A stretch of 64,000 nucleotides of DNA, taken from Blautia parvula. Its GTDB lineage: Bacteria > Bacillota > Clostridia > Lachnospirales > Lachnospiraceae. This document shows positions 1 to 64,000 of the stretch, piece after piece; positions within the stretch are counted from its first letter, which is position 1, and every line of letters begins with the position of its first letter. The position numbers and the translations under genes are program-made. The stretch covers positions 2,698,001-2,762,000 of the forward strand of contig NZ_CP084061.1 in the NCBI RefSeq assembly GCF_020215665.1. Reading direction: 5' to 3'. Below the pieces are notes generated by a model, which had not been told where the DNA came from, did not search any database, and saw nothing but the letters and a program-made list of their open reading frames with translations.

Positions 1-157
1 CCGGTACTGACATATTCTGCCTGTAATGCAGTTCTTCAGCCGCTTTCAGTATCATTTTCTTTTTTTCTTCAGACACATAACCTGTCCCGTTCAATGCTCT
101 CGAAGCAGTACCCAGTCCTACTCCGGCAGCATCCGCTACTTCTCTCAGGCTTGCCAT
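1..157 (-). CDS. LacI-family transcriptional regulator, partial (N-terminal DNA-binding domain)
   Basis: Only the first 52 residues are in the window; the gene continues past base 1. They form a complete LacI-type helix-turn-helix: LREVADAAGVGLGTASRALN followed by a hinge segment ending in AAEELHYRQN. The start is the ATG at 155-157, preceded by a weak purine stretch (AAGGGTGGGA). The domain closely resembles that of the LacI gene just upstream (236-1213), for example the shared AGVG-GT-SRALN core, so the two are probably tandem paralogues. The ligand and targets cannot be read from this fragment. Confidence 0.9.
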   Translation of the reverse strand, partial: MASLREVADAAGVGLGTASRALNGTGYVSEEKKKMILKAAEELHYRQNMSVP

Positions 158-235
158 ATATTCCCACCCTTTTATTTTTAGCGTACCACATTTTGTTCCA
201 CAGTGCAAGACAAAGCAAACATTTTTTATGGAACA

Positions 236-1213
236 TCACACAGTAGTTCCACCCTGCAATAATTTCACCGGAATATAATAGTGGGCATCTACTTTTTCTT
301 TTGCGATCTTCTTCGCAAGAACCTCCACACAGGTGCGTGCCAGAAGAGGTACATCCTGGGCTATGGTAGTTACCTGCGGATCGATCATCCGCGTCATTTC
401 ATTGCCGTCATACCCCACAATCTTCAAATCCCTTGGCACATAGATTCCTCTTTTTTTTGCCTGCATCAGACAGCAGTATGCTTCCACATCCTCTGTAAAA
501 ATACCGTCAATCCGGCTGTACATATCCAGATACTGGCTTATCATCTCTTCAATAAACGGATAGGACAAAAATGCCCCGTTGATCTCCACAGCTGTAACCT
601 GTATTCCCGATTGTTCCAGTATCCGTCTGCACTCCTTAATCCTGTTCTCCGCATGTACTTTTGTGGCAAACCTGGCCCCCAGGATCATAACATTTTTGCA
701 CCCGTTTTCTTTCAGCAGCTTTGCCGCAATCTGACCACCCTTTATATGATCAGAGGCAACCATGGGTATTTCTTTTGCCAGCACCCGCTCAAAACTGACT
801 ACCGGCATGCCCTTCATTCTCTCGATTTCCTCTCGCGTTACATCTGTATTGATGATCATGCCGTCAAGACTGCCCGCCTCAATCAAATCCAGCGTATCCG
901 AAACTCTCTTCTGAACTCCCAGCGTATTGCACACTAAAGTTTTATAACCAATATGATTCAATTCCAGTTCTGCATACTTTAAAAAGGCCCCATAGAACGG
1001 AAAGGACACATCCGGCAGTACAATCCCAACCAGTCCGCTCTTTTTCTGAACAAAACTACGTGACAGCTCACTGGGTCTATAATTTAACTCTTTTGCGATT
1101 CTCCTGATTTTCTCTTTTTTACCGGCTTCCACATAACCGCTGTCATTCAGCGCCCTGGATACCGTTCCGATCCCCACGCCTGCAGCTCTCGCCACATCTC
1201 TTATATTTGCCAT
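236..1213 (-). CDS. LacI-family transcriptional regulator
   Basis: A full-length 325-residue LacI/GalR repressor. Residues 1-55 are the helix-turn-helix (IRDVARAAGVGIGTVSRALN) and hinge (AKELNYRPSELSRS). Residues 60-325 are a periplasmic-binding-protein-like sugar sensor starting GLVGIVLPDVSFPFYG and containing IVGYDGNEMTRMIDPQVTTI near the end, the usual C-terminal dimer and effector region. By family it binds an operator as a dimer and releases it on binding a sugar. It is followed after 78 bp by a second LacI gene on the same strand and lies downstream of a sugar symporter and an esterase, which are candidate targets. The ligand is unknown. Confidence 0.93.
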   Translation of the reverse strand: MANIRDVARAAGVGIGTVSRALNDSGYVEAGKKEKIRRIAKELNYRPSELSRSFVQKKSGLVGIVLPDVSFPFYGAFLKYAELELNHIGYKTLVCNTLGVQKRVSDTLDLIEAGSLDGMIINTDVTREEIERMKGMPVVSFERVLAKEIPMVASDHIKGGQIAAKLLKENGCKNVMILGARFATKVHAENRIKECRRILEQSGIQVTAVEINGAFLSYPFIEEMISQYLDMYSRIDGIFTEDVEAYCCLMQAKKRGIYVPRDLKIVGYDGNEMTRMIDPQVTTIAQDVPLLARTCVEVLAKKIAKEKVDAHYYIPVKLLQGGTTV

Positions 1214-1521
1214 GCTGACCTCTTATTTGACTTTTTTAATACCCATTCCATCTATTTAACAACACGGGCTATGTTTACAATATCATACATTTTTTAGTAA
1301 TGTCAAACTATTATAAGTTCTTCCAGAACCAGCTGAATCCCAATAGGCTGTTTGAATTTTCTTGCTCATTCAATTAAGCATAAAAATTATTTATTAAATA
1401 ACTTGGCTGTCTGGGCAACTGCCGCGAGTATTTAGTGATAATTACCTTATAACATGTAACGGAGAGAAGACGCGTGGAAACCACAACCTATTATGTAACT
1501 ATATACCATTACGAGACAAGT
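1214..1521. other. Intergenic region between LacI gene and symporter gene
   Basis: About 308 bp without a convincing gene. The 5' part carries the LacI promoter. The rest is AT-rich, with an inverted AATTATTTATTAAATAA segment near 1386-1405. No convincing rho-independent terminator for the symporter gene was seen. Confidence 0.5.
1277..1306 (-). promoter_or_regulatory. Probable sigma-A promoter of the LacI gene
   Basis: On the minus strand a perfect -35 TTGACA (1301-1306) is followed after 18 bp by an extended -10, TGATATTGT (core 1277-1282). It lies about 65 bp upstream of the LacI start. The spacer is AT-rich. No clear operator palindrome was found. Confidence 0.6.
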
Positions 1522-2877
1522 TTAGGCGTTTTTACCTGCTTTACGTTCTGTAATTTCCCTGATAAACTGCGGATTCTTCTTTTCAACATCCAGCATAAGA
1601 ATATCAATCAAAAGGATAATGGCAACAACCAGCGGACCGTATTTAAAGAATGCATCTATACCGGAAATGGTGCCTGCAGTCTGAACTGCCAGGGAACCGT
1701 CATAAGCGATAGCTGAGAGGACGAAACCGAATGCCGCGGTCAGCGCACCCTGGCCGACTTTCGCCCCAACTGAAGCTGCGGAGAAGAGAACGGACTGAAC
1801 GCGCACTCCTGTTTTCCATTCACCGTAATCGATGGTATCACCAATCAAAGCACCTGCCATTCCCATCGCAAAGCCCATACCGATACCGCGAAGCAATGCG
1901 GTGATGAAAAGCATGGTCGTCGTAAACGGCATGAAGATAAATGCAATTTGTGCAGCAAGCATACATCCTGCGCCAAAAATGACCATCTGCTGTTTCGTAA
2001 ATTTATTGAGCAGAAACGGGGCAACTGCTGAAATGATCACACCCGGAAGATTGGAACAGGCAACAAACGTGCCCATCAAAGCGATATTGCCAACAACGTC
2101 CTTCAAATAGTACAAGGATACCGAAAGGTTGAAAGTCAGGATAAAGTTTGCCATCAAATTGACAATAAACGCCATCCACCAGTATTTATTAACAACTGCA
2201 CATTTCACACCAATCAAAATGTTTTCTGCCGGAGCGTCATTTTCCACTCGCTCTTTCACAAAAAAGACGTTCAGCGCAATCGGAATCAAACCGATAACAC
2301 CGAATACCATGATGGCTTTGATCCATGCAGACTGCATCTGCTGACCGCCAAAGTATTCCACCATGGGAATCATAACCGATGCCATGATGGTCTGGGTAGC
2401 GGCTGCAAACATCATCTTAAAAATGAGCATCTGGGAACGGTCCTTGGAATCATTCGTGACATACGATGCAAGCGACCCATGGGCCATACCGACATAAGTG
2501 TATAATATCGTGTTAAAAAGGTTGTAAGTTATAAAAATGTAAGCAACACGAAGCCCTACACTTCCATCCGGCACGGTAAATACCAGAATAACGGAAAGTA
2601 CCATCGGAATTGCCCATTTCATCAAAACCGGAATACAGTGACCGTATTTATTTTTGTGTTTGTCAATCAACTGACCTGCGATCAAATCAGAAATACCGTC
2701 GAAAATTTTTGAAATCATGATCACGGTACCGATCAATGCAGCATTTATCATCAATACGTCCGTATAGAACATTAAAACATAGGAGCTGAACAAAGTATAC
2801 ATTGCATTCAGACCCACATCACCGGATCCATAGATCAGTTTTTCAAATAAGCTGATTTTTTTCATTTCTGTAGCCAT
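1522..2877 (-). CDS. Glycoside-pentoside-hexuronide (GPH) family sugar:cation symporter
   Basis: A 451-residue integral membrane protein with about 12 hydrophobic segments, the size and layout of the GPH branch of the MFS (MelB/XynB-like). The N-terminus FEKLIYGSGDVGLNAMYTL is the typical GPH opening (a G-x-GD-hydrophobic motif), and the loop after the second helix reads SKIFDGISDLIAGQLIDKHK, matching the family D-x-x-sD-x-x-G-x-x-D-k signature. By family it imports a glycoside or uronide with Na+ or H+. The start has an AAGAAGGA ribosome site. It is the second gene after an esterase (3026-3934), suggesting that esterified oligosaccharides or glycosides are taken up. The substrate is not predictable. 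Confidence 0.85.
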   Translation of the reverse strand: MATEMKKISLFEKLIYGSGDVGLNAMYTLFSSYVLMFYTDVLMINAALIGTVIMISKIFDGISDLIAGQLIDKHKNKYGHCIPVLMKWAIPMVLSVILVFTVPDGSVGLRVAYIFITYNLFNTILYTYVGMAHGSLASYVTNDSKDRSQMLIFKMMFAAATQTIMASVMIPMVEYFGGQQMQSAWIKAIMVFGVIGLIPIALNVFFVKERVENDAPAENILIGVKCAVVNKYWWMAFIVNLMANFILTFNLSVSLYYLKDVVGNIALMGTFVACSNLPGVIISAVAPFLLNKFTKQQMVIFGAGCMLAAQIAFIFMPFTTTMLFITALLRGIGMGFAMGMAGALIGDTIDYGEWKTGVRVQSVLFSAASVGAKVGQGALTAAFGFVLSAIAYDGSLAVQTAGTISGIDAFFKYGPLVVAIILLIDILMLDVEKKNPQFIREITERKAGKNA

Positions 2878-2918
2878 TTCAATATCCTTCTTTCCTTTTT
2901 ATAGGTCCCTCAGTATAA

Positions 2919-2957
2919 CAGTTCAGACAGGTCTGTGCATTTACTGCGCTGACCGTA
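2919..2957 (+). repeat. Dispersed hairpin repeat, copy A
   Basis: Core at 2930-2954: arm GGTCTGTGCA, loop TTTAC, arm TGCGCTGACC, preceded by CAGTTCAGACA. One of at least four clear relatives in this window (others near 14123, 28565 and 33407, with a weaker one at 13081). The arms differ between copies but still largely pair. Here it sits between the esterase stop and the symporter start. A second hairpin (ACATCCAG/CTGGATGT) follows at about 2982-3016. Confidence 0.7.
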
Positions 2958-3025
2958 TGAAAACGTACCGGAGACAGACATCCAGCCCATCGTGAAGCGA
3001 TTCTTAATGTCTGGATGTATTCTGA

Positions 3026-3934
3026 CTATCGCACTGCCTTTTGGATGAAGTCCTCCATGATGTCCAGAACCTGTTCCATCCAGAATTCGTTGCCGCTGTG
3101 GTCCGCTCCTTCTATCAAATACAGCTTTACATCCTTTCCGCATTCTTTCATGCGCCGATAAAGAATCACGCTGCCTTCACAGTTTACAACACGGTCTTTT
3201 GTACCATGAAATATGATCGTCGGCGGGATCACACTGTCTTTCTCTATGTTGCATTCCACAGAAAGCCTGCGGCGCAGCTCCTCGCTTTCGCGCAGGTCCA
3301 CATGCCCCATCACCATACCTTCCGGACTGTCCGGCTGACAGTGGAGAAGCTGGGTTGGATTTGAATCTTCCTTCATGACACTGCAGCTTCCGTAGAAATT
3401 CAGAATGCCCTTAACCTCCGCAGAAATACCCGGGAAGAGATTATTTTCCACATCATCGTGGATCATGCCGGCAAACATGGCAGTGTGCCCACCGGAAGAG
3501 TCGCCTGCAACAACGATTTTTTCAGGATCGATCCCGTATTCTTCCGCATGTACGCGCATAAAGCGTACGGCATTTCTGGTATCCATAATTTGTGCCGGGA
3601 AAGGTGCAATGCCTGAATGACGATATTCCACCACAGCCACTACATAACCACGTTCCGCAAGCTTTGCCACTCGCGGAAGCTGTATATATACGTCCTGCTT
3701 AAACCATGCGGAACCCTGTACAAACACTACGCATGGACAGATCATGTTCGGCCGGTTTCGGGTCAGCGGGCGTAAAATCTGCAGATGCAGTTTTTCACCG
3801 TCAATCTCCGCGTACTCCACATCATGTTGATAAAAAACTCCGATTTCGTCGCCGGTGGTCGGAATCCTTTCCGCTCCTTCCACCTCTTCTGCAAATTCCG
3901 GAAACTCTTCATAGGTCCATTCTTTTACTTCCAT
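3026..3934 (-). CDS. Alpha/beta-hydrolase esterase (acetylesterase/BD-FAE-like)
   Basis: 302 residues from the ATG at 3934, which has a GAGGTGAT ribosome site; an in-frame extension upstream is possible but lacks one. The fold is an alpha/beta hydrolase: oxyanion region VFVQGSAWFKQD, nucleophile elbow GDSSGGH (Ser in G-D-S-S-G), an aspartate in FHGTKDRVVNC, and a catalytic histidine in EGADHSGNEF. There is no signal peptide, so it acts in the cytoplasm. By family it removes acetyl or other ester groups from sugars. It is the first gene before the GPH symporter and probably works on its imported substrate. It lies downstream of paired AraC-like boxes (4076-4109). Confidence 0.85.
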   Translation of the reverse strand: MEVKEWTYEEFPEFAEEVEGAERIPTTGDEIGVFYQHDVEYAEIDGEKLHLQILRPLTRNRPNMICPCVVFVQGSAWFKQDVYIQLPRVAKLAERGYVVAVVEYRHSGIAPFPAQIMDTRNAVRFMRVHAEEYGIDPEKIVVAGDSSGGHTAMFAGMIHDDVENNLFPGISAEVKGILNFYGSCSVMKEDSNPTQLLHCQPDSPEGMVMGHVDLRESEELRRRLSVECNIEKDSVIPPTIIFHGTKDRVVNCEGSVILYRRMKECGKDVKLYLIEGADHSGNEFWMEQVLDIMEDFIQKAVR

Positions 3935-4075
3935 AAGATCACCTCGTTCAGTTATTGTTTTACAAATTGTATCATACGTTTTGCCCGGCTTTCTCTTGAT
4001 TCCTCCGCAGGTTTTATTCATTTTTCACCCACATTTTTTTTAAAAATGACATTCACAGATCTTTTTTCATGAAAT

Positions 4076-4109
4076 AAATCGTGATTTATTGTGCTGTAAA
4101 TCGTGATTT
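4076..4109. promoter_or_regulatory. Paired AAATCGTGATTT boxes, candidate AraC-type operator
   Basis: Two identical 12-bp boxes, AAATCGTGATTT, at 4076-4087 and 4098-4109, exactly 22 bp apart (about two helical turns). AraC-family regulators typically bind two direct half-sites roughly 21 bp apart on one DNA face. They lie about 140-175 bp upstream of the esterase start and just downstream of the AraC-GH39 gene. The esterase promoter itself shows only a -10-like TATGAT/TACAAT and no good -35, as expected of an activated promoter. Confidence 0.5.
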
Positions 4110-4117
4110 TTGACAGC

Positions 4118-4151
4118 AAAAAGGGAAATGCCGAACATTTCAGCATTTCCC
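4118..4151 (-). terminator. Rho-independent terminator of the AraC-GH39 gene
   Basis: Perfect 9-bp stem GGGAAATGC/GCATTTCCC with an 11-nt loop (4123-4151), followed on the minus strand by TTTTTG. It begins 27 bp after the stop of the regulator gene. Confidence 0.85.
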
Positions 4152-4177
4152 ACTAAATAATCACTTTGCTATTTTCC

Positions 4178-6652
4178 TTAACGCTTTTCCAGCAATATCA
4201 GCCGCACTTCATGTTCATCCAGTACGGTGGACAGGTTGAAGCTCCCGCTTTTTCCGATCAGGACATTTTCATAAAGAGCGCCATAGGTACTGATCTTCGT
4301 CAGATACAGCTTTTGTGTACGGTTCTGCAAATCCGGCGCGCCCATTGTCATCCATTGGTCATAACTGCTCCCATGCTCACGGTTTACGGAAAAGCTGCGT
4401 TTCAAATAATTGCCTGGGATCATGTTTTGCAGATGAATGGCAAAGCTGCGAGTTCCTTTCTGCACAAATCCCATATAGCGGTCGATTGTTCGCTGTTCCT
4501 CCAGCGGAATCCATTCCGTCAGATGATTTTGTTCATCATAGTGGCAGTAATGGTACAGCAGAATCTGCAGTTTCCTGCCCTCCCCGGAACGAGTAACTAT
4601 ATATCCGTCCCCCTCAGCAAGAATTATATCGCCGTTGTTCTTTAAAAGCGTCAGAAACATCATGGCATAATAGGCCGCCTTTGGTATCCCGTAATAGTTT
4701 AAAATACCATAACCGCCATGATAGGGATTAGAGTTCATGACACGGCGTTCCGAGTTATCTGTCAAATGTGCCATTGCCATTGCAGTGACCAGATTGCGGC
4801 TCTCCAGGCAGTGCTTCACTACTGCGGCTGCCTTAAAACAGGTATCATTCCCCAAATCATTCTGCCACAATGTGGTATTCCAACCGAAAACAGAGATCGG
4901 CAGATCCGAATACCCATACTCATCCAGACAAGAACGGAGTTTCTGCAGACGGTGCTGCAGTACACTTTCATCAGCACTGATCGGCGCCGGCTCCCCCGGC
5001 TGTTGGTCCATCTTTGCCTGAATACGATTCTCGGTGACGGCACGGTCATATTTGGCATGATCCATGCAGAAACTCTGTACACTCAGCTGGGTGGGAAGGC
5101 AGCTCTTTTGTCTGCAGTAGTCTAAAAAGCGATAAAGAATGTCAAATCCATCCACAGATAAAAAATCAATATCGAACACACGTGCCTTCCACATGGCCCC
5201 CGGTAGCTGCTTCTGCAATATCTTCCAGGTGGTTTCGTAATAATAAAGATAGTCCTCCAAGGAGAAAACACCATACTGTACAAACAGGAGCTGTTCCGGT
5301 GTGAAACTCCACAGCGAAACCAACTCTATTCCATAACGGTAAACAAGATGCTCTAAAAAACCACTCACTAAAAATTTCCACTTTTCCAGATTATCCGGAA
5401 GCCCAATACAAGAATTCCCAAAAACATGCTGACGATCTTTGGTCAAAAGTTTTGGGGTATAACCCAGTTGGATCTGCAGGGTAATATTAAGATCCACCAA
5501 AAAATCCAGAATTAAATCAATATAGGTAAAACTCAGCCATGGCCTGCCGTTTTTGTCCTCATGATAAAAGTCCAGAGAATCGTCAAAAATCCCGAAAAAC
5601 AATACACTCTGAAAGCCGATTGTTTTCACAGAATCGCGGACTGCATCACGGACCTCCTCGTGCAAGAGCTGTTCTGCCCAGCCAAGTGACGTGGAATCGT
5701 TGTGATGAAGCTGCAATTTACCAAGATTTTCCCGGGCATCAATTTCAATACGGGTTGGCAGAGTGCTGCGTTTGTTTAACGGCAGCACTGCTTCTTCTTT
5801 TGCCGCATATTTTAAAAGATTCATATAAGACAGTGTACCGGAAATAGCGGCGATTCCCTCCTGCGGCTGCGGGGATGCCTGTTTTTCATAACATCGGCGA
5901 TAGTTTCCGGGCGTAATGTGGTATTGCTGCCGAAAGTTCAATATAAAGGTGTTGGTATTGGAGAAACCGCATTCCAATGCAATGTCCGTCACGCTCTGCC
6001 GTTTCGTGCGCAAAAGATACTCTGCTTTATTTAAGCGCAGCTGACGCAGATAATCTGAAAATGAGATGCGCAGTATTTTATGAAAATCACGGGACAACTG
6101 GCTTTTGGAGAGATGCACCAGATCCGAAACCGTCTGTAAACTCAATTCCTCTGAAAAATGCTGTCCGATATAGATCAGGACTTTCTGTATTCGTTCTATT
6201 TCCTGTGTCGGGTGCAGTTCGTATGACTCCGGTAACTCAAACTGTGATTTCAGGATAGCCAGCAGTCCGAAAAGGTGACTTAAGATCTGCAGCCGGCGCA
6301 GATCAGGCGAATCGGTAACCTCTTTGAACACCACCGCCAGGTTCATGCGAATCATGGAAAGATAATCGGCTTGATCCGGCTGCAATTTACTGCAGCATTT
6401 AACACGTCCTAAATTTGCCTGCTGTAAAATCGGCAGCGAAATATATGCCGAAACAGTATGCGCACCCGCTTCGCGATAAATCTCATGGTGTTCATACGGG
6501 TTATATACAGCAAAGTCCTCACTGCTCAAAAGATAATTGTTTTTTGCCGTCATCACAGCACACCGGCCGGTCAGCACATAAAGTATTTCCAGCTCCCCAT
6601 GAAAATGCGGAACGGATGTGTCGCAGTCAAATTCAAAACGAATTTCATCCAT
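4178..6652 (-). CDS. AraC-family regulator with a C-terminal degenerate GH39-like sensor domain
   Basis: 824 residues. Residues 1-75 are a cupin-like domain (HFHGELEILYVLTGR). Residues 152-255 are an AraC helix-turn-helix pair (LSLQTVSDLVHLSKSQLSRD and DIALECGFSNTNTF). Residues about 320-800 resemble a GH39 beta-xylosidase barrel. Both catalytic glutamates appear to be lost: the acid/base motif WNEP is replaced by W448-S-F-T, and the nucleophile motif (T)EWN by F589-G590-W591-N592. I infer that the barrel binds a sugar rather than cutting it. A ribosome site (AAGGGGTGA) precedes the ATG. The gene has its own promoter and terminator and lies between the fructan operon and the esterase-symporter pair. 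The ligand is unknown, but a xylan-type or similar glycoside is plausible from GH39 ancestry. Confidence 0.88.
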   Translation of the reverse strand: MDEIRFEFDCDTSVPHFHGELEILYVLTGRCAVMTAKNNYLLSSEDFAVYNPYEHHEIYREAGAHTVSAYISLPILQQANLGRVKCCSKLQPDQADYLSMIRMNLAVVFKEVTDSPDLRRLQILSHLFGLLAILKSQFELPESYELHPTQEIERIQKVLIYIGQHFSEELSLQTVSDLVHLSKSQLSRDFHKILRISFSDYLRQLRLNKAEYLLRTKRQSVTDIALECGFSNTNTFILNFRQQYHITPGNYRRCYEKQASPQPQEGIAAISGTLSYMNLLKYAAKEEAVLPLNKRSTLPTRIEIDARENLGKLQLHHNDSTSLGWAEQLLHEEVRDAVRDSVKTIGFQSVLFFGIFDDSLDFYHEDKNGRPWLSFTYIDLILDFLVDLNITLQIQLGYTPKLLTKDRQHVFGNSCIGLPDNLEKWKFLVSGFLEHLVYRYGIELVSLWSFTPEQLLFVQYGVFSLEDYLYYYETTWKILQKQLPGAMWKARVFDIDFLSVDGFDILYRFLDYCRQKSCLPTQLSVQSFCMDHAKYDRAVTENRIQAKMDQQPGEPAPISADESVLQHRLQKLRSCLDEYGYSDLPISVFGWNTTLWQNDLGNDTCFKAAAVVKHCLESRNLVTAMAMAHLTDNSERRVMNSNPYHGGYGILNYYGIPKAAYYAMMFLTLLKNNGDIILAEGDGYIVTRSGEGRKLQILLYHYCHYDEQNHLTEWIPLEEQRTIDRYMGFVQKGTRSFAIHLQNMIPGNYLKRSFSVNREHGSSYDQWMTMGAPDLQNRTQKLYLTKISTYGALYENVLIGKSGSFNLSTVLDEHEVRLILLEKR

Positions 6653-6672
6653 GTGAAATCACCCCTTTTTTA

Positions 6673-6701
6673 ATTATACCGATAAAAAAGGTATCTGTCG
6701 A
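6673..6701 (-). promoter_or_regulatory. Promoter of the AraC-GH39 gene
   Basis: Minus-strand -35 TCGACA (6696-6701), 17-bp spacer, consensus -10 TATAAT (6673-6678), 20 bp upstream of the ATG. A small inverted repeat (ATACC/GGTAT) occupies the spacer. Confidence 0.75.
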
Positions 6702-6757
6702 ATTCTTTTTCAGATTGTAGGCGATATCACAGAAAGGACCATTTGTCCTGTCCCCGG

Positions 6758-8116
6758 TCACACTCCCCCAGGCACCGGCGTAGCCCTAAAAGCATTCACA
6801 CGCCTGTCAAGGACAACCTGCTCCTCACTTCCTGAATCCAGTATAGTATTTTGAAAGGATTCTTTTGCCACCAGAACAGTTGTCACATCAAGCACCGCCA
6901 GTTTATCCGTAGCAGTAAGAGCATCCACCTGTGCAGAAAAGCAGGAATCCGATGCCCCGGTCTGTGCATCTGCTGCCTCCGTTGTGGCAACGATATGATT
7001 ATCAGATATATAATTTCCCTTGCCCGAGACAACATGTATGATCACAGGTTTTGCGCCGGCCGGCTTGATAGACTGCCTATGGATCGTTTCTGAAATATGG
7101 TTGGCGATCACCGAATTATGATTGCCGCTGATGCGCAGAAGGCCATACCTGTCATCTAAGCCATTGTCATTTTTAAGCATAGGCGCCCATGGTTCATGAT
7201 CACGTAAAAAGTGGTTGGAAGAGACCGTGTTTTCCGAACAGTTCCCTTCAAATACCAGTGCCCCCGGATAAAAGGAATGAAATCTGTTGCCTGTGATAAC
7301 AGAGCGGGCAACCTTATCGAAATGGACACAGCTTGTACCTCTCGGAAAAATATTATTTGAAGTGATCAAAAGTCCTCCGAAATTCTGCGCAAAAACAGAA
7401 TATCCCCTGTACCCGGCTCCCATCAGGTTATCAGTTATCTTAGATGCCTGTCCCCAGCCGCGCAGTTCGATACAGTTTCCGCATTCAGCTATAAAATTAT
7501 CATGGACTGACAATGCGTCTGCATGGTAAATAATAACCCCATGCTCTAAATATACAAAGCCCATGCCTGTGATCCGGAAGGAATCCTGTGCACTGGCAAC
7601 ATAAATGCCTGTTTTGCCATTCACATATGTATTTTCCGGATCATTTTTTCCTGAACCGTCGTCCGCAAAGTGTAATCCGTCAATACAGAAATTTTCAAAT
7701 TCCACAGAGCTGATCCTGGGATTTCCGCTCCGTTCCACATAAAAGGCGGCTCCTGCCGCCTCACCATCTGCGTCCTTCGGAGAAAGGTCAACTAGTATGC
7801 GGCTGCCTCCCGGCCACACTTCATGCAGATCCTCCCATTCACTCTTTGGAAGATTATAACGAATGCTTGAAGATACAAAACCATGTCCGGCACCCATGAT
7901 TTTCAAATAACTGATATCAATCACCACCTGCGTACGAAGATGATAATCCCCTGACGGAATGTAGATGACAGCCCCCGGTTTTCCGCCCTCCTCCACATTG
8001 GAATCTGTCTGTCTGCTTTTAATATCCGCCAACATGCTGTTGATCACTTCTCCTATATCTTTATAGGGATCTCCGACGTTCCATTCCGTAACATCATAGT
8101 AATTTTTACCTGCCAT
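6758..8116 (-). CDS. GH91 difructose-anhydride enzyme: inulin fructotransferase or DFA III hydrolase
   Basis: A 452-residue right-handed beta-helix protein resembling inulin fructotransferases along its length, with motifs such as GAVIYIPSGDYHLRTQV, GMGFVYLEHGV, NNIFPRGTSC and NGLDDRYGL. The catalytic pair of the Bacillus enzyme (Asp233 and Glu244, 11 residues apart) corresponds to D200 in HADALS and E211 in FIAECGNC. Known GH91 members either cyclise inulin ends to difructose anhydrides or hydrolyse DFA III to inulobiose. Inulin-acting ones are secreted; this one has no signal peptide and starts directly at the fold (YYDVTEWNVGD). With a sugar importer and a cytoplasmic GH32 in the same operon, the hydrolase role is the better inference. 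It is the last gene of the operon. Ribosome site AGGAGG. Confidence 0.85.
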   Translation of the reverse strand: MAGKNYYDVTEWNVGDPYKDIGEVINSMLADIKSRQTDSNVEEGGKPGAVIYIPSGDYHLRTQVVIDISYLKIMGAGHGFVSSSIRYNLPKSEWEDLHEVWPGGSRILVDLSPKDADGEAAGAAFYVERSGNPRISSVEFENFCIDGLHFADDGSGKNDPENTYVNGKTGIYVASAQDSFRITGMGFVYLEHGVIIYHADALSVHDNFIAECGNCIELRGWGQASKITDNLMGAGYRGYSVFAQNFGGLLITSNNIFPRGTSCVHFDKVARSVITGNRFHSFYPGALVFEGNCSENTVSSNHFLRDHEPWAPMLKNDNGLDDRYGLLRISGNHNSVIANHISETIHRQSIKPAGAKPVIIHVVSGKGNYISDNHIVATTEAADAQTGASDSCFSAQVDALTATDKLAVLDVTTVLVAKESFQNTILDSGSEEQVVLDRRVNAFRATPVPGGV

Positions 8117-8175
8117 ACATAAATCCTCCTATATATTTAACGCCGCCCGGCCTGACAATAATGCTTCCATCCGTT

Positions 8176-9660
8176 CTAACAATAACAATCCTTTATTCCG
8201 TATGTCTCAATCTCTTTGATCACCGCACTCCCGCCAATCGCCCGGATTTTCAACTGATTCTGCGTCTCTCCCGCAAAAATATTATTAGAATGGTTATTCC
8301 GGTAATTATCTGTGAAAATTTCAAGTGAACTCCGGTCTGACAGAATATGGACGTCCAGCTCCCTTTTTCCCTTCAGATACATAACGCTTCTCGAAATACC
8401 TCTGCTCCATCCATCTGCTTTCTCACGATCTACACTCATTTCCGCATTCTCAAGATCAAACAGACATACCGTCTTTTTTCCTTCTCCGCAGCGCAAAAGC
8501 AGCTCCAGTTTATCCGCATCTGTATTCTCAAGATCAATCTTCAGCTTCAGTTCAAAAGCCACACCGTCTCCGGCTCTCAGTTCTGTCTCCTCTTCCGTGA
8601 TCACAAGACTGTCCAGATATTCCGGGTTCTGCCTCAAAGCTTTTATTTCCTCGATTGGCAGAAACTGTAACGTGCTGTCTTCCATCAAACGTACCTCCAG
8701 AGGGATGTTAAAAAAGCCGCACCAGCCTTCCCTGTAGGTTGGCCCCCAGTCCTTCCATAATGGCATCCATTCCCATTCATTTGACCATCCTGCCATGATC
8801 CTTCTTCCATCCGGTACCGGAAATGACTGCGGTGCATAATAATCAAATCCCCAGTTGATTTCACCGCTCACATGAGGATAAAACCTTCCTGTCTTATAAT
8901 CAAAATCCCCCACCAGATACACGGCAGTATGGTCGCCTGCCCCCATAGGTGAAAAGGTCAGAACATATTTATCGCCTATCGGATAAAAATCCGGGCATTC
9001 CCACATGTATCCCCATTCCCCACGGCTTTCCGCCAGAACCTGGAAGAACTTCCAGTGGAGCATATCCCCGGAACGGTAGAGAAGTGCCAAGCCCCTGTTT
9101 TCACGGCTTGCGCCGCATACCATATAATACATGTCCTCGTGCTTCCATACCTTCGGGTCACGAAACATATCCGGCAAAATCCCTTCCGGCGCTGTCAGCA
9201 CCGGGTTCCCTTCATATTTCTCAAAATGGATTCCATCCTCACTGTATGCGATACACTGTGTCTGCTCATAACCTCTTCCCTTATTGGCTGTTCCGGTGTA
9301 CATGAGGAAAAGTTTATTGTCATGTTCTATCGCACTTCCGGAAAAACATCCGCCTTTTGGATGATCGTCATACACTTCACTGGGTGCCAGTGCCGGCGGC
9401 AGATACTCCCAATGGAGCATATCCTCGCTGATGGCATGCCCCCAATGCATACTGTCCCAGAAACCACTATAGGGATTGTGCTGAAAAAAGAAATGGTATT
9501 TTCCCCTGAAATAAATCAATCCATTGGGATCATTCAGCCACCCTGTCTGCGGCATAAAATGATAGCGCTGACGCATCACGCCATTCTTAACATCTTCCTT
9601 TTTTCTGTCTGTCTCCATCTGAGCCTTTTCAATATTCAGCTTCAATATTTCTTTACTCAT
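8176..9660 (-). CDS. GH32 beta-fructofuranosidase (sucrose/levan/inulobiose hydrolase type)
   Basis: 494 residues with the complete GH32 signature: nucleophile D44 in GWLNDPNG, transition-state stabiliser D168 in FRDPKVW, and acid/base E221 in WECPDFY, within a five-bladed propeller (residues 30-340). A C-terminal beta-sandwich follows (SSLEIFTDNYRNNHSNN). There is no signal peptide, so the enzyme is cytoplasmic. It releases terminal fructose from short fructans or sucrose. Lying 18 bp after the permease and 59 bp before the GH91 gene, it could hydrolyse inulobiose made by GH91, giving two fructose. Ribosome site GGAGGAGG. Confidence 0.93.
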   Translation of the reverse strand: MSKEILKLNIEKAQMETDRKKEDVKNGVMRQRYHFMPQTGWLNDPNGLIYFRGKYHFFFQHNPYSGFWDSMHWGHAISEDMLHWEYLPPALAPSEVYDDHPKGGCFSGSAIEHDNKLFLMYTGTANKGRGYEQTQCIAYSEDGIHFEKYEGNPVLTAPEGILPDMFRDPKVWKHEDMYYMVCGASRENRGLALLYRSGDMLHWKFFQVLAESRGEWGYMWECPDFYPIGDKYVLTFSPMGAGDHTAVYLVGDFDYKTGRFYPHVSGEINWGFDYYAPQSFPVPDGRRIMAGWSNEWEWMPLWKDWGPTYREGWCGFFNIPLEVRLMEDSTLQFLPIEEIKALRQNPEYLDSLVITEEETELRAGDGVAFELKLKIDLENTDADKLELLLRCGEGKKTVCLFDLENAEMSVDREKADGWSRGISRSVMYLKGKRELDVHILSDRSSLEIFTDNYRNNHSNNIFAGETQNQLKIRAIGGSAVIKEIETYGIKDCYC

Positions 9661-9678
9661 AAGCCTCCTCCGTACTCC

Positions 9679-10509
9679 TTAACCTTTTAAAGCTCCTGCT
9701 GTCATTCCCTGCACAATATATTTTTGAGCCGCAAGGGAAATGATCATCACCGGAAAACTAAACAAAAAAGCTCCTGCACACATTGGCCCCAGATCCAAAT
9801 TGTATGCCGACAAAAATCCGGCCAGTCCAACCGTAAATGTCTTTGCACCGGTACTGGTCAGCAATAATGCCACAAGGAAATCATTCCATGCAAGGAACAG
9901 GGTAAATATAAACGCTGTTGCCAAACCGGGTTTACAGATCGGCAGAATAACCTTCAAAAATGTTTGGAAGCTGCCTGCCCCGTCTACGAATGCTGCCTCG
10001 TCCAGTGTCGTGGGAATTCCCTCATAAAAACTTAACATGGTCCACATGACAAACGGCATATTGATGGCTGCGTAAACAATGATCAAGGCAATTTTGGTAT
10101 CATACAGGCCAAGATTACAGATCAATTCATAAATCGGCACTACAATACTTGAAGTAGGTATCATCTTCAGGCATAAAACCAAAACCACCAGTATGATCGA
10201 TAATTTGGCACCTGAGCGCTGTATTGCATACGCTGCAAGAGATCCCAATATCAACGCGATCACTGTACTTATCAAGGAAGCACTCAAACTGTTGAACAGA
10301 AATCCGAGTGCATCCATTCTTTCAAACAGTCCCCCAAAATTTTCAACCGAGAACACTTTTGGGAAAAAACTCGGCGGAACTGCGATCACTTCTGATCCCG
10401 GCTTGAAAGAACAACAAATTACATATATGTAAGGGAAAAGCCAGAATACAGTTAAAACCACTGACAGACTGATTCCCAGCTTCTTCCCGACCTCACCTTT
10501 AAATTTCAC
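9679..10509 (-). CDS. CUT1 sugar ABC transporter permease (MalG type)
   Basis: About 276 residues from a GTG start at 10509, chosen because AGGAGG lies 9 bp upstream; an upstream GTG at 10530 is possible but sits on top of that site. It has six hydrophobic segments and the permease EAA loop DEAAFVDGAGSFQTFLKVIL, where the shared ATPase docks. The C-terminus IVQGMTAGALKG is typical of MalG-type subunits. It forms the membrane channel with the preceding gene. No ATPase gene is in the operon, so a multitask MsiK-like ATPase elsewhere must power it (known for the family). Confidence 0.92.
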   Translation of the reverse strand: MKFKGEVGKKLGISLSVVLTVFWLFPYIYVICCSFKPGSEVIAVPPSFFPKVFSVENFGGLFERMDALGFLFNSLSASLISTVIALILGSLAAYAIQRSGAKLSIILVVLVLCLKMIPTSSIVVPIYELICNLGLYDTKIALIIVYAAINMPFVMWTMLSFYEGIPTTLDEAAFVDGAGSFQTFLKVILPICKPGLATAFIFTLFLAWNDFLVALLLTSTGAKTFTVGLAGFLSAYNLDLGPMCAGAFLFSFPVMIISLAAQKYIVQGMTAGALKG

Positions 10510-10534
10510 CTTTTTTCGCCTCCTATCCACTCAG

Positions 10535-11419
10535 CTAACAGTTCTTTTTCTTCGGATTCCACAGACTCTGCATAAATACCAGCGTAAATATTACTAATAC
10601 TGCAATAAATACCACTGCCATTGCGCTGGCATACCCCACATCATTATAGCGCGTCAATGTCTTGTATATAATAATACTGAGTGTTTCCGATGAGCTGTTC
10701 GGACCTCCCTCCGTCATTGCCCAGATAATATCAAAGGTTCTGGCCGCGTCAATGATCCTTACGGACAATGCTGTCAGTAAAACCGGTTTGATCACAGGAA
10801 GCTTTATGGCAAAGACCTGCTGCAGCATACCTGCCCCGTCAATTTTCGCGGCCTCCAGCATACTGGAATCCAGGCCCTGCAGCCCGGCCAATATCATCAG
10901 CATCATAAACGGTGTAGTGAGCCAAATATCAGCGATACAGCATGCAGCTAACGACCACCTTTCATCCGCAAGCCACAGAATGTCACTGCTGCTTGACAAA
11001 ATCCCAATTTTAGCCAATAGTTCATTGACAATTCCGAAACTGGAACTCATCATCAATTTCCATGTAAGACCGGCTACTAAAGGCGCGATCATGAGGGGTG
11101 CCATCATGAAGGATCGTATCACTTTACTTCCTTTATAGTTCAATTCAAAGAATAATGCGAATAATAAACCGATTGCCGTCTCAAAACTTACAGCCACTGC
11201 AATATATATCAAAGTATTCTTTAATTGTTTTAAAAATCCGCCGGCGGTAAATGCACGTATATAGTTTTCCAAACCGATAAATGTCTTCTCACCTGTGATT
11301 CCGATTTGAAAGAAACTGTCGGCTACCATTGTAATGATTGGATATATGAGAAATGCCCCCATAAATACCGCACCCGGCAGAAAAAATAGTAATAATGTTT
11401 TTCTTGAAATCAATCTCAT
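10535..11419 (-). CDS. CUT1 sugar ABC transporter permease (MalF type)
   Basis: 294 residues from the ATG at 11419, which has AAGGTGG 8 bp upstream; a GTG at 11431 is less likely. It has six membrane segments, opening with LLLFFLPGAVFMGAFLIYPI, and the EAA loop LEAAKIDGAGMLQQVFAIKL. It pairs with the MalG-type subunit encoded 25 bp downstream. A long hairpin separates it from the binding-protein gene. It is part of the fructan or difructose-anhydride import operon. Confidence 0.92.
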   Translation of the reverse strand: MRLISRKTLLLFFLPGAVFMGAFLIYPIITMVADSFFQIGITGEKTFIGLENYIRAFTAGGFLKQLKNTLIYIAVAVSFETAIGLLFALFFELNYKGSKVIRSFMMAPLMIAPLVAGLTWKLMMSSSFGIVNELLAKIGILSSSSDILWLADERWSLAACCIADIWLTTPFMMLMILAGLQGLDSSMLEAAKIDGAGMLQQVFAIKLPVIKPVLLTALSVRIIDAARTFDIIWAMTEGGPNSSSETLSIIIYKTLTRYNDVGYASAMAVVFIAVLVIFTLVFMQSLWNPKKKNC

Positions 11420-11441
11420 TCTATTTACCACCTTCTATAAA

Positions 11442-11503
11442 CAGAGGGGAAAAATCGCTGTTCACTCCGTGCCCAGCAACACGCTTCGCGGGATTCCCCT
11501 CTG
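11442..11503 (-). other. Intra-operon stem-loop between binding protein and permeases
   Basis: Perfect 10-bp arms CAGAGGGGAA (11442-11451) and TTCCCCTCTG (11494-11503) around a 42-nt loop, with no T-run. Such hairpins after a solute-binding-protein gene commonly stabilise the upstream message and reduce expression of the permeases. Confidence 0.6.
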
Positions 11504-11537
11504 CTGCTCACTTTATCTGTTTCACTGCGCGCCTCCG

Positions 11538-12764
11538 TTATCGGGCGATCGCTTCAATCTCATTCTTTGCTGATTCTAATGTCTCGTTTATATCTGCGCC
11601 GCCCAGACTGGCTTCCACAACACCGATTAAAACCTCTTCGATCTGAGCCCATGTTGTCACCATAGGCCTTGCCTGTGACTGCTTTGCTTTTAACGTATCA
11701 AGAACTGCCGCTGTATGCTCATTGCCCGCCTCTTTACCTGCTTCTTCATATACAGATGTTCTGCCTGCGATCTTTAAGGTAAGATCCATATAATCCGCAT
11801 TGTGGCTGTACATATATTCTACATATTTTTTAGCCATCTCTTTATTTTCAGAGCCTTTCATAACGCATTCATACCAGGGACCGGTTGTTGCCCCAATACC
11901 CGCACTTCCGCTGATCATCGGTGTGCATCCGACTTTATCGGCACCGAGAGCCTTTACTGCCGCCGGATACTGATGGCTCCAGTTCAGCTGCATGGCTGTT
12001 TTTCCGTTCGTAAAGAGTTCCTGCGACTCTGTAGAGGCTGTGGCAAGTGAATCTGACGGAGTGTAATCAGCGTTGGCATTTTCCACCATAAAATGCAATG
12101 CATCTGCGTAAGCCTGATCTGTTATATTTACATTGCCGTCTTTGTCAAATACAAGTCCCTTTGCACCGGCCTGACATGCAAAGTCAAGAAAAGAACACAC
12201 TGCATCCGATCCACTTCCAAAGACTGTTGTTCCGCTCATATCATCGGTCTTCATTTCTTCCGCAACTGCCTGATACTCTTCCCATGTCTTTGGCACTTTT
12301 TCTTCCGGTATAAGGTCTTTTCTGTAGATCAGCACTTTTGTATTTACCCACATCGGGTACCCCAAAAGATTCCCATCAATCGTTCCGCTTTCCTGTAATG
12401 TAGGCAGAAAATCACTGGTATCTGCATCATTGACGGCTTCCACTGCGTCTGCAAATGCTGCCAGCCATACCACATCCATACACGCCACGTCATGGGCCGC
12501 CTGCTTTGCCTTGATCTCTGTAGAAAGCTTATCGTACATTCCTGTATAGGCAACCGCGTCAATAATAACCTCGCATCCTGTCTCCTCTTTAAAAGATGCC
12601 GCTGTTTCTTTTGCAAGCGCCTCTGCGGGTGAACCGCTTTCTACCAGTACAGTAATGCTGTTCTTATGATTCTCTTCCTTTTTTCCTCCATCTGCCCCGC
12701 ACCCGGTTGCCATTGTTCCTGCCATCATTGCCGCAAGTATGATACTAAGCATCTTTTTCTTCAT
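11538..12764 (-). CDS. Sugar ABC transporter solute-binding lipoprotein (CUT1)
   Basis: 408 residues. The N-terminus is a lipoprotein signal ending in a lipobox with C22 (MAGTMATGC), followed by an acidic linker and a type-I/MalE-like binding fold (VLIYRKDLIPEEKVPKTWEEY; ELFTNGKTAMQLNWSHQYP). It is anchored outside the membrane and delivers sugar to the two permeases encoded downstream. First gene of the operon, with AGGAGG before the ATG. Given the GH32 and GH91 enzymes that follow, the ligand is probably a fructo-oligosaccharide or a difructose anhydride (inference). Confidence 0.92.
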   Translation of the reverse strand: MKKKMLSIILAAMMAGTMATGCGADGGKKEENHKNSITVLVESGSPAEALAKETAASFKEETGCEVIIDAVAYTGMYDKLSTEIKAKQAAHDVACMDVVWLAAFADAVEAVNDADTSDFLPTLQESGTIDGNLLGYPMWVNTKVLIYRKDLIPEEKVPKTWEEYQAVAEEMKTDDMSGTTVFGSGSDAVCSFLDFACQAGAKGLVFDKDGNVNITDQAYADALHFMVENANADYTPSDSLATASTESQELFTNGKTAMQLNWSHQYPAAVKALGADKVGCTPMISGSAGIGATTGPWYECVMKGSENKEMAKKYVEYMYSHNADYMDLTLKIAGRTSVYEEAGKEAGNEHTAAVLDTLKAKQSQARPMVTTWAQIEEVLIGVVEASLGGADINETLESAKNEIEAIAR

Positions 12765-12826
12765 TTTTCAATCCTCCTGTTTTCCTATTGATCATCTGTT
12801 TTCGTTACTTTTGCTTTGATGGCTCT

Positions 12827-12865
12827 ATTGTATTCCATGAAACTTATAATGTCAAACGTTTTCAT
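12827..12865 (-). promoter_or_regulatory. Consensus promoter overlapped by a LacI-type operator
   Basis: Minus-strand -35 TTGACA (12850-12855), 17-bp spacer, -10 TACAAT (12827-12832). The -35 lies inside a CG-centred imperfect palindrome, ATGAAAACGTTTGACA (12850-12865), the form bound by LacI/GalR proteins. It resembles but does not fully match a CcpA cre site. Binding would block RNA polymerase; the divergent LacI gene 13132-14112 is the obvious repressor. Confidence 0.75.
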
Positions 12866-13037
12866 TACTAATTTTCATTTTCTTTCAATTTTCACAAGAT
12901 ATTTCCCTTATTTTTATCTATATTCCATAATACCTTACCCGATTTTCATCGAATTTATCTTCAAATGATAAAACATATATGAAATTTTTTTCATGAAATT
13001 ATTTTCATTTTCCCTTTCATTTTTCATAATACTGTGC

Positions 13038-13043
13038 TATAAT
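13038..13043 (+). promoter_or_regulatory. -10 element of the divergent LacI gene
   Basis: An extended -10, TGCTATAAT (TATAAT at 13038-13043), with only a poor -35 (TTTCAT at 13015-13020). The 365-bp divergent spacer is very AT-rich and carries many TTTTCAT units (near 12862, 12876, 12945, 12990, 13003, 13015 and 13022), possibly extra operator half-sites. Confidence 0.6.
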
Positions 13044-13080
13044 TTTTGCTAAACAGTGAGCATTTATAACTATTCCGTAT

Positions 13081-13104
13081 GTCTGCGCTTTTGCTGCGCT
13101 GACC
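13081..13104 (+). repeat. Dispersed hairpin repeat, degenerate copy B
   Basis: GTCTGCGC and GCGCTGAC arms around TTTTGCT, ending GACCGTAAAA; it matches the right half of the family. It lies in the probable 5' untranslated region of the LacI gene, about 30 bp before its ATG. Confidence 0.45.
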
Positions 13105-13131
13105 GTAAAAAACGATATAAGTGAGGTTTTT

Positions 13132-14112
13132 ATGAGTAAAGTAAAGATTACAGATATCGCAGAGAGAAGCGGCGTTTCCCTGACTACCGTTTCCCGGTAT
13201 TTCAATCATCCTGAACTTTTGTCTCAGGAGACACAAGATAAAATCAAAGCTGCGATCAAAGAATTGAATTACCAGCAGGACAATCTGGCCCGTATTTTAG
13301 TAACCGGGGAATCCAATCTGGTAGGAGTCATTTTTCCCCATCTTCATTTAAGTTTCTATACCGAGCTGCTAAATCAGCTTATTAAGTACGGCAAAGAAAA
13401 GGGGTATAATTTAATCGTCTATACTTCCAACGATTCAAGGGAGGAGGAACTGCAGCTGATCCAAAACCTGATTTCCTACCGGATCAAGGGATTGATACTG
13501 CTGAGCCATCTCCTTTCAGCCGAAGACATTGAAAAGCTGCCCGTACCGGTGATCTCCGTTGAACGTGTCGGCGGTAATTTCAAACAGATCAACAACGATA
13601 ACTTTACCGGTGGAAAGCTGGCCGCAAATCTTCTGGTCCGCAACGGCTGCGAGGTTTTCATTCATATCAATAATGATTTTCGGGAAGACTGGCCTTCCTT
13701 CAAGAGAATTTTGGGATTTGAATATGAGGTAAGAGACTTATGTTATGAACGTGTGATAGAACATGATTTCACAGATACTTACACACTAAAAGCTGCCGAA
13801 TCCATGAACCGGTTAGTTCAGCATATTATCACCAAATATGCCGGTAAGAAAATAGGTGTCTTTTGTTCCAACGATGATATTGCGAGTCTGTTTGAACGCC
13901 AATGCATCAAAAATGGGATTGCTATTCCAAATACAATTGAACTGGTCGGATACGACAACTCCCCGGTGTCCAACTATGCCGTACATTCCATCACTTCCAT
14001 CGATCAGAATATCCCTCTCATGGCACAGATTGCAATCCAGTCACTGGAAAACTATATCCCATATGAGAGTATGGTGCCTGCTACATTGGTTGAAAAAGAA
14101 ACGACAAGTTAA
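13132..14112 (+). CDS. LacI-family repressor, probable regulator of the fructan/DFA operon
   Basis: 326 residues: helix-turn-helix ITDIAERSGVSLTTVSRYFN, hinge IKELNYQQDN, then a sugar-sensing domain (NLVGVIFPHLHLSFYTELL to VGYDNSPVSNYAVHSITSID). It is transcribed divergently from the binding-protein operon, whose promoter carries a LacI-type operator, so local repression relieved by an imported sugar or breakdown product is likely. The start has a GTGAGG site. It ends directly in hairpin repeat copy C. The effector is unknown. Confidence 0.93.
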   Translation: MSKVKITDIAERSGVSLTTVSRYFNHPELLSQETQDKIKAAIKELNYQQDNLARILVTGESNLVGVIFPHLHLSFYTELLNQLIKYGKEKGYNLIVYTSNDSREEELQLIQNLISYRIKGLILLSHLLSAEDIEKLPVPVISVERVGGNFKQINNDNFTGGKLAANLLVRNGCEVFIHINNDFREDWPSFKRILGFEYEVRDLCYERVIEHDFTDTYTLKAAESMNRLVQHIITKYAGKKIGVFCSNDDIASLFERQCIKNGIAIPNTIELVGYDNSPVSNYAVHSITSIDQNIPLMAQIAIQSLENYIPYESMVPATLVEKETTS

Positions 14113-14165
14113 CTGTCAGTCAGGTCAGCGCATTTACTGCGCTGACCGAGCATAAGCGTAGCGAC
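14111..14165 (+). repeat. Dispersed hairpin repeat, copy C (perfect stem)
   Basis: Begins at the LacI stop codon: CTGTCAGTCA, then a perfect 10-bp stem GGTCAGCGCA/TGCGCTGACC with loop TTTAC (14123-14147), then GAGCATAAGCGTAGCGACAG. This is the best-paired member of the family. The tail matches copies D and E (GTATAAGAGCAG and GCATAAGAGTAG). Confidence 0.75.
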
Positions 14166-14184
14166 AGCGGTCATCCCATTTCCC

Positions 14185-14580
14185 CTACCACGGAGAAGGG
14201 CTGTCCCACGGTTCCATCCCCATTTCCTCCCAGGTAACACCGTAGGGAGCGCCGCCTGAAGTATAACCGGCAATAAAGAAAAAGGTATCATCAGAATCAG
14301 GATAACTGTCTTCAACAGCCTGCAGTTTCTTTTCCTCACGTTTCCGGCGCAAAGCCTGCAGACGGAGCTGCTCTGCCCGCTGCAGGGCAGCCAGTTTCTC
14401 CGATGGGATGGCACCGATTTCTCCTAAATCTTTCAGCGCACAGGAAATATCTACGTTGAATCTTTTGCGGTAAGCCCGTACAATATGGCTTCCCTGATAG
14501 GTTAGAACCCATTGACGTGCTTTTATAAGTCTTGCGTCACGGCGTTCCGACTTTGAAGGTTTTTTCTTTTGTTTCGGCAT
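14185..14580 (-). CDS. Conserved-looking hypothetical protein, basic and possibly nucleic-acid binding
   Basis: 131 residues with an AGGTGG ribosome site. Lysine- and arginine-rich N-terminus (MPKQKKKPSKSERRDARLIK), a middle part that could be a small helix-turn-helix (GSHIVRAYRKRFNVDISCAL), then a charged helix (residues 62-88). The C-terminus is distinctive and aromatic: TFFFIAGYTSGGAPYGVTWE followed by EMGMEPW. I recognise no characterised function. It is a single gene between the LacI gene and an acetyltransferase, and its codon use looks like its neighbours. Confidence 0.7.
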   Translation of the reverse strand: MPKQKKKPSKSERRDARLIKARQWVLTYQGSHIVRAYRKRFNVDISCALKDLGEIGAIPSEKLAALQRAEQLRLQALRRKREEKKLQAVEDSYPDSDDTFFFIAGYTSGGAPYGVTWEEMGMEPWDSPSPW

Positions 14581-14671
14581 GATAGACCACCTTTCCTCAA
14601 ATCTTCTTATAAATAATATGGCACTGTAAATCGGACCGGTATCCGGTGCCCCGTACTTACACTTAATTCTT

Positions 14672-15112
14672 CTAATCCATACTCAGAATCATTTCTATAT
14701 GCGGAATGTCGTCTTCCATAAATTCCTCACTGCTTTGTTTGAAACCGATATTTTCATACAAAGATCTCACATATGTCTGTGCCGCAATTCTGATCTTTGA
14801 CGCGTGCATCCGAGACTTTGCCACTTCGATGCCGGCAGAGACTATTTCGGTTCCCAAGCCGCAGCGCCGCTTTTTTGACAATACCCTTCCTATTACTACG
14901 TCTTCCCCTGCTTTACCCGGTTCAATCACCCGTAAATAAGCTTGAATTCCGTCATCATCGCGTAAATATATATGGACTGCACATTGGTCAAGATTATCCA
15001 TGTCCTGATATACACAATGCTGTTCTACAACAAAGACCTCAGCGCGGACTTTTAATATTTCATATAACTCATCTGATGTGAGCTCCTGGTATTTTTTAAT
15101 AACTAGTTCCAT
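14672..15112 (-). CDS. GNAT-family N-acetyltransferase (ElaA-like)
   Basis: 146 residues of GNAT fold: LYEILKVRAEVFVVEQ at the start (the ElaA-type motif with C-x-Y-x-D in HCVYQDMDNLD), acetyl-CoA-binding segment VIGRVLSKKRRCGLGTEIV (R/Q-x-x-G-x-G/A form), and a C-terminal SLYENIGFKQSSEEF. By family it transfers acetyl from acetyl-CoA to a small molecule or protein amine; the substrate is unknown. It stands alone, with a promoter just upstream. Confidence 0.88.
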   Translation of the reverse strand: MELVIKKYQELTSDELYEILKVRAEVFVVEQHCVYQDMDNLDQCAVHIYLRDDDGIQAYLRVIEPGKAGEDVVIGRVLSKKRRCGLGTEIVSAGIEVAKSRMHASKIRIAAQTYVRSLYENIGFKQSSEEFMEDDIPHIEMILSMD

Positions 15113-15144
15113 AAACAGTATCCTCCGAATTTCATGCTTCTTCT

Positions 15145-15150
15145 ATTATA
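15145..15150 (-). promoter_or_regulatory. -10 element of the acetyltransferase gene
   Basis: Extended -10 TGCTATAAT on the minus strand about 32 bp upstream of the ATG. The spacer holds a small AGAGG/CCTCT hairpin; the -35 is weak. Confidence 0.5.
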
Positions 15151-15303
15151 GCAGAGGTTTGCCTCTTTACATAGAAGAATCAGGCTTACCTGCCTCTTTT
15201 TCATCTTTTCCAGCAAAGCTTTTAAACATAATAGGCATACCAATACAATTGGAAATTTCACTCACTTCAAAGTGATTTCAAGATTGATTCGGCCGGTATA
15301 TCC

Positions 15304-15356
15304 ATAAAAATAAAGGGCAAAACAACATCCCGTAAAGCTCTGTTATTTTGCCCTTT
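15304..15356 (-). terminator. Terminator of the galactan operon
   Basis: A long stem, AAAGGGCAAAATAACA paired with TGTTGTTTTGCCCTTT (one G-T wobble), followed on the minus strand by ATTTTTATGG. A smaller CGGAGG/CCTCCG hairpin sits at 15371-15387 right after the stop codon. The rest of the 276-bp space (15113-15388) shows only a short palindrome, TCACTT/AAGTGA. Confidence 0.85.
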
Positions 15357-15388
15357 TCATCGGTTTTACCCGGAGGATTCACCTCCGT

Positions 15389-18300
15389 TTAAACTGCCAT
15401 TTTTTTATAAATATAACAATTCTGATGATTATGATCAAGCTGTAATGCTTCATCAAAGTATTCGGAAGCTTTTTGTTTTTCTCCCATACCAAGCTTTGCA
15501 AGGCCCATCAGATAAAAGCAATGTGCCTTATTCCTCACATTCATATCCTCTTCAAAAATAAGGAAATCCGGTAATGATACTGCGAAAAAGTCATCCTTCA
15601 TCTCATCATTTAAATGTCTTTCTCCGTAATCCATCAGCTTATTAAAGCACGCATATGCTTCTTTTGTATTTCCAAGCTCCAGATTTGCCAGACCCTTGTA
15701 AAGAATCATGTCTGCGGGCTGGTCGTAATAGTATAAAACGCCTGCAGGTTCATTTTCACCGATCCGGGCTTTTTCAAAGCACTCTGCTGCTTCTGCTTGG
15801 CTGCCAAGCATCTTTTTCACAATTCCCAGATAGTAGTACAGGTGATTATCCTTTGTGCCTTCCAGTTTTCCTTCTCCCAGATTATGGGGATAGATCATTG
15901 CTTTCTGAAGTAATTCCTCTGCCTGTTCATACTGAGCCTGAGCAATTTTTTCTTTTGCCATTTCCAGCAGTGCGATCTTATACTGGCCGGAAATTCTCCC
16001 TTCTGCGCCTTCCCACGGTCGGAATGTATGGGACATAATGGTTTCATATGCTTTTTTATGCATACCCGTAAGATTGTAGAGAGTAACAAATTCCAGCATC
16101 ACATCATCCCGCTCTGCCACAATATCCATATGTTTTTCATATCTCTCCAAACGCTCTGTGAACGGCACTCCCAGTTTCTTGTATAACTGGTCTAACTCCA
16201 AAAATACTCTTGAATCTGTCTCATCCAAAGCAAAAGCCTTTTCCATCTCTGTTTTTGCTTTCTGCAGATTTCCCTGCTTATTATAATAAGCAATTGACAG
16301 ATTTCTGTGTACTGTGGGATAACTATTATCCAGTGCTGTGGATTTTTCCCAAAGCCCGATTGCCTGCTCAAACTGCAGCTTATCATAATAGAGATTGCCG
16401 AGATAGTAATAAGCTTTTGCACCTTTTTGCAGTACACGGATCGCCTCTTTTAATACGGCAATGTCCTCTAATTTATTGGGGAAACAATAGATAGGGTTAC
16501 ATGCATCCGCTTCTTTGTACTCACTGATACATTTTTCCGTATTCCCCAGTTTTGCGTAATAGTAACCTTTGTAATAGGACAAAAGCGGATATGCCTTTGT
16601 GCACTGTTCCAAAATGGCAATTGCCTCCTCATAACACCCGGCATCTGCATAATCTCTTGCAGTCATCAGATAATTTTCCTGGAAATTGCGCATTAAACAA
16701 TTCATTTCTGAAAGTATTTCTGTATTATCCTCTTCTGATAACGCCAGTTCAAATCCGGACATATAATCAAATGCATCAACCTTTAAGTTTTCCGCAATCC
16801 AGTCTTTTGCCTCCTTTGTTCTTCCCAGTTTCCGAAAAATGACTGCTTTTAGAGCTCTTGCCTTTATATTATGGCTGTTCTTTACAAGCCCCTTTTCTAT
16901 TAGCTCTAAGGCTTCCTCATAATTTGCTCTTCCGGCCTCAATAGCTGCCAGATAATAAAAAGACATTTCCTGCTGTTCATTGCTCCAGGTTGCCTTGTAA
17001 AATGCATCGAAGGCTTCCTCCTTCCGGTCCTGATAAAACAGAACCAGTCCCAGATTGTAATAAGCCTCACTGTTAAAAGGATTCGGGCTTCGAAACGTCA
17101 GCCTCTTGATCGCCGCGCGGAAATGTTTTTCTGCCTCTGTAAAATTACCTCTTCTGAAAAGCAGCATACCGTAAGCATTGTTGATCCTGCTGTCGCCCGG
17201 ATCTCTTTTCAGACCTTCCAGATAATACGGGTCAGGAAGATAGGTGGCATGGCGGTGCTGTTCTATATGCTGGGCTGTCAATAGAAGCTCCTCATTGGTC
17301 ATGATCTCTTCCGGATTTTTAGCTGCCTCTGCCGGTTTTCCAAGTTCCGGTATTTCTTCCTTTTCCGGCTGATAAGATACCAGCAGTTTTTTTCCATGAT
17401 ATACAGAAACACAGATATCTTCTTTCTTTTTGACATCTGCCGGGATAGCTGCCTCAAAGATATCTGTTGGAGACAGAAAACCTTTTTTACGATAAATCTC
17501 CTGCCCGGCATTTGTCACAACTACTTCTGCGTCCTCATATCTCTGTGTCCCATATATGGTAACCCTGATTGTCTCACGGTCTATCTCTGCACCAAGTGCG
17601 GCATGGATCGTAGCATTCTTTACTGCGCCTACCTTTTTGTAAGGCATGAAATATTGTTTAAAGGTCTTTTCCTCAAATGGTTTCAGCCATGTAAAATCCG
17701 GCTGGTTTTCTGTATAAACGCCTGTCATCAATTCAATGTAAGGCCCGTCTTCGTCTGTCAGGCTTCTGTCCCATGCTTTTCCGAACTCCCCGCAGCCCCA
17801 CGTCCACTGTTTCTTACCCGGTGAAAAATGGTGGTCCGCTACATGAAGCAGCCCTGCCTCTTTCTGATAATCGTAACCGCCCACAAAATCATATTTTGAT
17901 GTCTCAGCCATATAGGATGTGGGTACCGGTATGTTCTTATATCTGGAGATATCCACACCTTCACTGTAGTCATGTTTGTAATATACACCTTTTGCAATGG
18001 GGAAACGTGATACATCCCTCTTGCCGTGATCATATACCGTATGAACATCCGGCGGAAAAACAGACTGTGTATGATCGTTGACCGGAACTGCCGGATTGGC
18101 CCACCATAAAAAGGTCTGCGGCATGGCAGTCCGGTTATAAAGCTGTCCCCGGATTTCAATATATGCTTTTCCCGGATACAGAGTAAAGGATGCGATTCCT
18201 TTTGTCCCATACATCTGGTCCACATCATTTACCATAAGTGTCTTACTTCCGTCTTCATGTTCACTGATCACATGGTCAACCGGCATATAAGTAGTCGGCC

Positions 18301-18670
18301 TGTGATGCTGGGGCCAGTTAAATTCAATCCCGCCTGAAATCCATGGGCCGGCAAGACCTACAAGAGCCGGTTTGATCACATGATTATAGTATACAAAATC
18401 ATAGTCGTTTGTCTTGTCATAGGCTCTCTGAATACGGCCACCCAGTTCGGGAAGGATCATAACCTTCAGGTATTCATTCTCCAGATAGACTGCATGCCAT
18501 GTCTTATCTTTCTTTTCATGGCTGATGATCTCTGTGGTAGGATAGGGATATACCTTTCCTGAACTGCCCTGATAAACCCTTTTCTCCAAAAACATTGGGT
18601 TCTTATCCGGTGCTCCCACCTCATATGTAGGAATCACAACTGATTCTTCCCATATTCTAACTGTATCCAT
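15389..18670 (-). CDS. DUF5107 and TPR-repeat protein
   Basis: 1093 residues from the ATG at 18670, which has an AAAGGAG site; the frame extends 22 codons further without one. The N-terminal ~400 residues match DUF5107: VMILPELGGRIQRAYDKTND, GPWISGGIEFNWPQHHRPTT and WWANPAVPVNDHTQSVFPPD. The look is of a galactose-mutarotase-like beta-sandwich (inference). Residues ~480-1080 are tandem TPR helices (YYNLGLVLFYQDRKEEAFDA, YYYLGNLYYDKLQFEQAIGL). No signal peptide, so cytoplasmic. It is the last gene of the galactan operon, 4 bp after the GH53 gene. Its role is unknown; family members recur in polysaccharide loci, so a glycan-processing enzyme with a TPR scaffold is possible. Confidence 0.85.
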   Translation of the reverse strand: MDTVRIWEESVVIPTYEVGAPDKNPMFLEKRVYQGSSGKVYPYPTTEIISHEKKDKTWHAVYLENEYLKVMILPELGGRIQRAYDKTNDYDFVYYNHVIKPALVGLAGPWISGGIEFNWPQHHRPTTYMPVDHVISEHEDGSKTLMVNDVDQMYGTKGIASFTLYPGKAYIEIRGQLYNRTAMPQTFLWWANPAVPVNDHTQSVFPPDVHTVYDHGKRDVSRFPIAKGVYYKHDYSEGVDISRYKNIPVPTSYMAETSKYDFVGGYDYQKEAGLLHVADHHFSPGKKQWTWGCGEFGKAWDRSLTDEDGPYIELMTGVYTENQPDFTWLKPFEEKTFKQYFMPYKKVGAVKNATIHAALGAEIDRETIRVTIYGTQRYEDAEVVVTNAGQEIYRKKGFLSPTDIFEAAIPADVKKKEDICVSVYHGKKLLVSYQPEKEEIPELGKPAEAAKNPEEIMTNEELLLTAQHIEQHRHATYLPDPYYLEGLKRDPGDSRINNAYGMLLFRRGNFTEAEKHFRAAIKRLTFRSPNPFNSEAYYNLGLVLFYQDRKEEAFDAFYKATWSNEQQEMSFYYLAAIEAGRANYEEALELIEKGLVKNSHNIKARALKAVIFRKLGRTKEAKDWIAENLKVDAFDYMSGFELALSEEDNTEILSEMNCLMRNFQENYLMTARDYADAGCYEEAIAILEQCTKAYPLLSYYKGYYYAKLGNTEKCISEYKEADACNPIYCFPNKLEDIAVLKEAIRVLQKGAKAYYYLGNLYYDKLQFEQAIGLWEKSTALDNSYPTVHRNLSIAYYNKQGNLQKAKTEMEKAFALDETDSRVFLELDQLYKKLGVPFTERLERYEKHMDIVAERDDVMLEFVTLYNLTGMHKKAYETIMSHTFRPWEGAEGRISGQYKIALLEMAKEKIAQAQYEQAEELLQKAMIYPHNLGEGKLEGTKDNHLYYYLGIVKKMLGSQAEAAECFEKARIGENEPAGVLYYYDQPADMILYKGLANLELGNTKEAYACFNKLMDYGERHLNDEMKDDFFAVSLPDFLIFEEDMNVRNKAHCFYLMGLAKLGMGEKQKASEYFDEALQLDHNHQNCYIYKKMAV

Positions 18671-18674
18671 CCTC

Positions 18675-21600
18675 TTATTCTCCTTTATTTCTATCTTTCT
18701 TTCTGCCTTTCTTTGCGAAAACGCCCAACGCTGCAATACCTGACGCTGTCATCAGACAAAGATAAATACCTGTCTGTGTCTCATCCCCCGTCTTTGCCGC
18801 CTTCGCAGACTTATTCTGCAGATTACTGCTGTTTCCCGGTTTGGTTTTATTACCTACGCCGGCTGTATTGCCCGGTTTCTGTATAGCACCCGGCTTTGAT
18901 GTATGATCCGGCTTTGGTTTATCATCCTGGTTTGGCGTACTATCCGGTTTTGGCGTATCATCCGGGTTCGATGTATCGTCCGGTTTCAGCGTATCATCCG
19001 GATTCGGCATATCATCCGAGTTCGGCGTATCGTCCGGCTTTGGTTTATCATCCGGGTCCGGCGTATCATCCGGCTTTGGCGTTTCCTCTTTTACAAACAC
19101 CGCCGCAAAACTCCGGTCCTCATTAAGCACAGTCATATAATCCGGATTGGTGGAAATCACAATCTCTTCCTCATTGCCGTCCACCCATTTTACAAAACGG
19201 TATCCTTCTGCCGGACTTGCAATCAGGTGCCAGTCTGCGGTTCCCTTCTCCTCATCTGCCCCCATCAGGACAGCCTCCACGCTTCCGCCCTCCTGTGGGA
19301 TTGCCCTCACATCTGCTTTCGGTGCTGTAAAATCCGGCTTCTCATCCGGTTCTTCATAGCTGGGTTCATACTGTCTCAGATACCCTAATTCCACCTGGTC
19401 CGCAACAGCCCAGTCCGAACCGGCTGTATCTGCGTAGAATCCAATACTGCACACCTCTTCCTCCAGTGAAAAGACAAGACTGACCGGGCTATAACCGCCG
19501 CTGGGCTGAATTGTCGTACTGCCGATGATCTCTCCCGAACTATCCTTCGCATACAGACAGAAATCCTGACTGATTCCTGAGTACACATATGCCCGCAGAA
19601 GGTAATTTCCCGGTTCCAGACCGCTCATCTGCTGGCTGACATCCCCCGCAAAGGCTTCATCCAGCCAAAACGAAAGTCCGTATTGTCCCTCAAAAGCACC
19701 TCCAAATGTACTTCTGTCCTGCCTGATCACACTGGAACCACTGGCCTCATTGGATGTCGCTTCGATTTCCCAGCCGGCCGGTACTTTATCCCATTCATCT
19801 TCCGGGTTTGCCGGAAGCTCAAAGCCCGGGTTCTGTACCTCTATCTTATCCGGCAGAACCAATACATCTGCTTTTGTCTGCTCTCCATACACAATCTCCA
19901 TAGTCAGGGCAGCACTTTTCATATATCCTTCTTTTTCCGCCTGCACGGTATAGGTCCCGGATGTCATTTCCGCAATACTGTAACATCCGTTTTCATCTGT
20001 TACAGCCTCATAGGTATCTGTACCGCTGATGGCAATAGTCACCCCTTCGGCCGGCATTCCGTTGGAATCCATCACTTTTCCGCGCACGGATCCCATGTCT
20101 TTTTTCAGTACAACATTCTCTGCCTGTGTACTCTGTCCAAGCAGTACCTCTGCCTCGTACTCCTGTTCCACATACCCTGCTTTCGATATGTTGAGTTTAT
20201 ATATTTTGGCCGCATCTTTTTCCGTTTTCAGATGAGAGAGGGTGTAAACTCCATTCTCGTCTGTAAATGTCAAAACCGTGATATCATCTGCCATGGCGCT
20301 CACTCTGACATCTGCCAGGGGATTCTCCTCCTGATCCAGTACCTTGCCGGTAATACTTCCTGAATTTAATATTATCTGAAAATCCACATGGGAAAGAGTC
20401 TCTCCTAAAGCCAGTGTTTTCTCTGTTTTTTCCGACGCATCATATCCTGCTGCCTCTGCCCAGATTTCCCATGTACCTGCAGGAATATCCTGCATGGTGT
20501 AGCCGCCTTCTGCATCTGTAACCGTTTCAAAGACATGCGTTCCATCAGACGCATAGACTGCCGCATTCTCCACACCGGTTCCGGAATCATCCAGCACCTT
20601 TCCTGACAGGACAGCACCCTTTAACTCCAGACTGCATACCGTGTTTTTTCCCTTTTCAATTTCCAGGCTTTCCAGATTCCCTGCATATTCCATTCCATCC
20701 ACCAAAAGCTCTATGTTGTAAGAGCCTTCCGGTATATTTCCCAGGTAAAAGTATCCGTAGGCATCTGTCTGAATATGGTGGTCAATACCGTTCAGTCTGA
20801 GCAATCCCTCAATCCTGTTCACACCTTCTGTATTTTGTCCCGCTTTTACAAGCCTTCCGGAAATACCGCCTTCTGCATAGCCTGCCTGGCTGTCCCGGTA
20901 CACCTGCCCTACCGGCAGAAGCTTATGCTCAAAGTCAAACAACGTTGTATTGGAGATCACATTGATATCCGGTTCGTCCGTAGCCTCCAGCATTGCCCAG
21001 CCTACGCCTCTCTGTTCTACCATGACCGGATCCCAATACAAGTCTCCCAGGCAGCGCCCGTCTATTACACTTTTCAGTCCGTTGAACAGATCTGCCATAA
21101 AGTTTTTCTGTCCCTCCGGTGTACTTCCATAGGTTCCTTCCTGGCTGTAACATCCGTTATCCGATAACTGCCCCGGCTGGCCGTTTGGCAGCACCGGATT
21201 AAAATTATATCCTGTTTCCATGATCATGATGTCTTTATCATACCGCTCCACCATATCATTGCAGAACGCCACAATGGTATCTACATCACAGTCTGTCCAA
21301 AACGGATAATAAGAAGGTCCGATGATATCATAGGGAACTCCAAAGGATTCACAATTATCAAAAAAGCCTGTATATTTTGAGCTGTCACCTGCACCATCCA
21401 GATGGATAATAACCTTTGTTTCCGGCGATGCCGCTTTCACGGCATTGCTTCCGCTGGTCAAAAAGCGGGCAAGATACTTCCAGTTTTCCGAAGATGCCTT
21501 TCCGTAAGGGAATAACATGCCACTCTGTATCTCATTTCCGAGAGACACAAAAGCCGGCACGGTTCCCTGGCTTTCCATTTCTTTCATGACTTCATAGGTA

Positions 21601-22556
21601 TAGTCATACACAAGACTGCAGAGTTTATCAACCGCATCTTCTTCTGACATACCTTCAATCTGTTCCTGCCATTCTTTCGGTATATTCTGGGTCTCACCAT
21701 TGCTCCAGTAATCGCTGTAATGGAAAGAGAGTTCCAATTCCATTCCCTTATCCGAAGCTCTTTTGGCCAGAGATAAGATATCCGGCAGATCCTGATACCC
21801 TTCTTTACAGTAGTAGGTTCCGTTTCCCTTACCTTTTCCCGGTGCATTGTAAAGCCTCAGCCTTGCAAAATTGAAACCACTGTCTGCCAAGATCTGAAGT
21901 GCGTCTTTTGGGCTTCCGTTCTCATCATAAAAGACAGCCCCTGAATCTTCCAGCCAGGTCAGTTCCGAGATATCTCCGCCTTTTAAAAATTCATAAGGCG
22001 TTTCCTGGTTTGTTTCTCTGACCAGATTCAGATTATCCAGCTTCATCCAGTTTCCGGCATATGCGTCTGTGCGAAGTCCAATCCTAAGTGCACCGTCTTC
22101 TTTCACCTCAATGCCCCGGACCGTGACACCCCGCCATCCTTTCGTAACCCCGCCTTCACTTACAGGTATCATAGTAGAGGCATAAGACTGTCCGCTTCCG
22201 CCTGCGTAAAGACTGCAGGACTTCTGGCCGCCGCCATTTTGTGCATAGGCGGTCAGATAATAATAGCCCGGCTCAAGCCCCTTAACATCCTGATAAATGT
22301 CCACATGATAATCGCTTTCTGCCCAACAGGCCAGGTTGTAATTTCCATCCTGCGCATCGTTTTCACTCCACGCCGGCTTTACTGCCCCGGCGGTGGTATC
22401 CGCACTTTTTGTCCAGCCGTCCAGTCCTTCGCCGGTCTCCCATATTTCAAAGGAAGGATTTATGATTTCCCCTGTTTCCCCCGCGTGGACAGCCACTCCC
22501 CTCATACAGCCTATGAGTATCAGGCTCATTATAAGAAATACTTTTATTTTTCTCAT
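18675..22556 (-). CDS. Cell-wall-anchored GH53 endo-beta-1,4-galactanase with CBM61-like modules
   Basis: 1293 residues: signal peptide (1-25), a CBM61-like galactan-binding module (~30-180), a GH53 barrel (~188-570), four carboxypeptidase-regulatory-like beta-sandwich repeats (~575-900), a second CBM61-like module (NPGFELPANPEDEW), and a bacterial repeat domain (YRFVKWVDG). A proline/aspartate-rich spacer and a wall anchor follow (AAKTGDE, hydrophobic helix, RKKDRNKGE). Catalytic residues are E342 (SLGNEIQSG, acid/base) and E447 (MIMETGYNF, nucleophile). By family it cuts beta-1,4-galactan side chains of pectin outside the cell; products would feed the ABC importer and GH35. Ribosome site AGGAG. 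Confidence 0.93.
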   Translation of the reverse strand: MRKIKVFLIMSLILIGCMRGVAVHAGETGEIINPSFEIWETGEGLDGWTKSADTTAGAVKPAWSENDAQDGNYNLACWAESDYHVDIYQDVKGLEPGYYYLTAYAQNGGGQKSCSLYAGGSGQSYASTMIPVSEGGVTKGWRGVTVRGIEVKEDGALRIGLRTDAYAGNWMKLDNLNLVRETNQETPYEFLKGGDISELTWLEDSGAVFYDENGSPKDALQILADSGFNFARLRLYNAPGKGKGNGTYYCKEGYQDLPDILSLAKRASDKGMELELSFHYSDYWSNGETQNIPKEWQEQIEGMSEEDAVDKLCSLVYDYTYEVMKEMESQGTVPAFVSLGNEIQSGMLFPYGKASSENWKYLARFLTSGSNAVKAASPETKVIIHLDGAGDSSKYTGFFDNCESFGVPYDIIGPSYYPFWTDCDVDTIVAFCNDMVERYDKDIMIMETGYNFNPVLPNGQPGQLSDNGCYSQEGTYGSTPEGQKNFMADLFNGLKSVIDGRCLGDLYWDPVMVEQRGVGWAMLEATDEPDINVISNTTLFDFEHKLLPVGQVYRDSQAGYAEGGISGRLVKAGQNTEGVNRIEGLLRLNGIDHHIQTDAYGYFYLGNIPEGSYNIELLVDGMEYAGNLESLEIEKGKNTVCSLELKGAVLSGKVLDDSGTGVENAAVYASDGTHVFETVTDAEGGYTMQDIPAGTWEIWAEAAGYDASEKTEKTLALGETLSHVDFQIILNSGSITGKVLDQEENPLADVRVSAMADDITVLTFTDENGVYTLSHLKTEKDAAKIYKLNISKAGYVEQEYEAEVLLGQSTQAENVVLKKDMGSVRGKVMDSNGMPAEGVTIAISGTDTYEAVTDENGCYSIAEMTSGTYTVQAEKEGYMKSAALTMEIVYGEQTKADVLVLPDKIEVQNPGFELPANPEDEWDKVPAGWEIEATSNEASGSSVIRQDRSTFGGAFEGQYGLSFWLDEAFAGDVSQQMSGLEPGNYLLRAYVYSGISQDFCLYAKDSSGEIIGSTTIQPSGGYSPVSLVFSLEEEVCSIGFYADTAGSDWAVADQVELGYLRQYEPSYEEPDEKPDFTAPKADVRAIPQEGGSVEAVLMGADEEKGTADWHLIASPAEGYRFVKWVDGNEEEIVISTNPDYMTVLNEDRSFAAVFVKEETPKPDDTPDPDDKPKPDDTPNSDDMPNPDDTLKPDDTSNPDDTPKPDSTPNQDDKPKPDHTSKPGAIQKPGNTAGVGNKTKPGNSSNLQNKSAKAAKTGDETQTGIYLCLMTASGIAALGVFAKKGRKKDRNKGE
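18890..19085 (-). repeat. Degenerate tandem repeat encoding a P-x-x-D-D spacer
   Basis: About 200 bp of imperfect 12-24 bp repeats inside the galactanase gene, encoding TPKPDDTPDPDDKPKPDD-type units. This is an extended wall-spanning linker before the anchor; repeat number is likely to vary between strains. Confidence 0.8.
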
Positions 22557-22603
22557 AGAATGGTCTCCTGTCTATGACTTTATCGTTATCATCCGCCGCA
22601 CCT

Positions 22604-24889
22604 TTATCTCAGAACGAATTCATACACCGGGCATAATTCCACACGCTCCAATTCCCCAATGTATGCCTCTGCATTCTCCATGCGGGCTGCCATTGCAGAT
22701 TCCACGTTGACATTCGCCCCCACCCTAAGCGGGGTAATGGTAAGTGTAAGCGGATGTTCTTTCAGCTCTTCTTCAAAGGTCCTCACTCCAAATTCCCACA
22801 CATCTCCATTGCAGAAATTGTCATTCACCATGGTTCCGTTGATAAATAAATGGCCGATATCTCCCTGATAGCGAATCTGCACCAGTAAATCTTTAAGACC
22901 GTCCATGAAATTCTCCGGAAGTTTTACCGTAAACCTGGTGGCTGCTGTCTGAACGACTTTGGCTGAAAGTTCCCTTTCCTGCGTATCCGCTTTCCAGATA
23001 TCAAAAACAGGATCTGTCTCATCTGCCCTCACCACGTTTTCATTGCCGCAAAAACCATCCTTCGGATAAGAATACATTCTGTTTGCAGCCATTCTCGACT
23101 CAAGGCGGATTCCATCTTCTGTTTCCATAATGGCCCCATGGGCAAACAGCAGGGTCTGGTCTTTCAGAAGATACATCTGATTTGCCATATCCCGGTTTAG
23201 GCAGAGGATATTTAAGACTCTGTCGCCTTTGGCAATCCGGAACAGTTCCGCTGCCTGATCTTCCTCACACCTCAGCACACCATCTGCCCCCGGATTCCCG
23301 CCGCATATCTGAACACCCTCCTCAAAATAAAAGGCAGCCTTCATCCCTTCCGGTTTCAGGAATACATAGGTAATATCCCCGCCCCTTTCCAGTCTGGTTA
23401 TTGGCTGGGCTGTGGCTTTTTCCAGCAAAATGCCATCCATATCCATGTAAAACGGCAGAATACAATTTTCTTCCCCGGCCAGGTCCAGATGGTCAAACAC
23501 GATTTCCCCGTCTTTTGTCTGGATCGTGACTGTCTCATTTTGTTTTGGCTTTGCAGTCTCGTGATCCTGGAAATTATTGATAAACAGGAACCCTTTTTCC
23601 CCATCTGTACGGACTGCAAACCTGAGTGTATCCAAATCCTTCGCTTCTATGAAAGACGCTCCCTTTGGCAGAACGGTTTCCATCTGACACAGCGTTTCTC
23701 CAAATGTTCTGCAGAAAAAATGCATGGTCTTTAATCTCTCATAGGATTCCCTGATCTGTCCGAACTCTCCAAGTGCCGCCTGATAATCATAAGACATCTT
23801 CGGTACCTGGGATTCATTCATAAAGGTACCGTGTTTTCCCAGCGGGTTTGTGCCGCCCTGAAATACATAATATCCAAGGAAATTACAGCCGGATGCAATC
23901 TTAATATTGGCCATGGCATCCACACTCTTATATGGCAGTATAAAACGGTAGTTGTAAGTACACATCATGCCGCCGCCCATTTCACAGCATGCATATGGTC
24001 TGGTCTCCGGTTCGTAAGCCGGTTTAAAATCGCTGGTGACCACTGCACCATTGTGATGGAAATCCTGATAGACATACTCTTCTGTGCTGGGATGTTCTCC
24101 CCTGTCCCCGTAAAACAGCCATGGACGGTATGCGTACCCGCCCCACAGAGGCATCATGACAGATGGCGTAATGGCACCACCCCATCCTGTACAGGTGTAA
24201 AAGGGAGTGATGATCCCGCATTTCTTCGCTTCTTCCTGAAGCGTGAGCATATAAGTCTCTCCCTCATCTCCCCCGAATACCCACTCTTCGGAAATACCTG
24301 TGGTGATTTCCCAGGGTGCGGATGAATGCATATATTCATTATCAATCTGTGCCGCAATAATGGGTCCTCCATCTTTATAAAGAAGTCCCTGAATCTGCTC
24401 AGATATTTTTCCGTATAACCGTCTTACATAGAACAGGAAACCTTCACTTAATTTCCGAACTTCAAAGGGTTTACCGTACATCCAGTCCGGGATTCCCCCG
24501 TTTCTCACCTCACCGTGGTCAAACGGTCCGATACGCAGGATCACATAGATTCCGTGTTTCCCGCAGAGTTCAATAAATTTTCTCAGATTTCTGCACCCTT
24601 CAAAGTCGAAGATACCCTCCTCCTCCTCATGGTGAATCCAGAAAACATAAGTGGCGATCACATTGATCCCGCACATTTTCATTTTAATGATCTCGTCTTC
24701 CCAGCGGCTCTCATGACATCTGCTGAAATGAAACTCACCGCTTATGCCAAAAAACGGTTTCCCGTCCACTTTCATATAATAATTTGTAAATGAGATCTGC
24801 TCTCCGGATGGGTTTTCTCCCTGGAAATTTTCCCCCAGAGAGTAAAATTCTTTTTTGTCAAACTCTGCAATCGATACGTGATGATTCAT
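22604..24889 (-). CDS. GH35 beta-galactosidase
   Basis: 761 residues with a GH35 barrel: FFGISGEFHFSRCHESRWED, GINVIATYVFWIHHE, YVILRIGPFDHGE, acid/base E185 in AAQIDNEY, and probable nucleophile E303 in YACCEMGGG. The last motif departs from the usual E-F/Y-W form, so the nucleophile assignment is less sure. Beta-sandwich domains follow. No signal peptide, so it acts on imported beta-galactosides, probably galacto-oligosaccharides released by GH53. It follows the permease genes by 14 bp. The Bacillus galactan operon uses a GH42 enzyme in this place; here it is GH35. Confidence 0.9.
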   Translation of the reverse strand: MNHHVSIAEFDKKEFYSLGENFQGENPSGEQISFTNYYMKVDGKPFFGISGEFHFSRCHESRWEDEIIKMKMCGINVIATYVFWIHHEEEEGIFDFEGCRNLRKFIELCGKHGIYVILRIGPFDHGEVRNGGIPDWMYGKPFEVRKLSEGFLFYVRRLYGKISEQIQGLLYKDGGPIIAAQIDNEYMHSSAPWEITTGISEEWVFGGDEGETYMLTLQEEAKKCGIITPFYTCTGWGGAITPSVMMPLWGGYAYRPWLFYGDRGEHPSTEEYVYQDFHHNGAVVTSDFKPAYEPETRPYACCEMGGGMMCTYNYRFILPYKSVDAMANIKIASGCNFLGYYVFQGGTNPLGKHGTFMNESQVPKMSYDYQAALGEFGQIRESYERLKTMHFFCRTFGETLCQMETVLPKGASFIEAKDLDTLRFAVRTDGEKGFLFINNFQDHETAKPKQNETVTIQTKDGEIVFDHLDLAGEENCILPFYMDMDGILLEKATAQPITRLERGGDITYVFLKPEGMKAAFYFEEGVQICGGNPGADGVLRCEEDQAAELFRIAKGDRVLNILCLNRDMANQMYLLKDQTLLFAHGAIMETEDGIRLESRMAANRMYSYPKDGFCGNENVVRADETDPVFDIWKADTQERELSAKVVQTAATRFTVKLPENFMDGLKDLLVQIRYQGDIGHLFINGTMVNDNFCNGDVWEFGVRTFEEELKEHPLTLTITPLRVGANVNVESAMAARMENAEAYIGELERVELCPVYEFVLR

Positions 24890-24903
24890 TTCTTTCTCTC
24901 CTT

Positions 24904-25740
24904 CTATTCCTTCACAGCCGCTCCGCTCAAAGAGGTGATCAGGGTTTTCTGTGTCACGATAAAATAAATAATAAATGGTATTGCAATGATCAGAGAACCG
25001 GCTGAAAATGTTGCAAACATGTTTTTCTTTTCTGTGACAAATCCAAATAATCCCTGTGCAATGGTCTGCACATTGGACGACCGGAGCACCAATTTCGGAA
25101 AAATAAAATCCATCCAGGGCGCAATAAAGCTTGTGATCGTCAGCAATACGATGATGGGCCTTGACACCGGCAGGATCACTTTTGCAAAAATCTGGAAATG
25201 CCCGGCTCCGTCAATTCTCGCCGCCTCATCCAGGCTTTTGGAAACCGTATCCATATAACTCTTTACCATCCAGGTATTATAGGGAATATTCCCCGCCAGA
25301 TAAACCAGCACCAGCCCCCATAATGTATTCAGACCCCCGATTCTTAACAGGATCACATAGATTGCAACCATCCCCACAAAGGATGGGAATATCTGTAAGA
25401 TCAAGAGCGACATCATAAGTGATTTCTTAAACACAAAACGGAATCTGGAAAATACATAGGCGCTTAATGCACAGATAAATACTGTGCTGACTGTTGTTGC
25501 CACCGCTACAATAAGCGTGTTGCGAAACCAAAGCGGAAAATCCGTTTTTTGAAATAAGTAAATAAAATTTTTTATCGTCACCCCATTCCCAAATGGAATA
25601 ATACTCAGGGATGCGATATTCTGCTGCGGTGAAAAGGCTGCTGCCGCCACATAAACCAGAGGATACACCACAAACAGGCTGGTACCGATCAGAAACACCC
25701 ATACAAGTACGGAAGTAAATATTTTTCCACTCTTTCCCAT
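24904..25740 (-). CDS. Galacto-oligosaccharide ABC transporter permease (MalG/GanQ type)
   Basis: 278 residues with six membrane segments and the EAA loop DEAARIDGAGHFQIFAKVIL; the C-terminus LITSLSGAAVKE is typical of MalG-type subunits. Its ATG overlaps the stop of the preceding permease (TAATG), so the two are translationally coupled. Order in the operon is binding protein, MalF, MalG, GH35, GH53, as in Bacillus ganSPQAB. No ATPase is encoded locally. Confidence 0.92.
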   Translation of the reverse strand: MGKSGKIFTSVLVWVFLIGTSLFVVYPLVYVAAAAFSPQQNIASLSIIPFGNGVTIKNFIYLFQKTDFPLWFRNTLIVAVATTVSTVFICALSAYVFSRFRFVFKKSLMMSLLILQIFPSFVGMVAIYVILLRIGGLNTLWGLVLVYLAGNIPYNTWMVKSYMDTVSKSLDEAARIDGAGHFQIFAKVILPVSRPIIVLLTITSFIAPWMDFIFPKLVLRSSNVQTIAQGLFGFVTEKKNMFATFSAGSLIIAIPFIIYFIVTQKTLITSLSGAAVKE

Positions 25741-27047
25741 TACAGTTCTCCCTCCTTATATGACTTTGTCTGTCTGAAGCTCAGTATAGCGAAAGGTGCC
25801 ATAACCACAAAGATAACAACCGCCAGCACTGCCGCGTAGTTATATTTCTGCAGGTCCATGGTCAGATTATAGATCCATGTCACAAGGATATCCGTGGAGC
25901 CAGCCGATGTCACGGCACTGTCTGCTGCCTCGGGAAGTCCGCTTGTAAGGAAATAGATGGCACCGAAGTTATTGATATTGTGCGTAAATCCCATAATGAT
26001 AAGCGGCATGGTCTGAAACAGCACTAAGGGAAATGTGATCTTCCTGAACATATAGAGGGGTGAGGCCCCGTCAATTTTGGCTGCTTCATATATATCACTG
26101 GAAATCGCAGTCATATTGCCCATTGTCAGCAGCATGAAGTAAGAAAAACCTGCCCACAGGTTCACCAGCACACATATAAACCTGCAAAGTCCCGCATCAC
26201 TCAGCCATGGGATTGGATTATTGATCAGTCCTATTTCCATCAGGGTCCTGTTCACAATACCAAAAGACCCGTTCAACAGATTCTTCCACACCAGCATACT
26301 TACAATAGCCGGAACTGCATAAGGCAGGATAAAAATGGAACGGAACACCGGTTTTATCCTGATCCGGCACTCATTGAGCACTGCCGCCAAAACGAAACCG
26401 CCAAAGAAACAGGTTGCCGTGGCAAGCACTGCCCAGATAAGCGTCCACACAGCCACACGGCCGAACGCTCCTGTCCATGCAGCATTACCGCCGAACATAT
26501 CCGTAAAGTTCGTAAATCCTACCCAGTCTACCAGATTATTCGGCGGAATATGTTCCGGTGAAGCATAGTTTGTAAAAGCCACACATGCTGAAAACACCAG
26601 GGGAACAACCACGAATACAAGCATCAGTATTAAAGCCGGGGCAAGTCCTGCAATGGGAAATGCTTTTCCCGATATGAATGCCTTTTTCCTATTCAGACTG
26701 CCATTTCTGCAGAACTCCTTATATTCCGCCATTGCACCTTTTACTGACACTACATAGACAGCAATCACAATAAGCAGGACCGCGATCACCAGGATTCCGT
26801 CTATCATCATAAACATGGAATTGTCACGCTGCTTGACCGGCAGTTCCGGATGAGGGCTTCCCAAAGTGATCAGCCCGTAAATTTTATTTGCCCAAAAAGG
26901 AATGAGACAAAGTGTTACAAGTTCTATCAGGGCATAGATACTGCCCTTCAAATATTCTTTGAAATACAAGATATGGCCAAGCCCCATAAAAAGTATGGCT
27001 GTTACTCTTACCTTTTTTTCAGAACTGCCATCCGTTTTTAATTCCAT
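25740..27047 (-). CDS. Galacto-oligosaccharide ABC transporter permease (MalF/GanP type)
   Basis: 435 residues from the ATG at 27047; a GTG one codon earlier is equally placed relative to the GGAGG site. It is longer than most MalF-type subunits because of extra N-terminal membrane segments (ILFMGLGHILYFKEYLKGSI onwards), as in GanP/CymF. The EAA loop is YEAAKIDGASPLYMFRKITF. It forms the channel with the next gene and is part of the galactan operon. Confidence 0.92.
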   Translation of the reverse strand: MELKTDGSSEKKVRVTAILFMGLGHILYFKEYLKGSIYALIELVTLCLIPFWANKIYGLITLGSPHPELPVKQRDNSMFMMIDGILVIAVLLIVIAVYVVSVKGAMAEYKEFCRNGSLNRKKAFISGKAFPIAGLAPALILMLVFVVVPLVFSACVAFTNYASPEHIPPNNLVDWVGFTNFTDMFGGNAAWTGAFGRVAVWTLIWAVLATATCFFGGFVLAAVLNECRIRIKPVFRSIFILPYAVPAIVSMLVWKNLLNGSFGIVNRTLMEIGLINNPIPWLSDAGLCRFICVLVNLWAGFSYFMLLTMGNMTAISSDIYEAAKIDGASPLYMFRKITFPLVLFQTMPLIIMGFTHNINNFGAIYFLTSGLPEAADSAVTSAGSTDILVTWIYNLTMDLQKYNYAAVLAVVIFVVMAPFAILSFRQTKSYKEGEL

Positions 27048-27077
27048 CACAGTTTTCCTCCTCCTGGATTCTGCGTG

Positions 27078-28310
27078 TTATTTTTTCACTGCAATCCTGT
27101 CGTTGACTGCATCCAGTTCTTTCTGTACCTCTGCACCGTCCCAGATATTTGCACACGCACTGTCCATTGTTTCGTACCAATCCTGAGCCTCCGGAATGGA
27201 TGGTGCCGGATAAGCGTACTGAAGCTGTTCGATCAGGCCATTTACATATTCACTGTCCACCTCAATATCTCCTGCAGGTACTTCCCCTGTGATCTCATAG
27301 CGCAGTTTCTGCATTTCGGGAGTAACAAGGAATTTTGCAAACGCTTCCGCCTCTGCAGGATGTTCTGTATACGCTGACACTACCATGGTTCTTGCGTTGG
27401 AAAATGACGGGCAGGGATGATTCTCTCCCGGTAAAGCCGGTAAAGTAGTCACACCAAAATTCAGTCCTGCATCTTCACAGTTGGAGATATTCCACGCACC
27501 GGTTACATACATAGCGGCTTTTCCCTCGGTAAATGCTGCAAGGCATACGGAATCATCTGAAATATCGGCTGCCGGTACATCTAAATACTTACGGAAGGAC
27601 TGGAAATATTTCATGCCTTCCACTGCGTCTTTATTATTCATATATGTATCTGTTGCATCGGTCCCATCCGGTCCAAACAGTTTATTTCCGTTTAATCCGT
27701 TAAACATGACGGAATAGTAGCCGGATGCCACGTTGAAGATCATCCCATATTTTCCGCTTCCGTTATAGGAGGCACAGAATTTTTCCACATCCTCCCAGGT
27801 CTTTGGTGCTTCCTCTATCAGGTCTTTGTTGTAGAACAACGCATAGGTATCTGCTGAGAACGGATACCCATAACATTTTCCGTCATACGTCACAGCATCT
27901 ATACCCGACTGGGGAATATTCGCTTTCAGTGTCTCTGCGTCTGTAATCTCTGTGATATGCCCGCCTGCAACCAGATTTCCGATCACGTTATTGGGAATCG
28001 CAAAACAGTCAGCGCCGACTCCTGCCGGTCCGTCAAGCGCGATCTGTCCGTTAGCGTCACCAAGTTCCACATTCTCATATTCTATGGTTATGTTGGGATG
28101 TTCTTCTGTAAATGCGGCTCCTGCCTGCTCTATGAACTCCTGCGCCACACCTGAGGACTCCCACACTTTTAAAGTTACATCCTCTGTGGCAAGACCATCC
28201 TCTCCCGCCGGATTCTCTGCTGCCTCCGCTTTTTTGTCACTTCCGCATCCCCCTGTCACTGCCGCTGTCAGTACACAACACAGTAGTACGCTTACAATCC
28301 TTTTTTTCAT
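27078..28310 (-). CDS. Sugar-binding lipoprotein of the galactan ABC transporter
   Basis: 410 residues from the ATG at 28310 (AAGGAG 9 bp upstream); an ATG eight codons earlier overlaps that site. Lipoprotein signal with C22 (AAVTGGCGS), then a MalE-type binding fold (ALFYNKDLIEEAPKTWEDVE; FTEGKAAMYVTGAWNISNCE). Anchored outside, it captures oligosaccharides for the two permeases downstream. First gene of the operon, directly below the putative YesN boxes. Confidence 0.92.
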   Translation of the reverse strand: MKKRIVSVLLCCVLTAAVTGGCGSDKKAEAAENPAGEDGLATEDVTLKVWESSGVAQEFIEQAGAAFTEEHPNITIEYENVELGDANGQIALDGPAGVGADCFAIPNNVIGNLVAGGHITEITDAETLKANIPQSGIDAVTYDGKCYGYPFSADTYALFYNKDLIEEAPKTWEDVEKFCASYNGSGKYGMIFNVASGYYSVMFNGLNGNKLFGPDGTDATDTYMNNKDAVEGMKYFQSFRKYLDVPAADISDDSVCLAAFTEGKAAMYVTGAWNISNCEDAGLNFGVTTLPALPGENHPCPSFSNARTMVVSAYTEHPAEAEAFAKFLVTPEMQKLRYEITGEVPAGDIEVDSEYVNGLIEQLQYAYPAPSIPEAQDWYETMDSACANIWDGAEVQKELDAVNDRIAVKK

Positions 28311-28384
28311 GTTCATCTTCTCCTTTTCTTTCATTTTATAATGTCATTGTTTTGTTTTTATTGCTTTTATCTCTTTACGGCTTC

Positions 28385-28450
28385 ATTCTATCATCGCATG
28401 CTCATTTCCCATACATGACAAACTTTAGAATTTGTTTGCATTTTATAGAA
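28385..28450 (-). promoter_or_regulatory. Promoter region with paired TTCTA boxes (candidate YesN-type site)
   Basis: On the minus strand, CAGTTCTA and CAAATTCTA boxes have TTCTA cores at 28446-28450 and 28426-28430, exactly 20 bp apart. A -10-like TAGAAT lies at 28385-28390 with no good -35. The near box would touch the -35 position, as for AraC-type activators. The same box pair with the same spacing lies before the YesN gene (33315-33339). Confidence 0.5.
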
Positions 28451-28511
28451 CTGATAAAACGGAATCCTATGCGTAACTGTGAGGGTACCGAACAGTGACC
28501 TCTATGCAAGA

Positions 28512-28541
28512 TAAAAGCCGGTATCCTCATCAGATACCGGC
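28512..28541 (-). terminator. Terminator of the yesN-yesM-binding protein operon
   Basis: Perfect 9-bp stem GCCGGTATC/GATACCGGC (28517-28541) with a 7-nt loop, followed on the minus strand by TTTTATC. It directly follows hairpin repeat copy D. Confidence 0.8.
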
Positions 28542-28549
28542 CTGCTGCC

Positions 28550-28607
28550 GCTGCTCTTATACATGGTCCGCGCAGTAAATACACAGACCTGACAAAACAG
28601 TCACGTC
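28550..28607 (-). repeat. Dispersed hairpin repeat, copy D
   Basis: Starts right after the stop of the binding-protein gene. On the minus strand: GACTGTTTTGTCA, then GGTCTGTGTA, TTTAC, TGCGCGGACC (28565-28589), then ATGTATAAGAGCAGCGGCAG. It shares the TTTAC loop and the tail with copies C and E. Confidence 0.7.
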
Positions 28608-29984
28608 CTACTCTATCTTATAATCCGGCAGTTCCTCCTTCAAATAGTCCTTCAGATACTGCAGCGCATCCTGGGATGTTATTTCAGGGTCTTTGCGCAG
28701 GGATGCATTGATCAGATTTAATCCCTCATGGATCACACTGTCATTTACAGATATTTTCCTGCCCCGGATATTTGGTACGATCTCGTTCAAAAAGTAATCC
28801 CCTATATCCTGGCTGCCGAACCATGGGCTCTTATAACTTCCCAGATCTGGATTCTCTTCATATGGCCTGATGGCAGTGGTCAGAAGCCCTAAGGTGTTCA
28901 GGGCCTCTGCCCCTTCTGTCGACAGCGTGGCAAACTTGATAAATTCCCATGCCAGCCGTTTATCCTTACAGGTCTTGGTAATCCCCATGGTCGTACCGCC
29001 CCAGAGAATATTCCCCTCCGGTGCGCTCATAAGGCCCCAGTGCCCCTTGTCTTTTCCTTCCGGGTCATACTGCTCGATTTCAAATGCCACTGACCACGTG
29101 GCGCATCCTGTAAAGATATGGGTGCCCTTCCCCAACGCTTCATACCATTTCGGCGTCCATGCCTCCAGCGTATCAGAAGTGTGGCTGTCCCTGAACTTGC
29201 AGACTATGTCCAGGGAATGCTTGAGCGTATCCGTGACACGAATGGTATCCCCCTCAATCCAGGGAATGCCCTGCTGTTCTCTGATAAACTGCTGCGCATC
29301 TGCCAGTCCCGGCCACAAATACACAGTCCCATTGCTGTTATCATAGACTTCTTTTCCCTTTTCTATAAAAGACTGCCAGTCCGGGAACATTGCTTCCAGT
29401 TCCTTCGGATCATCTGTACCCAGATATTCCTCTGCCAAATCCCTTCGATATGCAAGACCTGCCGCTGCAAGAGTCTGTTCAATACCGCATACATCCCTTT
29501 TGCTGTTCATCATCTGCGGGCGGACGCATTCGTGGACCTGTGAAATGTCAAACCCATATGGCTCCTGATTCAATGGTTCCCACATGTCCAGTTCAAAAAT
29601 TTCCGCCCGATAGGCCATGACCGCCCAGCCAATATCCGGCAATTCCCCGCCTGTGATCAGTGCTGTTTTATATTTTTGTATTAAATCTCCATTTTCCACG
29701 GGCGTATACTCAAACTTCACATTTGGATATTTTTTCCGGAAAGCCTCTGTGACCGTTTTATAATATGCGTCATCCCATCCCCACATGGATAATGTGCCTT
29801 CATAATCTGCGGGAAGTGGTTCATCATAATTTTCCTGCCAATCAATATTCTCATGGTTTTGCCCGTCCGCCTTTGGTATCTTCTCTGTCACTTCCGGTTC
29901 ACGCTGGTTCTTCCCGCATCCCACAAGGGAAAGAAGGCTTATTGCGACCAAAAAACAACACACTTTTTTCACTTTACTCACCAT
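28608..29984 (-). CDS. Solute-binding lipoprotein co-encoded with a YesM/YesN pair
   Basis: 458 residues; lipoprotein signal with C23 (LLSLVGCGK), acidic linker, then a CUT1-type binding fold (GTLSMWGWDDAYYKTVTEAF; GGTTMGITKTCKDKRLAWEF). The gene overlaps the kinase gene by 11 bp and has no permeases of its own, so it probably presents ligand to the sensor kinase or shares the galactan permeases. Its position as third gene of a sensor operon, apart from the transport operon with its own binding protein, suggests a sensing role (inference). Confidence 0.88.
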   Translation of the reverse strand: MVSKVKKVCCFLVAISLLSLVGCGKNQREPEVTEKIPKADGQNHENIDWQENYDEPLPADYEGTLSMWGWDDAYYKTVTEAFRKKYPNVKFEYTPVENGDLIQKYKTALITGGELPDIGWAVMAYRAEIFELDMWEPLNQEPYGFDISQVHECVRPQMMNSKRDVCGIEQTLAAAGLAYRRDLAEEYLGTDDPKELEAMFPDWQSFIEKGKEVYDNSNGTVYLWPGLADAQQFIREQQGIPWIEGDTIRVTDTLKHSLDIVCKFRDSHTSDTLEAWTPKWYEALGKGTHIFTGCATWSVAFEIEQYDPEGKDKGHWGLMSAPEGNILWGGTTMGITKTCKDKRLAWEFIKFATLSTEGAEALNTLGLLTTAIRPYEENPDLGSYKSPWFGSQDIGDYFLNEIVPNIRGRKISVNDSVIHEGLNLINASLRKDPEITSQDALQYLKDYLKEELPDYKIE

Positions 29985-31740
29985 CCTGCAAGACCGGAAG
30001 GCGCATCATGACTTCCGTGCCTCCTTCCTTTCGTCTCCTGATTTTCATCTCATATGGCTCTCCATAGAGATATTCAATCCTGTCCCGGATATTACTGATG
30101 CCGATATGTTTTCTGCCATTCTTTTCATAGACGATCTGCTCTCTGTTCCGGAATTTAAGAAGCCGGTCATCTGCGATCCCCTGCCCGCTGTCTCTTACCA
30201 TCACTATAATATTCCCTTCCGCTTCTTCTATTGTGACAGTTATCTTCCCCTTGCTTTCCGTTGGCAGAATCCCATGTAACAAAGCATTTTCCACTAAGGG
30301 CTGAATGCTTGTCTTCAGTATGCGGTACCCTTTCAATGATTCCGGACAGCTTATCTCTGTTTCAAACATATCCGGGTAGCGGTATTCCTGAATCTGCAGA
30401 TAACATTTTGTCAGTTCCAGTTCTTTTTCGATTGTTGTCTCCACCCTGCCTTCCCCCAGATTCAGCGTTTCCTGGAGTGTGTAGATCAGTGCGTTGACGA
30501 TTTTAACGATTCGCTTATTTTTTTCTGCCGCGGCAAGATATACGACGGTATTCAGCACATTATAGAGATAATGGGGATTCACCTGTGACAGCATGATATC
30601 GAATTCCATTTCTTTTTTCTGCTTCTCATAGGTGATCCGCTCCTCGATTCCCCGTTGTATTTCCCCTATCATTGCCTGATAGCACTCATATAAGGTTTGT
30701 ATTTCATCCCCGGTGTGAACGATTTCCACTGAATCCATGGAATCATACTGCGTGTTCCCCATCTGCTGAGACAAATATGTAATAGGTTTGATCCGTTTTT
30801 CCAGCGTCCTTGAGGTAAATACAAGAACAAGGCCCAGGGACAGCACAAAGGAGATTGCAAAGAAGTTCAATACAAAATAGCTCTGCCTCCAGAGATAACC
30901 ATCTGTGATCAGCGTATACAATTCCCAGCCCGTATACCCTACGGCATGGCAGATCAGATAGCCGTTTTCTGTCCTGAGGCTTAAATTTTCTTTTATTGTA
31001 CCCTGTTTTTTTATGTATTCCTGAATCTTTTTATCCTTATCATTCTGAAATAAAACTTCCCCGCTGCTTCCTGCCAGGCATACATTTTCATACTCCTGCC
31101 CGTAAACTTCCATCTGGTCAATAAAATAGTTCAGGTAGACCTCTATGTAAAGCGTTCCCTGCTGCTTTCCGAAATCCTCCTGACTCCATATTTTCACACG
31201 ATAACATACCACCGGGGACGTGACCCTGGATTCCAGCCCAATATACGGTTTAGAATACTGTAAGGAATCATCCTTTTTAAATTCCACAAATTCCCGGATT
31301 CCAAATTTCCGTTCCAGATAGTCCTCCTCACTTGCCCCAAAACCGCTGCCGTATCTGCCCCCGTTTTCCAACTCTAAAAATGAACTGGCTACATAGGTTT
31401 TAAGGCTGTTGTAAAATGCCAGCCTTTTGCTGATTCTGTCTTTCTTTCTGGACAGCTCAAACTCACTTAACTGTTCCTCTTCCTCCAGGGCCATCTGCAG
31501 TGTTTCGTCGATAATAACGCTTTTGGCAAAATTATCAATATCCTCTGTCATAAACTGCATCTGGTTCACGATCTGCTGCTGCTTGACCTCCTCATCTGAA
31601 ATCTTCTGCTCCCTCACAATACGGACAAAATATAGATAGCCTGCCAAGGCACTGAATGCCATGGAGACAGCAATAAAAATCGTGATACTTTTCAGTATCT
31701 TCCACTTCAATCCGCCTTTTCTCAATTCTTTTCGTTCCAT
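29974..31740 (-). CDS. YesM-type sensor histidine kinase
   Basis: 588 residues: first membrane helix ~15-38, an extracellular sensor domain to ~280, second helix ~283-308, HAMP linker, His_kinase domain with phospho-acceptor in QVNPHYLYNVLNTVVYL, and an ATPase domain (LVENALLHGI; MVRDSGQGIADD; GISNIRDRIEYLYG). By family it autophosphorylates and passes phosphate to the YesN partner encoded just upstream (19-bp overlap). The gene context, upstream of galactan import and GH53 genes, indicates sensing of galactan-derived sugar. Confidence 0.92.
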   Translation of the reverse strand: MERKELRKGGLKWKILKSITIFIAVSMAFSALAGYLYFVRIVREQKISDEEVKQQQIVNQMQFMTEDIDNFAKSVIIDETLQMALEEEEQLSEFELSRKKDRISKRLAFYNSLKTYVASSFLELENGGRYGSGFGASEEDYLERKFGIREFVEFKKDDSLQYSKPYIGLESRVTSPVVCYRVKIWSQEDFGKQQGTLYIEVYLNYFIDQMEVYGQEYENVCLAGSSGEVLFQNDKDKKIQEYIKKQGTIKENLSLRTENGYLICHAVGYTGWELYTLITDGYLWRQSYFVLNFFAISFVLSLGLVLVFTSRTLEKRIKPITYLSQQMGNTQYDSMDSVEIVHTGDEIQTLYECYQAMIGEIQRGIEERITYEKQKKEMEFDIMLSQVNPHYLYNVLNTVVYLAAAEKNKRIVKIVNALIYTLQETLNLGEGRVETTIEKELELTKCYLQIQEYRYPDMFETEISCPESLKGYRILKTSIQPLVENALLHGILPTESKGKITVTIEEAEGNIIVMVRDSGQGIADDRLLKFRNREQIVYEKNGRKHIGISNIRDRIEYLYGEPYEMKIRRRKEGGTEVMMRLPVLQDGE

Positions 31741-33251
31741 TTCTTATACTCCTGAGGCTTCATGCCCACATTCTTTTGGAATATCTGGCTAAAATACTGG
31801 CTTGTCTTGTATCCTGACAGTTCTGCCACTTCTGACACATTGTACTGTCCGCTCTCCAATAATGCCTTGGCAGCATCCATCCTGCACGTTGTCAGATATT
31901 TTAGAAACGTCATGCCCACTTCCTTTTTAAAGACCTGCCCCAAATAAACACCGTTCATATGGAAGACATCCCCCATCACATCCAGGCTTAACTCTTTCTT
32001 ATAATTTTTACGAATGTAGCGCATCATCTCCAAAACAATATTGGAATATTTCGTCCCCTCACCCTCGTGGATCTTCCCGTTCAGACAGAGAAAGCGTTCT
32101 GTATAATACTGCCGTATGTCCTTTATTTTATACACATTTTCTTTTTCATCCGGACCCGTGACGCTTTCTTTTTCTTTTATTTTCCTATAAGTCATTTCCA
32201 GTAAATGTACCAATTCTTTTAAGGATTTCAGCTTAAACTGAGGATAAGTCACCAGGTCAAAGAGGTAATCCAGCATCTCCTTAATATCCCGGCTTTCTTT
32301 ATAGACAGCACTTTCCAGGTCCATCATTTCATCTCCCCAGACAACGCTGTCCTGGTTTTCTATTTCAGCCATCTGTTCCAGTGCAAGACATGCCCCGGCC
32401 TCCCAAAATACCGCAAACCGAATCTGCCGTGACATTTTCTGGAACGTAAAACTGATTTCACTTTTCCTGATCTCGTAACTGTAAAGTACATTGATTTCCT
32501 TTCCTACGGTTTCTTTCAATACCTCGGCAAGCTGTCTGCTCTTCTCCTCGATCAGATGGTTGATCTTATACTTGCTCACTTCCTTTTCGATCTGATACAG
32601 TATGATCTGATGGCTTTCGTTCATCTTAGCATCCGCAACATAAGATACGGTTTCTTCCAAAGGGGCTTCCATTACATTCCTGATTGTTTCATAGTTCTCT
32701 ATGCAAAGGCTCTGTCCGGTAAAAACCCCGTTCTGAAAAATATCTTCTCTATGCAGCATGATCATAAACAGGCGGTTCCCTAAATCCATCTCCTCAAGCC
32801 CCGGCATGGCATCCTGTTGATAGATCAACTGCTTCATAAAATATTCCTGGTATATTTTTTCCTTTTTTGACTGTTTTGCCAGCTCGGCTTTGATATGCGT
32901 AAGCTCGGCCAGCAATGACTCTTCACTCAGCTCATGCTTCAGCAGATAATTGGATACTCCGTACTGTATCCCTTTTTGGGCATACTCAAAATCTTTATAT
33001 GCGGATAAAAGGACGACAATCGCTGCAGGATTCTTTTCCTTGATCTTTCCGGCCAGCTCCAGTCCGTCCATTCCGATCATCCGAATGTCGGAAATAACAA
33101 TCTCCGGCTTATATTTCTCATATAACGCCCATGCCTTCTTCCCGCCTGTTGCACGCCCAACCACCTGGAATCCTTCTGACTCCCAGTCAATCAGGCTTTC
33201 CAGATAATCCAATGCCAATACTTCATCATCCACAAGAATCACTTTGATCAT
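31722..33251 (-). CDS. YesN-type response regulator with AraC DNA-binding domain
   Basis: 509 residues: receiver domain 1-125 with acidic pair D8-D9, phospho-acceptor D55 (VISDIRM) and K105 (LLKHELS); a long middle domain; and an AraC helix-turn-helix pair at ~405-505 (LSLDVMGDVFHMNGVYLGQV; VSEVAELSGYKTSQYFSQIF). It probably activates the transport and enzyme operon (28310 downwards) and its own operon through the TTCTA boxes. The ribosome site GAGGAGGG is strong. Confidence 0.92.
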   Translation of the reverse strand: MIKVILVDDEVLALDYLESLIDWESEGFQVVGRATGGKKAWALYEKYKPEIVISDIRMIGMDGLELAGKIKEKNPAAIVVLLSAYKDFEYAQKGIQYGVSNYLLKHELSEESLLAELTHIKAELAKQSKKEKIYQEYFMKQLIYQQDAMPGLEEMDLGNRLFMIMLHREDIFQNGVFTGQSLCIENYETIRNVMEAPLEETVSYVADAKMNESHQIILYQIEKEVSKYKINHLIEEKSRQLAEVLKETVGKEINVLYSYEIRKSEISFTFQKMSRQIRFAVFWEAGACLALEQMAEIENQDSVVWGDEMMDLESAVYKESRDIKEMLDYLFDLVTYPQFKLKSLKELVHLLEMTYRKIKEKESVTGPDEKENVYKIKDIRQYYTERFLCLNGKIHEGEGTKYSNIVLEMMRYIRKNYKKELSLDVMGDVFHMNGVYLGQVFKKEVGMTFLKYLTTCRMDAAKALLESGQYNVSEVAELSGYKTSQYFSQIFQKNVGMKPQEYKKWNEKN

Positions 33252-33314
33252 GGGACACCCTCCTCACTTTTCTAACTATAAAATATCACATTTATTATTA
33301 TTTTACTGTATAAA

Positions 33315-33339
33315 TTCTAAATATTTTGTTTAAATTCTA
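33315..33339 (+). promoter_or_regulatory. Paired TAAATTCTA boxes upstream of the YesN gene
   Basis: Two boxes with TTCTA cores at 33315-33319 and 33335-33339, 20 bp apart, 64-88 bp upstream of the YesN start. They read on the plus strand, opposite in orientation to the pair before the transport operon. Confidence 0.45.
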
Positions 33340-33354
33340 TAGCGGGCTCAGAAA

Positions 33355-33384
33355 TTAAAAATAGGATGACATAATGCCATCCTA
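33355..33384 (-). terminator. Terminator downstream of the Wzm-like gene
   Basis: On the minus strand a 10-bp stem (TAGGATGGCA paired with TGTCATCCTA, one G-T wobble) and a TTA loop, followed by TTTTTAATTTC. It comes immediately after hairpin repeat copy E and about 190 bp after the permease stop. Confidence 0.8.
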
Positions 33385-33389
33385 ATCTG

Positions 33390-33443
33390 TAACTACTCTT
33401 ATGCACAGTCAGTACAGTAACTGCACAGACCTGACTGAACCGT
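33390..33443 (-). repeat. Dispersed hairpin repeat, copy E
   Basis: On the minus strand: ACGGTTCAGTCA, then GGTCTGTGCA, GTTAC, TGTACTGACT (33407-33431), then GTGCATAAGAGTAGTTACAG. The 322-bp space 33252-33573 also holds the YesN boxes, a terminator, and about 130 bp (33444-33573) with nothing recognisable, perhaps gene remnant. Confidence 0.7.
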
Positions 33444-33573
33444 TATTATCATCTTATATTTTCCCGTTTTTTCCTCTGCTTCTGTCATTTCCAGAATACA
33501 ACAATCATCAGGACTGCATTTCGGATAGCAGTATCTGTAATAAATAGCTCAGGATTTCTATTCAAAACATTCG

Positions 33574-34383
33574 CTATAATACATCTGCAAAATGCAGTTT
33601 CAGACGCTTGAATATTCCGGAACCTAAAATAAATATTATTATCGTCACAACCCAGAAATAGATTCCCCACTTCCAATGAGCAGTAAGCCATGTCTGCCCT
33701 AATATAGAATCTCTGTATCCAGATACAATATAATACATAGGGTTAAGCTTAAATATTTTCATCAGCATGGGATGTCCGCTCAATCTATTTATATCCCACA
33801 TAATAGGGGTCATCCAAATCCCTACCTGAAGAAAGATATTAATGATCTGTGTCAAATCCCGAAAAAAAGCCACAATAGCACTGGTGGCATACACAAGAGC
33901 CAATACGAAAACAAACGTACAGCCAGTATAATAAAAGATCTGCAGTGTATGAAGAGTAGGCGTATACCCGTTAAATGAGCAGATAATAAGTGCAAATACT
34001 ACAAAAAACGCATGTACAAACAATGCGGATAATACCTTCACAATGGGAAGAATACTGATTTTGAAAACCACTTTCTTAACCAGATAATTATACTCCATCA
34101 ATGCATTCGTTCCGCCATTCAGCGCATCCTGGAAAAAGAACCAGGGAATAATTCCTGAAATCAGATAAAGAACAAAGGGATATTCCGCCATATCACCAGC
34201 TTTCAGTCCAATGGTAAAAACAAACCAGTACACCATGATCGTGACAACCGGCTGAATAAATGCCCATACAATTCCCAAATAAGAACCTGCATACTTTGTC
34301 TTAAAATCATTTCTGGATAATGACAAAATAAGCCTTTTATTATGATATAATTCCATTGGCAGTCCTAACATTTTTTCTTTCAT
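33574..34383 (-). CDS. ABC-2 type polysaccharide/polyol-phosphate export permease (Wzm/TagG-like), no partner ATPase nearby
   Basis: 269 residues from the ATG at 34383 (AGGA 7 bp upstream). It has six membrane segments and family motifs: FKTKYAGSYLGIVWAFIQPV, SGIIPWFFFQDALNGGTNAL, FFRDLTQIINIFLQVGIWMT and LNPMYYIVSGYRD. By family it forms the membrane channel exporting a lipid-linked polysaccharide or teichoic acid, together with a Wzt/TagH ATPase. No such ATPase gene is in this window; the operon ends here with a terminator and repeat. It follows a two-component system by 13 bp, an unusual setting. A lost partner is possible. Confidence 0.88.
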   Translation of the reverse strand: MKEKMLGLPMELYHNKRLILSLSRNDFKTKYAGSYLGIVWAFIQPVVTIMVYWFVFTIGLKAGDMAEYPFVLYLISGIIPWFFFQDALNGGTNALMEYNYLVKKVVFKISILPIVKVLSALFVHAFFVVFALIICSFNGYTPTLHTLQIFYYTGCTFVFVLALVYATSAIVAFFRDLTQIINIFLQVGIWMTPIMWDINRLSGHPMLMKIFKLNPMYYIVSGYRDSILGQTWLTAHWKWGIYFWVVTIIIFILGSGIFKRLKLHFADVL

Positions 34384-34396
34384 ATTCTGTTCCTGT

Positions 34397-35767
34397 TTAT
34401 TCACTTTCCATATATTCTTTTGTTACATTCCGCTTATGATCTTCTTCAGAATATGAAGCAGCTTCAGGGAAAATAATTGCGATATAAAAATATTCCTTGT
34501 CCTGTCTGACTTCACAGATTCCATTCATCTTTTCCATCATATTCTTAACACTCGGTATCCCTACGTGGGTGCCTTCCACTGTTTCCTCCAACTGTTTTAC
34601 CGCATTTCTGAAAGAGAATCCGATTTTGTTCCCATTGCATACAGAGCATATCTCAACTGCTTTTTGGGGATCGGCATATTTTATAATATTTGATGATATA
34701 TTATCTATGATACGCCATATATAATCCGTACAAATCCTAAGTTTCTTATCTACCCACTCCATACTGAACTCTATAGTAAATCCCTTCTGTCGAAGATAGC
34801 TGCAGGTTTCCGAGAACAAGTCATAAAACAGGACTTCATAATATTCCGGTTCCTCCAACACCATTTCCGTTGTTCCGGTTACCAGCGTATATTCATATAG
34901 ATGTTCTGTAAGCTGTTTCATTCTATGTGCTTTCTTGTCTATCTTCTCAATATATTCTTTTAAATGCACTTCATCTTTATATTTTCCTGTCTTTATAATT
35001 TCAGTATATAACATAATAGAGGTGACCGGTGTCCTGATGTCATGAGACATCTCCGTAATCACCTTTTGATTTTCCCGCACGATATCCGCTTCCCGTTTAA
35101 TCAGGCTGCGAAAAGATAAACGCATATTGTCCAGGCCCTCCGCCAGCGCAGTAAGCTCGTCTTTTCCTTTTACCGTAATCTTATAGTCCAGGCTCCCGCC
35201 TTCCAGTAGTTCAATCTCTTCACTTAACTTTAAAATATAATTCATTTTCCTGCGGATTCCCAAAAGAACCAATATTAAAAACAAGATAAAGGAAAACATG
35301 ATCTCTATGATCAATGCATAATTGTAAAACTGATATGCATATAACCCCCAAATGTATACCTGTGCTTCCCCATCAACAAATTTTACCGAATAATAGTTCT
35401 CCCATTCATAATCACCGGCGGCAATTTCCTCTTCCCATAATTCCTGCTGGGGATACTCTGAATCAAATACCTGAATACCGTCCTTATAAATCCTTATGGT
35501 AAGGATTCTCTGCTTTTTCACCCATGAATCCAGTGACTCCGCATCTCTTGATGTAAGCTGATTCCGTTCAATATACTGCTGTAGTTTTCTGATATAGTTT
35601 TCATCCTGCTGTCTTTCATATCCGGTATGATCATAATAGCAATTAATCACATATTCCATCGAATAATTCATCACCCAAAAAACAAGTCCTGCCGCGATTG
35701 CTGAAAAAACCAAAAGCCGCAGAAGCTGGAAATAGATAGAATCTTTTTTATTCACTGCCTGCGTCAA
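34397..35767 (-). CDS. Sensor histidine kinase (HAMP, HisKA, HATPase)
   Basis: 456 residues from a TTG at 35767 with AAGGGG 7 bp upstream; it overlaps the regulator gene by 20 bp. Two membrane helices (~15-35 and ~150-172) flank an extracellular sensor of about 115 residues. HAMP follows, then the phospho-acceptor H in VITEMSHDIRTPVTSIMLY and an ATP-binding domain with N-box IIDNISSNIIKYA. The G-boxes are weak (KIGFSFRNAV, HVGIPSVKNMMEKM), as in VanS/BceS-like kinases of Clostridia. The signal is unknown; downstream export permease and upstream phospholipid synthase suggest envelope sensing (inference). Confidence 0.9.
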   Translation of the reverse strand: MTQAVNKKDSIYFQLLRLLVFSAIAAGLVFWVMNYSMEYVINCYYDHTGYERQQDENYIRKLQQYIERNQLTSRDAESLDSWVKKQRILTIRIYKDGIQVFDSEYPQQELWEEEIAAGDYEWENYYSVKFVDGEAQVYIWGLYAYQFYNYALIIEIMFSFILFLILVLLGIRRKMNYILKLSEEIELLEGGSLDYKITVKGKDELTALAEGLDNMRLSFRSLIKREADIVRENQKVITEMSHDIRTPVTSIMLYTEIIKTGKYKDEVHLKEYIEKIDKKAHRMKQLTEHLYEYTLVTGTTEMVLEEPEYYEVLFYDLFSETCSYLRQKGFTIEFSMEWVDKKLRICTDYIWRIIDNISSNIIKYADPQKAVEICSVCNGNKIGFSFRNAVKQLEETVEGTHVGIPSVKNMMEKMNGICEVRQDKEYFYIAIIFPEAASYSEEDHKRNVTKEYMESE

Positions 35768-36458
35768 ACTTATACCCCTTTCCCCATTCAGTACGTATAT
35801 ATCTTGGATTTTTAGGATCCGGCTCTATCTTTACCCTTAGATTCCGAATATGCACCATGATGGTACTGTTACAAGAGTAAAAATATGGTTCCTGCCACAC
35901 ACTTTCATAAAGATTCTGCGCCGAGAATATCTTCCCCGGATACTGCATCATCAGCAGCAGGATGTGATACTCAATATCTGTTATCTCCTTTTCTTCTCCC
36001 TTTACATAAACCTCATTAAATGATTGATGTATCCGTATACCGCCCATTTCCAGATAGGTTTCGGCATCACCTCCCGCGTTCTTTCCCATGTACACCTTAT
36101 ATCTGCGCAGTAGAGCTTTTATCCTTCCCAGGAGCTCTGCGTAGGAAAATGGTTTAGGCAGATAATCATCCCCACCCGCCATCAGCCCGATCAGCTTATC
36201 AGATTCCTGAACCTTTGCTGTCAAAAAAAGAATCGGAACATTGGAAACCTTTCGTATTTCTCTGCATGTATATATTCCTGACATTCCCGGCATCATGACA
36301 TCCAAAATGACCAAATCTGTCTTGTCATTTAAGATCTCCAGCCCTTGTCTTCCGCTCGCCGCCTCCTTCACTTCATAGTTCTCACTTTCCAAAAGAATAC
36401 GTACTCCTTCACGAATATCGGCCTCATCTTCTACAATTAAAACCTGCTCCCTGTCCAT
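35748..36458 (-). CDS. OmpR-family response regulator
   Basis: 236 residues: receiver domain with acidic pocket EDEAD, phospho-acceptor aspartate in LVILDVMMPGM, and K in YLPKPFSYAEL. A winged-helix DNA-binding domain follows (ITDIEYHILLLMMQYPGKIF; VMVHIRNLRVKIE-type helix; PRYIRTEWGKGYKF). Partner of the kinase encoded next. Targets are probably the operon itself or envelope genes. Confidence 0.92.
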   Translation of the reverse strand: MDREQVLIVEDEADIREGVRILLESENYEVKEAASGRQGLEILNDKTDLVILDVMMPGMSGIYTCREIRKVSNVPILFLTAKVQESDKLIGLMAGGDDYLPKPFSYAELLGRIKALLRRYKVYMGKNAGGDAETYLEMGGIRIHQSFNEVYVKGEEKEITDIEYHILLLMMQYPGKIFSAQNLYESVWQEPYFYSCNSTIMVHIRNLRVKIEPDPKNPRYIRTEWGKGYKFDAGSE

Positions 36459-36515
36459 ACTTTGCTCCTTTCCAACTGCGGATACCCATTTTTAATGAGA
36501 ATTTATTCTTTTATT

Positions 36516-37160
36516 TTATACTTCCATTCCCAATCCCATCAGCAATACAATAAATTCAATCAATCCTGCAGTAACAAGCCCTATTTTACCAAAAAGATAT
36601 GGTTTTTTAATCTTTATCGGAAGCACAAATGCAGCTGCCATCAGCATCGAAATTGTTATGACCATTCCTCCTGCAGCCGGTCCCCTGCCATTCTCCATGG
36701 CATAAAAAGCCGGCAGGATCAATGCAGAGGAGGTTACAGGAAGTCCCAGATACCACTGACGTTTTTCGGTTTCTCCCTGCTGCCTTTCTTCCTCCAGGAC
36801 ATTAAAATAAGCCAGCCGTATCAATGCACATAACAAATAAAGGCACCCTGCCAACAGGCCGGAATACCTCTTCCCGCTGATGTTATACGTAAATAATGCA
36901 GGAAGCACCCCAAAACAGATCAGGTCGCTCAAGGAATCAATCTGAATTCCGAACCTTTTCTCTCTGACACTCCTTTGCTTTGTAGCGGCCACTGTACCGT
37001 CAAACATGTCGCATACCCCCGCGGTCATAAGACAGAGGACTGCCTGCCTGTATGCCCCTTCCATCGTATACGTAATACCTACAAATCCTATCAGCATTCC
37101 CAGATAGGTCAACACGACTGTATAATTATAATAGCCGCATAACCGTTTCTTTTCCTCCAT
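36516..37160 (-). CDS. CDP-alcohol phosphatidyltransferase (phosphatidylserine synthase-like)
   Basis: 214 residues with about six membrane segments and the CAPT motif spread over CDMFDGTVAATKQRSVREKR and FGIQIDSLSD, i.e. D-x2-DG then G-x3-D-x3-D; the usual A-R pair is A-T here. By family it transfers a phosphatidyl group from CDP-diacylglycerol to an alcohol such as serine, at the cytoplasmic membrane face. The overall look is PssA-like. It lies 20 bp after a TVP38-type gene and 57 bp before the response regulator. GAGGTGG ribosome site. Confidence 0.87.
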   Translation of the reverse strand: MEEKKRLCGYYNYTVVLTYLGMLIGFVGITYTMEGAYRQAVLCLMTAGVCDMFDGTVAATKQRSVREKRFGIQIDSLSDLICFGVLPALFTYNISGKRYSGLLAGCLYLLCALIRLAYFNVLEEERQQGETEKRQWYLGLPVTSSALILPAFYAMENGRGPAAGGMVITISMLMAAAFVLPIKIKKPYLFGKIGLVTAGLIEFIVLLMGLGMEV

Positions 37161-37180
37161 TTTTCCACCTCTTTCATTCC

Positions 37181-37765
37181 TTATGATACAACCGTTGAGA
37201 ATATCAGACTATATGCCAGGATACACCACGGCTTGCCAAATATGATAATCGCAGTAAATTTGCGGGCAGTCATTCTTGTTATACCGGTAAAATAACAAAA
37301 AAAATCATCTGGAAATAATGGCAGTACCATACCGAGAAACAGCACAATTGTATAGAATCTGCTCTCCGCTGCCCAAGTGGCCCATTTTTCATATCGTTTT
37401 CCGGGAAACATCCGGGAAACCAAATCTTTGCCATATTTTCTGGCCAGCCAGAAAGCGATGACAGAACCTGCGGATATTCCGATATAGTTACACCAGAACC
37501 CTCCCATCCATCCAAAAAGAACAGCTCCTACAATACACCCCAAGAATCCGGGCAATACTGGCAGCACCACCTGTACCGCCTGGATCCCGGTCAATATAAC
37601 GGGACCCAGAAGCCCAAAACCTGCAATATACCGCTGCAGCGTTTCTACAGAATGAAACCTGCCGTCCAGATAAGCTTTAAAAAGGGCGGCACAGAAAGCC
37701 AGACACATCAGGAGCAGAAAAGCGGTTATCCATTTCTTCTTACCGCTTGAATCATCTATATTCAT
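37181..37765 (-). CDS. TVP38/TMEM64 (DedA-like) family membrane protein
   Basis: 194 residues with about five membrane segments and the SNARE-associated/TVP38 core: LPVLPGFLGCIVGAVLFGWM, GSVIAFWLARKYGKDLVSRM and FFCYFTGITRMTARKFTAII. Family members are linked to phospholipid scrambling or transport. Its pairing with a CDP-alcohol phosphatidyltransferase fits a lipid role. Strong GGAGGTGA site before the ATG. Confidence 0.87.
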   Translation of the reverse strand: MNIDDSSGKKKWITAFLLLMCLAFCAALFKAYLDGRFHSVETLQRYIAGFGLLGPVILTGIQAVQVVLPVLPGFLGCIVGAVLFGWMGGFWCNYIGISAGSVIAFWLARKYGKDLVSRMFPGKRYEKWATWAAESRFYTIVLFLGMVLPLFPDDFFCYFTGITRMTARKFTAIIIFGKPWCILAYSLIFSTVVS

Positions 37766-37819
37766 TTTTGTGCATCACCTCCATTTTGGATATTTCTTTC
37801 TTAATGTATTAAGGATGAA

Positions 37820-37847
37820 ATGGGCTGTACACTCCTGTACAGCCCAT
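37820..37847 (-). terminator. Hairpin after the small lipoprotein gene
   Basis: Perfect 12-bp stem ATGGGCTGTACA/TGTACAGCCCAT with loop CTCC, 12 bp after the lipoprotein stop. The following sequence on the minus strand (TTCATCC) has no long T-run, so it may be a weak terminator or a processing hairpin. Confidence 0.6.
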
Positions 37848-37858
37848 CATGTTTCCTT

Positions 37859-38239
37859 TTAATTATTACTTTTGTCCTTTACAGAATCATTTTTATTTGC
37901 TATGTTCGATTTTTTCGTATCGCTATTCTTTTTATCCTTATCTTGTTTTGACTGTGTTTTTTTCTTTGTTTCAGTATCTTTCTCCCTGTCCTTCTGTACA
38001 CCGGTACTGTTTTTTTTCTGTGGTGTTTTCTTGCTATCCTGTTCCTTTTCGTCAGCAGACGAATTGGACCTGTTCTTTGTCTCCGGCTGGGCGGACTCGT
38101 TCTTTACTCCCGGCTGAGGGGGTGCTGCATTTTTATCCTTTCCCCCGCAGGCTACCATACCAAGTGCCATGATACATACTACACTGAGTACAAGTCCTCT
38201 CTTTAAGATTCCATTCCTTGCTTTTTTGCTGTCATTCAT
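37859..38239 (-). CDS. Small lysine-rich lipoprotein
   Basis: 126 residues: signal peptide with a lipobox around C31 (MALGMVACGG), then a low-complexity hydrophilic tail rich in K, D, S, N and Q (for example KKKTQSKQDKDKKNSDTKKS). No folded domain is evident, so the mature part is probably a disordered, basic tail on the outer membrane face. Function unknown. Confidence 0.75.
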   Translation of the reverse strand: MNDSKKARNGILKRGLVLSVVCIMALGMVACGGKDKNAAPPQPGVKNESAQPETKNRSNSSADEKEQDSKKTPQKKNSTGVQKDREKDTETKKKTQSKQDKDKKNSDTKKSNIANKNDSVKDKSNN

Positions 38240-38359
38240 TTGTTTTGCTCCTTTCGCATTGGATTTTTTGATATGTAACTGTGTTTCGTTACTATCTTAA
38301 GTATCATCAAAAAATCTTAACCATTCCTAAAAAACTTCTTAATAAATCTAAAGTTACAT

Positions 38360-39138
38360 TTATCGGGTTTCGCAGTAACTGCGAAGATACAGCAGCATTT
38401 CATACAGGATCATCTTTTCACGGTCCCCGGATGTAAGGATGAGCGGTCGTTTGCTCACCTCATTGTAGCCAGCTATAAAATCCGTCTCTTTTTCCACATC
38501 ATCGTATATAAACAAAGCAGATACAAAAGCAGCCAATGGATCACTAAAAAAGCTTCGTTCAAAATCAATGATCGCGGAAATGGAAGACGTCCGCTTTTGA
38601 CTCAGAAACACGTTTCCTGCCCACATATCGAAATTCACTAACACGGGGGTTTTTACCAGAAGCGTCCTGCAAAAGCATGGTTTATATCCCCGAACCAATC
38701 ATATTCCACACTATGTATTCTCGCTGTGTAACGTCCAAGTGCCCTCATAAGTTCCGGATTTTTCCCGGGCCAGAGTTCATACCAGGACTTTCCTTTTATC
38801 CGTTCCATAATAAAATAATCACAGGGAATAACTTTCCTGGAAAAGTCGTAGACATATATCTTTGGAATCGGGATTTTCACATGTTTCAATAATTGATAGG
38901 CATAGATCTCAGCACGCAAAATATCCTTCTCATGATTCGGAACCCCAACAGATTCTATGGGGCTTGTTTTTAAGACCACTCCTTTTTCAAGGCCGCCGGT
39001 TCCTTCGATCTGATAAAGGGTATTAAATGTACCGCCTTTTAATGTCCTGACTGAAGTGATCTCCGCACCGGGAAAATGCTTATTGACCAGTCTGCGAATC
39101 TGCTCTCTTGTGAATACGTTCTTCGTCACAGTCTTCAC
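38360..39138 (-). pseudogene. Aminoglycoside/choline phosphotransferase-like gene, broken by internal deletion and frameshift
   Basis: Two reading frames make up one kinase-like protein. The N-terminal frame (GTG at 39138, GGAGG site) has GGTFNTLYQIEGTGG, lysine in GVVLKTSPI and hinge YFIMERIKGKSWYELW, and stops at 38653. The C-terminal frame resumes near 38665 with TPVLVNFDMWAGNVFLS (catalytic H/N-F-D-x-W-x-G-N) and IIDFERSFFSDP. About 60-70 residues usually found between them are missing, and the frames are out of register. It is therefore probably non-functional. Its 3' end contains a small hairpin (TTCGCAG/CTGCGAA). Confidence 0.8.
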
Positions 39139-39225
39139 TAATCTTCAACCTCCAACTTATTTTATCCCTTTTAAACCCATGCATGATCGGCTTAATCCCG
39201 ATACAGATGCTGCACCCTCTCTTCT

Positions 39226-39369
39226 TTATTTGATCCTCAGTTTTATCGGCACTGTAAAATATCTTTTTTCATATTTCCTGCCGATTATATCTAATATTAC
39301 AAGTGCAGCAATTACTACAGCACCCAACTTTAACAAACTGTACTTTTTCTTATTGTCAACAAACTTCAT
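39226..39369 (-). CDS. Small single-pass membrane protein
   Basis: 47 residues from the ATG at 39369, which has a perfect GGAGGTG site; the longer frame upstream lacks one. Layout: charged N-terminus (MKFVDNKKKYS), one membrane helix (LLKLGAVVIAALVILDII), basic C-terminus (GRKYEKRYFTVPIKLRIK). No known family recognised. It may form an operon with the 68-residue gene upstream. Confidence 0.65.
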   Translation of the reverse strand: MKFVDNKKKYSLLKLGAVVIAALVILDIIGRKYEKRYFTVPIKLRIK

Positions 39370-39444
39370 AACAACACCTCCGCTGCTTTGCATAGTCATT
39401 TGCTGCATCCATAGGCTTTCAAGCTTTAAACGTTACCTCCATCC

Positions 39445-39651
39445 TCATTCGCTTCTCTTTAACCCGGAGTGATAGGAATAATATTCCTGACCTGCCTTCG
39501 ACTGTCCGGCTGCTTCTGCTGTGGCATTTACCCAGTCAAGATCTTCGGACTCCACTGTGTCTGAAACCAACTCTTTAAAAAATGAATAGGCGGCAAATCC
39601 AAGAGCGGTGATCCCTGCTCCGATCAATAACATTTTGGTACTCTTTTTCAT
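39445..39651 (-). CDS. Small membrane-anchored protein
   Basis: 68 residues from the ATG at 39651 (AAAGGA 8 bp upstream). One membrane helix near the N-terminus (MLLIGAGITALGFAAYSFF) followed by an acidic, soluble tail (ELVSDTVESEDLDWVNATAE). It follows the MATE gene by 20 bp. Function unknown. Confidence 0.65.
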   Translation of the reverse strand: MKKSTKMLLIGAGITALGFAAYSFFKELVSDTVESEDLDWVNATAEAAGQSKAGQEYYSYHSGLKRSE

Positions 39652-39671
39652 GATAAACATCCTTTCTGCTA

Positions 39672-41003
39672 TTACATATAATGGTATTTCTTTCTTTCCC
39701 TGATCAAAAAGAAAAGTGAGATTACAAACGCAAAAATTTCCGCTGTGACATCCGCCCACCATATGCCGTCCAGACCAAGTAAAACAGGCAGAAACAATAC
39801 CGCGGCAAGCTTGAAGATAAATGTCCGCAGGAAAGAAATCGCTGCCGACACACCACCGTTGTTGAGGGCAGTAAAGAAGGAAGACGCAAAAATATTAAAT
39901 CCCACGATCAGAAATGATATGGTGGAAATCCGAAGGGCATGAACCGTCATCTTAAAGAGTGTCATATCGTATCCCACAAAGATATCGGAAAGCGGAAGGG
40001 CAAAAATCTGCGCCGCCACGACCATACCTCCGCCAATCGCCCCCATCAGGATGATGCTTTTTCGGAACAGATTCTTTAGTTCTGCATGGTTATCAGCGCC
40101 ATAGTGATAGCTGATGACCGGCGCGCATCCCATAGAATATCCAATAAAGACAGCGGCAAAAATAAATTGAACATACATGAGAACACCGTAAGCGGCGACG
40201 CCATTTTCTCCGGCATATTTCAGCAGCTGAAAATTATAGAAGATACCCACGACGGATGAAGTAACACTCGATACCATTTCGGATGCGCCGTTCGCACAGG
40301 CTTTGACGATAGGAACTGCCTCCAACTTGGTTCTTGTCAGGCGGAGAAGGCTGGTATTGGGCCGCAGGAAATAAATGAGTGGGATCAGGCCCCCCACACA
40401 TTGACTCAGCCCTGTGGCAATAGCCGCACCTGCTACTCCCCATTTGAAACCAACGATAAACAGGGCATCCAATGCCATATTGGTCACACCTGCCGCTACG
40501 GTCGCCGCCAGACCGAGATTTGGTTTCTCCGCCGTGATCAGAAATCCCTGAAGCGCGTTCTGGAGCATAAAGGAAATGCTGAAGCCCATCATGATCCTGC
40601 CGTAGAGTACACAATTGGGAAGCATGCCTCCGTCTGCCCCTAACCAGACTGCTACCGGACGCATGACTGCGATTCCGATTATGGAGAGAACAGCGCCTGA
40701 GATGACTGTTATCCAGACCATCATGGTAAAATAACGGTTTGCTTTTTCCCGTTTTTGTTCTCCCAGTGTTTTGGCAACCAGAGCGCTTCCGCCTGTCCCC
40801 AGCATAAAACCGACACCACCAAAGATCATATCAACCGGCATGATCAGATTTATAGCGGCAAAAGCAGTCTTTCCGACAAAATTGGATACAAACAGACCGT
40901 CCACCACACCGTAAATAGAGGTAAATACCATCATAATGATAGATGGAAATACAAATTTTAATAATTTTTTATAATCAAAATGATCAGATAATTGAATCGC
41001 CAT
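39672..41003 (-). CDS. MATE-family multidrug/cation exporter
   Basis: 443 residues from the ATG at 41003 (AAAGGA site), overlapping the preceding gene by 20 bp. About 12 membrane segments and MATE landmarks: VFPSIIMMVFTSIYGVVDGL, FVGKTAFAAINLIMPVD, MLGTGGSALVAKTLGEQKRE and YSMGCAPVISYHYGA. By family it exports drugs or other organic cations using an ion gradient. Part of a run of closely packed genes starting at 43392. Confidence 0.9.
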   Translation of the reverse strand: MAIQLSDHFDYKKLLKFVFPSIIMMVFTSIYGVVDGLFVSNFVGKTAFAAINLIMPVDMIFGGVGFMLGTGGSALVAKTLGEQKREKANRYFTMMVWITVISGAVLSIIGIAVMRPVAVWLGADGGMLPNCVLYGRIMMGFSISFMLQNALQGFLITAEKPNLGLAATVAAGVTNMALDALFIVGFKWGVAGAAIATGLSQCVGGLIPLIYFLRPNTSLLRLTRTKLEAVPIVKACANGASEMVSSVTSSVVGIFYNFQLLKYAGENGVAAYGVLMYVQFIFAAVFIGYSMGCAPVISYHYGADNHAELKNLFRKSIILMGAIGGGMVVAAQIFALPLSDIFVGYDMTLFKMTVHALRISTISFLIVGFNIFASSFFTALNNGGVSAAISFLRTFIFKLAAVLFLPVLLGLDGIWWADVTAEIFAFVISLFFLIRERKKYHYM

Positions 41004-41619
41004 GATCTTTCCTTTCAAACCAGATTTTTACAAAAGCCGCCAGGTGCGGCACAATTTGGGGGATATCAAGACCAGTGGTATTGACACAGAGATGATAAGC
41101 TCTCTTATCCCCCCACGGGTACCCGGAAACAAGGTCATAGCTTGCCGCCCGGGCTTTATCTATCTGCCTGATCCTGCGTTCAAGTTCGCGCTCAGACAGT
41201 GTTTCGCCCGGAGATGCCCGATTCCGGCAGCGTTCCTTTTTTGCAGCCATATCCGCATATACAAAAATGTTGTATGGCCCCATATCATGAAGTACAGCGT
41301 CTGCGCCTCTGCCTACGATCACGCAGTCTTCCCTTTTTGCAAGGGTACGGATAATTTTGTGCTGTTCTACCAGCATATCCACTACCTGATTCATGGCATA
41401 AAACGGTGTGCTGAAACTACACCGAAAGGTATACGGAAAGTTCACAGTAAAATCTCTTTCCAGATGGTTTTCGATATACTGTTCATCCAGCTTAAGGTTT
41501 TCCGCAATTTTGCTGATGATCTCTTTGTCATAATAAGCGACACCGAGAACATCTGCCAGACGTTTTCCCAGTTCCCTGCCGCCGCTTCCAAACTCACGGC
41601 TCACTGTTATTGTTTTCAT
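40984..41619 (-). CDS. Cytidylate-kinase-like protein (AAA_33-type nucleotide-binding)
   Basis: 211 residues from the ATG at 41619 (AGGAGG site). P-loop-like start TVSREFGSGGRELGKRLAD, then YYDKEIISKIAEN, CVIVGRGADAVL and RIRQIDKARAASYDL. This is the family annotated as cytidylate kinase-like (PF13189), common in Clostridia and distinct from true Cmk. It probably phosphorylates a small molecule with ATP; the substrate is unknown. Confidence 0.85.
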   Translation of the reverse strand: MKTITVSREFGSGGRELGKRLADVLGVAYYDKEIISKIAENLKLDEQYIENHLERDFTVNFPYTFRCSFSTPFYAMNQVVDMLVEQHKIIRTLAKREDCVIVGRGADAVLHDMGPYNIFVYADMAAKKERCRNRASPGETLSERELERRIRQIDKARAASYDLVSGYPWGDKRAYHLCVNTTGLDIPQIVPHLAAFVKIWFERKDHGDSII

Positions 41620-41641
41620 ATTATTTCCTCCTGTGATCAGT

Positions 41642-42727
41642 TTATTTAATAAAAGCAATCATCCCTTTTTCATTTAACCGGTATAAAAATGCAAAAAACA
41701 GCGGTACACCAAGCATACCTAAAAATCCGAAATATTTTAAACCGAGCAGCATACCTGCAAAGGTAACCATAGGATGCAGACCCATCTGTTTTCCCACAAG
41801 TTTTGGCTCTATGGTATTTCTTACGATAGCTATAACGAGATAGAGTAGAAGGATACCTGTTCCGATTCCATAATCCCCCATGACCAATGAAAGAACTCCC
41901 CACGGCAGCAGTACAGTCCCTGTTCCTAAAACCGGTAAAATATCCACAACGGCAACCAGTGCGGCAAGCAGAATGGCATGTGGGATTCTCAGAAACGTAA
42001 ATCCCAACGCAAGCTCCAGAAAAGTGATGCCAAAGATTGCTATATAAGAGACCAGGCATTTTAAAATCGTTCCGCCAAAAAAAGAACGTGCCTCTTTGAA
42101 AACCTGACGTTTGCTGTCCGGAATCTGACGTATGATAAATGTTTTTATCCTTTCAAAATCAATCGTAAGGAAAACAGTGGCAATGATCGTTATGATCGTC
42201 TTTAAAAATAAGGATGGGATTACAGATGCAGCTCCCGTAATCATTTTAAAAAGAAAACCCGATGCAGCCGTGATCCCTTTTCCCATTGACTGCATAAGGA
42301 CAGAAAAAATCTCTCCTGCATCCGGACCAGGCACTGCCAGCAGTCCATCCAGTTTATCTGCTGCGGCCTCTAAAAACGGAAAAACGACTTCCGTAAACAG
42401 CGATGGCAGAGCGTCTGCAGTTTCTTTCATTCCCTCCACAATTTTACCTCCTGCGGCTCCAAACAAAATCCCTATGATTATGAAAAACAGTACCACAACA
42501 GGAATGCAGATAAAGGGTCTTTTCAGATGCGTTTTTTCTGACAGCATACAGATCGGGCGGTTTAAAATACAAGCTATGATTCCCGCGATCAAAAACGGGG
42601 ATAAAACGGGTAATGCATATTTTATGATACCGTATGTAATTATGGCTATGATTGCCCAATAAACGAATTTCGTTATGAACCCCCGCTGTTGTTCCGTCTG
42701 CTGACGGTCGTTCCTCTGTTCTTTCAA
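41642..42727 (-). CDS. AI-2E family (YtvI/TqsA-like) membrane protein
   Basis: About 361 residues from a TTG at 42727 that overlaps the upstream stop (TTGA) and has AAAGGAG 8 bp before it, so it is translationally coupled; a longer frame starts upstream. Seven to eight membrane segments and the family hallmarks FLRIPHAILLAALVAVVDIL, PVLGTGTVLLPWG and VRNTIEPKLVGKQMGLHPM. Family members are transporters of various small molecules or ions (AI-2, Na+/H+). The role here is open. Confidence 0.87.
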   Translation of the reverse strand: MKEQRNDRQQTEQQRGFITKFVYWAIIAIITYGIIKYALPVLSPFLIAGIIACILNRPICMLSEKTHLKRPFICIPVVVLFFIIIGILFGAAGGKIVEGMKETADALPSLFTEVVFPFLEAAADKLDGLLAVPGPDAGEIFSVLMQSMGKGITAASGFLFKMITGAASVIPSLFLKTIITIIATVFLTIDFERIKTFIIRQIPDSKRQVFKEARSFFGGTILKCLVSYIAIFGITFLELALGFTFLRIPHAILLAALVAVVDILPVLGTGTVLLPWGVLSLVMGDYGIGTGILLLYLVIAIVRNTIEPKLVGKQMGLHPMVTFAGMLLGLKYFGFLGMLGVPLFFAFLYRLNEKGMIAFIK

Positions 42728-43392
42728 TAAGCACGCTCCTTTCCGTCCATAAAACTCCATTCGCAAAATCTTTTTTCCATTTTATTGTCATCATATGTCT
42801 CATCAATAACCCGTTCCACACGGTTTTTTGGCGTTATCCCTTCATGGCGGTCTCTCCAGCGGACCAGGCACATGGCTGTCAGGGAAAGATTAACAGCCAT
42901 AAATACACTCATGAAGATACAGGCCGCTTTCCAAAATTTCGCCTGCATCCTGTCAAACATCTTATCGATCACCGGCACTAACCATCGTGAGAAAACAATT
43001 CCCAGTGCCCCCCACAAAACAGTCATTTTAAGACTTACCCGGCCTTCGATATTCAGAAAATGCCTGCTGTAATCCCAGGCTTTCATATGGAGCCAATATT
43101 CCAGAACCCAGCTGCAGGCATACTCAAACACAGCGGCAATCAGGGAAAATACCAGAAACTGCGTTACCCGGCTTTTATTTTTTAACCGGACAGATCCCAG
43201 ATAAAGCCCGACTGCTCCAAAACCATAGATAATACAAAACGGTCCCCACATGGAAACCACATGGGTCTCCCAATGTCCCGCCCGGATCAGACACCAGATA
43301 CCTTCCAGAATCACGCCTAAGACACTGCCGATCATAAACAGCCAAAACATATTCTCATAAGTAATAGGTTTTGTCATGGTATTCTGCTTCAT
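42724..43392 (-). CDS. Putative ABC-transporter type IV membrane protein (PF06541-like)
   Basis: 222 residues from the ATG at 43392 (AAAGGAGG site). Five to six membrane segments: NMFWLFMIGSVLGVILEGIW, SMWGPFCIIYGFGAVGLYLG, VFEYACSWVLEYWLHMKAWD and GRVSLKMTVLWGALGIVF. This W-G-P-F-C-x-I-Y-G-F-G pattern marks the family named CmpB-like or type IV permease; transport has not been shown, to my knowledge. The C-terminal ~45 residues are hydrophilic. Confidence 0.83.
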   Translation of the reverse strand: MKQNTMTKPITYENMFWLFMIGSVLGVILEGIWCLIRAGHWETHVVSMWGPFCIIYGFGAVGLYLGSVRLKNKSRVTQFLVFSLIAAVFEYACSWVLEYWLHMKAWDYSRHFLNIEGRVSLKMTVLWGALGIVFSRWLVPVIDKMFDRMQAKFWKAACIFMSVFMAVNLSLTAMCLVRWRDRHEGITPKNRVERVIDETYDDNKMEKRFCEWSFMDGKERAY

Positions 43393-43498
43393 CAAAACGC
43401 CTCCTTTCCTGTTTTTTGTACCCTCTGTCCGCCTGACGGGCAGCCATCATGCTCGGATATATTTTCCGCATATGCGCATCATCACCTATCCAAAGCTC

Positions 43499-45352
43499 CT
43501 AAACGGATTGTGCGGCAAACTGACTTTGATACAGTTCAGCGTAAAAGCCATTGCGGGCGAGCAGCTCCTCATGGGTGCCCTGCTCGATGATCGTTCCTTC
43601 CCGCATCACTAAAATAAGGTCCGCATCCCGGATAGTGGACAAGCGGTGTGCAATGACAAAGCTGGTCCGCCCTTTCATCAGATGATTCATGGCTTTCTGG
43701 ATCTCAACCTCTGTCCGTGTATCCACGCTGGATGTTGCTTCATCCAAAATTAAAATGGCCGGGTTGGCAAGAATCACCCTTGCAATTGTCATCAGCTGTT
43801 TCTGGCCCACAGAGATGCCCGTCAGTTCATCATCTAAAATGGTCTGATATCCCTGGGGCAGAGTACGGATAAAATGATCGATTCTGGCCGCCTTCGCAGC
43901 CCCTATGATTTCTTCCATCGAAGCATCCTCATATCCATAGGCTATATTCTCGGCGATCGTGCCATTAAACAGCCAGGTATCCTGCAATACCATTCCAAGA
44001 ATAGAACGCAGCTCTTTTCGGTTCATGTCCCTGATGTTGACACCATCAATGGTGATCCTGCCGCCCTGCAATTCATAGAACCGCATCAGCAGATTGACAA
44101 GCGTTGTTTTTCCAGCTCCCGTCGGTCCCACAACAGCGATCTGACTGCCTGCCTGTATCCGGAAATCAATATTTTCCATCAGGATTTTGTCATCGCTGTA
44201 TCCAAACCGTACCTGCTCAAAAGAAACATTTCCCCGAGGGGTCGGAAGCAAGACCTCGTTGGTTGCATCCGGTAATTCCTCCAGCTCGTCTTCGATCTGA
44301 TAAACCCGCTCTACGGAAGCGATTGCTGCCTGCAGGCTGTTGAGTGTATAGGACATCTCCGTGACCGGTTCGGATATCTGGTTTATATATTGGAAAATAG
44401 CCTGTACTTCACCAATAGAGATTGTGCCGCTGATCACGGACATGGCTCCGCGGACAGCTATGACCACATAACCAATCTGTCCCAACAGGCGGATCAGAGG
44501 GTTGATGGCATAGGTAATAAATTGCGCGTTCAAAGAAGTCTTCCTCAATTTTTCATTCAGCTCATCATTGTTCTTTATCATCTCTTCCTGCAGATTAAAT
44601 GCCTTGATCAGGCTGTTGCCTGTAAAAGATTCCTCGATATTGGCATTCAATTCCCCAAGTGCAGACTGATTTTTTGCGTAATAGCGGTTTGTCTTCATGG
44701 AGATCAAAACGGCAGCCGTCATGCTCACAATTATGGTGAGTAATGCAACCAGTGTTAAAGAAGGACTGATTGAAAGCATCATTACGAATGCGCCGGTGAT
44801 CGTGATCACCGCAGAGATAAACTGTGTCAGCCCTTCCTGCAGTGTATCCGCCACTTTTTCAAGGTCACTGGTCACACGGCTCAGAATATCGCCTTTTTTG
44901 TGCGTGTCATAATACCGAAGCGGAAGCCGGTTCAGTTTCCCGCTTATGGATTCCCGCAGAGAGAGTGTCAGTTTTTGCGATACGCCGGCTAAAATATACT
45001 GTGGAATGTAGTTAAAAAGCGCCCCAAGCAGATACAATACCAGGATGACGAACATAATGTTGCCCATGGATATAAGGTTTACTGTAAATATCCCGCCAAT
45101 GGCCCTTGCATTCTGCACTCCGTCAAAAATCCGGTTAATCGCCCGGCCGATCAGTGTCGGTGTTAAAATCGTACACACAGCGGAAACAGCCAGACAGATA
45201 AATGTGAAAATAATCTTTCCCTTCTGCTTCATCAAATCCTTGAAGAAACGTTTTAATGTACCCTTGATATTTTGCGCACGGTCTGCTGTCATTCCTTCTC
45301 CCAGGGAATCGGTATTGTTCTGTACGTCCATAGCTCCTTTTTCTTCTATCAT
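43499..45352 (-). CDS. Heterodimeric ABC exporter subunit with canonical Walker B and degenerate signature motif
   Basis: 617 residues: an N-terminal membrane domain with six helices (residues ~50-345) and an ATPase domain (~375-610). Walker A GPTGAGKTT; Walker B ILILDEATSSVD with the catalytic Glu; switch His in IAHRLSTI. The signature LSGGQ is replaced by ISVGQ. In asymmetric exporters (TM287/288, BmrCD) the subunit with a good Walker B also carries the poor signature, as here. The start overlaps the partner's stop (ATGA). Probably multidrug or lipid export. Confidence 0.9.
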   Translation of the reverse strand: MIEEKGAMDVQNNTDSLGEGMTADRAQNIKGTLKRFFKDLMKQKGKIIFTFICLAVSAVCTILTPTLIGRAINRIFDGVQNARAIGGIFTVNLISMGNIMFVILVLYLLGALFNYIPQYILAGVSQKLTLSLRESISGKLNRLPLRYYDTHKKGDILSRVTSDLEKVADTLQEGLTQFISAVITITGAFVMMLSISPSLTLVALLTIIVSMTAAVLISMKTNRYYAKNQSALGELNANIEESFTGNSLIKAFNLQEEMIKNNDELNEKLRKTSLNAQFITYAINPLIRLLGQIGYVVIAVRGAMSVISGTISIGEVQAIFQYINQISEPVTEMSYTLNSLQAAIASVERVYQIEDELEELPDATNEVLLPTPRGNVSFEQVRFGYSDDKILMENIDFRIQAGSQIAVVGPTGAGKTTLVNLLMRFYELQGGRITIDGVNIRDMNRKELRSILGMVLQDTWLFNGTIAENIAYGYEDASMEEIIGAAKAARIDHFIRTLPQGYQTILDDELTGISVGQKQLMTIARVILANPAILILDEATSSVDTRTEVEIQKAMNHLMKGRTSFVIAHRLSTIRDADLILVMREGTIIEQGTHEELLARNGFYAELYQSQFAAQSV

Positions 45353-47076
45353 GCCAATTCCTCCTCACTCATCTGTGACCTGGCTATCTGCTGATAAACC
45401 GGGCAGTTCTCAAGTAATTCTTTATGTGTACCCTTGCCGACGATCTTTCCTTCATCCAACACAATGATCTGATCGGCATCCAGGATCGTACTGATCCGCT
45501 GGGCCACAATGATGACCGCACTTTCTGACACATCCTGTTTCAGTGCCTTACGCAGACGGGCATCCGTTTTAAAATCCAACGCTGAAAAACTGTCATCAAA
45601 AATAAAAATCTCCGGTTTCCTTATGAGTGCTCTTGCAATAGAAAGCCGCTGCTTCTGCCCTCCGGAAAAGTTACTCCCAGCCTGAGAGACCGGAGATTCC
45701 AACCCTTTTTCCAGATTTGTGATAAAGTCGTCGATCTGAGCGGTCTTCACAGCATGGTGCATTTCCTTTTCTGTTGCGTCTTTTTTTCCATGACGCAGAT
45801 TATCCGCGATCGTCCCGCTGAAAAGAAAGGCTTTCTGCGGCACGTAACCGATTTTGTCACGCAGCTCCTCCTGCGGATATTCACGCACATCTTTTCCGTC
45901 GATCAAAATATTCCCGTTCTCAATATCATAAAACCGCATCAGAAGGCAGGCGATCGTAGATTTTCCCGAACCGGTACTGCCTATAACTGCTGTTGTCTTT
46001 CCTTTTTCTACAGTGAAGTTTATATCCTGCAGTACCACTTCCTCTGCTCCCGCGTAACGGAATGTCACATTTCTGAATTCCACAGCCGCGTCTGCTTCTC
46101 CCTCGCTAATCTGCACAATACTTGCTGCCGGCTCCGGTCTGTTTTCCAATACCTCCGTGATACGGTTCGCACAGATCTGGGCGCGGGGAATGAAGATAAA
46201 TACGGCAACTCCCATCAGCAGATACATAAGTGTCAGCATAGCATATTCAATGATCGCCATAATATCTCCGATCTCCATACCGCCTCTCGCCACCTGACTG
46301 CCGCCGACCCAGATGATCACCAGTGTACAGACATTCATAAGCACCATGACGAATGGTATCATGACTGCAAATATCTTATTTGCTTTAATAGCTGTTGCGG
46401 CATACTCCTGGAAAGTTTTATCCGTGCGCATTTTTTCATATGCGGTGCGGTTAAAAGCACGGATCACCCTGACCCCGATAATGCTTTCTCTGACAGTCCG
46501 GTTGATCTTATCCAGCAGGACCTGCAGACTGTCAAATATAGGGATGACTTTTTTACCCATCATGACAACAAAAACAATGATCGCTATCATAAAGCCAAGA
46601 ATCGTGAATGCCAGCAGCCTGTTTTTTGAAAATGCAAGGATCAATCCGGCAATCGTCATAAATGGGGCAGGAAGCAGCATTTCAACAATAATGGAAAAAG
46701 CCACCTGTATCTGTGTCACATCATTGGTGCTCCGTGTGATCAAGGATGCCGCGCCGAACCTGTTAAAGTCATTGATAGAAAACTCCTGTGCTCTCCGGAA
46801 TAAGGCCCCACGGATATCACACCCCATGCTGGTGGATATATATGTGGATGTATATGTCCCGAGAACGGAAAATACCGCAGTGACCACAGCGGTCAGGAGC
46901 ATAAACCCGCCTGTTTTCCACACATGATCCAGATTCCCTGTCACAATACCGTTATTTACAATATCTGCGGTGAGTGTCGGGATATATAGGGTTCCCATGA
47001 CCTGTATAAACAGCAATCCTATCATAAGCAGGAGTTTATTTTTATACGGCCTCAAAAAATATAATAGTTTCTTCAT
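45349..47076 (-). CDS. Heterodimeric ABC exporter subunit with degenerate Walker B
   Basis: 575 residues from the ATG at 47076 (AGGAGG site). Six-helix membrane domain, then an ATPase with Walker A GSTGSGKST, signature NFSGGQKQR, and Walker B IFIFDDSFSALD, where the catalytic Glu is Asp; the switch residue is Q (IVAQRIST) instead of His. These are the exact degeneracies of the inactive-site half of TM287/288-type exporters, so the two genes form one asymmetric transporter. It follows a MarR repressor and a zinc-ribbon gene, suggesting drug-inducible efflux. Confidence 0.92.
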   Translation of the reverse strand: MKKLLYFLRPYKNKLLLMIGLLFIQVMGTLYIPTLTADIVNNGIVTGNLDHVWKTGGFMLLTAVVTAVFSVLGTYTSTYISTSMGCDIRGALFRRAQEFSINDFNRFGAASLITRSTNDVTQIQVAFSIIVEMLLPAPFMTIAGLILAFSKNRLLAFTILGFMIAIIVFVVMMGKKVIPIFDSLQVLLDKINRTVRESIIGVRVIRAFNRTAYEKMRTDKTFQEYAATAIKANKIFAVMIPFVMVLMNVCTLVIIWVGGSQVARGGMEIGDIMAIIEYAMLTLMYLLMGVAVFIFIPRAQICANRITEVLENRPEPAASIVQISEGEADAAVEFRNVTFRYAGAEEVVLQDINFTVEKGKTTAVIGSTGSGKSTIACLLMRFYDIENGNILIDGKDVREYPQEELRDKIGYVPQKAFLFSGTIADNLRHGKKDATEKEMHHAVKTAQIDDFITNLEKGLESPVSQAGSNFSGGQKQRLSIARALIRKPEIFIFDDSFSALDFKTDARLRKALKQDVSESAVIIVAQRISTILDADQIIVLDEGKIVGKGTHKELLENCPVYQQIARSQMSEEELA

Positions 47077-47093
47077 TGTAACCTCCTGTTCGT

Positions 47094-47128
47094 CAATAGA
47101 AAGCACGCCCCAGCGAATTTTCTATTGT
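47094..47128 (-). other. Hairpin just before the ABC exporter ribosome site
   Basis: Nine-bp arms CAATAGAAA and TTTCTATTG around a GC-rich loop, ending about 10 bp before the AGGAGG of the first exporter gene. It could affect translation initiation or mark an RNA processing site. Confidence 0.45.
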
Positions 47129-47134
47129 CATAAA

Positions 47135-47180
47135 TAAAAAGGAGCCGATAACCACGAATAAAAATCGTAGTTATCGGCTC
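47135..47180 (-). terminator. Strong terminator overlapping the end of the KTR gene
   Basis: A 16-bp stem, GAGCCGATAACTACGA with TCGTGGTTATCGGCTC (one G-T wobble), followed by CTTTTTATTT on the minus strand. The KTR stop codon TAA lies inside the 5' arm. It separates marR-KTR from the exporter genes, so exporter expression would need read-through or another promoter. Confidence 0.85.
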
Positions 47181-47356
47181 TGCGTCTTCGCGTCTGGCTC
47201 TTTGATAATAGACATTTTAAATTGCTTCACGGTAATCAGGGCTTCCTGCTTACACTTCGGACAAAATAGAGGAAAATTCTGCAGCACTGTATTTTCCTGT
47301 ATCTTTAATCTTGTTTTACTTTTACAAAAGGGGCATAGAAGCCACTGCTCTCTCAT
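47171..47356 (-). CDS. Cysteine-rich KTR zinc-ribbon protein
   Basis: 61 residues from the ATG at 47356, overlapping the MarR stop (ATGA). Two Cys pairs make a zinc ribbon: LLCPFCKSKTRLKI (with the K-T-R motif naming the family) and LFCPKCKQEALI. Widespread in Firmicutes, often near mobile or resistance genes; the function is unknown. Coupled translation with MarR suggests an accessory role in sensing. Confidence 0.8.
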   Translation of the reverse strand: MREQWLLCPFCKSKTRLKIQENTVLQNFPLFCPKCKQEALITVKQFKMSIIKEPDAKTQSR

Positions 47357-47823
47357 TCCGATCCCCCTTTTCCGCATTCCAACAGATGCCCCAGCTCCTC
47401 CTTGAGGAATAGGTGATGCTTTTCAGAAAGGGCAACTGCCGTATCCCGTTCTGTCTCTGACAACCTTGAAAATGCTTTCTGCTCAGCAATAAACAACGGC
47501 AGGATCATTTCCCTGCAAAATTCACTTCCCTTTTCTGTTAAATGTATAGATTTGCTGTTACGCGCTTTCTGTATCGGGGCAAGCTGTACATAGCCGGCTT
47601 TTACAAGGACATTGATCGCTGAGTTGATTGTCTGTTTCGGAATGCACCACAACTCTGCAAGACTGTTTTGTGTATAAATCTCATCTGATTCGCAAAGGCT
47701 GTACAAAACCCAAAATGCTGTATCAGAAATCCCCAAGCGGACAGCAAAGCGATGGTACAATTCTCCCTGCTTTCTGTCAAGCTGATTTAAAGCTGCCAAT
47801 TGTTCTTTCACATTGTTGTTCAT
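47353..47823 (-). CDS. MarR-family transcriptional repressor
   Basis: 156 residues with a winged helix: ISDTAFWVLYSLCESDE, recognition part SLAELWCIPKQTINSAINVL, and wing VQLAPIQKARNSKSIHLTEK. It binds DNA as a dimer and usually lets go when a drug-like ligand binds. It heads the operon before the KTR gene and the ABC exporter. Its promoter carries a long inverted repeat around the -10, so autorepression is likely. AGGAGG site. Confidence 0.92.
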   Translation of the reverse strand: MNNNVKEQLAALNQLDRKQGELYHRFAVRLGISDTAFWVLYSLCESDEIYTQNSLAELWCIPKQTINSAINVLVKAGYVQLAPIQKARNSKSIHLTEKGSEFCREMILPLFIAEQKAFSRLSETERDTAVALSEKHHLFLKEELGHLLECGKGGSE

Positions 47824-47843
47824 TTTTTCCTCCTTTACAGCTC

Positions 47844-47896
47844 AAAATCCCGTTTCGGATTTTAATAATCATAAGTCCGAAACGGGATTTTGTCAA
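47844..47896 (-). promoter_or_regulatory. marR promoter with flanking 16-bp inverted repeat (operator)
   Basis: Minus-strand -35 TTGACA (47891-47896), 17-bp spacer, -10 TATGAT (47868-47873). Perfect inverted arms AAAATCCCGTTTCGGA (47844-47859) and TCCGAAACGGGATTTT (47876-47891): one arm fills the spacer, the other covers the start-site region. This is ideal placement for repression by the MarR dimer. It could also fold in RNA, but the promoter overlap favours a DNA operator. Confidence 0.82.
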
Positions 47897-47968
47897 TAGG
47901 TTTCATAAAAGCTTTAGAATATTTATAATATTTATTATTTGTATCTGCATAGATGCGGCTCTGGAGGT

Positions 47969-49486
47969 TCATCCCCTCCCCGCCGCATAATACTTCTGCA
48001 GCTTACTCTGTGGCTTCTCCGGCAGAGTCATGACCAGCTTCCCGCTTCTCAAAAGCGGATTCACATATTTTTTCATGGCATAATACAAAGTTTTCACGCC
48101 CATAAACTCTGCGATCTCTGTCTTTGACCTTGGCTGTGCGCAGAATTTCAGTAAATCCTGTACGCTTTTCTCCCCCGGCATCTCTTCCGTATCCGGGCCG
48201 TTCACAGCATACAATGCACTTTCCATGACTACCGAAGGTTTTGATGACACACTGCGGTAGCTGACAGTACCGTTATAGAGGGTCACAACAAATTCATTGC
48301 GCCGGTTCTCAAAGACCGGGTCAGGCAGACCGGCATCTGCCATTTCCTTGCGGATCGTGGGGATACCGGAATAACGGTTCTCCGCTCCGGTCAGGCTCTC
48401 CGCCATGACTGCCAGGGCCGGATTGCGCAGGTCAGGCCGGGCCACGCCAAGCTGCTCTACTGTCATCCTGCCGTACAGGTTTCCCGGGCTATGGATTTCC
48501 AGGCGGTCTTTAAAAAAGTCGATCTGCACCGGAGTCCCCTCTGTATGCTCACTGTAATCTCTGTGGATCAGGGCATTTAAAACAGCTTCCCTGACTGCGT
48601 TCAGAGGATATTCGGCCTTATCCCTCCGCCTGCCGGTATCCGGGTCAATGATGGTCTTTACTTTCATGTTGCGCTTACAGAAACCCACAGCCTCCTCCAC
48701 CATCTCGGAGATTGTTCCGCAGATTCTCCTGTTGTCCATGAAGCGCTCCAGGTCTTCACCCACGTCCCCAATCTCATAGCCCGGTACCACGACCGCGGTT
48801 ATGCTGTACTGAGGAAATATACCCTGAGGATAGATGCAAAAATTCATAATCCCGGCCAGAGTGGGAATGCCTCCTCTGGTCACATTGAGCATCTCCAGCA
48901 TCTGTGGCTCCTGAAGGAGAGAAAACTGCGGACGCTCTGCCTTCTTATCGTTCAAAAAACGTTCCAGCCTTGTCTGTTCCAGCATGGAAACCGGGATTCT
49001 CTCCACAGTACGCTCATCATCATGCACGTGCTTACGGTATGCCTCATAGCTGTAGATCTCATAGTCCGTCATGGGAAGGTCCGCATCTCCAACCCGTATA
49101 TATGCGCCTTTTACTTTACCGGCGCCCTTATAGTAACAGGGACGTTCTGCAAGGTCAATGGCAGGAATCTCTGCGGAACATATGTTTACACCTTCGTATT
49201 CCGCAAATGTAAATACAGCCCGGACCGGCGGCTCCATCTGATTGCACTGCTCTGTCACCTTCTTCTGCAGATCATGCAGATCATATACGCCCACCGCCCG
49301 GAATGCCGCTCTCTCATCAAGACCGAAAATCAGGATACCTCCGCTGTCCTGATTGGAAAAGCCGGATAATGTATCATAAAGCCTTTTCGGACAGCCGTCT
49401 TTTGCAGCTTTCACTTCCAGAAACTGCGCCTCTGCCCTCTGTGCCCGGACTTTTGCAGCCAGTTCCCTTAACTCTTCCGGTAACAT
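47969..49486 (-). CDS. AlbA_2 (Schlafen-type) and HATPase_c_4 domain putative transcriptional regulator
   Basis: 505 residues from the ATG at 49486 (AGAGGGGG site). N-terminal AlbA_2 domain (EAQFLEVKAAKDGCPKRLYD; LSGFSNQDSGGILIFGLDE; GAYIRVGDADLPMT) and a C-terminal ATPase_4 domain (NAVREAVLNALIHRDYSEHT; IDFFKDRLEIHSPGNLYG). A final winged-helix-like part follows. Such proteins are annotated as ATP-dependent helicase-like or transcriptional regulators; their biochemical role is unclear, and some sit in defence contexts. The gene stands alone behind a strong promoter with a LexA-like box. Confidence 0.87.
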   Translation of the reverse strand: MLPEELRELAAKVRAQRAEAQFLEVKAAKDGCPKRLYDTLSGFSNQDSGGILIFGLDERAAFRAVGVYDLHDLQKKVTEQCNQMEPPVRAVFTFAEYEGVNICSAEIPAIDLAERPCYYKGAGKVKGAYIRVGDADLPMTDYEIYSYEAYRKHVHDDERTVERIPVSMLEQTRLERFLNDKKAERPQFSLLQEPQMLEMLNVTRGGIPTLAGIMNFCIYPQGIFPQYSITAVVVPGYEIGDVGEDLERFMDNRRICGTISEMVEEAVGFCKRNMKVKTIIDPDTGRRRDKAEYPLNAVREAVLNALIHRDYSEHTEGTPVQIDFFKDRLEIHSPGNLYGRMTVEQLGVARPDLRNPALAVMAESLTGAENRYSGIPTIRKEMADAGLPDPVFENRRNEFVVTLYNGTVSYRSVSSKPSVVMESALYAVNGPDTEEMPGEKSVQDLLKFCAQPRSKTEIAEFMGVKTLYYAMKKYVNPLLRSGKLVMTLPEKPQSKLQKYYAAGRG

Positions 49487-49510
49487 CAAATCCCCCTCTT
49501 TCGCAATACA

Positions 49511-49522
49511 GAACATTTGTTC
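49511..49522 (-). promoter_or_regulatory. LexA/DinR-like SOS box
   Basis: The palindrome GAACATTTGTTC matches the Gram-positive LexA core GAAC-N4-GTTC. It lies between the -10 and the start codon of the AlbA_2 gene, roughly +9 to +20 from transcription start, where binding would repress. A half site CGAAC lies further upstream (near 49606). Confidence 0.55.
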
Positions 49523-49537
49523 TTATTTTATGGATTT

Positions 49538-49566
49538 ATAATACCATATTACGGATGATTTATCAA
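49538..49566 (-). promoter_or_regulatory. Strong promoter of the AlbA_2 gene
   Basis: -35 TTGATA (49561-49566), 17-bp spacer, extended -10 TGGTATTAT (core 49538-49543). About 52 bp upstream of the start codon. Confidence 0.75.
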
Positions 49567-49745
49567 GTTTATTTTGAAAGTTTTGTTTGTATTTGCAATA
49601 TTTGTTCGTATATTTACCCCATTATTTTGTAATTTTACTCTTCTGTTCCAATGATCCATCTGTAAACACCTGATGATTTTTCCGGAATCACGTCTGTGCC
49701 GACACACTTTGCATAAAAAGGTACTGCCATTTCTGTGTACAAATT

Positions 49746-49777
49746 ACAGACCGCCGGAATCTCTCCCGGCGGCCTGT
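49746..49777 (-). terminator. Terminator-like hairpin after the GH127 gene
   Basis: GC-rich stem ACAGGCCGCCGG/CCGGCGGTCTGT (one wobble) with an 8-nt loop, followed by AATTTG on the minus strand. About 18 bp after the stop. The remaining space up to the AlbA_2 promoter shows nothing else. Confidence 0.7.
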
Positions 49778-49794
49778 ATCTCTTACCTGTTTCA

Positions 49795-52029
49795 TTATTT
49801 CATAAAATACACATGATACTTTTCATGGTCTATCTCAGCCAAAGGAACAAACCTGCGCTGTCCCTCGGTAAACTCCAGACACTTTCCATTCTCCGTCCTT
49901 CTCATTTTCTGCAGATCCGGCAGCGGTCGGAACGCCTCTTCCTCTGAAACCTCTGCCAGTATATACGGTCCGTATGCCAGACTTCTAAACTTCCGGTTGT
50001 CCGGGGATACGATTTCTCTCATGGTATAGATTTCACGGACTATGACGGTCGTTTCCTGATTCCAGTTTCTTCTGATATGGATATAGCCGTCCGCTGCCGC
50101 CTCCCTGTAGATTTCTTCCCCTATCCGGATCTCAAAACCATCTGTCCACCCGGGCACACGAAATGCTGCCTCTTTATCCCCATATATCCTGACTGTAAAG
50201 CGGATAACTCCGCAGGTTTCTTCTGTCTGTTCTATATGGATTTTATCTGTTTTCAAAACAGACGGGATATAGAGATTGATATACACAGACTCCTGACTAT
50301 CCATATAAATATCTTCCATATACCGGAATCTGCTCTCCAGCCCTGTTCCGTGGCAGCAGGTATTTTCCTCTGTGCTAAACTCCTTCTGTCCGCCCGGACG
50401 AAGGGGCATGAAATAGGTGGTTCCTCCGTCGTATGCATGGCTCATGGATGAAAGAACATGATTGCAGAGAGTATTCTCATAGTAATCCATCCTGCTGCCC
50501 GCAGGCTTCATACGAAACAGCCCGGAGGTCAGTCTCAGCATATTGTAGCTGGCACAGCTCTCCGCTGACTTGTCTGTGAGATAGTCTGTGAGATGACCGG
50601 CCATATGGAACATCTCTGTCTCACCGGTCCCGCCGATGGTGTAGACATGGCCTTTTGTAACCATATCCCAGAAGTTCCGGGCAATGTCCAGATACCGCGT
50701 CTCACCCTTAGCCTTATACATTTCCAGCGCGCCGATGATCTGGGGAATATGCTGGTTGGCATGCATATCCTTCAGCGTATCCACATTTTCCGCCATGGGA
50801 TAGAACAATTTCTCATTACGGAAATATTCCGCTGCCCTGTAATAACGTTCCTTCCCGGCTTTCTCATACAGTTTTACCAGGATTCCGATCATTCCTCCGA
50901 ATTCACCTGCAATGTACATGGACCACATCCTGTCACGCTGTTCCTTTGTCAGAACAGAAAGCCTTTCGTACACCCAGTCCCCCATACGCTGCAGAAGCTC
51001 CAGCGCCTGATGATTTTCTCCAAGGGTACAGCAGTCGTACAAACCCGACATGATCTTATCCAAAGTATAGTACGGCGCCCAGATGGTGGGATATGTGGTA
51101 TATTCCTCCAGAAGGTCGAACTGCTCCTCCCCGTACGCGCTGAGGAAACCTTTATGCCATCCCTTTTCTTCCAGCGCCTTCTGACAGTGGAACAGGCCGG
51201 ATACCATGTAATCCATTTTCTTTTTCAGCACTTCATCCCCGGAAGCGCTGTAGGAAAGGGCGAGCGCGGATAAATAATGTCCTGTGGTATGCCCTTTCAG
51301 ATTACACTCCGGTGCGTCCCAGCCGGTCATGGGCTGGGCGCCCTTTGTATCCAGTCCGGCTGCCGCGCGGAAATTATACAGCATCTGGTCATCGTCTGTT
51401 TTCTTCAGGAATTCTGCCATCTTCTCCTGGGCTTCATAAAACATACTTCCCGGCTTTAAGGTTACACTTCCTGCCGGAAAAGAAACCAGAACCTCTTTAT
51501 CCCGGACTTTATTTTCCATACTTTTCTTCTTCTCATAGTGGATTTCCGCCAGCGCTTTTTTCTCCGTATCTTCCGCTGCGCCGCATACGCACAGGATTCC
51601 TTCTTCCTTTTTCGGTTCGTACGCATCCCACATAACAGGAAGTGTGACGGCATCCCCGTTTTCCTCCAGTACAATGACAACAGGAGGCAGCTCTGCCCTT
51701 TTTCCCGGCTCTGCATGGACAATCACTTTTTTTATCTCTTTGACCCGGACTTTTCTGGGTTCCTCCAGAACAGTGGCTTCAAAAACCCGGCTTGCTCTGC
51801 TTCCCAGGTATTTTGCTTCTACCTGCAGGGTCACTTTTCTGTTACCGACGCCAAAGGTGGGCCTTGTCACTTTTCCGTCATGGCTGATAAAGAGAATCTC
51901 CTTTGACTCCCATTGAAAAGAAGAGCCGTTTCTCCCCTTTAAAGGCAGTTTCAGATCCGCGTCCACGGTATTCAGATTCCCTATGTAAATCTCTTCCAAA
52001 TCTTTTTTTACAATTTCTGTCTCTGTCAT
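49795..52029 (-). CDS. GH127-type beta-L-arabinofuranosidase (DUF1680)
   Basis: 744 residues. An N-terminal ~165-residue extension looks like Ig-type beta-sandwiches. The catalytic (alpha/alpha)6 barrel follows (TGHYLSALALSYSASGD; IWAPYYTLDKIMSGLYD; VYTIGGTGETEMF). The zinc and catalytic residues of HypBA1 (E338, C340, C417, C418) correspond to E490, C492 (AESCASYNM) and C558, C559 (NTCCHGTG); the first of the CC pair is the nucleophilic cysteine in the family. It removes terminal beta-L-arabinofuranose from plant hydroxyproline-rich glycans or pectin branches. No signal peptide, so cytoplasmic. It follows a symporter gene by 15 bp. AGGAGG site. Confidence 0.9.
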   Translation of the reverse strand: MTETEIVKKDLEEIYIGNLNTVDADLKLPLKGRNGSSFQWESKEILFISHDGKVTRPTFGVGNRKVTLQVEAKYLGSRASRVFEATVLEEPRKVRVKEIKKVIVHAEPGKRAELPPVVIVLEENGDAVTLPVMWDAYEPKKEEGILCVCGAAEDTEKKALAEIHYEKKKSMENKVRDKEVLVSFPAGSVTLKPGSMFYEAQEKMAEFLKKTDDDQMLYNFRAAAGLDTKGAQPMTGWDAPECNLKGHTTGHYLSALALSYSASGDEVLKKKMDYMVSGLFHCQKALEEKGWHKGFLSAYGEEQFDLLEEYTTYPTIWAPYYTLDKIMSGLYDCCTLGENHQALELLQRMGDWVYERLSVLTKEQRDRMWSMYIAGEFGGMIGILVKLYEKAGKERYYRAAEYFRNEKLFYPMAENVDTLKDMHANQHIPQIIGALEMYKAKGETRYLDIARNFWDMVTKGHVYTIGGTGETEMFHMAGHLTDYLTDKSAESCASYNMLRLTSGLFRMKPAGSRMDYYENTLCNHVLSSMSHAYDGGTTYFMPLRPGGQKEFSTEENTCCHGTGLESRFRYMEDIYMDSQESVYINLYIPSVLKTDKIHIEQTEETCGVIRFTVRIYGDKEAAFRVPGWTDGFEIRIGEEIYREAAADGYIHIRRNWNQETTVIVREIYTMREIVSPDNRKFRSLAYGPYILAEVSEEEAFRPLPDLQKMRRTENGKCLEFTEGQRRFVPLAEIDHEKYHVYFMK

Positions 52030-52044
52030 ATTTCCTCCTGAACT

Positions 52045-53298
52045 TTATACCTCTGCCGGTGTGAACACTTTTGCCTTCACCCAGTCTCTGCCTTCTACAA
52101 TTTTAGCCACCAGCATGGCAAGGGCCGGGTCCCCTGATACACTTACCATGGTACAGAACGGGTCTGTCAGGGTCCCCATGATGACAATAACGGGAATGAC
52201 CGTTGTGGGGAAGCCAAATGCTGTACATATGAACATTTCACCGATGAAACCGCCGCTCGGTATGGTTCCCACAATGATGCCGCTGATAACTGCCACCAGA
52301 ACTGCTTTCACCATCTCCTGCGGTCCCATTTCCATATGGAAGACACCCAGAAGAAACGCTATTTTTACTATCTGTACTGCAATGACACCGTTTTTGTGCA
52401 TGCTTGCCCCAAGGGGGATGACAAGGCTGCTGACCTCATCCGGGATTCCCATTTTCTTAGATGCCAACAGATTCAGAGGAATACAGGCTGTACTGCTGCA
52501 GGAACCGGCTGCGGTTGCGGCAGGAAGCCAGATTTCTTTCCAGTATCTGCAGAGACCTTCTTTCCCGCCTCCCAGAAACGGCATAATGATTCCAAATGCC
52601 ACAAAAAACAGAATACAGAATCCCACATAGATCACTGACATTCTCGCCACGGAACCAATGATCTGACTGCCTGTCTTTCCGATCAGTGTAGCAAAATAAC
52701 AGGCAATGCCCACCGGAGCATAGAACATTACAATAGAAACCATCTTACCAAGGGCTTCGCTTAACGCCTCAAACAATGTGACCACCGGTTTCCCCTTCTC
52801 CCCAATACAGGCAACGGAAATACCGAAAAGAATGGCAAATACAATCAGTGCCATCATGTTGTTGATAGACAGCAGATCCACAAAATCAGAGGTAGTGAAG
52901 AGATTTACCAGATTCAGCGAAGTGTTTCCCGCATCCACAGCCTCATCAAAGACCACACTCACACCCTTGGCAGGGTCAAAGATCTGAACCGCGATAATGC
53001 CAAGGGCTGAAGTGATGATTCCCCCTCCCACTACCACTGCAAAGAAAACTCCCAGGACTTTTCCCAGCTTTTTCAGATTCCCCATGTTTGCAATAGAATT
53101 TGCGATTGAGACAAATACTACTGGTACGATCAGGCAGAATACCATATTCAGAAAAATATCTGCCAGCGGCTGCAGAACGCCTGCCTTCTCACCAAGAAAC
53201 ACGCCCAGCAGCGCTCCCACTACCACACCCATCAATAAAATGATGGAAAACTTGTAGTTCTTTAAAATTGTTTTCCATTTTGCCTGTGACTTCTCCAT
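52045..53298 (-). CDS. Dicarboxylate/amino acid:cation symporter (DAACS family) with atypical binding residues
   Basis: 417 residues from the ATG at 53298 (AGGAGGT site). Family fold with about eight helices and two hairpins: MALIVFAILFGISVA, AATAAGSCSSTACIPLN and IPLGASMHKNGVIAVQIVKI. Two residues key to acidic amino-acid transport differ. The NMDGT motif reads HKNGV, and the arginine that holds the aspartate side chain in GltPh (GRTMVNVTGD) is cysteine here (PFCTMVSVSGD), as in neutral amino acid carriers. The substrate is thus probably not aspartate or glutamate. It is in one operon with GH127 and faces AraC regulators. Confidence 0.88.
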   Translation of the reverse strand: MEKSQAKWKTILKNYKFSIILLMGVVVGALLGVFLGEKAGVLQPLADIFLNMVFCLIVPVVFVSIANSIANMGNLKKLGKVLGVFFAVVVGGGIITSALGIIAVQIFDPAKGVSVVFDEAVDAGNTSLNLVNLFTTSDFVDLLSINNMMALIVFAILFGISVACIGEKGKPVVTLFEALSEALGKMVSIVMFYAPVGIACYFATLIGKTGSQIIGSVARMSVIYVGFCILFFVAFGIIMPFLGGGKEGLCRYWKEIWLPAATAAGSCSSTACIPLNLLASKKMGIPDEVSSLVIPLGASMHKNGVIAVQIVKIAFLLGVFHMEMGPQEMVKAVLVAVISGIIVGTIPSGGFIGEMFICTAFGFPTTVIPVIVIMGTLTDPFCTMVSVSGDPALAMLVAKIVEGRDWVKAKVFTPAEV

Positions 53299-53370
53299 AA
53301 TAAATTGACCTCCTGAAATATTATCTTTTTTGTTTTCCGTCTTGGCTTTTGCTGATGGACTTATTATAGT

Positions 53371-53405
53371 ATGACATTTTCGACAGGAAAATGGCAGAAT
53401 ATGAC
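53371..53405. promoter_or_regulatory. Direct repeats and inverted repeat between the symporter and AraC genes
   Basis: TATGACATTTT and TATGACCTTTT, 30 bp apart (about three helical turns), near the symporter -10 (TATAAT around 53365). Between them CATTTTC/GAAAATG form an inverted repeat. Candidate operators for the adjacent AraC proteins. Confidence 0.4.
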
Positions 53406-53455
53406 CTTTTATATAACAATACAAACCTGATTTATATAACAAAATTGATTATTTC

Positions 53456-53484
53456 TTGTTTTTCTCTGGAACAAATGATAAAAT
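53456..53484 (+). promoter_or_regulatory. Promoter of the first AraC gene
   Basis: -35 TTGTTT (53456-53461), 17-bp spacer, -10 TAAAAT (53479-53484) with an extended TGA. About 55 bp upstream of the start. Confidence 0.5.
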
Positions 53485-53538
53485 CATACAATAAATATTG
53501 TCATACGGGCGAAGAAACCCTTATTTTAACGAAAGGTC

Positions 53539-54441
53539 ATGAACACTATGTATATCCACTTTACCTGTCCGCCTCTGCCGCATCTGATCGTGGGCGGAAT
53601 GTCCATTTACCGCAAGGGGGACCGCCATGAACGGCGAATGATCCACAATACCTTTGATTTGATCTATGTAAGAGAAGGTGTTCTATATATGGAAGAGAAG
53701 GGGAAGCAGTTTACCGTGCAGGAAGGAGAATTCCTGATTCTGGTACCGGAACGAACCCATATGGGATACCGTCACTGCACGGAAGATACTGTTTTTTCCT
53801 GGGTGCATTTCTATACAGAGGGAGCTTTTTCCTACTCAGATGCCCCGGCTGTCAATCTAAGTGACAAAATGAACAAAAATAAATATTACCAGAAAGAGCA
53901 GTTCCACGTCTCTCTCCCGCAGTTTGGATTGATTCCGGAGGGATACAGAGAAAAGCTTCTGGGATATCTGGACCAGATTTCCCTTGTAAAAATTGACAGA
54001 TACAATCAGCAGAAATTATTTTTTGACTCTGTATCATCCCAGATTGAATACCAGATTCTCTTTATGAATATACTGGCACTCATCTGCAGCTGCAATGACC
54101 AGCCAAGAGAGAAAACACTGGCAGAAGAGATTTATGAGTATCTGTGTGCCAATTACCGGCAGCCCTTCAGTCTGACGGAACTGTCACGGCAGTTTTCTTT
54201 CCATCCGGCATACATCACGCGCTGCATAAAGAAAAAATACCAGCTGACTCCGCTTCAGCTTCTCACAAGGATCCGCATTGAGGAGGCCCAGAAGCTGCTT
54301 GGCACTACACAGCTCCATGTAAATATCATTGGCGAAAATGTGGGCTATTCAGACCCTGCTTATTTTTCCAAACAATTTAAGAAGGTGACAGGCATGACAG
54401 CCCTTGAATACCGTTTGAATCACGAACGCCATGTATATTAG
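53539..54441 (+). CDS. AraC-family regulator (first of two)
   Basis: 300 residues. The N-terminal cupin sensor has FDLIYVREGVLYMEEKG and EGEFLILVPERTHMGYRH; the C-terminal helix-turn-helix pair has FSLTELSRQFSFHPAYITRC and NIIGENVGYSDPAYFSKQFK. The first ATG sits only 2 bp after AAAGG, so the ATG at 53548 is an equally good start. It is divergent from the symporter-GH127 operon and probably controls it, presumably in response to an arabinose-containing sugar (inference). Confidence 0.9.
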   Translation: MNTMYIHFTCPPLPHLIVGGMSIYRKGDRHERRMIHNTFDLIYVREGVLYMEEKGKQFTVQEGEFLILVPERTHMGYRHCTEDTVFSWVHFYTEGAFSYSDAPAVNLSDKMNKNKYYQKEQFHVSLPQFGLIPEGYREKLLGYLDQISLVKIDRYNQQKLFFDSVSSQIEYQILFMNILALICSCNDQPREKTLAEEIYEYLCANYRQPFSLTELSRQFSFHPAYITRCIKKKYQLTPLQLLTRIRIEEAQKLLGTTQLHVNIIGENVGYSDPAYFSKQFKKVTGMTALEYRLNHERHVY

Positions 54442-54471
54442 AATCTGTAAATCAATAGAAAGAAGCACATT

Positions 54472-55422
54472 ATGGACAATACGCAAAAACCCAAAGTAGA
54501 ATTCAGATATTATGACACTCTGCCTCAGCTTCCCATATATTTTCTGACCGGGAATAACTGGCTGAACTGCGTCGGGACACGGACCGCATGCCTTCATTTT
54601 CATAATCTGATGGAAATCGGCTACTGTTATAACGGGAACGGAAATCTGCTGCTGGGCGATCAGGCCCTCAAAATCGAATCCCATATGATTTCCGTAATCC
54701 CTCCCAATTATCCCCATTCCACAGACAGCATTCCCGGCAGTATCATCACCTGGGAATACCTCTTCGTCGACATAGACAAATGTCTGGAACCTGTCTATGG
54801 AAATGATAAAGCCAAACTGAATTATATGAAAAAACTGATCACACAGAAAGCGCATTTTATCCATGCCAAAGAATATTCGGAAATTGCCGCTGCCTTTCGT
54901 ATCATTCTCCACGAAATGCTGGTGCAGAAGGAATACCATACATCTATCGTAAAAGGCATGGTATTTTCCCTGCTCATGAGGATTGCCCGGCTGACATCTT
55001 CTGAGATGGATGACGCGCTTTTAACCTGCAGTAAGCCTCTGGATGTGGAGAACGAAAGCCAGATCAAACCGGCACTTGATTACATCCGCAGCCATTATCA
55101 GTCCCCGATCAGGATTCAGGATCTGGCCGATGCCTGCAGCATCAGTGAGACGTATTTCAGAAAAATTTTCAAGGCATTTATGAATACCTCTGCTCTTGAC
55201 TATATCAATAAGATAAGAATCCTGAATGCCGCTGACTCCATGCGCAGCACAGACCGCTCCATCCATGAGATCATCTCAAAATCCGGCTTCACCTCGGAAT
55301 CCACATTTAACAGGAATTTCAAGAAATATATGGGGGACTCCCCAAAACAATGGAGGGAAAAATACGCGGGGAAGGAACGGCAATTGAAAGATTTCGATAT
55401 ACATCTTGAAAACGGCTGGTAA
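54472..55422 (+). CDS. AraC-family regulator (second of two)
   Basis: 316 residues: cupin sensor (CLHFHNLMEIGYCYNGNGNL; PPNYPHSTDSIPG), linker, and C-terminal helix-turn-helix pair (IRIQDLADACSISETYFRKI; IHEIISKSGFTSESTFNRNF). Only 30 bp after the first AraC gene, so possibly co-transcribed, but the two share little sequence and probably see different ligands. It is followed by a hairpin and a URO-D family gene that may be its target. Confidence 0.9.
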   Translation: MDNTQKPKVEFRYYDTLPQLPIYFLTGNNWLNCVGTRTACLHFHNLMEIGYCYNGNGNLLLGDQALKIESHMISVIPPNYPHSTDSIPGSIITWEYLFVDIDKCLEPVYGNDKAKLNYMKKLITQKAHFIHAKEYSEIAAAFRIILHEMLVQKEYHTSIVKGMVFSLLMRIARLTSSEMDDALLTCSKPLDVENESQIKPALDYIRSHYQSPIRIQDLADACSISETYFRKIFKAFMNTSALDYINKIRILNAADSMRSTDRSIHEIISKSGFTSESTFNRNFKKYMGDSPKQWREKYAGKERQLKDFDIHLENGW

Positions 55423-55426
55423 ACTT

Positions 55427-55451
55427 CCGGTATAATATTGAAAAATACCGG
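55427..55451 (+). terminator. Hairpin after the second AraC gene
   Basis: CCGGTAT/ATACCGG stem with an 11-nt AT-rich loop, followed by TATATCATTTTATC. A weak terminator or an operator for the next gene; a -10 TGATACAAT for that gene lies near 55545. Confidence 0.5.
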
Positions 55452-55590
55452 TATATCATTTTATCGGCAGTGATGATACGGCAGATGTTTTCTGAATATT
55501 TATTTAATACAAATAAAACAGTCAATCCTTTTCTTTTGTGATACAATAAAAGTATGAACAATTATTGTGCTATACAAAGGAGGATTGTAT

Positions 55591-56841
55591 ATGAGCACTA
55601 CAGAACAGTACCAGCAAAGAATGAAACGAATCGACGAGGCACTTGCGGTGAAGGAACCTGACCGTGTACCTGTAATACCCTTTGTCCAGACCTATTCCGT
55701 TACTCATTCCGGCCACACCATGGCGGAGGCCATGTATGATTCGGCGGTCATGCAGAACGCACTCCGCCAATATCTGAAGGATTACGAACCGGATGCCAAC
55801 TATGGCTACTCCCCGTTTTTCTGCGGACTCGGGCGCTGCTTTGAGCTGACAGGAATCACGTTCCTGCAGTGGGCCGGACAGCAGGGCGGCGTCTGTACTG
55901 AAAATTCCATCCATCAATTCGTGGAAAAGGCATATCTGGGCGATGATGAATATTCGGAGCTTCTGACAGACCTGACCGGCTGGATCATGAAGAAATACCT
56001 TCCCAGGAATTTTAAACTGCTGGAGCCCATGGCAAAGATGTCCTTCGGCGGAATGCTGGGATATGGCGCTCTCCCCGGAATGATGCAGTTTGCAGACCCG
56101 GAAATTGCAGAGATGTTTATAAAACTGGGGGAAGCCGCCAAAATGATCTCCCTGTATTACGGGGAGGCCCATAACTTTGACGCGGAAATGATGGAGGCCG
56201 GCTATCCCCTCTTTTTCAAAGCCACCACTACCTGTGCCTTTGACATGTTAAGTGACTGTCTCAGAGGTACGCTGGATACCATGGCCGATCTGTACGAACA
56301 GCCGGAGAATGTCCATAAAGCCATTGACTTCTTCTACCCCGGCACCTTATACGGAGCGCTTTCCCAGGCCGAAACTTCCAAGGGAAAAGTGGTCTTCATT
56401 CCTCTGCACAAGGGGCTTGACGGTTTTATGGGAAATGAGCAGTACAGAGAATTTTACTGGCCGACTTTAAAGGCTCTGGTAAATGATCTGGCTGCTGCCG
56501 GACAGATTCCCTACGTCTACACAGAAGGGAAATATGATTCCCGGCTTGAATTCTTGTCAGAGCTTCCCGCCGGAAAGTGCCTGGTGCACTTTGAAAACTG
56601 TGATATGAAGGAGGCAAAACGGATCGTCGGAAAGAACTGCTGTATCTCCGGCGGATTTGACGGAAGAATCCTGGAGACAGGAACACCGGAACAGGTGACA
56701 GACGCGGTCAAACGCCTTCTGGATGTCTGTGCTCCGGACGGCGGATATATCTTTGATGTGAATACGACCATTGATTATGGGGTGAAGCATGAGAATGTGC
56801 TTGCTATGTTTGATGCGGTTAAGACTTATGGGAAATATTGA
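55591..56841 (+). CDS. Uroporphyrinogen decarboxylase (URO-D) family protein, probably methyltransferase-like
   Basis: 416 residues from the ATG at 55591 (AAAGGAGG site). URO-D fold: EPDRVPVIPFVQTYSVTHSG at the start, a central FKATTTCAFDMLSDCLRGTL, and a C-terminal CLVHFENCDMKEAKRIVGK followed by CISGGFDG. In anaerobes this branch resembles corrinoid methyltransferases (MtaA/CmuA/MtbA type) more than heme-synthesis HemE; no heme genes are nearby. A cysteine-containing C-C-I-S-G-G segment could relate to zinc or substrate binding. The substrate is unknown. It lies after two AraC genes. Confidence 0.82.
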   Translation: MSTTEQYQQRMKRIDEALAVKEPDRVPVIPFVQTYSVTHSGHTMAEAMYDSAVMQNALRQYLKDYEPDANYGYSPFFCGLGRCFELTGITFLQWAGQQGGVCTENSIHQFVEKAYLGDDEYSELLTDLTGWIMKKYLPRNFKLLEPMAKMSFGGMLGYGALPGMMQFADPEIAEMFIKLGEAAKMISLYYGEAHNFDAEMMEAGYPLFFKATTTCAFDMLSDCLRGTLDTMADLYEQPENVHKAIDFFYPGTLYGALSQAETSKGKVVFIPLHKGLDGFMGNEQYREFYWPTLKALVNDLAAAGQIPYVYTEGKYDSRLEFLSELPAGKCLVHFENCDMKEAKRIVGKNCCISGGFDGRILETGTPEQVTDAVKRLLDVCAPDGGYIFDVNTTIDYGVKHENVLAMFDAVKTYGKY

Positions 56842-56857
56842 CATAAGGAGTATACAA

Positions 56858-56891
56858 AGAGAGGTATGGCGCCTTGCCGCCACACCTCTCT
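56858..56891. terminator. Hairpin between convergent URO-D and hipA-remnant genes
   Basis: Stem AGAGAGGTATGGCG with CGCCACACCTCTCT (one mismatch). There is no long T-run on either side; it may still end transcription from both directions. Confidence 0.5.
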
Positions 56892-56912
56892 GCACTTCCA
56901 TGTTTCCCTGCA

Positions 56913-57384
56913 TCATATTCTATATTTCCCAAGCATCTGATTCACACATTCCTGGATTTCTTCTGCAAGCTCTCTGCATTTATTCCTGCTCATTCCTGCT
57001 TTCGTCCCTACCTTTATCAATTCTTTCATGCCCGGATCTGATCCATTTCCATCAACAGTTGTTGTATGTTCCCCATAATAGGTACTGCTGTAAGTCAGAT
57101 CATATGCAGGGCTAAGACACCATTTTTCCTTATTCTCATCGTACAAATATGTGAAATTCTTAGAATGGTCATCCCGGTTATGAGCAAATACATTAAAGCA
57201 CATTCTGCGATACATATTCTCTATATCTTCCGGGCTGTCTCTGGTAATTATTTTTGTCAGTTTCATCAGACTGTGATAATCCAGGCTGGGCTGCGTAAAA
57301 TCCAGTTCTAAAAGTGCTGCCGCAGTACACATATGCACTCTGGACGCTCCGCGGTCAAACTTTCAAACATTTATTTTCTGTCAT
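56913..57384 (-). pseudogene. hipA-type toxin gene, gutted by internal deletion
   Basis: The reading frame begins with an ATG at 57384 overlapping hipB (MTENKCLK) and stops at once. In another frame, from about 57360, comes a HipA C-terminus: FDRGASRVHM, kinase loop NVFAHNRDDHSKNFTYLYDE, LSPAYDLTYSS and a final helical part. An intact HipA kinase has about 400 residues; roughly 250 in the middle are gone, with a frameshift at the junction. The toxin is thus very likely dead, while its antitoxin gene is intact. Confidence 0.82.
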
Positions 57385-57649
57385 GAATAACCTCCTCTAT
57401 ACTTTGATAAGGGACCTCCGCAAATATATTCCTTATCTCATCAGCCAGATCAAGTGCTATAGAAATTCTGGTAAGAGAGAGCAGCGATATATTGCCAGTA
57501 GATTCAAACCTTTTGACAGAACCCAAACTTACACCACTGATCTCACTGAGACGCTCCTGGGATATTCTGCGTCTTCTTCTGATATTTCTTATACGTTTTG
57601 CTAAATTTTTATTAATTTCCTCTGCAGTCTCCCATACAAACTTTTCCAT
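57371..57649 (-). CDS. HipB-like antitoxin, XRE-family DNA-binding protein
   Basis: 92 residues with a Cro/C1-type helix-turn-helix: LAKRIRNIRRRRRISQERLS, EISGVSLGSVKRFESTGNIS, then ALDLADEIRNIF. By family it binds DNA to repress its operon and neutralises HipA. The promoter upstream has a perfect palindrome at the start site. Ribosome site AGGAGG. Confidence 0.87.
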   Translation of the reverse strand: MEKFVWETAEEINKNLAKRIRNIRRRRRISQERLSEISGVSLGSVKRFESTGNISLLSLTRISIALDLADEIRNIFAEVPYQSIEEVIHDRK

Positions 57650-57743
57650 TCCGGCCTCCTGACCATATCTTAATTGCAGATACTACGAAACATAATTTAT
57701 TATAGATATTATATTAGCCATTTTTTAATTATTTTAGTCTTTT

Positions 57744-57789
57744 TAGATAATATATTATCTATTATATCATATACTCGATTTTTATCCAA
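57744..57789 (-). promoter_or_regulatory. hipB promoter with palindromic operator
   Basis: -35 TTGGAT (57784-57789), 17-bp spacer, extended -10 TGATATAAT (core 57761-57766), immediately followed by a perfect 18-bp palindrome TAGATAATA/TATTATCTA (57744-57761) over the start site. The likely HipB binding site for autorepression. Confidence 0.7.
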
Positions 57790-57855
57790 TACAAAAAAAC
57801 TGACCGTCGGGCAGTATACTTGTACAAACCCGTAGAGTTTGCTGAAAAAATCCGA

Positions 57856-57883
57856 CAAAAAGGAACGTTCATCCGAACGCCCC
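57856..57883 (-). terminator. Terminator of the DUF169 gene
   Basis: Minus strand: GGGGCGTTC, loop GGAT, GAACGTTCC (two G-T wobbles), then TTTTTG. About 55 bp after the stop. The 289-bp space 57650-57938 holds only this and the hipB promoter. Confidence 0.75.
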
Positions 57884-57938
57884 TCTTTTACACTAATCAC
57901 TTTCTCCCTTTCCTGTATTCTATATAAACGGTTATTTT

Positions 57939-58655
57939 TTATATCCTCTCTGACAGGCACAGCCAGGTCTCCTTCGTCAGGAAACTCTCCTCCACCTGTT
58001 CCTCCATCTCCAGATACCTGTGATACGGAATGCTGAAGGACAGCAGCTCCTTGCTGACACATTTGCGCGCCGACGGGTCAGTGAGGCCAATGGTACATTT
58101 TCCATGCCCCTCCTCCTCACCGCTCAGAGCGTAGAGAACCGCCTGTGCACACCCTGCACCGAACTTGATTTGTACATTATCCTGGGTTGGCCGGTCATAG
58201 TTGGCAAGTGTTGCAAGGGCGGAAAGCTGGTCTGCATTTACCAGGAAGACAACTGCCTCCGGCTTTTCGTCCTCCTTAAGATCGCTGAGCGGTTTTAGAA
58301 TGACATATCTTTTTGCTTTTACTTTCGGAATGCTCTCTATATATTTTCTGGCCAGTTCAGGACTCTTTTTATAGAATTCGCCCGGTTTTGGTCCCACACC
58401 TCCGGTGGAAAGAAAATATTCAATGGTGCCCGGCTCAAAACTTTTGAAGCCCAATCCGACCTTACCGCCCTGGCAGGTGGTTGTTTCCTCGCAGAACACC
58501 GCAGTCCTGCCCTTTGACGCAGCCGACAGCATGGCTATGGCACAGCCCCATACGCCCTCCTTAAAATGAATGGCGCCGTCGGGCATTTCGTCGGATTTCA
58601 GGACTGCCACGGGGTGGCTCTGCAGTTTGATCGCCTCTTGCATTTTGCTCTTCAT
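57939..58655 (-). CDS. DUF169-domain protein
   Basis: 238 residues matching the DUF169 pattern: [56 protein letters not shown] and [20 protein letters not shown]. Conserved cysteines (in WGCA, TTTCQGG and GAGCAQ) may bind a metal or cluster. The function of the family is not established; it recurs in anaerobes near methyltransferase or corrinoid genes, which may tie it to the URO-D gene nearby (inference). Cytoplasmic; it stands alone with a terminator. Confidence 0.85.
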
Positions 58656-58821
58656 AAAAATTTACCGCCTTCCCTCTGAAATATAATGTACATGCTCCGT
58701 AACTAACCAGCAGGCTGAATAGTTACCATACTTCTTATATTTACATTATACCTGTTTTGGCCGCTGCATGTAAGCCTGTCTGTGCTTATTTTTCCTGCAC
58801 GTGCAACAGGAGCTCAATGAC

Positions 58822-59613
58822 TCAGGAACTCACACTGTCATACCTTCTCAACCCCGTTTTCCACATCACAACCGTCACCATCGTAAAACATGCCAGCACA
58901 ATCCCCTCATGTGCTGCCATCTTCCACGAAAACCTCCCCAACAGAATCAGAGACGGATAGGTAGCGATGATACCATAGGGCAGCACATAATAAAACACAA
59001 ATTTATATGCCCCGTAAAACACGGTTCCCGGTATCTGCATACACAGATCCAGACCACTCATTTCTATCTGCAGGACTCCATCTGAAGACACCGTAAAAAA
59101 TGCCAGTGACCGTATGATCACCTCCAGCTCATAAAACAAAACCGTCATCATTCCCACAGACACCGCATATCCCGATACACTGCTGATAGTCACGTCCGCT
59201 CCCGCTGCATTTATCCCATAAAGAATGATCGCAATGCTGAAAATAACAAGCGGCAAAGCCCCGGGATTCACCTGTTCAAAGGTCAGTCTGAGCAGCGGAC
59301 TCACAGGTTTTGTCAGATACAGATCAATCTCCCCTGTCCTGATTTTTTCCGGTATAGAGTTGACTCCGAAGAAGTAAATACTCATGTTGAGAGCATTGAT
59401 AAGGGAAAATGTCCCGATAAAAAGTATCATGTCCCCCTGCCCCCAATTTCCGATTCTGTCCACCTTTGAGTAAATGGCCTGAAACACCAGAAGCTGTATC
59501 ACGAATAAACTCCCATCCACGAAAAACGGCCCGAAAAAGCCAAGGCGAAACATCATGACTCTCTCAAATCTTAATTTTACCAACGCTTTTACCAATCTTA
59601 TATTATCTTTCAT
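58822..59613 (-). CDS. ABC-2 family exporter permease (PF06182-like), second subunit
   Basis: 263 residues from the ATG at 59613 (AGGAGG site). About six membrane segments: GFFGPFFVDGSLFVIQLLVF, GDMILFIGTFSLINALNMSI, KIRTGEIDLYLTKPVSPLLR (the family cytoplasmic motif) and YVLPYGIIATYPSLILLG. It pairs with the next upstream permease and the ATPase. The substrate is unknown; related systems export viologens or antibiotics. Confidence 0.88.
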   Translation of the reverse strand: MKDNIRLVKALVKLRFERVMMFRLGFFGPFFVDGSLFVIQLLVFQAIYSKVDRIGNWGQGDMILFIGTFSLINALNMSIYFFGVNSIPEKIRTGEIDLYLTKPVSPLLRLTFEQVNPGALPLVIFSIAIILYGINAAGADVTISSVSGYAVSVGMMTVLFYELEVIIRSLAFFTVSSDGVLQIEMSGLDLCMQIPGTVFYGAYKFVFYYVLPYGIIATYPSLILLGRFSWKMAAHEGIVLACFTMVTVVMWKTGLRRYDSVSS

Positions 59614-59624
59614 CACTGCCCCTC

Positions 59625-60419
59625 CTATATTCCTGCCCCGTCATATTTCACCCTGTATCTACTATAAACATTCCTTGAGAGAAGCCAGATACCGAGATTC
59701 CATCCCAGCATAACAAACATCCCTCCAACGGCTTCCTCCCCATTTCTCCCGATCAGCAGCATAGACGGCAGATAGGCTGTATAATAAAAAGGAAGGATCT
59801 GCATACATTTCACGACCATTTCCGGCAGGAGTGCCAATGGTATGATGGAGCCTGTGATCAAAGCCATGATATTCTGCTTTATCATTAAAAATGTTGAGAT
59901 TTCCTCAAACCGAAATGTCAGGATCCCCAGAAAATAACTGAGCTGCGCCATAAAAAGCAATCCCAGAAAAGCAATCAACAGCGCGCACAGAATGATAGCA
60001 ACATCAGAGGTAATGTCTATTTTTATCCCAAATACCAGGCCGATCAGAAAGATTGCCGCCACATCCAGCACGATATGGGGCAATATGGAACCTGCCTCCA
60101 TAGCCAGAAAATATTTGTCGGTATCCATAGGTACTGCCATATATTTCGTAAAAGTCCCATTCCTTATCCCCAATGTGATGTCCCCGCTTATCTTTTCCGA
60201 TATATCAATCTGTGTAAAAAAAGCACTGAGCAGATAATAAGCCATCATACTGTTCTGCATAAATCCCGCTACTGTTTCCTTGTCCCTGAATATCACACCC
60301 CAAAGCAGCGAAGCAAATATGATTTTCATTACTATAGAAATAAAGCCGAATATCAGATCCGCCCTCCACATAAGTTTTACCTTCAAGTATACCTTCGCGA
60401 CTTCCAGATATTTTTTCAT
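59625..60419 (-). CDS. ABC-2 family exporter permease (PF06182-like), first subunit
   Basis: 264 residues with six membrane segments and the same layout: FISIVMKIIFASLLWGVIFR, KISGDITLGIRNGTFTKYMA and ILPFYYTAYLPSMLLIG. Its start overlaps the ATPase stop (ATGA), so the two are coupled. Together with 58822-59613 it forms a heterodimeric membrane channel. Confidence 0.88.
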   Translation of the reverse strand: MKKYLEVAKVYLKVKLMWRADLIFGFISIVMKIIFASLLWGVIFRDKETVAGFMQNSMMAYYLLSAFFTQIDISEKISGDITLGIRNGTFTKYMAVPMDTDKYFLAMEAGSILPHIVLDVAAIFLIGLVFGIKIDITSDVAIILCALLIAFLGLLFMAQLSYFLGILTFRFEEISTFLMIKQNIMALITGSIIPLALLPEMVVKCMQILPFYYTAYLPSMLLIGRNGEEAVGGMFVMLGWNLGIWLLSRNVYSRYRVKYDGAGI

Positions 60420-61408
60420 GCCCTCACCCTCACATCTGAATAGATTCTTTCCACAACCTTGCCGATTTCCTCCTCATCCAGAGAGATATCTCTGGGCTTA
60501 TAGCGCATAAAGTATTCCAGAATCCCGCCGGAGTCCTCTTTTGGTATCTCATATACTTTCTTATAACCGTTGTCATCCAGAATCCTGCATTTCCCTGCAA
60601 ATGCCTCCGGAATCTCAATCTCTGTCAGACTGTCAAATACCAGCGTTATCTTTTTATTGTTCTGATAACGTTCAAAAAGCTGTTCGGTGCTGCCATCGTA
60701 TACCTTTGTTCCGTGGTTGATGACAACAGAACGGCCGCACAGGGATTTGATATCTTCCATGTAATGGGAGGTTAAGAGGATCGTCGTCTTTCTCTCCCGG
60801 TTCACTTCCTTCAGATACTTCCGGATCTGCATGCCTGCCACCGCATCCAGGCCTATGGTAGGCTCATCCAGAAATAAGATTTTAGGATTGTGGAGCAGAG
60901 CAGCGAGAAGTTCCATCTTCATCCTCTCCCCCAAAGACAGGGTTCTTACCTGCACATCCATAAGGTCTTTGATGCCGAACAGTTCTATAAAATAATCCCT
61001 GTTCTTTTCATATTCCTTTTCCGACAAATGGTACATCTCCTTAAAAAGATGAAGGGTATCCCCTGCTGTCAGCTCGAAAAACAACTGGCTCTTCTGTCCC
61101 ATCACCAGGGCATACTGCTGCCGGAAACGTTTCTCCAGTTTGTTTGGATAATAGCCCAAAACACGGATGGAACCGTTGGTAGGCGCAATAATACCTGTGA
61201 GCATTTTTACTAAGGTCGTCTTACCTGCCCCGTTCCGGCCTATCATACCTACAAATTCGCCCTCTTCCACACATAAATCAACATGGCTGACTGCTGCCTT
61301 TTCTTCATATTCCCTTCGGAACAGGCCTTTCAGACTGCCCTTTATTCCCTCCGGTTTTATATACCTTCTGTAAACCTTTGTTAAATCCTCTGCTTCTATC
61401 ACATTCAT
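60416..61408 (-). CDS. ABC exporter ATPase
   Basis: 330 residues: Walker A GRNGAGKTT, Q-loop ALVMGQKSQLFFE, signature TLSLGERMKMELL, Walker B ILFLDEPTIGLD and switch His in LLTSHYMED. The C-terminal ~90 residues are an extra regulatory part. It powers the two permeases encoded downstream. The gene follows a ~340-nt leader with two terminators, so expression is probably controlled by attenuation. AAAGGAAG site. Confidence 0.92.
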   Translation of the reverse strand: MNVIEAEDLTKVYRRYIKPEGIKGSLKGLFRREYEEKAAVSHVDLCVEEGEFVGMIGRNGAGKTTLVKMLTGIIAPTNGSIRVLGYYPNKLEKRFRQQYALVMGQKSQLFFELTAGDTLHLFKEMYHLSEKEYEKNRDYFIELFGIKDLMDVQVRTLSLGERMKMELLAALLHNPKILFLDEPTIGLDAVAGMQIRKYLKEVNRERKTTILLTSHYMEDIKSLCGRSVVINHGTKVYDGSTEQLFERYQNNKKITLVFDSLTEIEIPEAFAGKCRILDDNGYKKVYEIPKEDSGGILEYFMRYKPRDISLDEEEIGKVVERIYSDVRVRA

Positions 61409-61509
61409 ATTTATCTTCCTTTCTCATCTTTAAGGCCTTTGCCCTTATTCTTCCCGGTTGTGCAGTGTCCCGAAGGTTCTGCCATAAAGACGACTTTTCT
61501 ATATAAAAA

Positions 61510-61555
61510 ACTCATGGCCTTTTGCTTACATTAGTACGCAAACAAAACCATGAGT
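61510..61555 (-). terminator. Leader terminator T2
   Basis: Outer stem ACTCATGG/CCATGAGT plus inner TTTGCGTAC/GTAAGCAAA (one mismatch), loop TAAT, followed by TTTTTTA on the minus strand. Confidence 0.75.
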
Positions 61556-61558
61556 ATA

Positions 61559-61592
61559 TGAAAAAAAGCACAGCAAAAAAACATGCTGTGCC
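61559..61592 (-). terminator. Leader terminator T1
   Basis: GCACAGCA/TGCTGTGC stem (61568-61591) followed by seven T on the minus strand. It lies just before T2. Confidence 0.75.
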
Positions 61593-61703
61593 CTCACTTT
61601 CCTTTTGGTGTGGTTTGCTGCGTGTAAGCAAAATAAATCTGCACAACAACAAAAGAGTCATTCATACAACAACCCTTCTGCCTATTTGGTTATACATTCC
61701 GAT

Positions 61704-61727
61704 TTATTTACTTGACGCAATAGACAA
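61704..61727 (-). CDS. Candidate leader peptide of the ABC exporter operon
   Basis: A TTG start 7 bp after AGGAGG opens a 7-codon frame reading M-S-I-A-S-S-K then TAA. GTG starts in the other two frames are possible too, so the exact peptide is uncertain. Position and size fit a regulatory leader whose translation would affect the downstream hairpins. Confidence 0.4.
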   Translation of the reverse strand: MSIASSK

Positions 61728-61757
61728 ACACACACCTCCTACTTCATTTTAATAGTT

Positions 61758-61786
61758 ATATTAACCTATGGCCTCCCATATGTCAA
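61758..61786 (-). promoter_or_regulatory. Consensus promoter of the ABC exporter operon
   Basis: -35 TTGACA (61781-61786), 17-bp spacer, -10 TAATAT (61758-61763). Transcription would begin near 61750. Confidence 0.8.
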
Positions 61787-61831
61787 TGATTCCTTATCTT
61801 TTCTGTGCCTCATAATCCTTCCGCCGGGAGA

Positions 61832-62656
61832 TCAGACATTACAGGATTCATTCACCACAGGAAGATATATCATAAAACAACTTCCCCTTTCCAATTCGCT
61901 CATACATGTGATTTTCCCTCCATGCTTTTCCACAATACTTTTTACAATGGAAAGTCCCAGCCCGCTTCCGGATGTACCGGATGGGGTTCTTGCATCAGAC
62001 ACCATATAAAGCCGTTCAAAAATCTTATCCAAATCTTCCCCTGTCATTCCAATTCCGGTATCTTTTATATAAATCGCAGCACAGGGACCGGCATCCTCCT
62101 TCGCTTTTGTCATAAAGGCCCCCAATGTAATAGATGCCCCGGCAGGTGAATACTTGGCAGCATTAATAAGAAGATTATCCAGCGCCCTTGTCATTTTTCC
62201 GCTATCCATACGCACTACACAGGTAAGAGATGGGGAGACATCAAAATTCAGTTTTTTATCCTCATACCTTGCATCCATCTCTGCCATATAAAAATATTCC
62301 TCCAAAAACTGGCCTAATGGAATGTCAGACATATCAAATGATTCCGCTTTATTATCCAGACAGGTAAGATAATATAAATCCTGGATCAAGTTTTCCAGGA
62401 TTTTCGTCCGCTCATGAAGAAGGCTGCCGATTTGCCGCAGCTCGTCTTTATCTGTTTCCTCTTCTGTACTGACGGTCAGAAGATAATCCACGGCGCTTCG
62501 TATTGCTGTAAGCGGTGCTCTCAAATCATGTGATATATTTTCCAGCATTTTTGTCCTTTTCTCTTCTGATTTTCTCAGTTTTTCATTTGCAACCAACAGT
62601 TTTGCTGAAAGTTCTTCTATAACGTTGAGCTCCGGCTCGCTAAACTTTTTTCGCAT
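61832..62656 (-). CDS. Soluble histidine kinase without a sensor domain
   Basis: 274 residues: a short coiled-coil start (VIEELSAKLLVANEKLRKSE), H-box ENISHDLRAPLTAIRSAVDY, N-box DNLLINAAKYSPAG, G1 DTGIGM and G2 SGSGLGLSIVKSI. All catalytic motifs are intact but there is no membrane or sensor domain, and no response regulator adjoins. It overlaps the upstream gene by 17 bp, with AGGAGAG within that gene. It may be a cytoplasmic kinase working with a distant regulator, or the remaining part of a larger kinase. Confidence 0.88.
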   Translation of the reverse strand: MRKKFSEPELNVIEELSAKLLVANEKLRKSEEKRTKMLENISHDLRAPLTAIRSAVDYLLTVSTEEETDKDELRQIGSLLHERTKILENLIQDLYYLTCLDNKAESFDMSDIPLGQFLEEYFYMAEMDARYEDKKLNFDVSPSLTCVVRMDSGKMTRALDNLLINAAKYSPAGASITLGAFMTKAKEDAGPCAAIYIKDTGIGMTGEDLDKIFERLYMVSDARTPSGTSGSGLGLSIVKSIVEKHGGKITCMSELERGSCFMIYLPVVNESCNV

Positions 62657-64000
62657 CTCTCTCTCCTGGAACTTGCTTTATAGCCATTTCATAATCATTG
62701 ATCCAATCAACTCTGTGTACTCCTTTTGCAGGTGCTTCACCGACATACAGCATGATCATCTCTTCCAGCTTTTCAAATACCGGGCTGTAATCTGTCTTAT
62801 GCTTTGGCAGCTCTTTCTTTAATACTTCTCTTATCTTTTCACCTGCTGCGCGGGCATTTTCCGCATAATACAGATAATCGCACGATTTCAGCGTATTATA
62901 TGTCTCCTTCACCTTGTGATGATTATTGCCTAAGACAATACACGGAGTTTTCGTGATGACAGCAAAAATCATTCCATGGAGCCGGTCCGTAACTGCCAGC
63001 CGTGATCTTCCGAAAAGCCTCCACTTCCTGACCAGCTGGTTTTCCCGTTCTTTGCTTGTGATCTCTTTTCCCATGACTGTATCAGTAATATGTATTTTTC
63101 CTGCTGCCTTCTCACAACACGCCTGCAGATACTTTTTTTCATCTGCATTCAAAGCACTCTCCGCATCAGAACGGAGACAAAGAAGAATCCCCTCTCTTTT
63201 TTCTGACACACAGAAGGAAGCATCAAGAGAAGCCACAATATCGATCATTTTAACAGCAGGAGACCGAAAATTCTGCCTCATCTGCTCGTATGAGACGGAA
63301 TCCCTGGCTAACAGAAGAAGTCTCCTGCACCGGTCATATACCCTGCGGCTTGCCAAACGGGCATTTTCCCCTTTCTCATCTTCTGTAAAATAGACTGTCT
63401 GGGGAAACAGGATGATTGAATTTTTATAAAATTTTTTCATTACTTTTCTGCGGAACACCTCTGCAAAAGGATATAAATTTCCAAGATTGCCTCCCCCCTG
63501 ACAAAATATCAGGTCGTTTTTATGTATTTCTCTTCCCAGTTGAAAGACTGCGTCTGAAGTATCCCATGCGTCAATCACATGAACCTGCAAAAAAGGATAC
63601 TTTTCGGATAATTTTGACAAAAAGACCTCCTGTGCATAAGCAATGGCATGATCTCCGAGATTGTCGAAACAAGGAAGCTCAAAGGAAAAAATCCTGGTGC
63701 TTTTACCTGGTTTCAGCTCAAAATCAAACTGTCTGCTCATGCGGCAGACACGTCTGCAGACTGCGGCTGCCTTTCCAAAAACAGGACGCATTTTTTCCGT
63801 ACACTTTTTTATCACTTTATATCCTTCAAATATAAAATGAGGAAGTGCATAAATACGGACCAGCTGCTTATCTTTTTTCCCGATATAAGGATTCTCATCC
63901 AACCGCCTCTTATGACTGAGCAGATATTTTTTTGCAGTATTGACGCCTTCCGGGTCCTCCAGTACATAACCGCCGCTGATAAATGAAAAAATATAGGGGA
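62640..64000 (-). CDS. Polysaccharide pyruvyl transferase family protein, 5' end outside window
   Basis: The frame is open from the window edge to the stop at 62640 (at least 453 residues); a TTG at 63902 is unlikely to be the real start, as coding-like sequence continues upstream (SGGYVLEDPEGVNTAKKYLL). The pyruvyl-transferase core starts at FSFELPCFDNLGDHAIAYAQ, followed by NDLIFCQGGGNLGNLYPFAE, RDSVSYEQM, VTDRLHGMIFAVIT and PCIVLGNNHHKVKETY. By family it adds pyruvate ketals to exopolysaccharide or wall polymers from phosphoenolpyruvate. The ~80-residue N-terminal part (including IGKKDKQLVRIYALPHFIFE) is not recognised. Confidence 0.87.
   Translation of the reverse strand, partial: PYIFSFISGGYVLEDPEGVNTAKKYLLSHKRRLDENPYIGKKDKQLVRIYALPHFIFEGYKVIKKCTEKMRPVFGKAAAVCRRVCRMSRQFDFELKPGKSTRIFSFELPCFDNLGDHAIAYAQEVFLSKLSEKYPFLQVHVIDAWDTSDAVFQLGREIHKNDLIFCQGGGNLGNLYPFAEVFRRKVMKKFYKNSIILFPQTVYFTEDEKGENARLASRRVYDRCRRLLLLARDSVSYEQMRQNFRSPAVKMIDIVASLDASFCVSEKREGILLCLRSDAESALNADEKKYLQACCEKAAGKIHITDTVMGKEITSKERENQLVRKWRLFGRSRLAVTDRLHGMIFAVITKTPCIVLGNNHHKVKETYNTLKSCDYLYYAENARAAGEKIREVLKKELPKHKTDYSPVFEKLEEMIMLYVGEAPAKGVHRVDWINDYEMAIKQVPGERDAKKV

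Follow-up and report, generated by a model that had tools for sequence, protein, structure and literature searches.

A probable difructose anhydride III utilisation operon of Blautia parvula and its predicted LacI operator

We report a gene cluster of Blautia parvula that very probably (roughly 0.93) constitutes an operon for the utilisation of difructose anhydride III (DFA-III), in which the sugar would be imported, opened by a GH91 enzyme and split by a GH32 enzyme under the control of a LacI-family regulator. DFA-III is the ring-shaped double fructose of caramelised sugar and a prebiotic. The cluster lies in a 64,000-nucleotide stretch of DNA, which we call the window and analysed as a whole. 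The operon and its pathway are already known: Ye et al. 2024 described the cluster in Blautia, put forward the pathway given here as a hypothesis and assayed the B. parvula enzyme (PMC11538131). The preliminary description of the window had rated the operon notable; it is not novel, a practically identical gene set and enzyme being already in print. The words 'LacI', 'regulator', 'operator' and 'AraC' have no occurrence in the main text of that paper, beyond which we add a predicted LacI operator and promoter (12827-12865) and signs of a separate AraC-GH39 module next to the cluster.

All operon genes are on the reverse strand. The substrate-binding lipoprotein (11538-12764; Pfam SBP_bac_1/8) is followed by two CUT1-type ABC permeases (10535-11431 and 9679-10530; both BPD_transp_1), a 494-aa GH32 beta-fructofuranosidase (8176-9660; Glyco_hydro_32N/C) and a 452-aa GH91 protein (6758-8116), with intergenic gaps of 106, 4, 18 and 59 bases. 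A binding lipoprotein with two permeases is the composition of a CUT1 importer. The GH32 protein carries both N and C domains with NDPNG (43), RDP (167) and ECP (221), the NDPNG, RDP and EC motifs having known roles in GH32 enzymes. A 326-aa LacI-family regulator (13132-14112, forward strand; LacI/Peripla_BP_3), the proposed operon repressor, is divergent. The genes lie where the preliminary description had placed them, and the Pfam domains agree with its reading of an importer, GH32 and GH91 beside a LacI gene.

That description had also called the operon a complete route from import to fructose. The importer, GH32 and GH91 bear this out, but 'complete' is too strong because neither an ABC ATPase nor a fructokinase gene was found among the cluster's genes by open reading frames and Pfam. 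Elsewhere in the genome, outside the cluster, there are three matches to a MalK-type ATPase as well as fructokinase candidates. The ATPase of CUT1 importers in Firmicutes is often shared and unlinked; hence its gene is not strictly defining.

By its sequence, the GH91 protein is a DFA-III hydrolase (DFA-IIIase) rather than an inulin fructotransferase. Its best PDB match (residues 2-450, E 1.7e-199) is 5zks, which we take to be the DFA-IIIase of Arthrobacter chlorophenolicus (a species consistent with PMC11538131). The two proteins are 67% identical, and they share the Asp/Glu pair and a lid in which Cys387 of 5zks corresponds to Cys392 of the window protein; 5zks differs in having a lid segment five residues shorter and a His at the position of D206. 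The inulin fructotransferases 2inu, 9j4i and 8hsn share GH91 homology and the Asp/Glu pair, but they are 45-49% identical to the window protein, match it with E 1.7e-106 or weaker in the PDB search, and lack the lid. We exclude a chance assignment to GH91 because of the E value to 5zks together with a gene order that recurs in many genomes.

The catalytic pair named in the preliminary description, D200 and E211, is present, and it is invariant in 83/83 GH91 rows (the window protein and 82 relatives) and in the four PDB chains. D206 and E217 are also 11 residues apart, but 5zks has His and 8hsn has Asn in place of D206; as this residue is not conserved, D200/E211 is the right pair. The presumed catalytic residues of the Bacillus enzyme, D233/E244, would match chain positions D193/E204 of 2inu once 40 residues are added. 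In the alignment, the lid segment (about 376-414) is 39 residues long in the window protein, 34 in 5zks and 8-9 in the three transferases; it measures 35-95 residues in all 83 rows on the window's side, each of which also conserves Cys392. An extra lid segment that transferases lack has been described as a feature of DFA-IIIases (PMC11538131, citing Yu et al. 2018).

In a tree built by a quick method with the lid columns removed, 84 rows (the window protein, 82 relatives and 5zks) are separated from the three transferases, which fall on the opposite side, with SH-aLRT 99.9. The 80 named rows are the best 80 of 242 matches, and the distant members of GH91 are represented solely by the three PDB chains. 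A search of the phylum for further fructotransferases matched 2 of 398 genomes, namely the window's own genome and one weak partial match, and thus added none to the tree. The preliminary description had proposed a GH91 phylogeny as a check, with clustering among fructotransferases as the refuting outcome; the protein groups with the DFA-IIIase instead.

We considered the hypothesis that the protein is a fructotransferase producing DFA-III from inulin. It belongs to the same family, is 48-49% identical to 2inu and 9j4i, and has among its Pfam domains (with NosD and Beta_helix) PF18835, Beta_helix_2 'of inulin fructotransferase'. However, a fructotransferase would lack the lid and group with the three transferases in the tree, and the window protein does neither; its greater identity to a DFA-IIIase and its N-terminus also argue against this hypothesis, to which we give almost no weight. 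The best 11-residue Kyte-Doolittle mean within the first 40 residues is 0.82 for GH91 and 0.18 for GH32, compared to 2.45 for the binding lipoprotein, which has a hydrophobic N-terminus and a lipobox-like ...MATGC. By this simple measure of hydropathy, a hydrophobic N-terminus is absent from both enzymes, in keeping with the earlier claim that GH91 has no signal peptide. Tree, lid, catalytic residues, N-terminus and conserved gene order together support the preliminary reading of an intracellular DFA-III hydrolase supplied by an ABC importer.

The window protein is probably the published enzyme, BpDFA-IIIase, to judge by an indirect likeness in calculated mass. With the tag LEHHHHHH its mass is 50,103.1 Da, compared to the 50,103 Da printed for BpDFA-IIIase (PMC11538131); this is the one match among 12 masses calculated for six tags, each with the first Met kept or removed. 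Among the relatives, none of the 79 full-length proteins (of 80) comes within 5 Da of the printed figure, their starts being taken from the tblastn match and their masses approximate. The published cluster of B. parvula NBRC 113351 (LC508_RS12690) shares GH91, GH32, an ABC importer, an adjoining GH39 and the pathway model with ours, and we found no difference in a comparison by description and tagged-enzyme mass (PMC11538131).

In the proposed pathway, the lipoprotein and the two permeases would import DFA-III, powered by an ATPase whose gene lies outside the cluster. The cytoplasmic GH91 would then interconvert DFA-III and inulobiose, a reversible opening that has been measured for BpDFA-IIIase (PMC11538131). 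GH32 would split inulobiose to fructose and so pull the equilibrium forward, as reported for a Bifidobacterium GH32 (PMC11538131), and the fructose would enter glycolysis via a kinase that is also encoded elsewhere.

Alternatively, the operon might import short inulin-type fructo-oligosaccharides (GF3, GF4 or inulobiose) that GH91 and GH32 trim, DFA-III being incidental. GH32 enzymes are general beta-fructosidases, and the specificity of the importer for DFA-III is putative. In vitro, moreover, BpDFA-IIIase attacks inulin, GF3 and GF4, yielding DFA-III and inulobiose (PMC11538131). However, B. hydrogenotrophica, which has the cluster, grows on DFA-III and does not degrade 1-kestose, whereas B. 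wexlerae JCM 31267, which lacks it, shows the reverse, degrading 1-kestose but failing to grow on DFA-III (PMC11538131). The lid marks the hydrolase subfamily, and two further full-length GH32 matches and two weak ones outside the cluster could serve oligosaccharides in this genome. We therefore regard the fructo-oligosaccharide hypothesis as very improbable and retain DFA-III as the probable substrate. The same in vitro activity bears on the earlier statement that an intracellular GH91 cannot meet polymeric inulin, which stands as to location but not as to chemistry; activity on inulin would therefore not by itself refute the DFA-III reading.

The gene order is found well beyond this genome. 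Homologues of the three importer genes lie near GH91 in 57 of 70 loci, and together with GH32 in 49 of 70; in 12 of 70, GH91 has no importer homologue nearby. Lid-bearing GH91 proteins with importer homologues nearby also occur in Paenibacillus, Bacillus and its kin, Enterococcus and Arthrobacter. In a genome of the same genus (G399), the LacI, binding protein, permeases, GH32 and GH91 are 82-94% identical to those of the window, and the operator has one mismatch. This genome differs in carrying a PfkB-like sugar kinase (named by eye) between GH32 and GH91, which the window cluster lacks. A sugar kinase is likewise reported next to the genes of B. hansenii and B. hydrogenotrophica (PMC11538131).

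An AraC-GH39 gene (4178-6652) shares the reverse strand with GH91 and begins 105 bases beyond it; esterase and MFS genes come next. A GH39 protein is drawn adjoining the published B. parvula cluster, although the authors doubt its involvement (PMC11538131). We asked whether these three genes could be part of the DFA-III operon. Two other genomes of the genus (G402 and G403) carry AraC-GH39 (45%), the esterase (58-60%) and an MFS_2 transporter together, and GH91 was not found in either. Among the 80 named loci, one, from Salipaludibacillus, encodes a homologue of AraC-GH39 over its full length (27% over 838 columns), starting 926 bases downstream of GH91 on the same strand; the other 79 have matches to the AraC part alone, and the esterase is unmatched in all 80. 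After the Salipaludibacillus homologue come two GH3 genes instead of esterase and MFS genes, so that it looks like part of a different module. At 6701-6673 there is also a promoter-like site belonging to the window gene itself, in a scan whose counts are at chance level. We consider membership in the operon very unlikely; there are signs that the 'GH39' neighbour is instead a regulator of the AraC-GH39 kind, controlling a three-gene module distinct from the operon.

Upstream of the operon we predict a sigma-70 promoter (12827-12855, reverse strand; TTGACA - 17 nt - TACAAT) and a LacI operator, ATGAAAACGTTTGACA (12850-12865, reverse strand), that overlaps the -35 box. The promoter scan yields counts at chance level, so the promoter call rests on conservation. 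With two mismatches or fewer, the operator is present in 13 of 15 regions adjoining an orthologous LacI gene, in 0 of 48 loci without one, and in 5 of 3000 shuffles; the genome holds one exact copy. The two orthologues whose regions lack it are L053 and L063. The regulator has a helix-turn-helix and a sugar-binding domain, is divergent, and has a conserved site at the promoter. We predict that it acts as the operon's repressor, occupying its site over the -35 box until DFA-III or inulobiose releases it. It is fairly likely that this LacI specifically senses DFA-III (or inulobiose) and that it forms a DFA-III-specific control unit with the operator TGAAAACGTTTGACA, which is joined to the -35 box and has been retained alongside LacI in relatives of Blautia, in Enterococcus and Vagococcus and, with two mismatches, in Lactococcus. 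Our searches of open-licence papers showed no such unit.

The window strain can probably live on DFA-III via the published route. To that route, the present analysis contributes a predicted repressor and operator, grounds for excluding the neighbouring GH39, and importer-linked, lid-bearing GH91 proteins beyond Blautia.

The proposed operon for DFA-III import and breakdown is read from the minus strand of the window, which spans positions 2,698,001–2,762,000 of a 6.25 Mb single-contig genome. In transcription order, it comprises an SBP lipoprotein (11538–12764), two CUT1-type permeases (10535–11431 and 9679–10530), GH32 (8176–9660), and the GH91 protein (6758–8116), separated by intergenic gaps of 106, 4, 18, and 59 bases. 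Divergent from it is a LacI-family gene (13132–14112). On re-examination, the coordinates and gene names of the preliminary description were correct, as was its placement of a GH91 protein without a signal peptide inside the cell: neither the GH91 nor the GH32 N-terminus is hydrophobic, and that of the SBP is hydrophobic with a lipobox-like MATGC. The SBP and permeases would make up an importer specific for DFA-III. The GH91 cluster contains no ABC ATPase gene. Three MalK-type matches, all outside the cluster, occur elsewhere in this genome and would be possible sources of the ATPase.

Both the family and the subfamily of the GH91 protein are established by our analysis. Its top phmmer matches in the PDB are DFA-III hydrolase (DFA-IIIase) entries (5zks from Arthrobacter, E 1.7e-199), followed by entries labelled fructotransferases (9j4i, 1.7e-106; 2inu, 1.2e-101; 8hsn, 5e-82), with identities over the alignment of 66.8%, 48.7%, 48.1%, and 45.1%, respectively. 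The lid segment (window residues 376–414) has 39 residues, compared to 34 in 5zks and 8–9 in the transferases. We aligned the window protein with two genus mates and 80 named GH91 loci from other genomes, the latter being the best 80 of 242 confirmed relatives (from 275 candidate stretches), so that deep family diversity is thinly sampled and the window's own species may be omitted. D200, E211, and Cys392 are present in all 83 rows, and the lid segment spans 35–95 residues. A tree of 87 rows, built by a quick method without bootstrap and with the lid columns omitted, groups the 83 rows with 5zks, apart from the three transferases (SH-aLRT 99.9), bearing out the expected phylogenetic placement. 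The 95-residue segment belongs to L056 (Clostridiales bacterium 1_7_47_FAA, GH91 at 10001–11506), compared to 35–50 in the other rows, and represents an insertion within the lid or next to it. The GH91 matches in two genomes of the same bacterial family, L008 (G388) and L010 (G313), each carry one internal stop codon and are either decayed copies or sequencing errors.

The DFA-III utilization operon is real and already known in print. Ye et al. (2024; PMC11538131) characterized BpDFA-IIIase of B. parvula NBRC 113351, which reversibly interconverts DFA-III and inulobiose and, together with a Bifidobacterium GH32, yields fructose. Its gene adjoins GH32, ABC transporter genes, and an uncharacterized GH39 protein. 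Three strains with the cluster grew on DFA-III; B. hansenii, which lacks fructose metabolism, degraded it without growth, and a B. wexlerae strain lacking the cluster made no use of it. Figure 6 of that paper puts forward, as a hypothesis, the same import–GH91–GH32–fructose model as the preliminary description, whose interpretation was correct.

The window GH91 is probably the very enzyme characterized there, and the conversion of DFA-III to inulobiose would thus have been shown for it in print. With the C-terminal tag LEHHHHHH, its mass is 50,103.1 Da, the only match among 12 tag/Met combinations to the 50,103 Da calculated for the C-terminally His-tagged protein in pET23a (PMC11538131). Among the 79 full-length relatives (of 80) with the same tag (mean 49,937 Da, s.d. 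563), none fell within 5 Da of the published value and seven within 50 Da. Like the published B. parvula cluster as the paper's main text describes it, the window cluster has a GH39 neighbor and no kinase; the paper reports a kinase next to the genes of B. hansenii and B. hydrogenotrophica and mentions none for B. parvula. Taken with the mass, these features mark the source of the window as very probably B. parvula or a strain almost identical to it. In the same-genus genome G399, a PfkB-like kinase lies between GH32 and GH91, and the window's genome has a 61% relative of it at 5.2 Mb, a candidate for the last step of the pathway.

The GH39 neighbor (4178–6652, minus strand) joins an AraC-type regulator and a GH39 domain in one protein and is followed by a BD-FAE-type esterase (3026–4021, minus strand), an MFS_2 sugar transporter (1522–2877, minus strand), and, after this module (1522–6652), a second LacI gene (236–1213). 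PMC11538131 already suspected that the GH39 gene is unrelated to DFA-III, and on balance the distribution of the module supports this suspicion. The AraC-GH39 (45% in both), esterase (58% and 60%), and MFS_2 genes (58% for G402) also occur together in genus mates G402 and G403, where GH91 was not found. Among the 80 GH91 loci, the esterase has no match and a full-length AraC-GH39 homolog (27%) occurs only in L026 (Salipaludibacillus), on the same strand 926 bases after GH91; the other 79 have AraC-part matches or none. There (L026:12271–20473), the distant AraC-GH39 is followed by two GH3 genes, not esterase and transporter, and looks like a further AraC-GH39 module, whose place next to GH91 may or may not be coincidental. 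On the other side of the operon, 15389–28334 (minus strand) encodes a DUF5107-TPR protein, a 1293-aa GH53 protein containing carboxypeptidase-regulatory-like repeats, a GH35 protein, and another SBP, and looks like a galactan-utilization locus.

The LacI–SBP intergenic region contains TAATGAAAACGTTTGACA-17-TACAAT, in which a promoter-like site (12827–12855) has 11/12 matches and shares its −35 box with the end of a predicted 16-base LacI operator (12850–12865). The promoter scan overall did no better than chance (17 sites against 13.5 expected), and the case for both elements rests on conservation. Across 15 regions beside orthologous LacI genes (the window, 13 named loci, and L098; LacI–SBP, or LacI–GH91 for L028), the 15-base motif has no mismatches in 10, one in 2, and two in 1, and is absent from those of L053 and L063 (best 4 and 5 mismatches). 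In all 13 motif-bearing regions, a count that overstates independent cases because several loci are close relatives (four Enterococcus), a −10-like hexamer follows exactly 17 bases later. Of 48 loci with an SBP homolog but without such a LacI, none reached two or fewer mismatches in the 600 bases preceding the SBP match (four have three); among mononucleotide shuffles, 5/3000 reached two and none fewer. The TTGACA part would be expected to persist anyway as a −35 box, the TGAAAACGT part not, and the conserved site would be where LacI represses the operon. Its single exact genomic match is in this region; at two or fewer mismatches, pattern and reversed control each give 8 hits, and there is therefore no sign of a wider regulon. 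LacI, regulator, and operator do not occur in the main text of PMC11538131, and the one open-licence paper found to bring together difructose anhydride and LacI appears to concern DFA-I.

GH91 matches occur in 12/397 sampled family genomes (at 13 places, 3 of them short fragments) and in 3/20 genus genomes, the window's own included in both. The gene order, also established here, was compared in the 70 of 80 named loci whose sequence extends 6 kb or more upstream of GH91, counting tblastn matches (E 1e-8, minimum 150 aligned residues) that lie on the same strand no more than 6.5 kb away. In 57/70 loci, homologs of all three importer genes lie near GH91, their identities ranging from about 30 to over 90%; 49 have importer and GH32, and 12 a divergent LacI with an identity of at least 50%. 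Twelve have no importer homolog within search distance, including five lid-bearing Serratia, Rahnella, and Entomohabitans loci (L052, L064, L067, L071, L073). With no CUT1 importer homolog nearby, these Gram-negative loci may use another importer and thus a different route of uptake.
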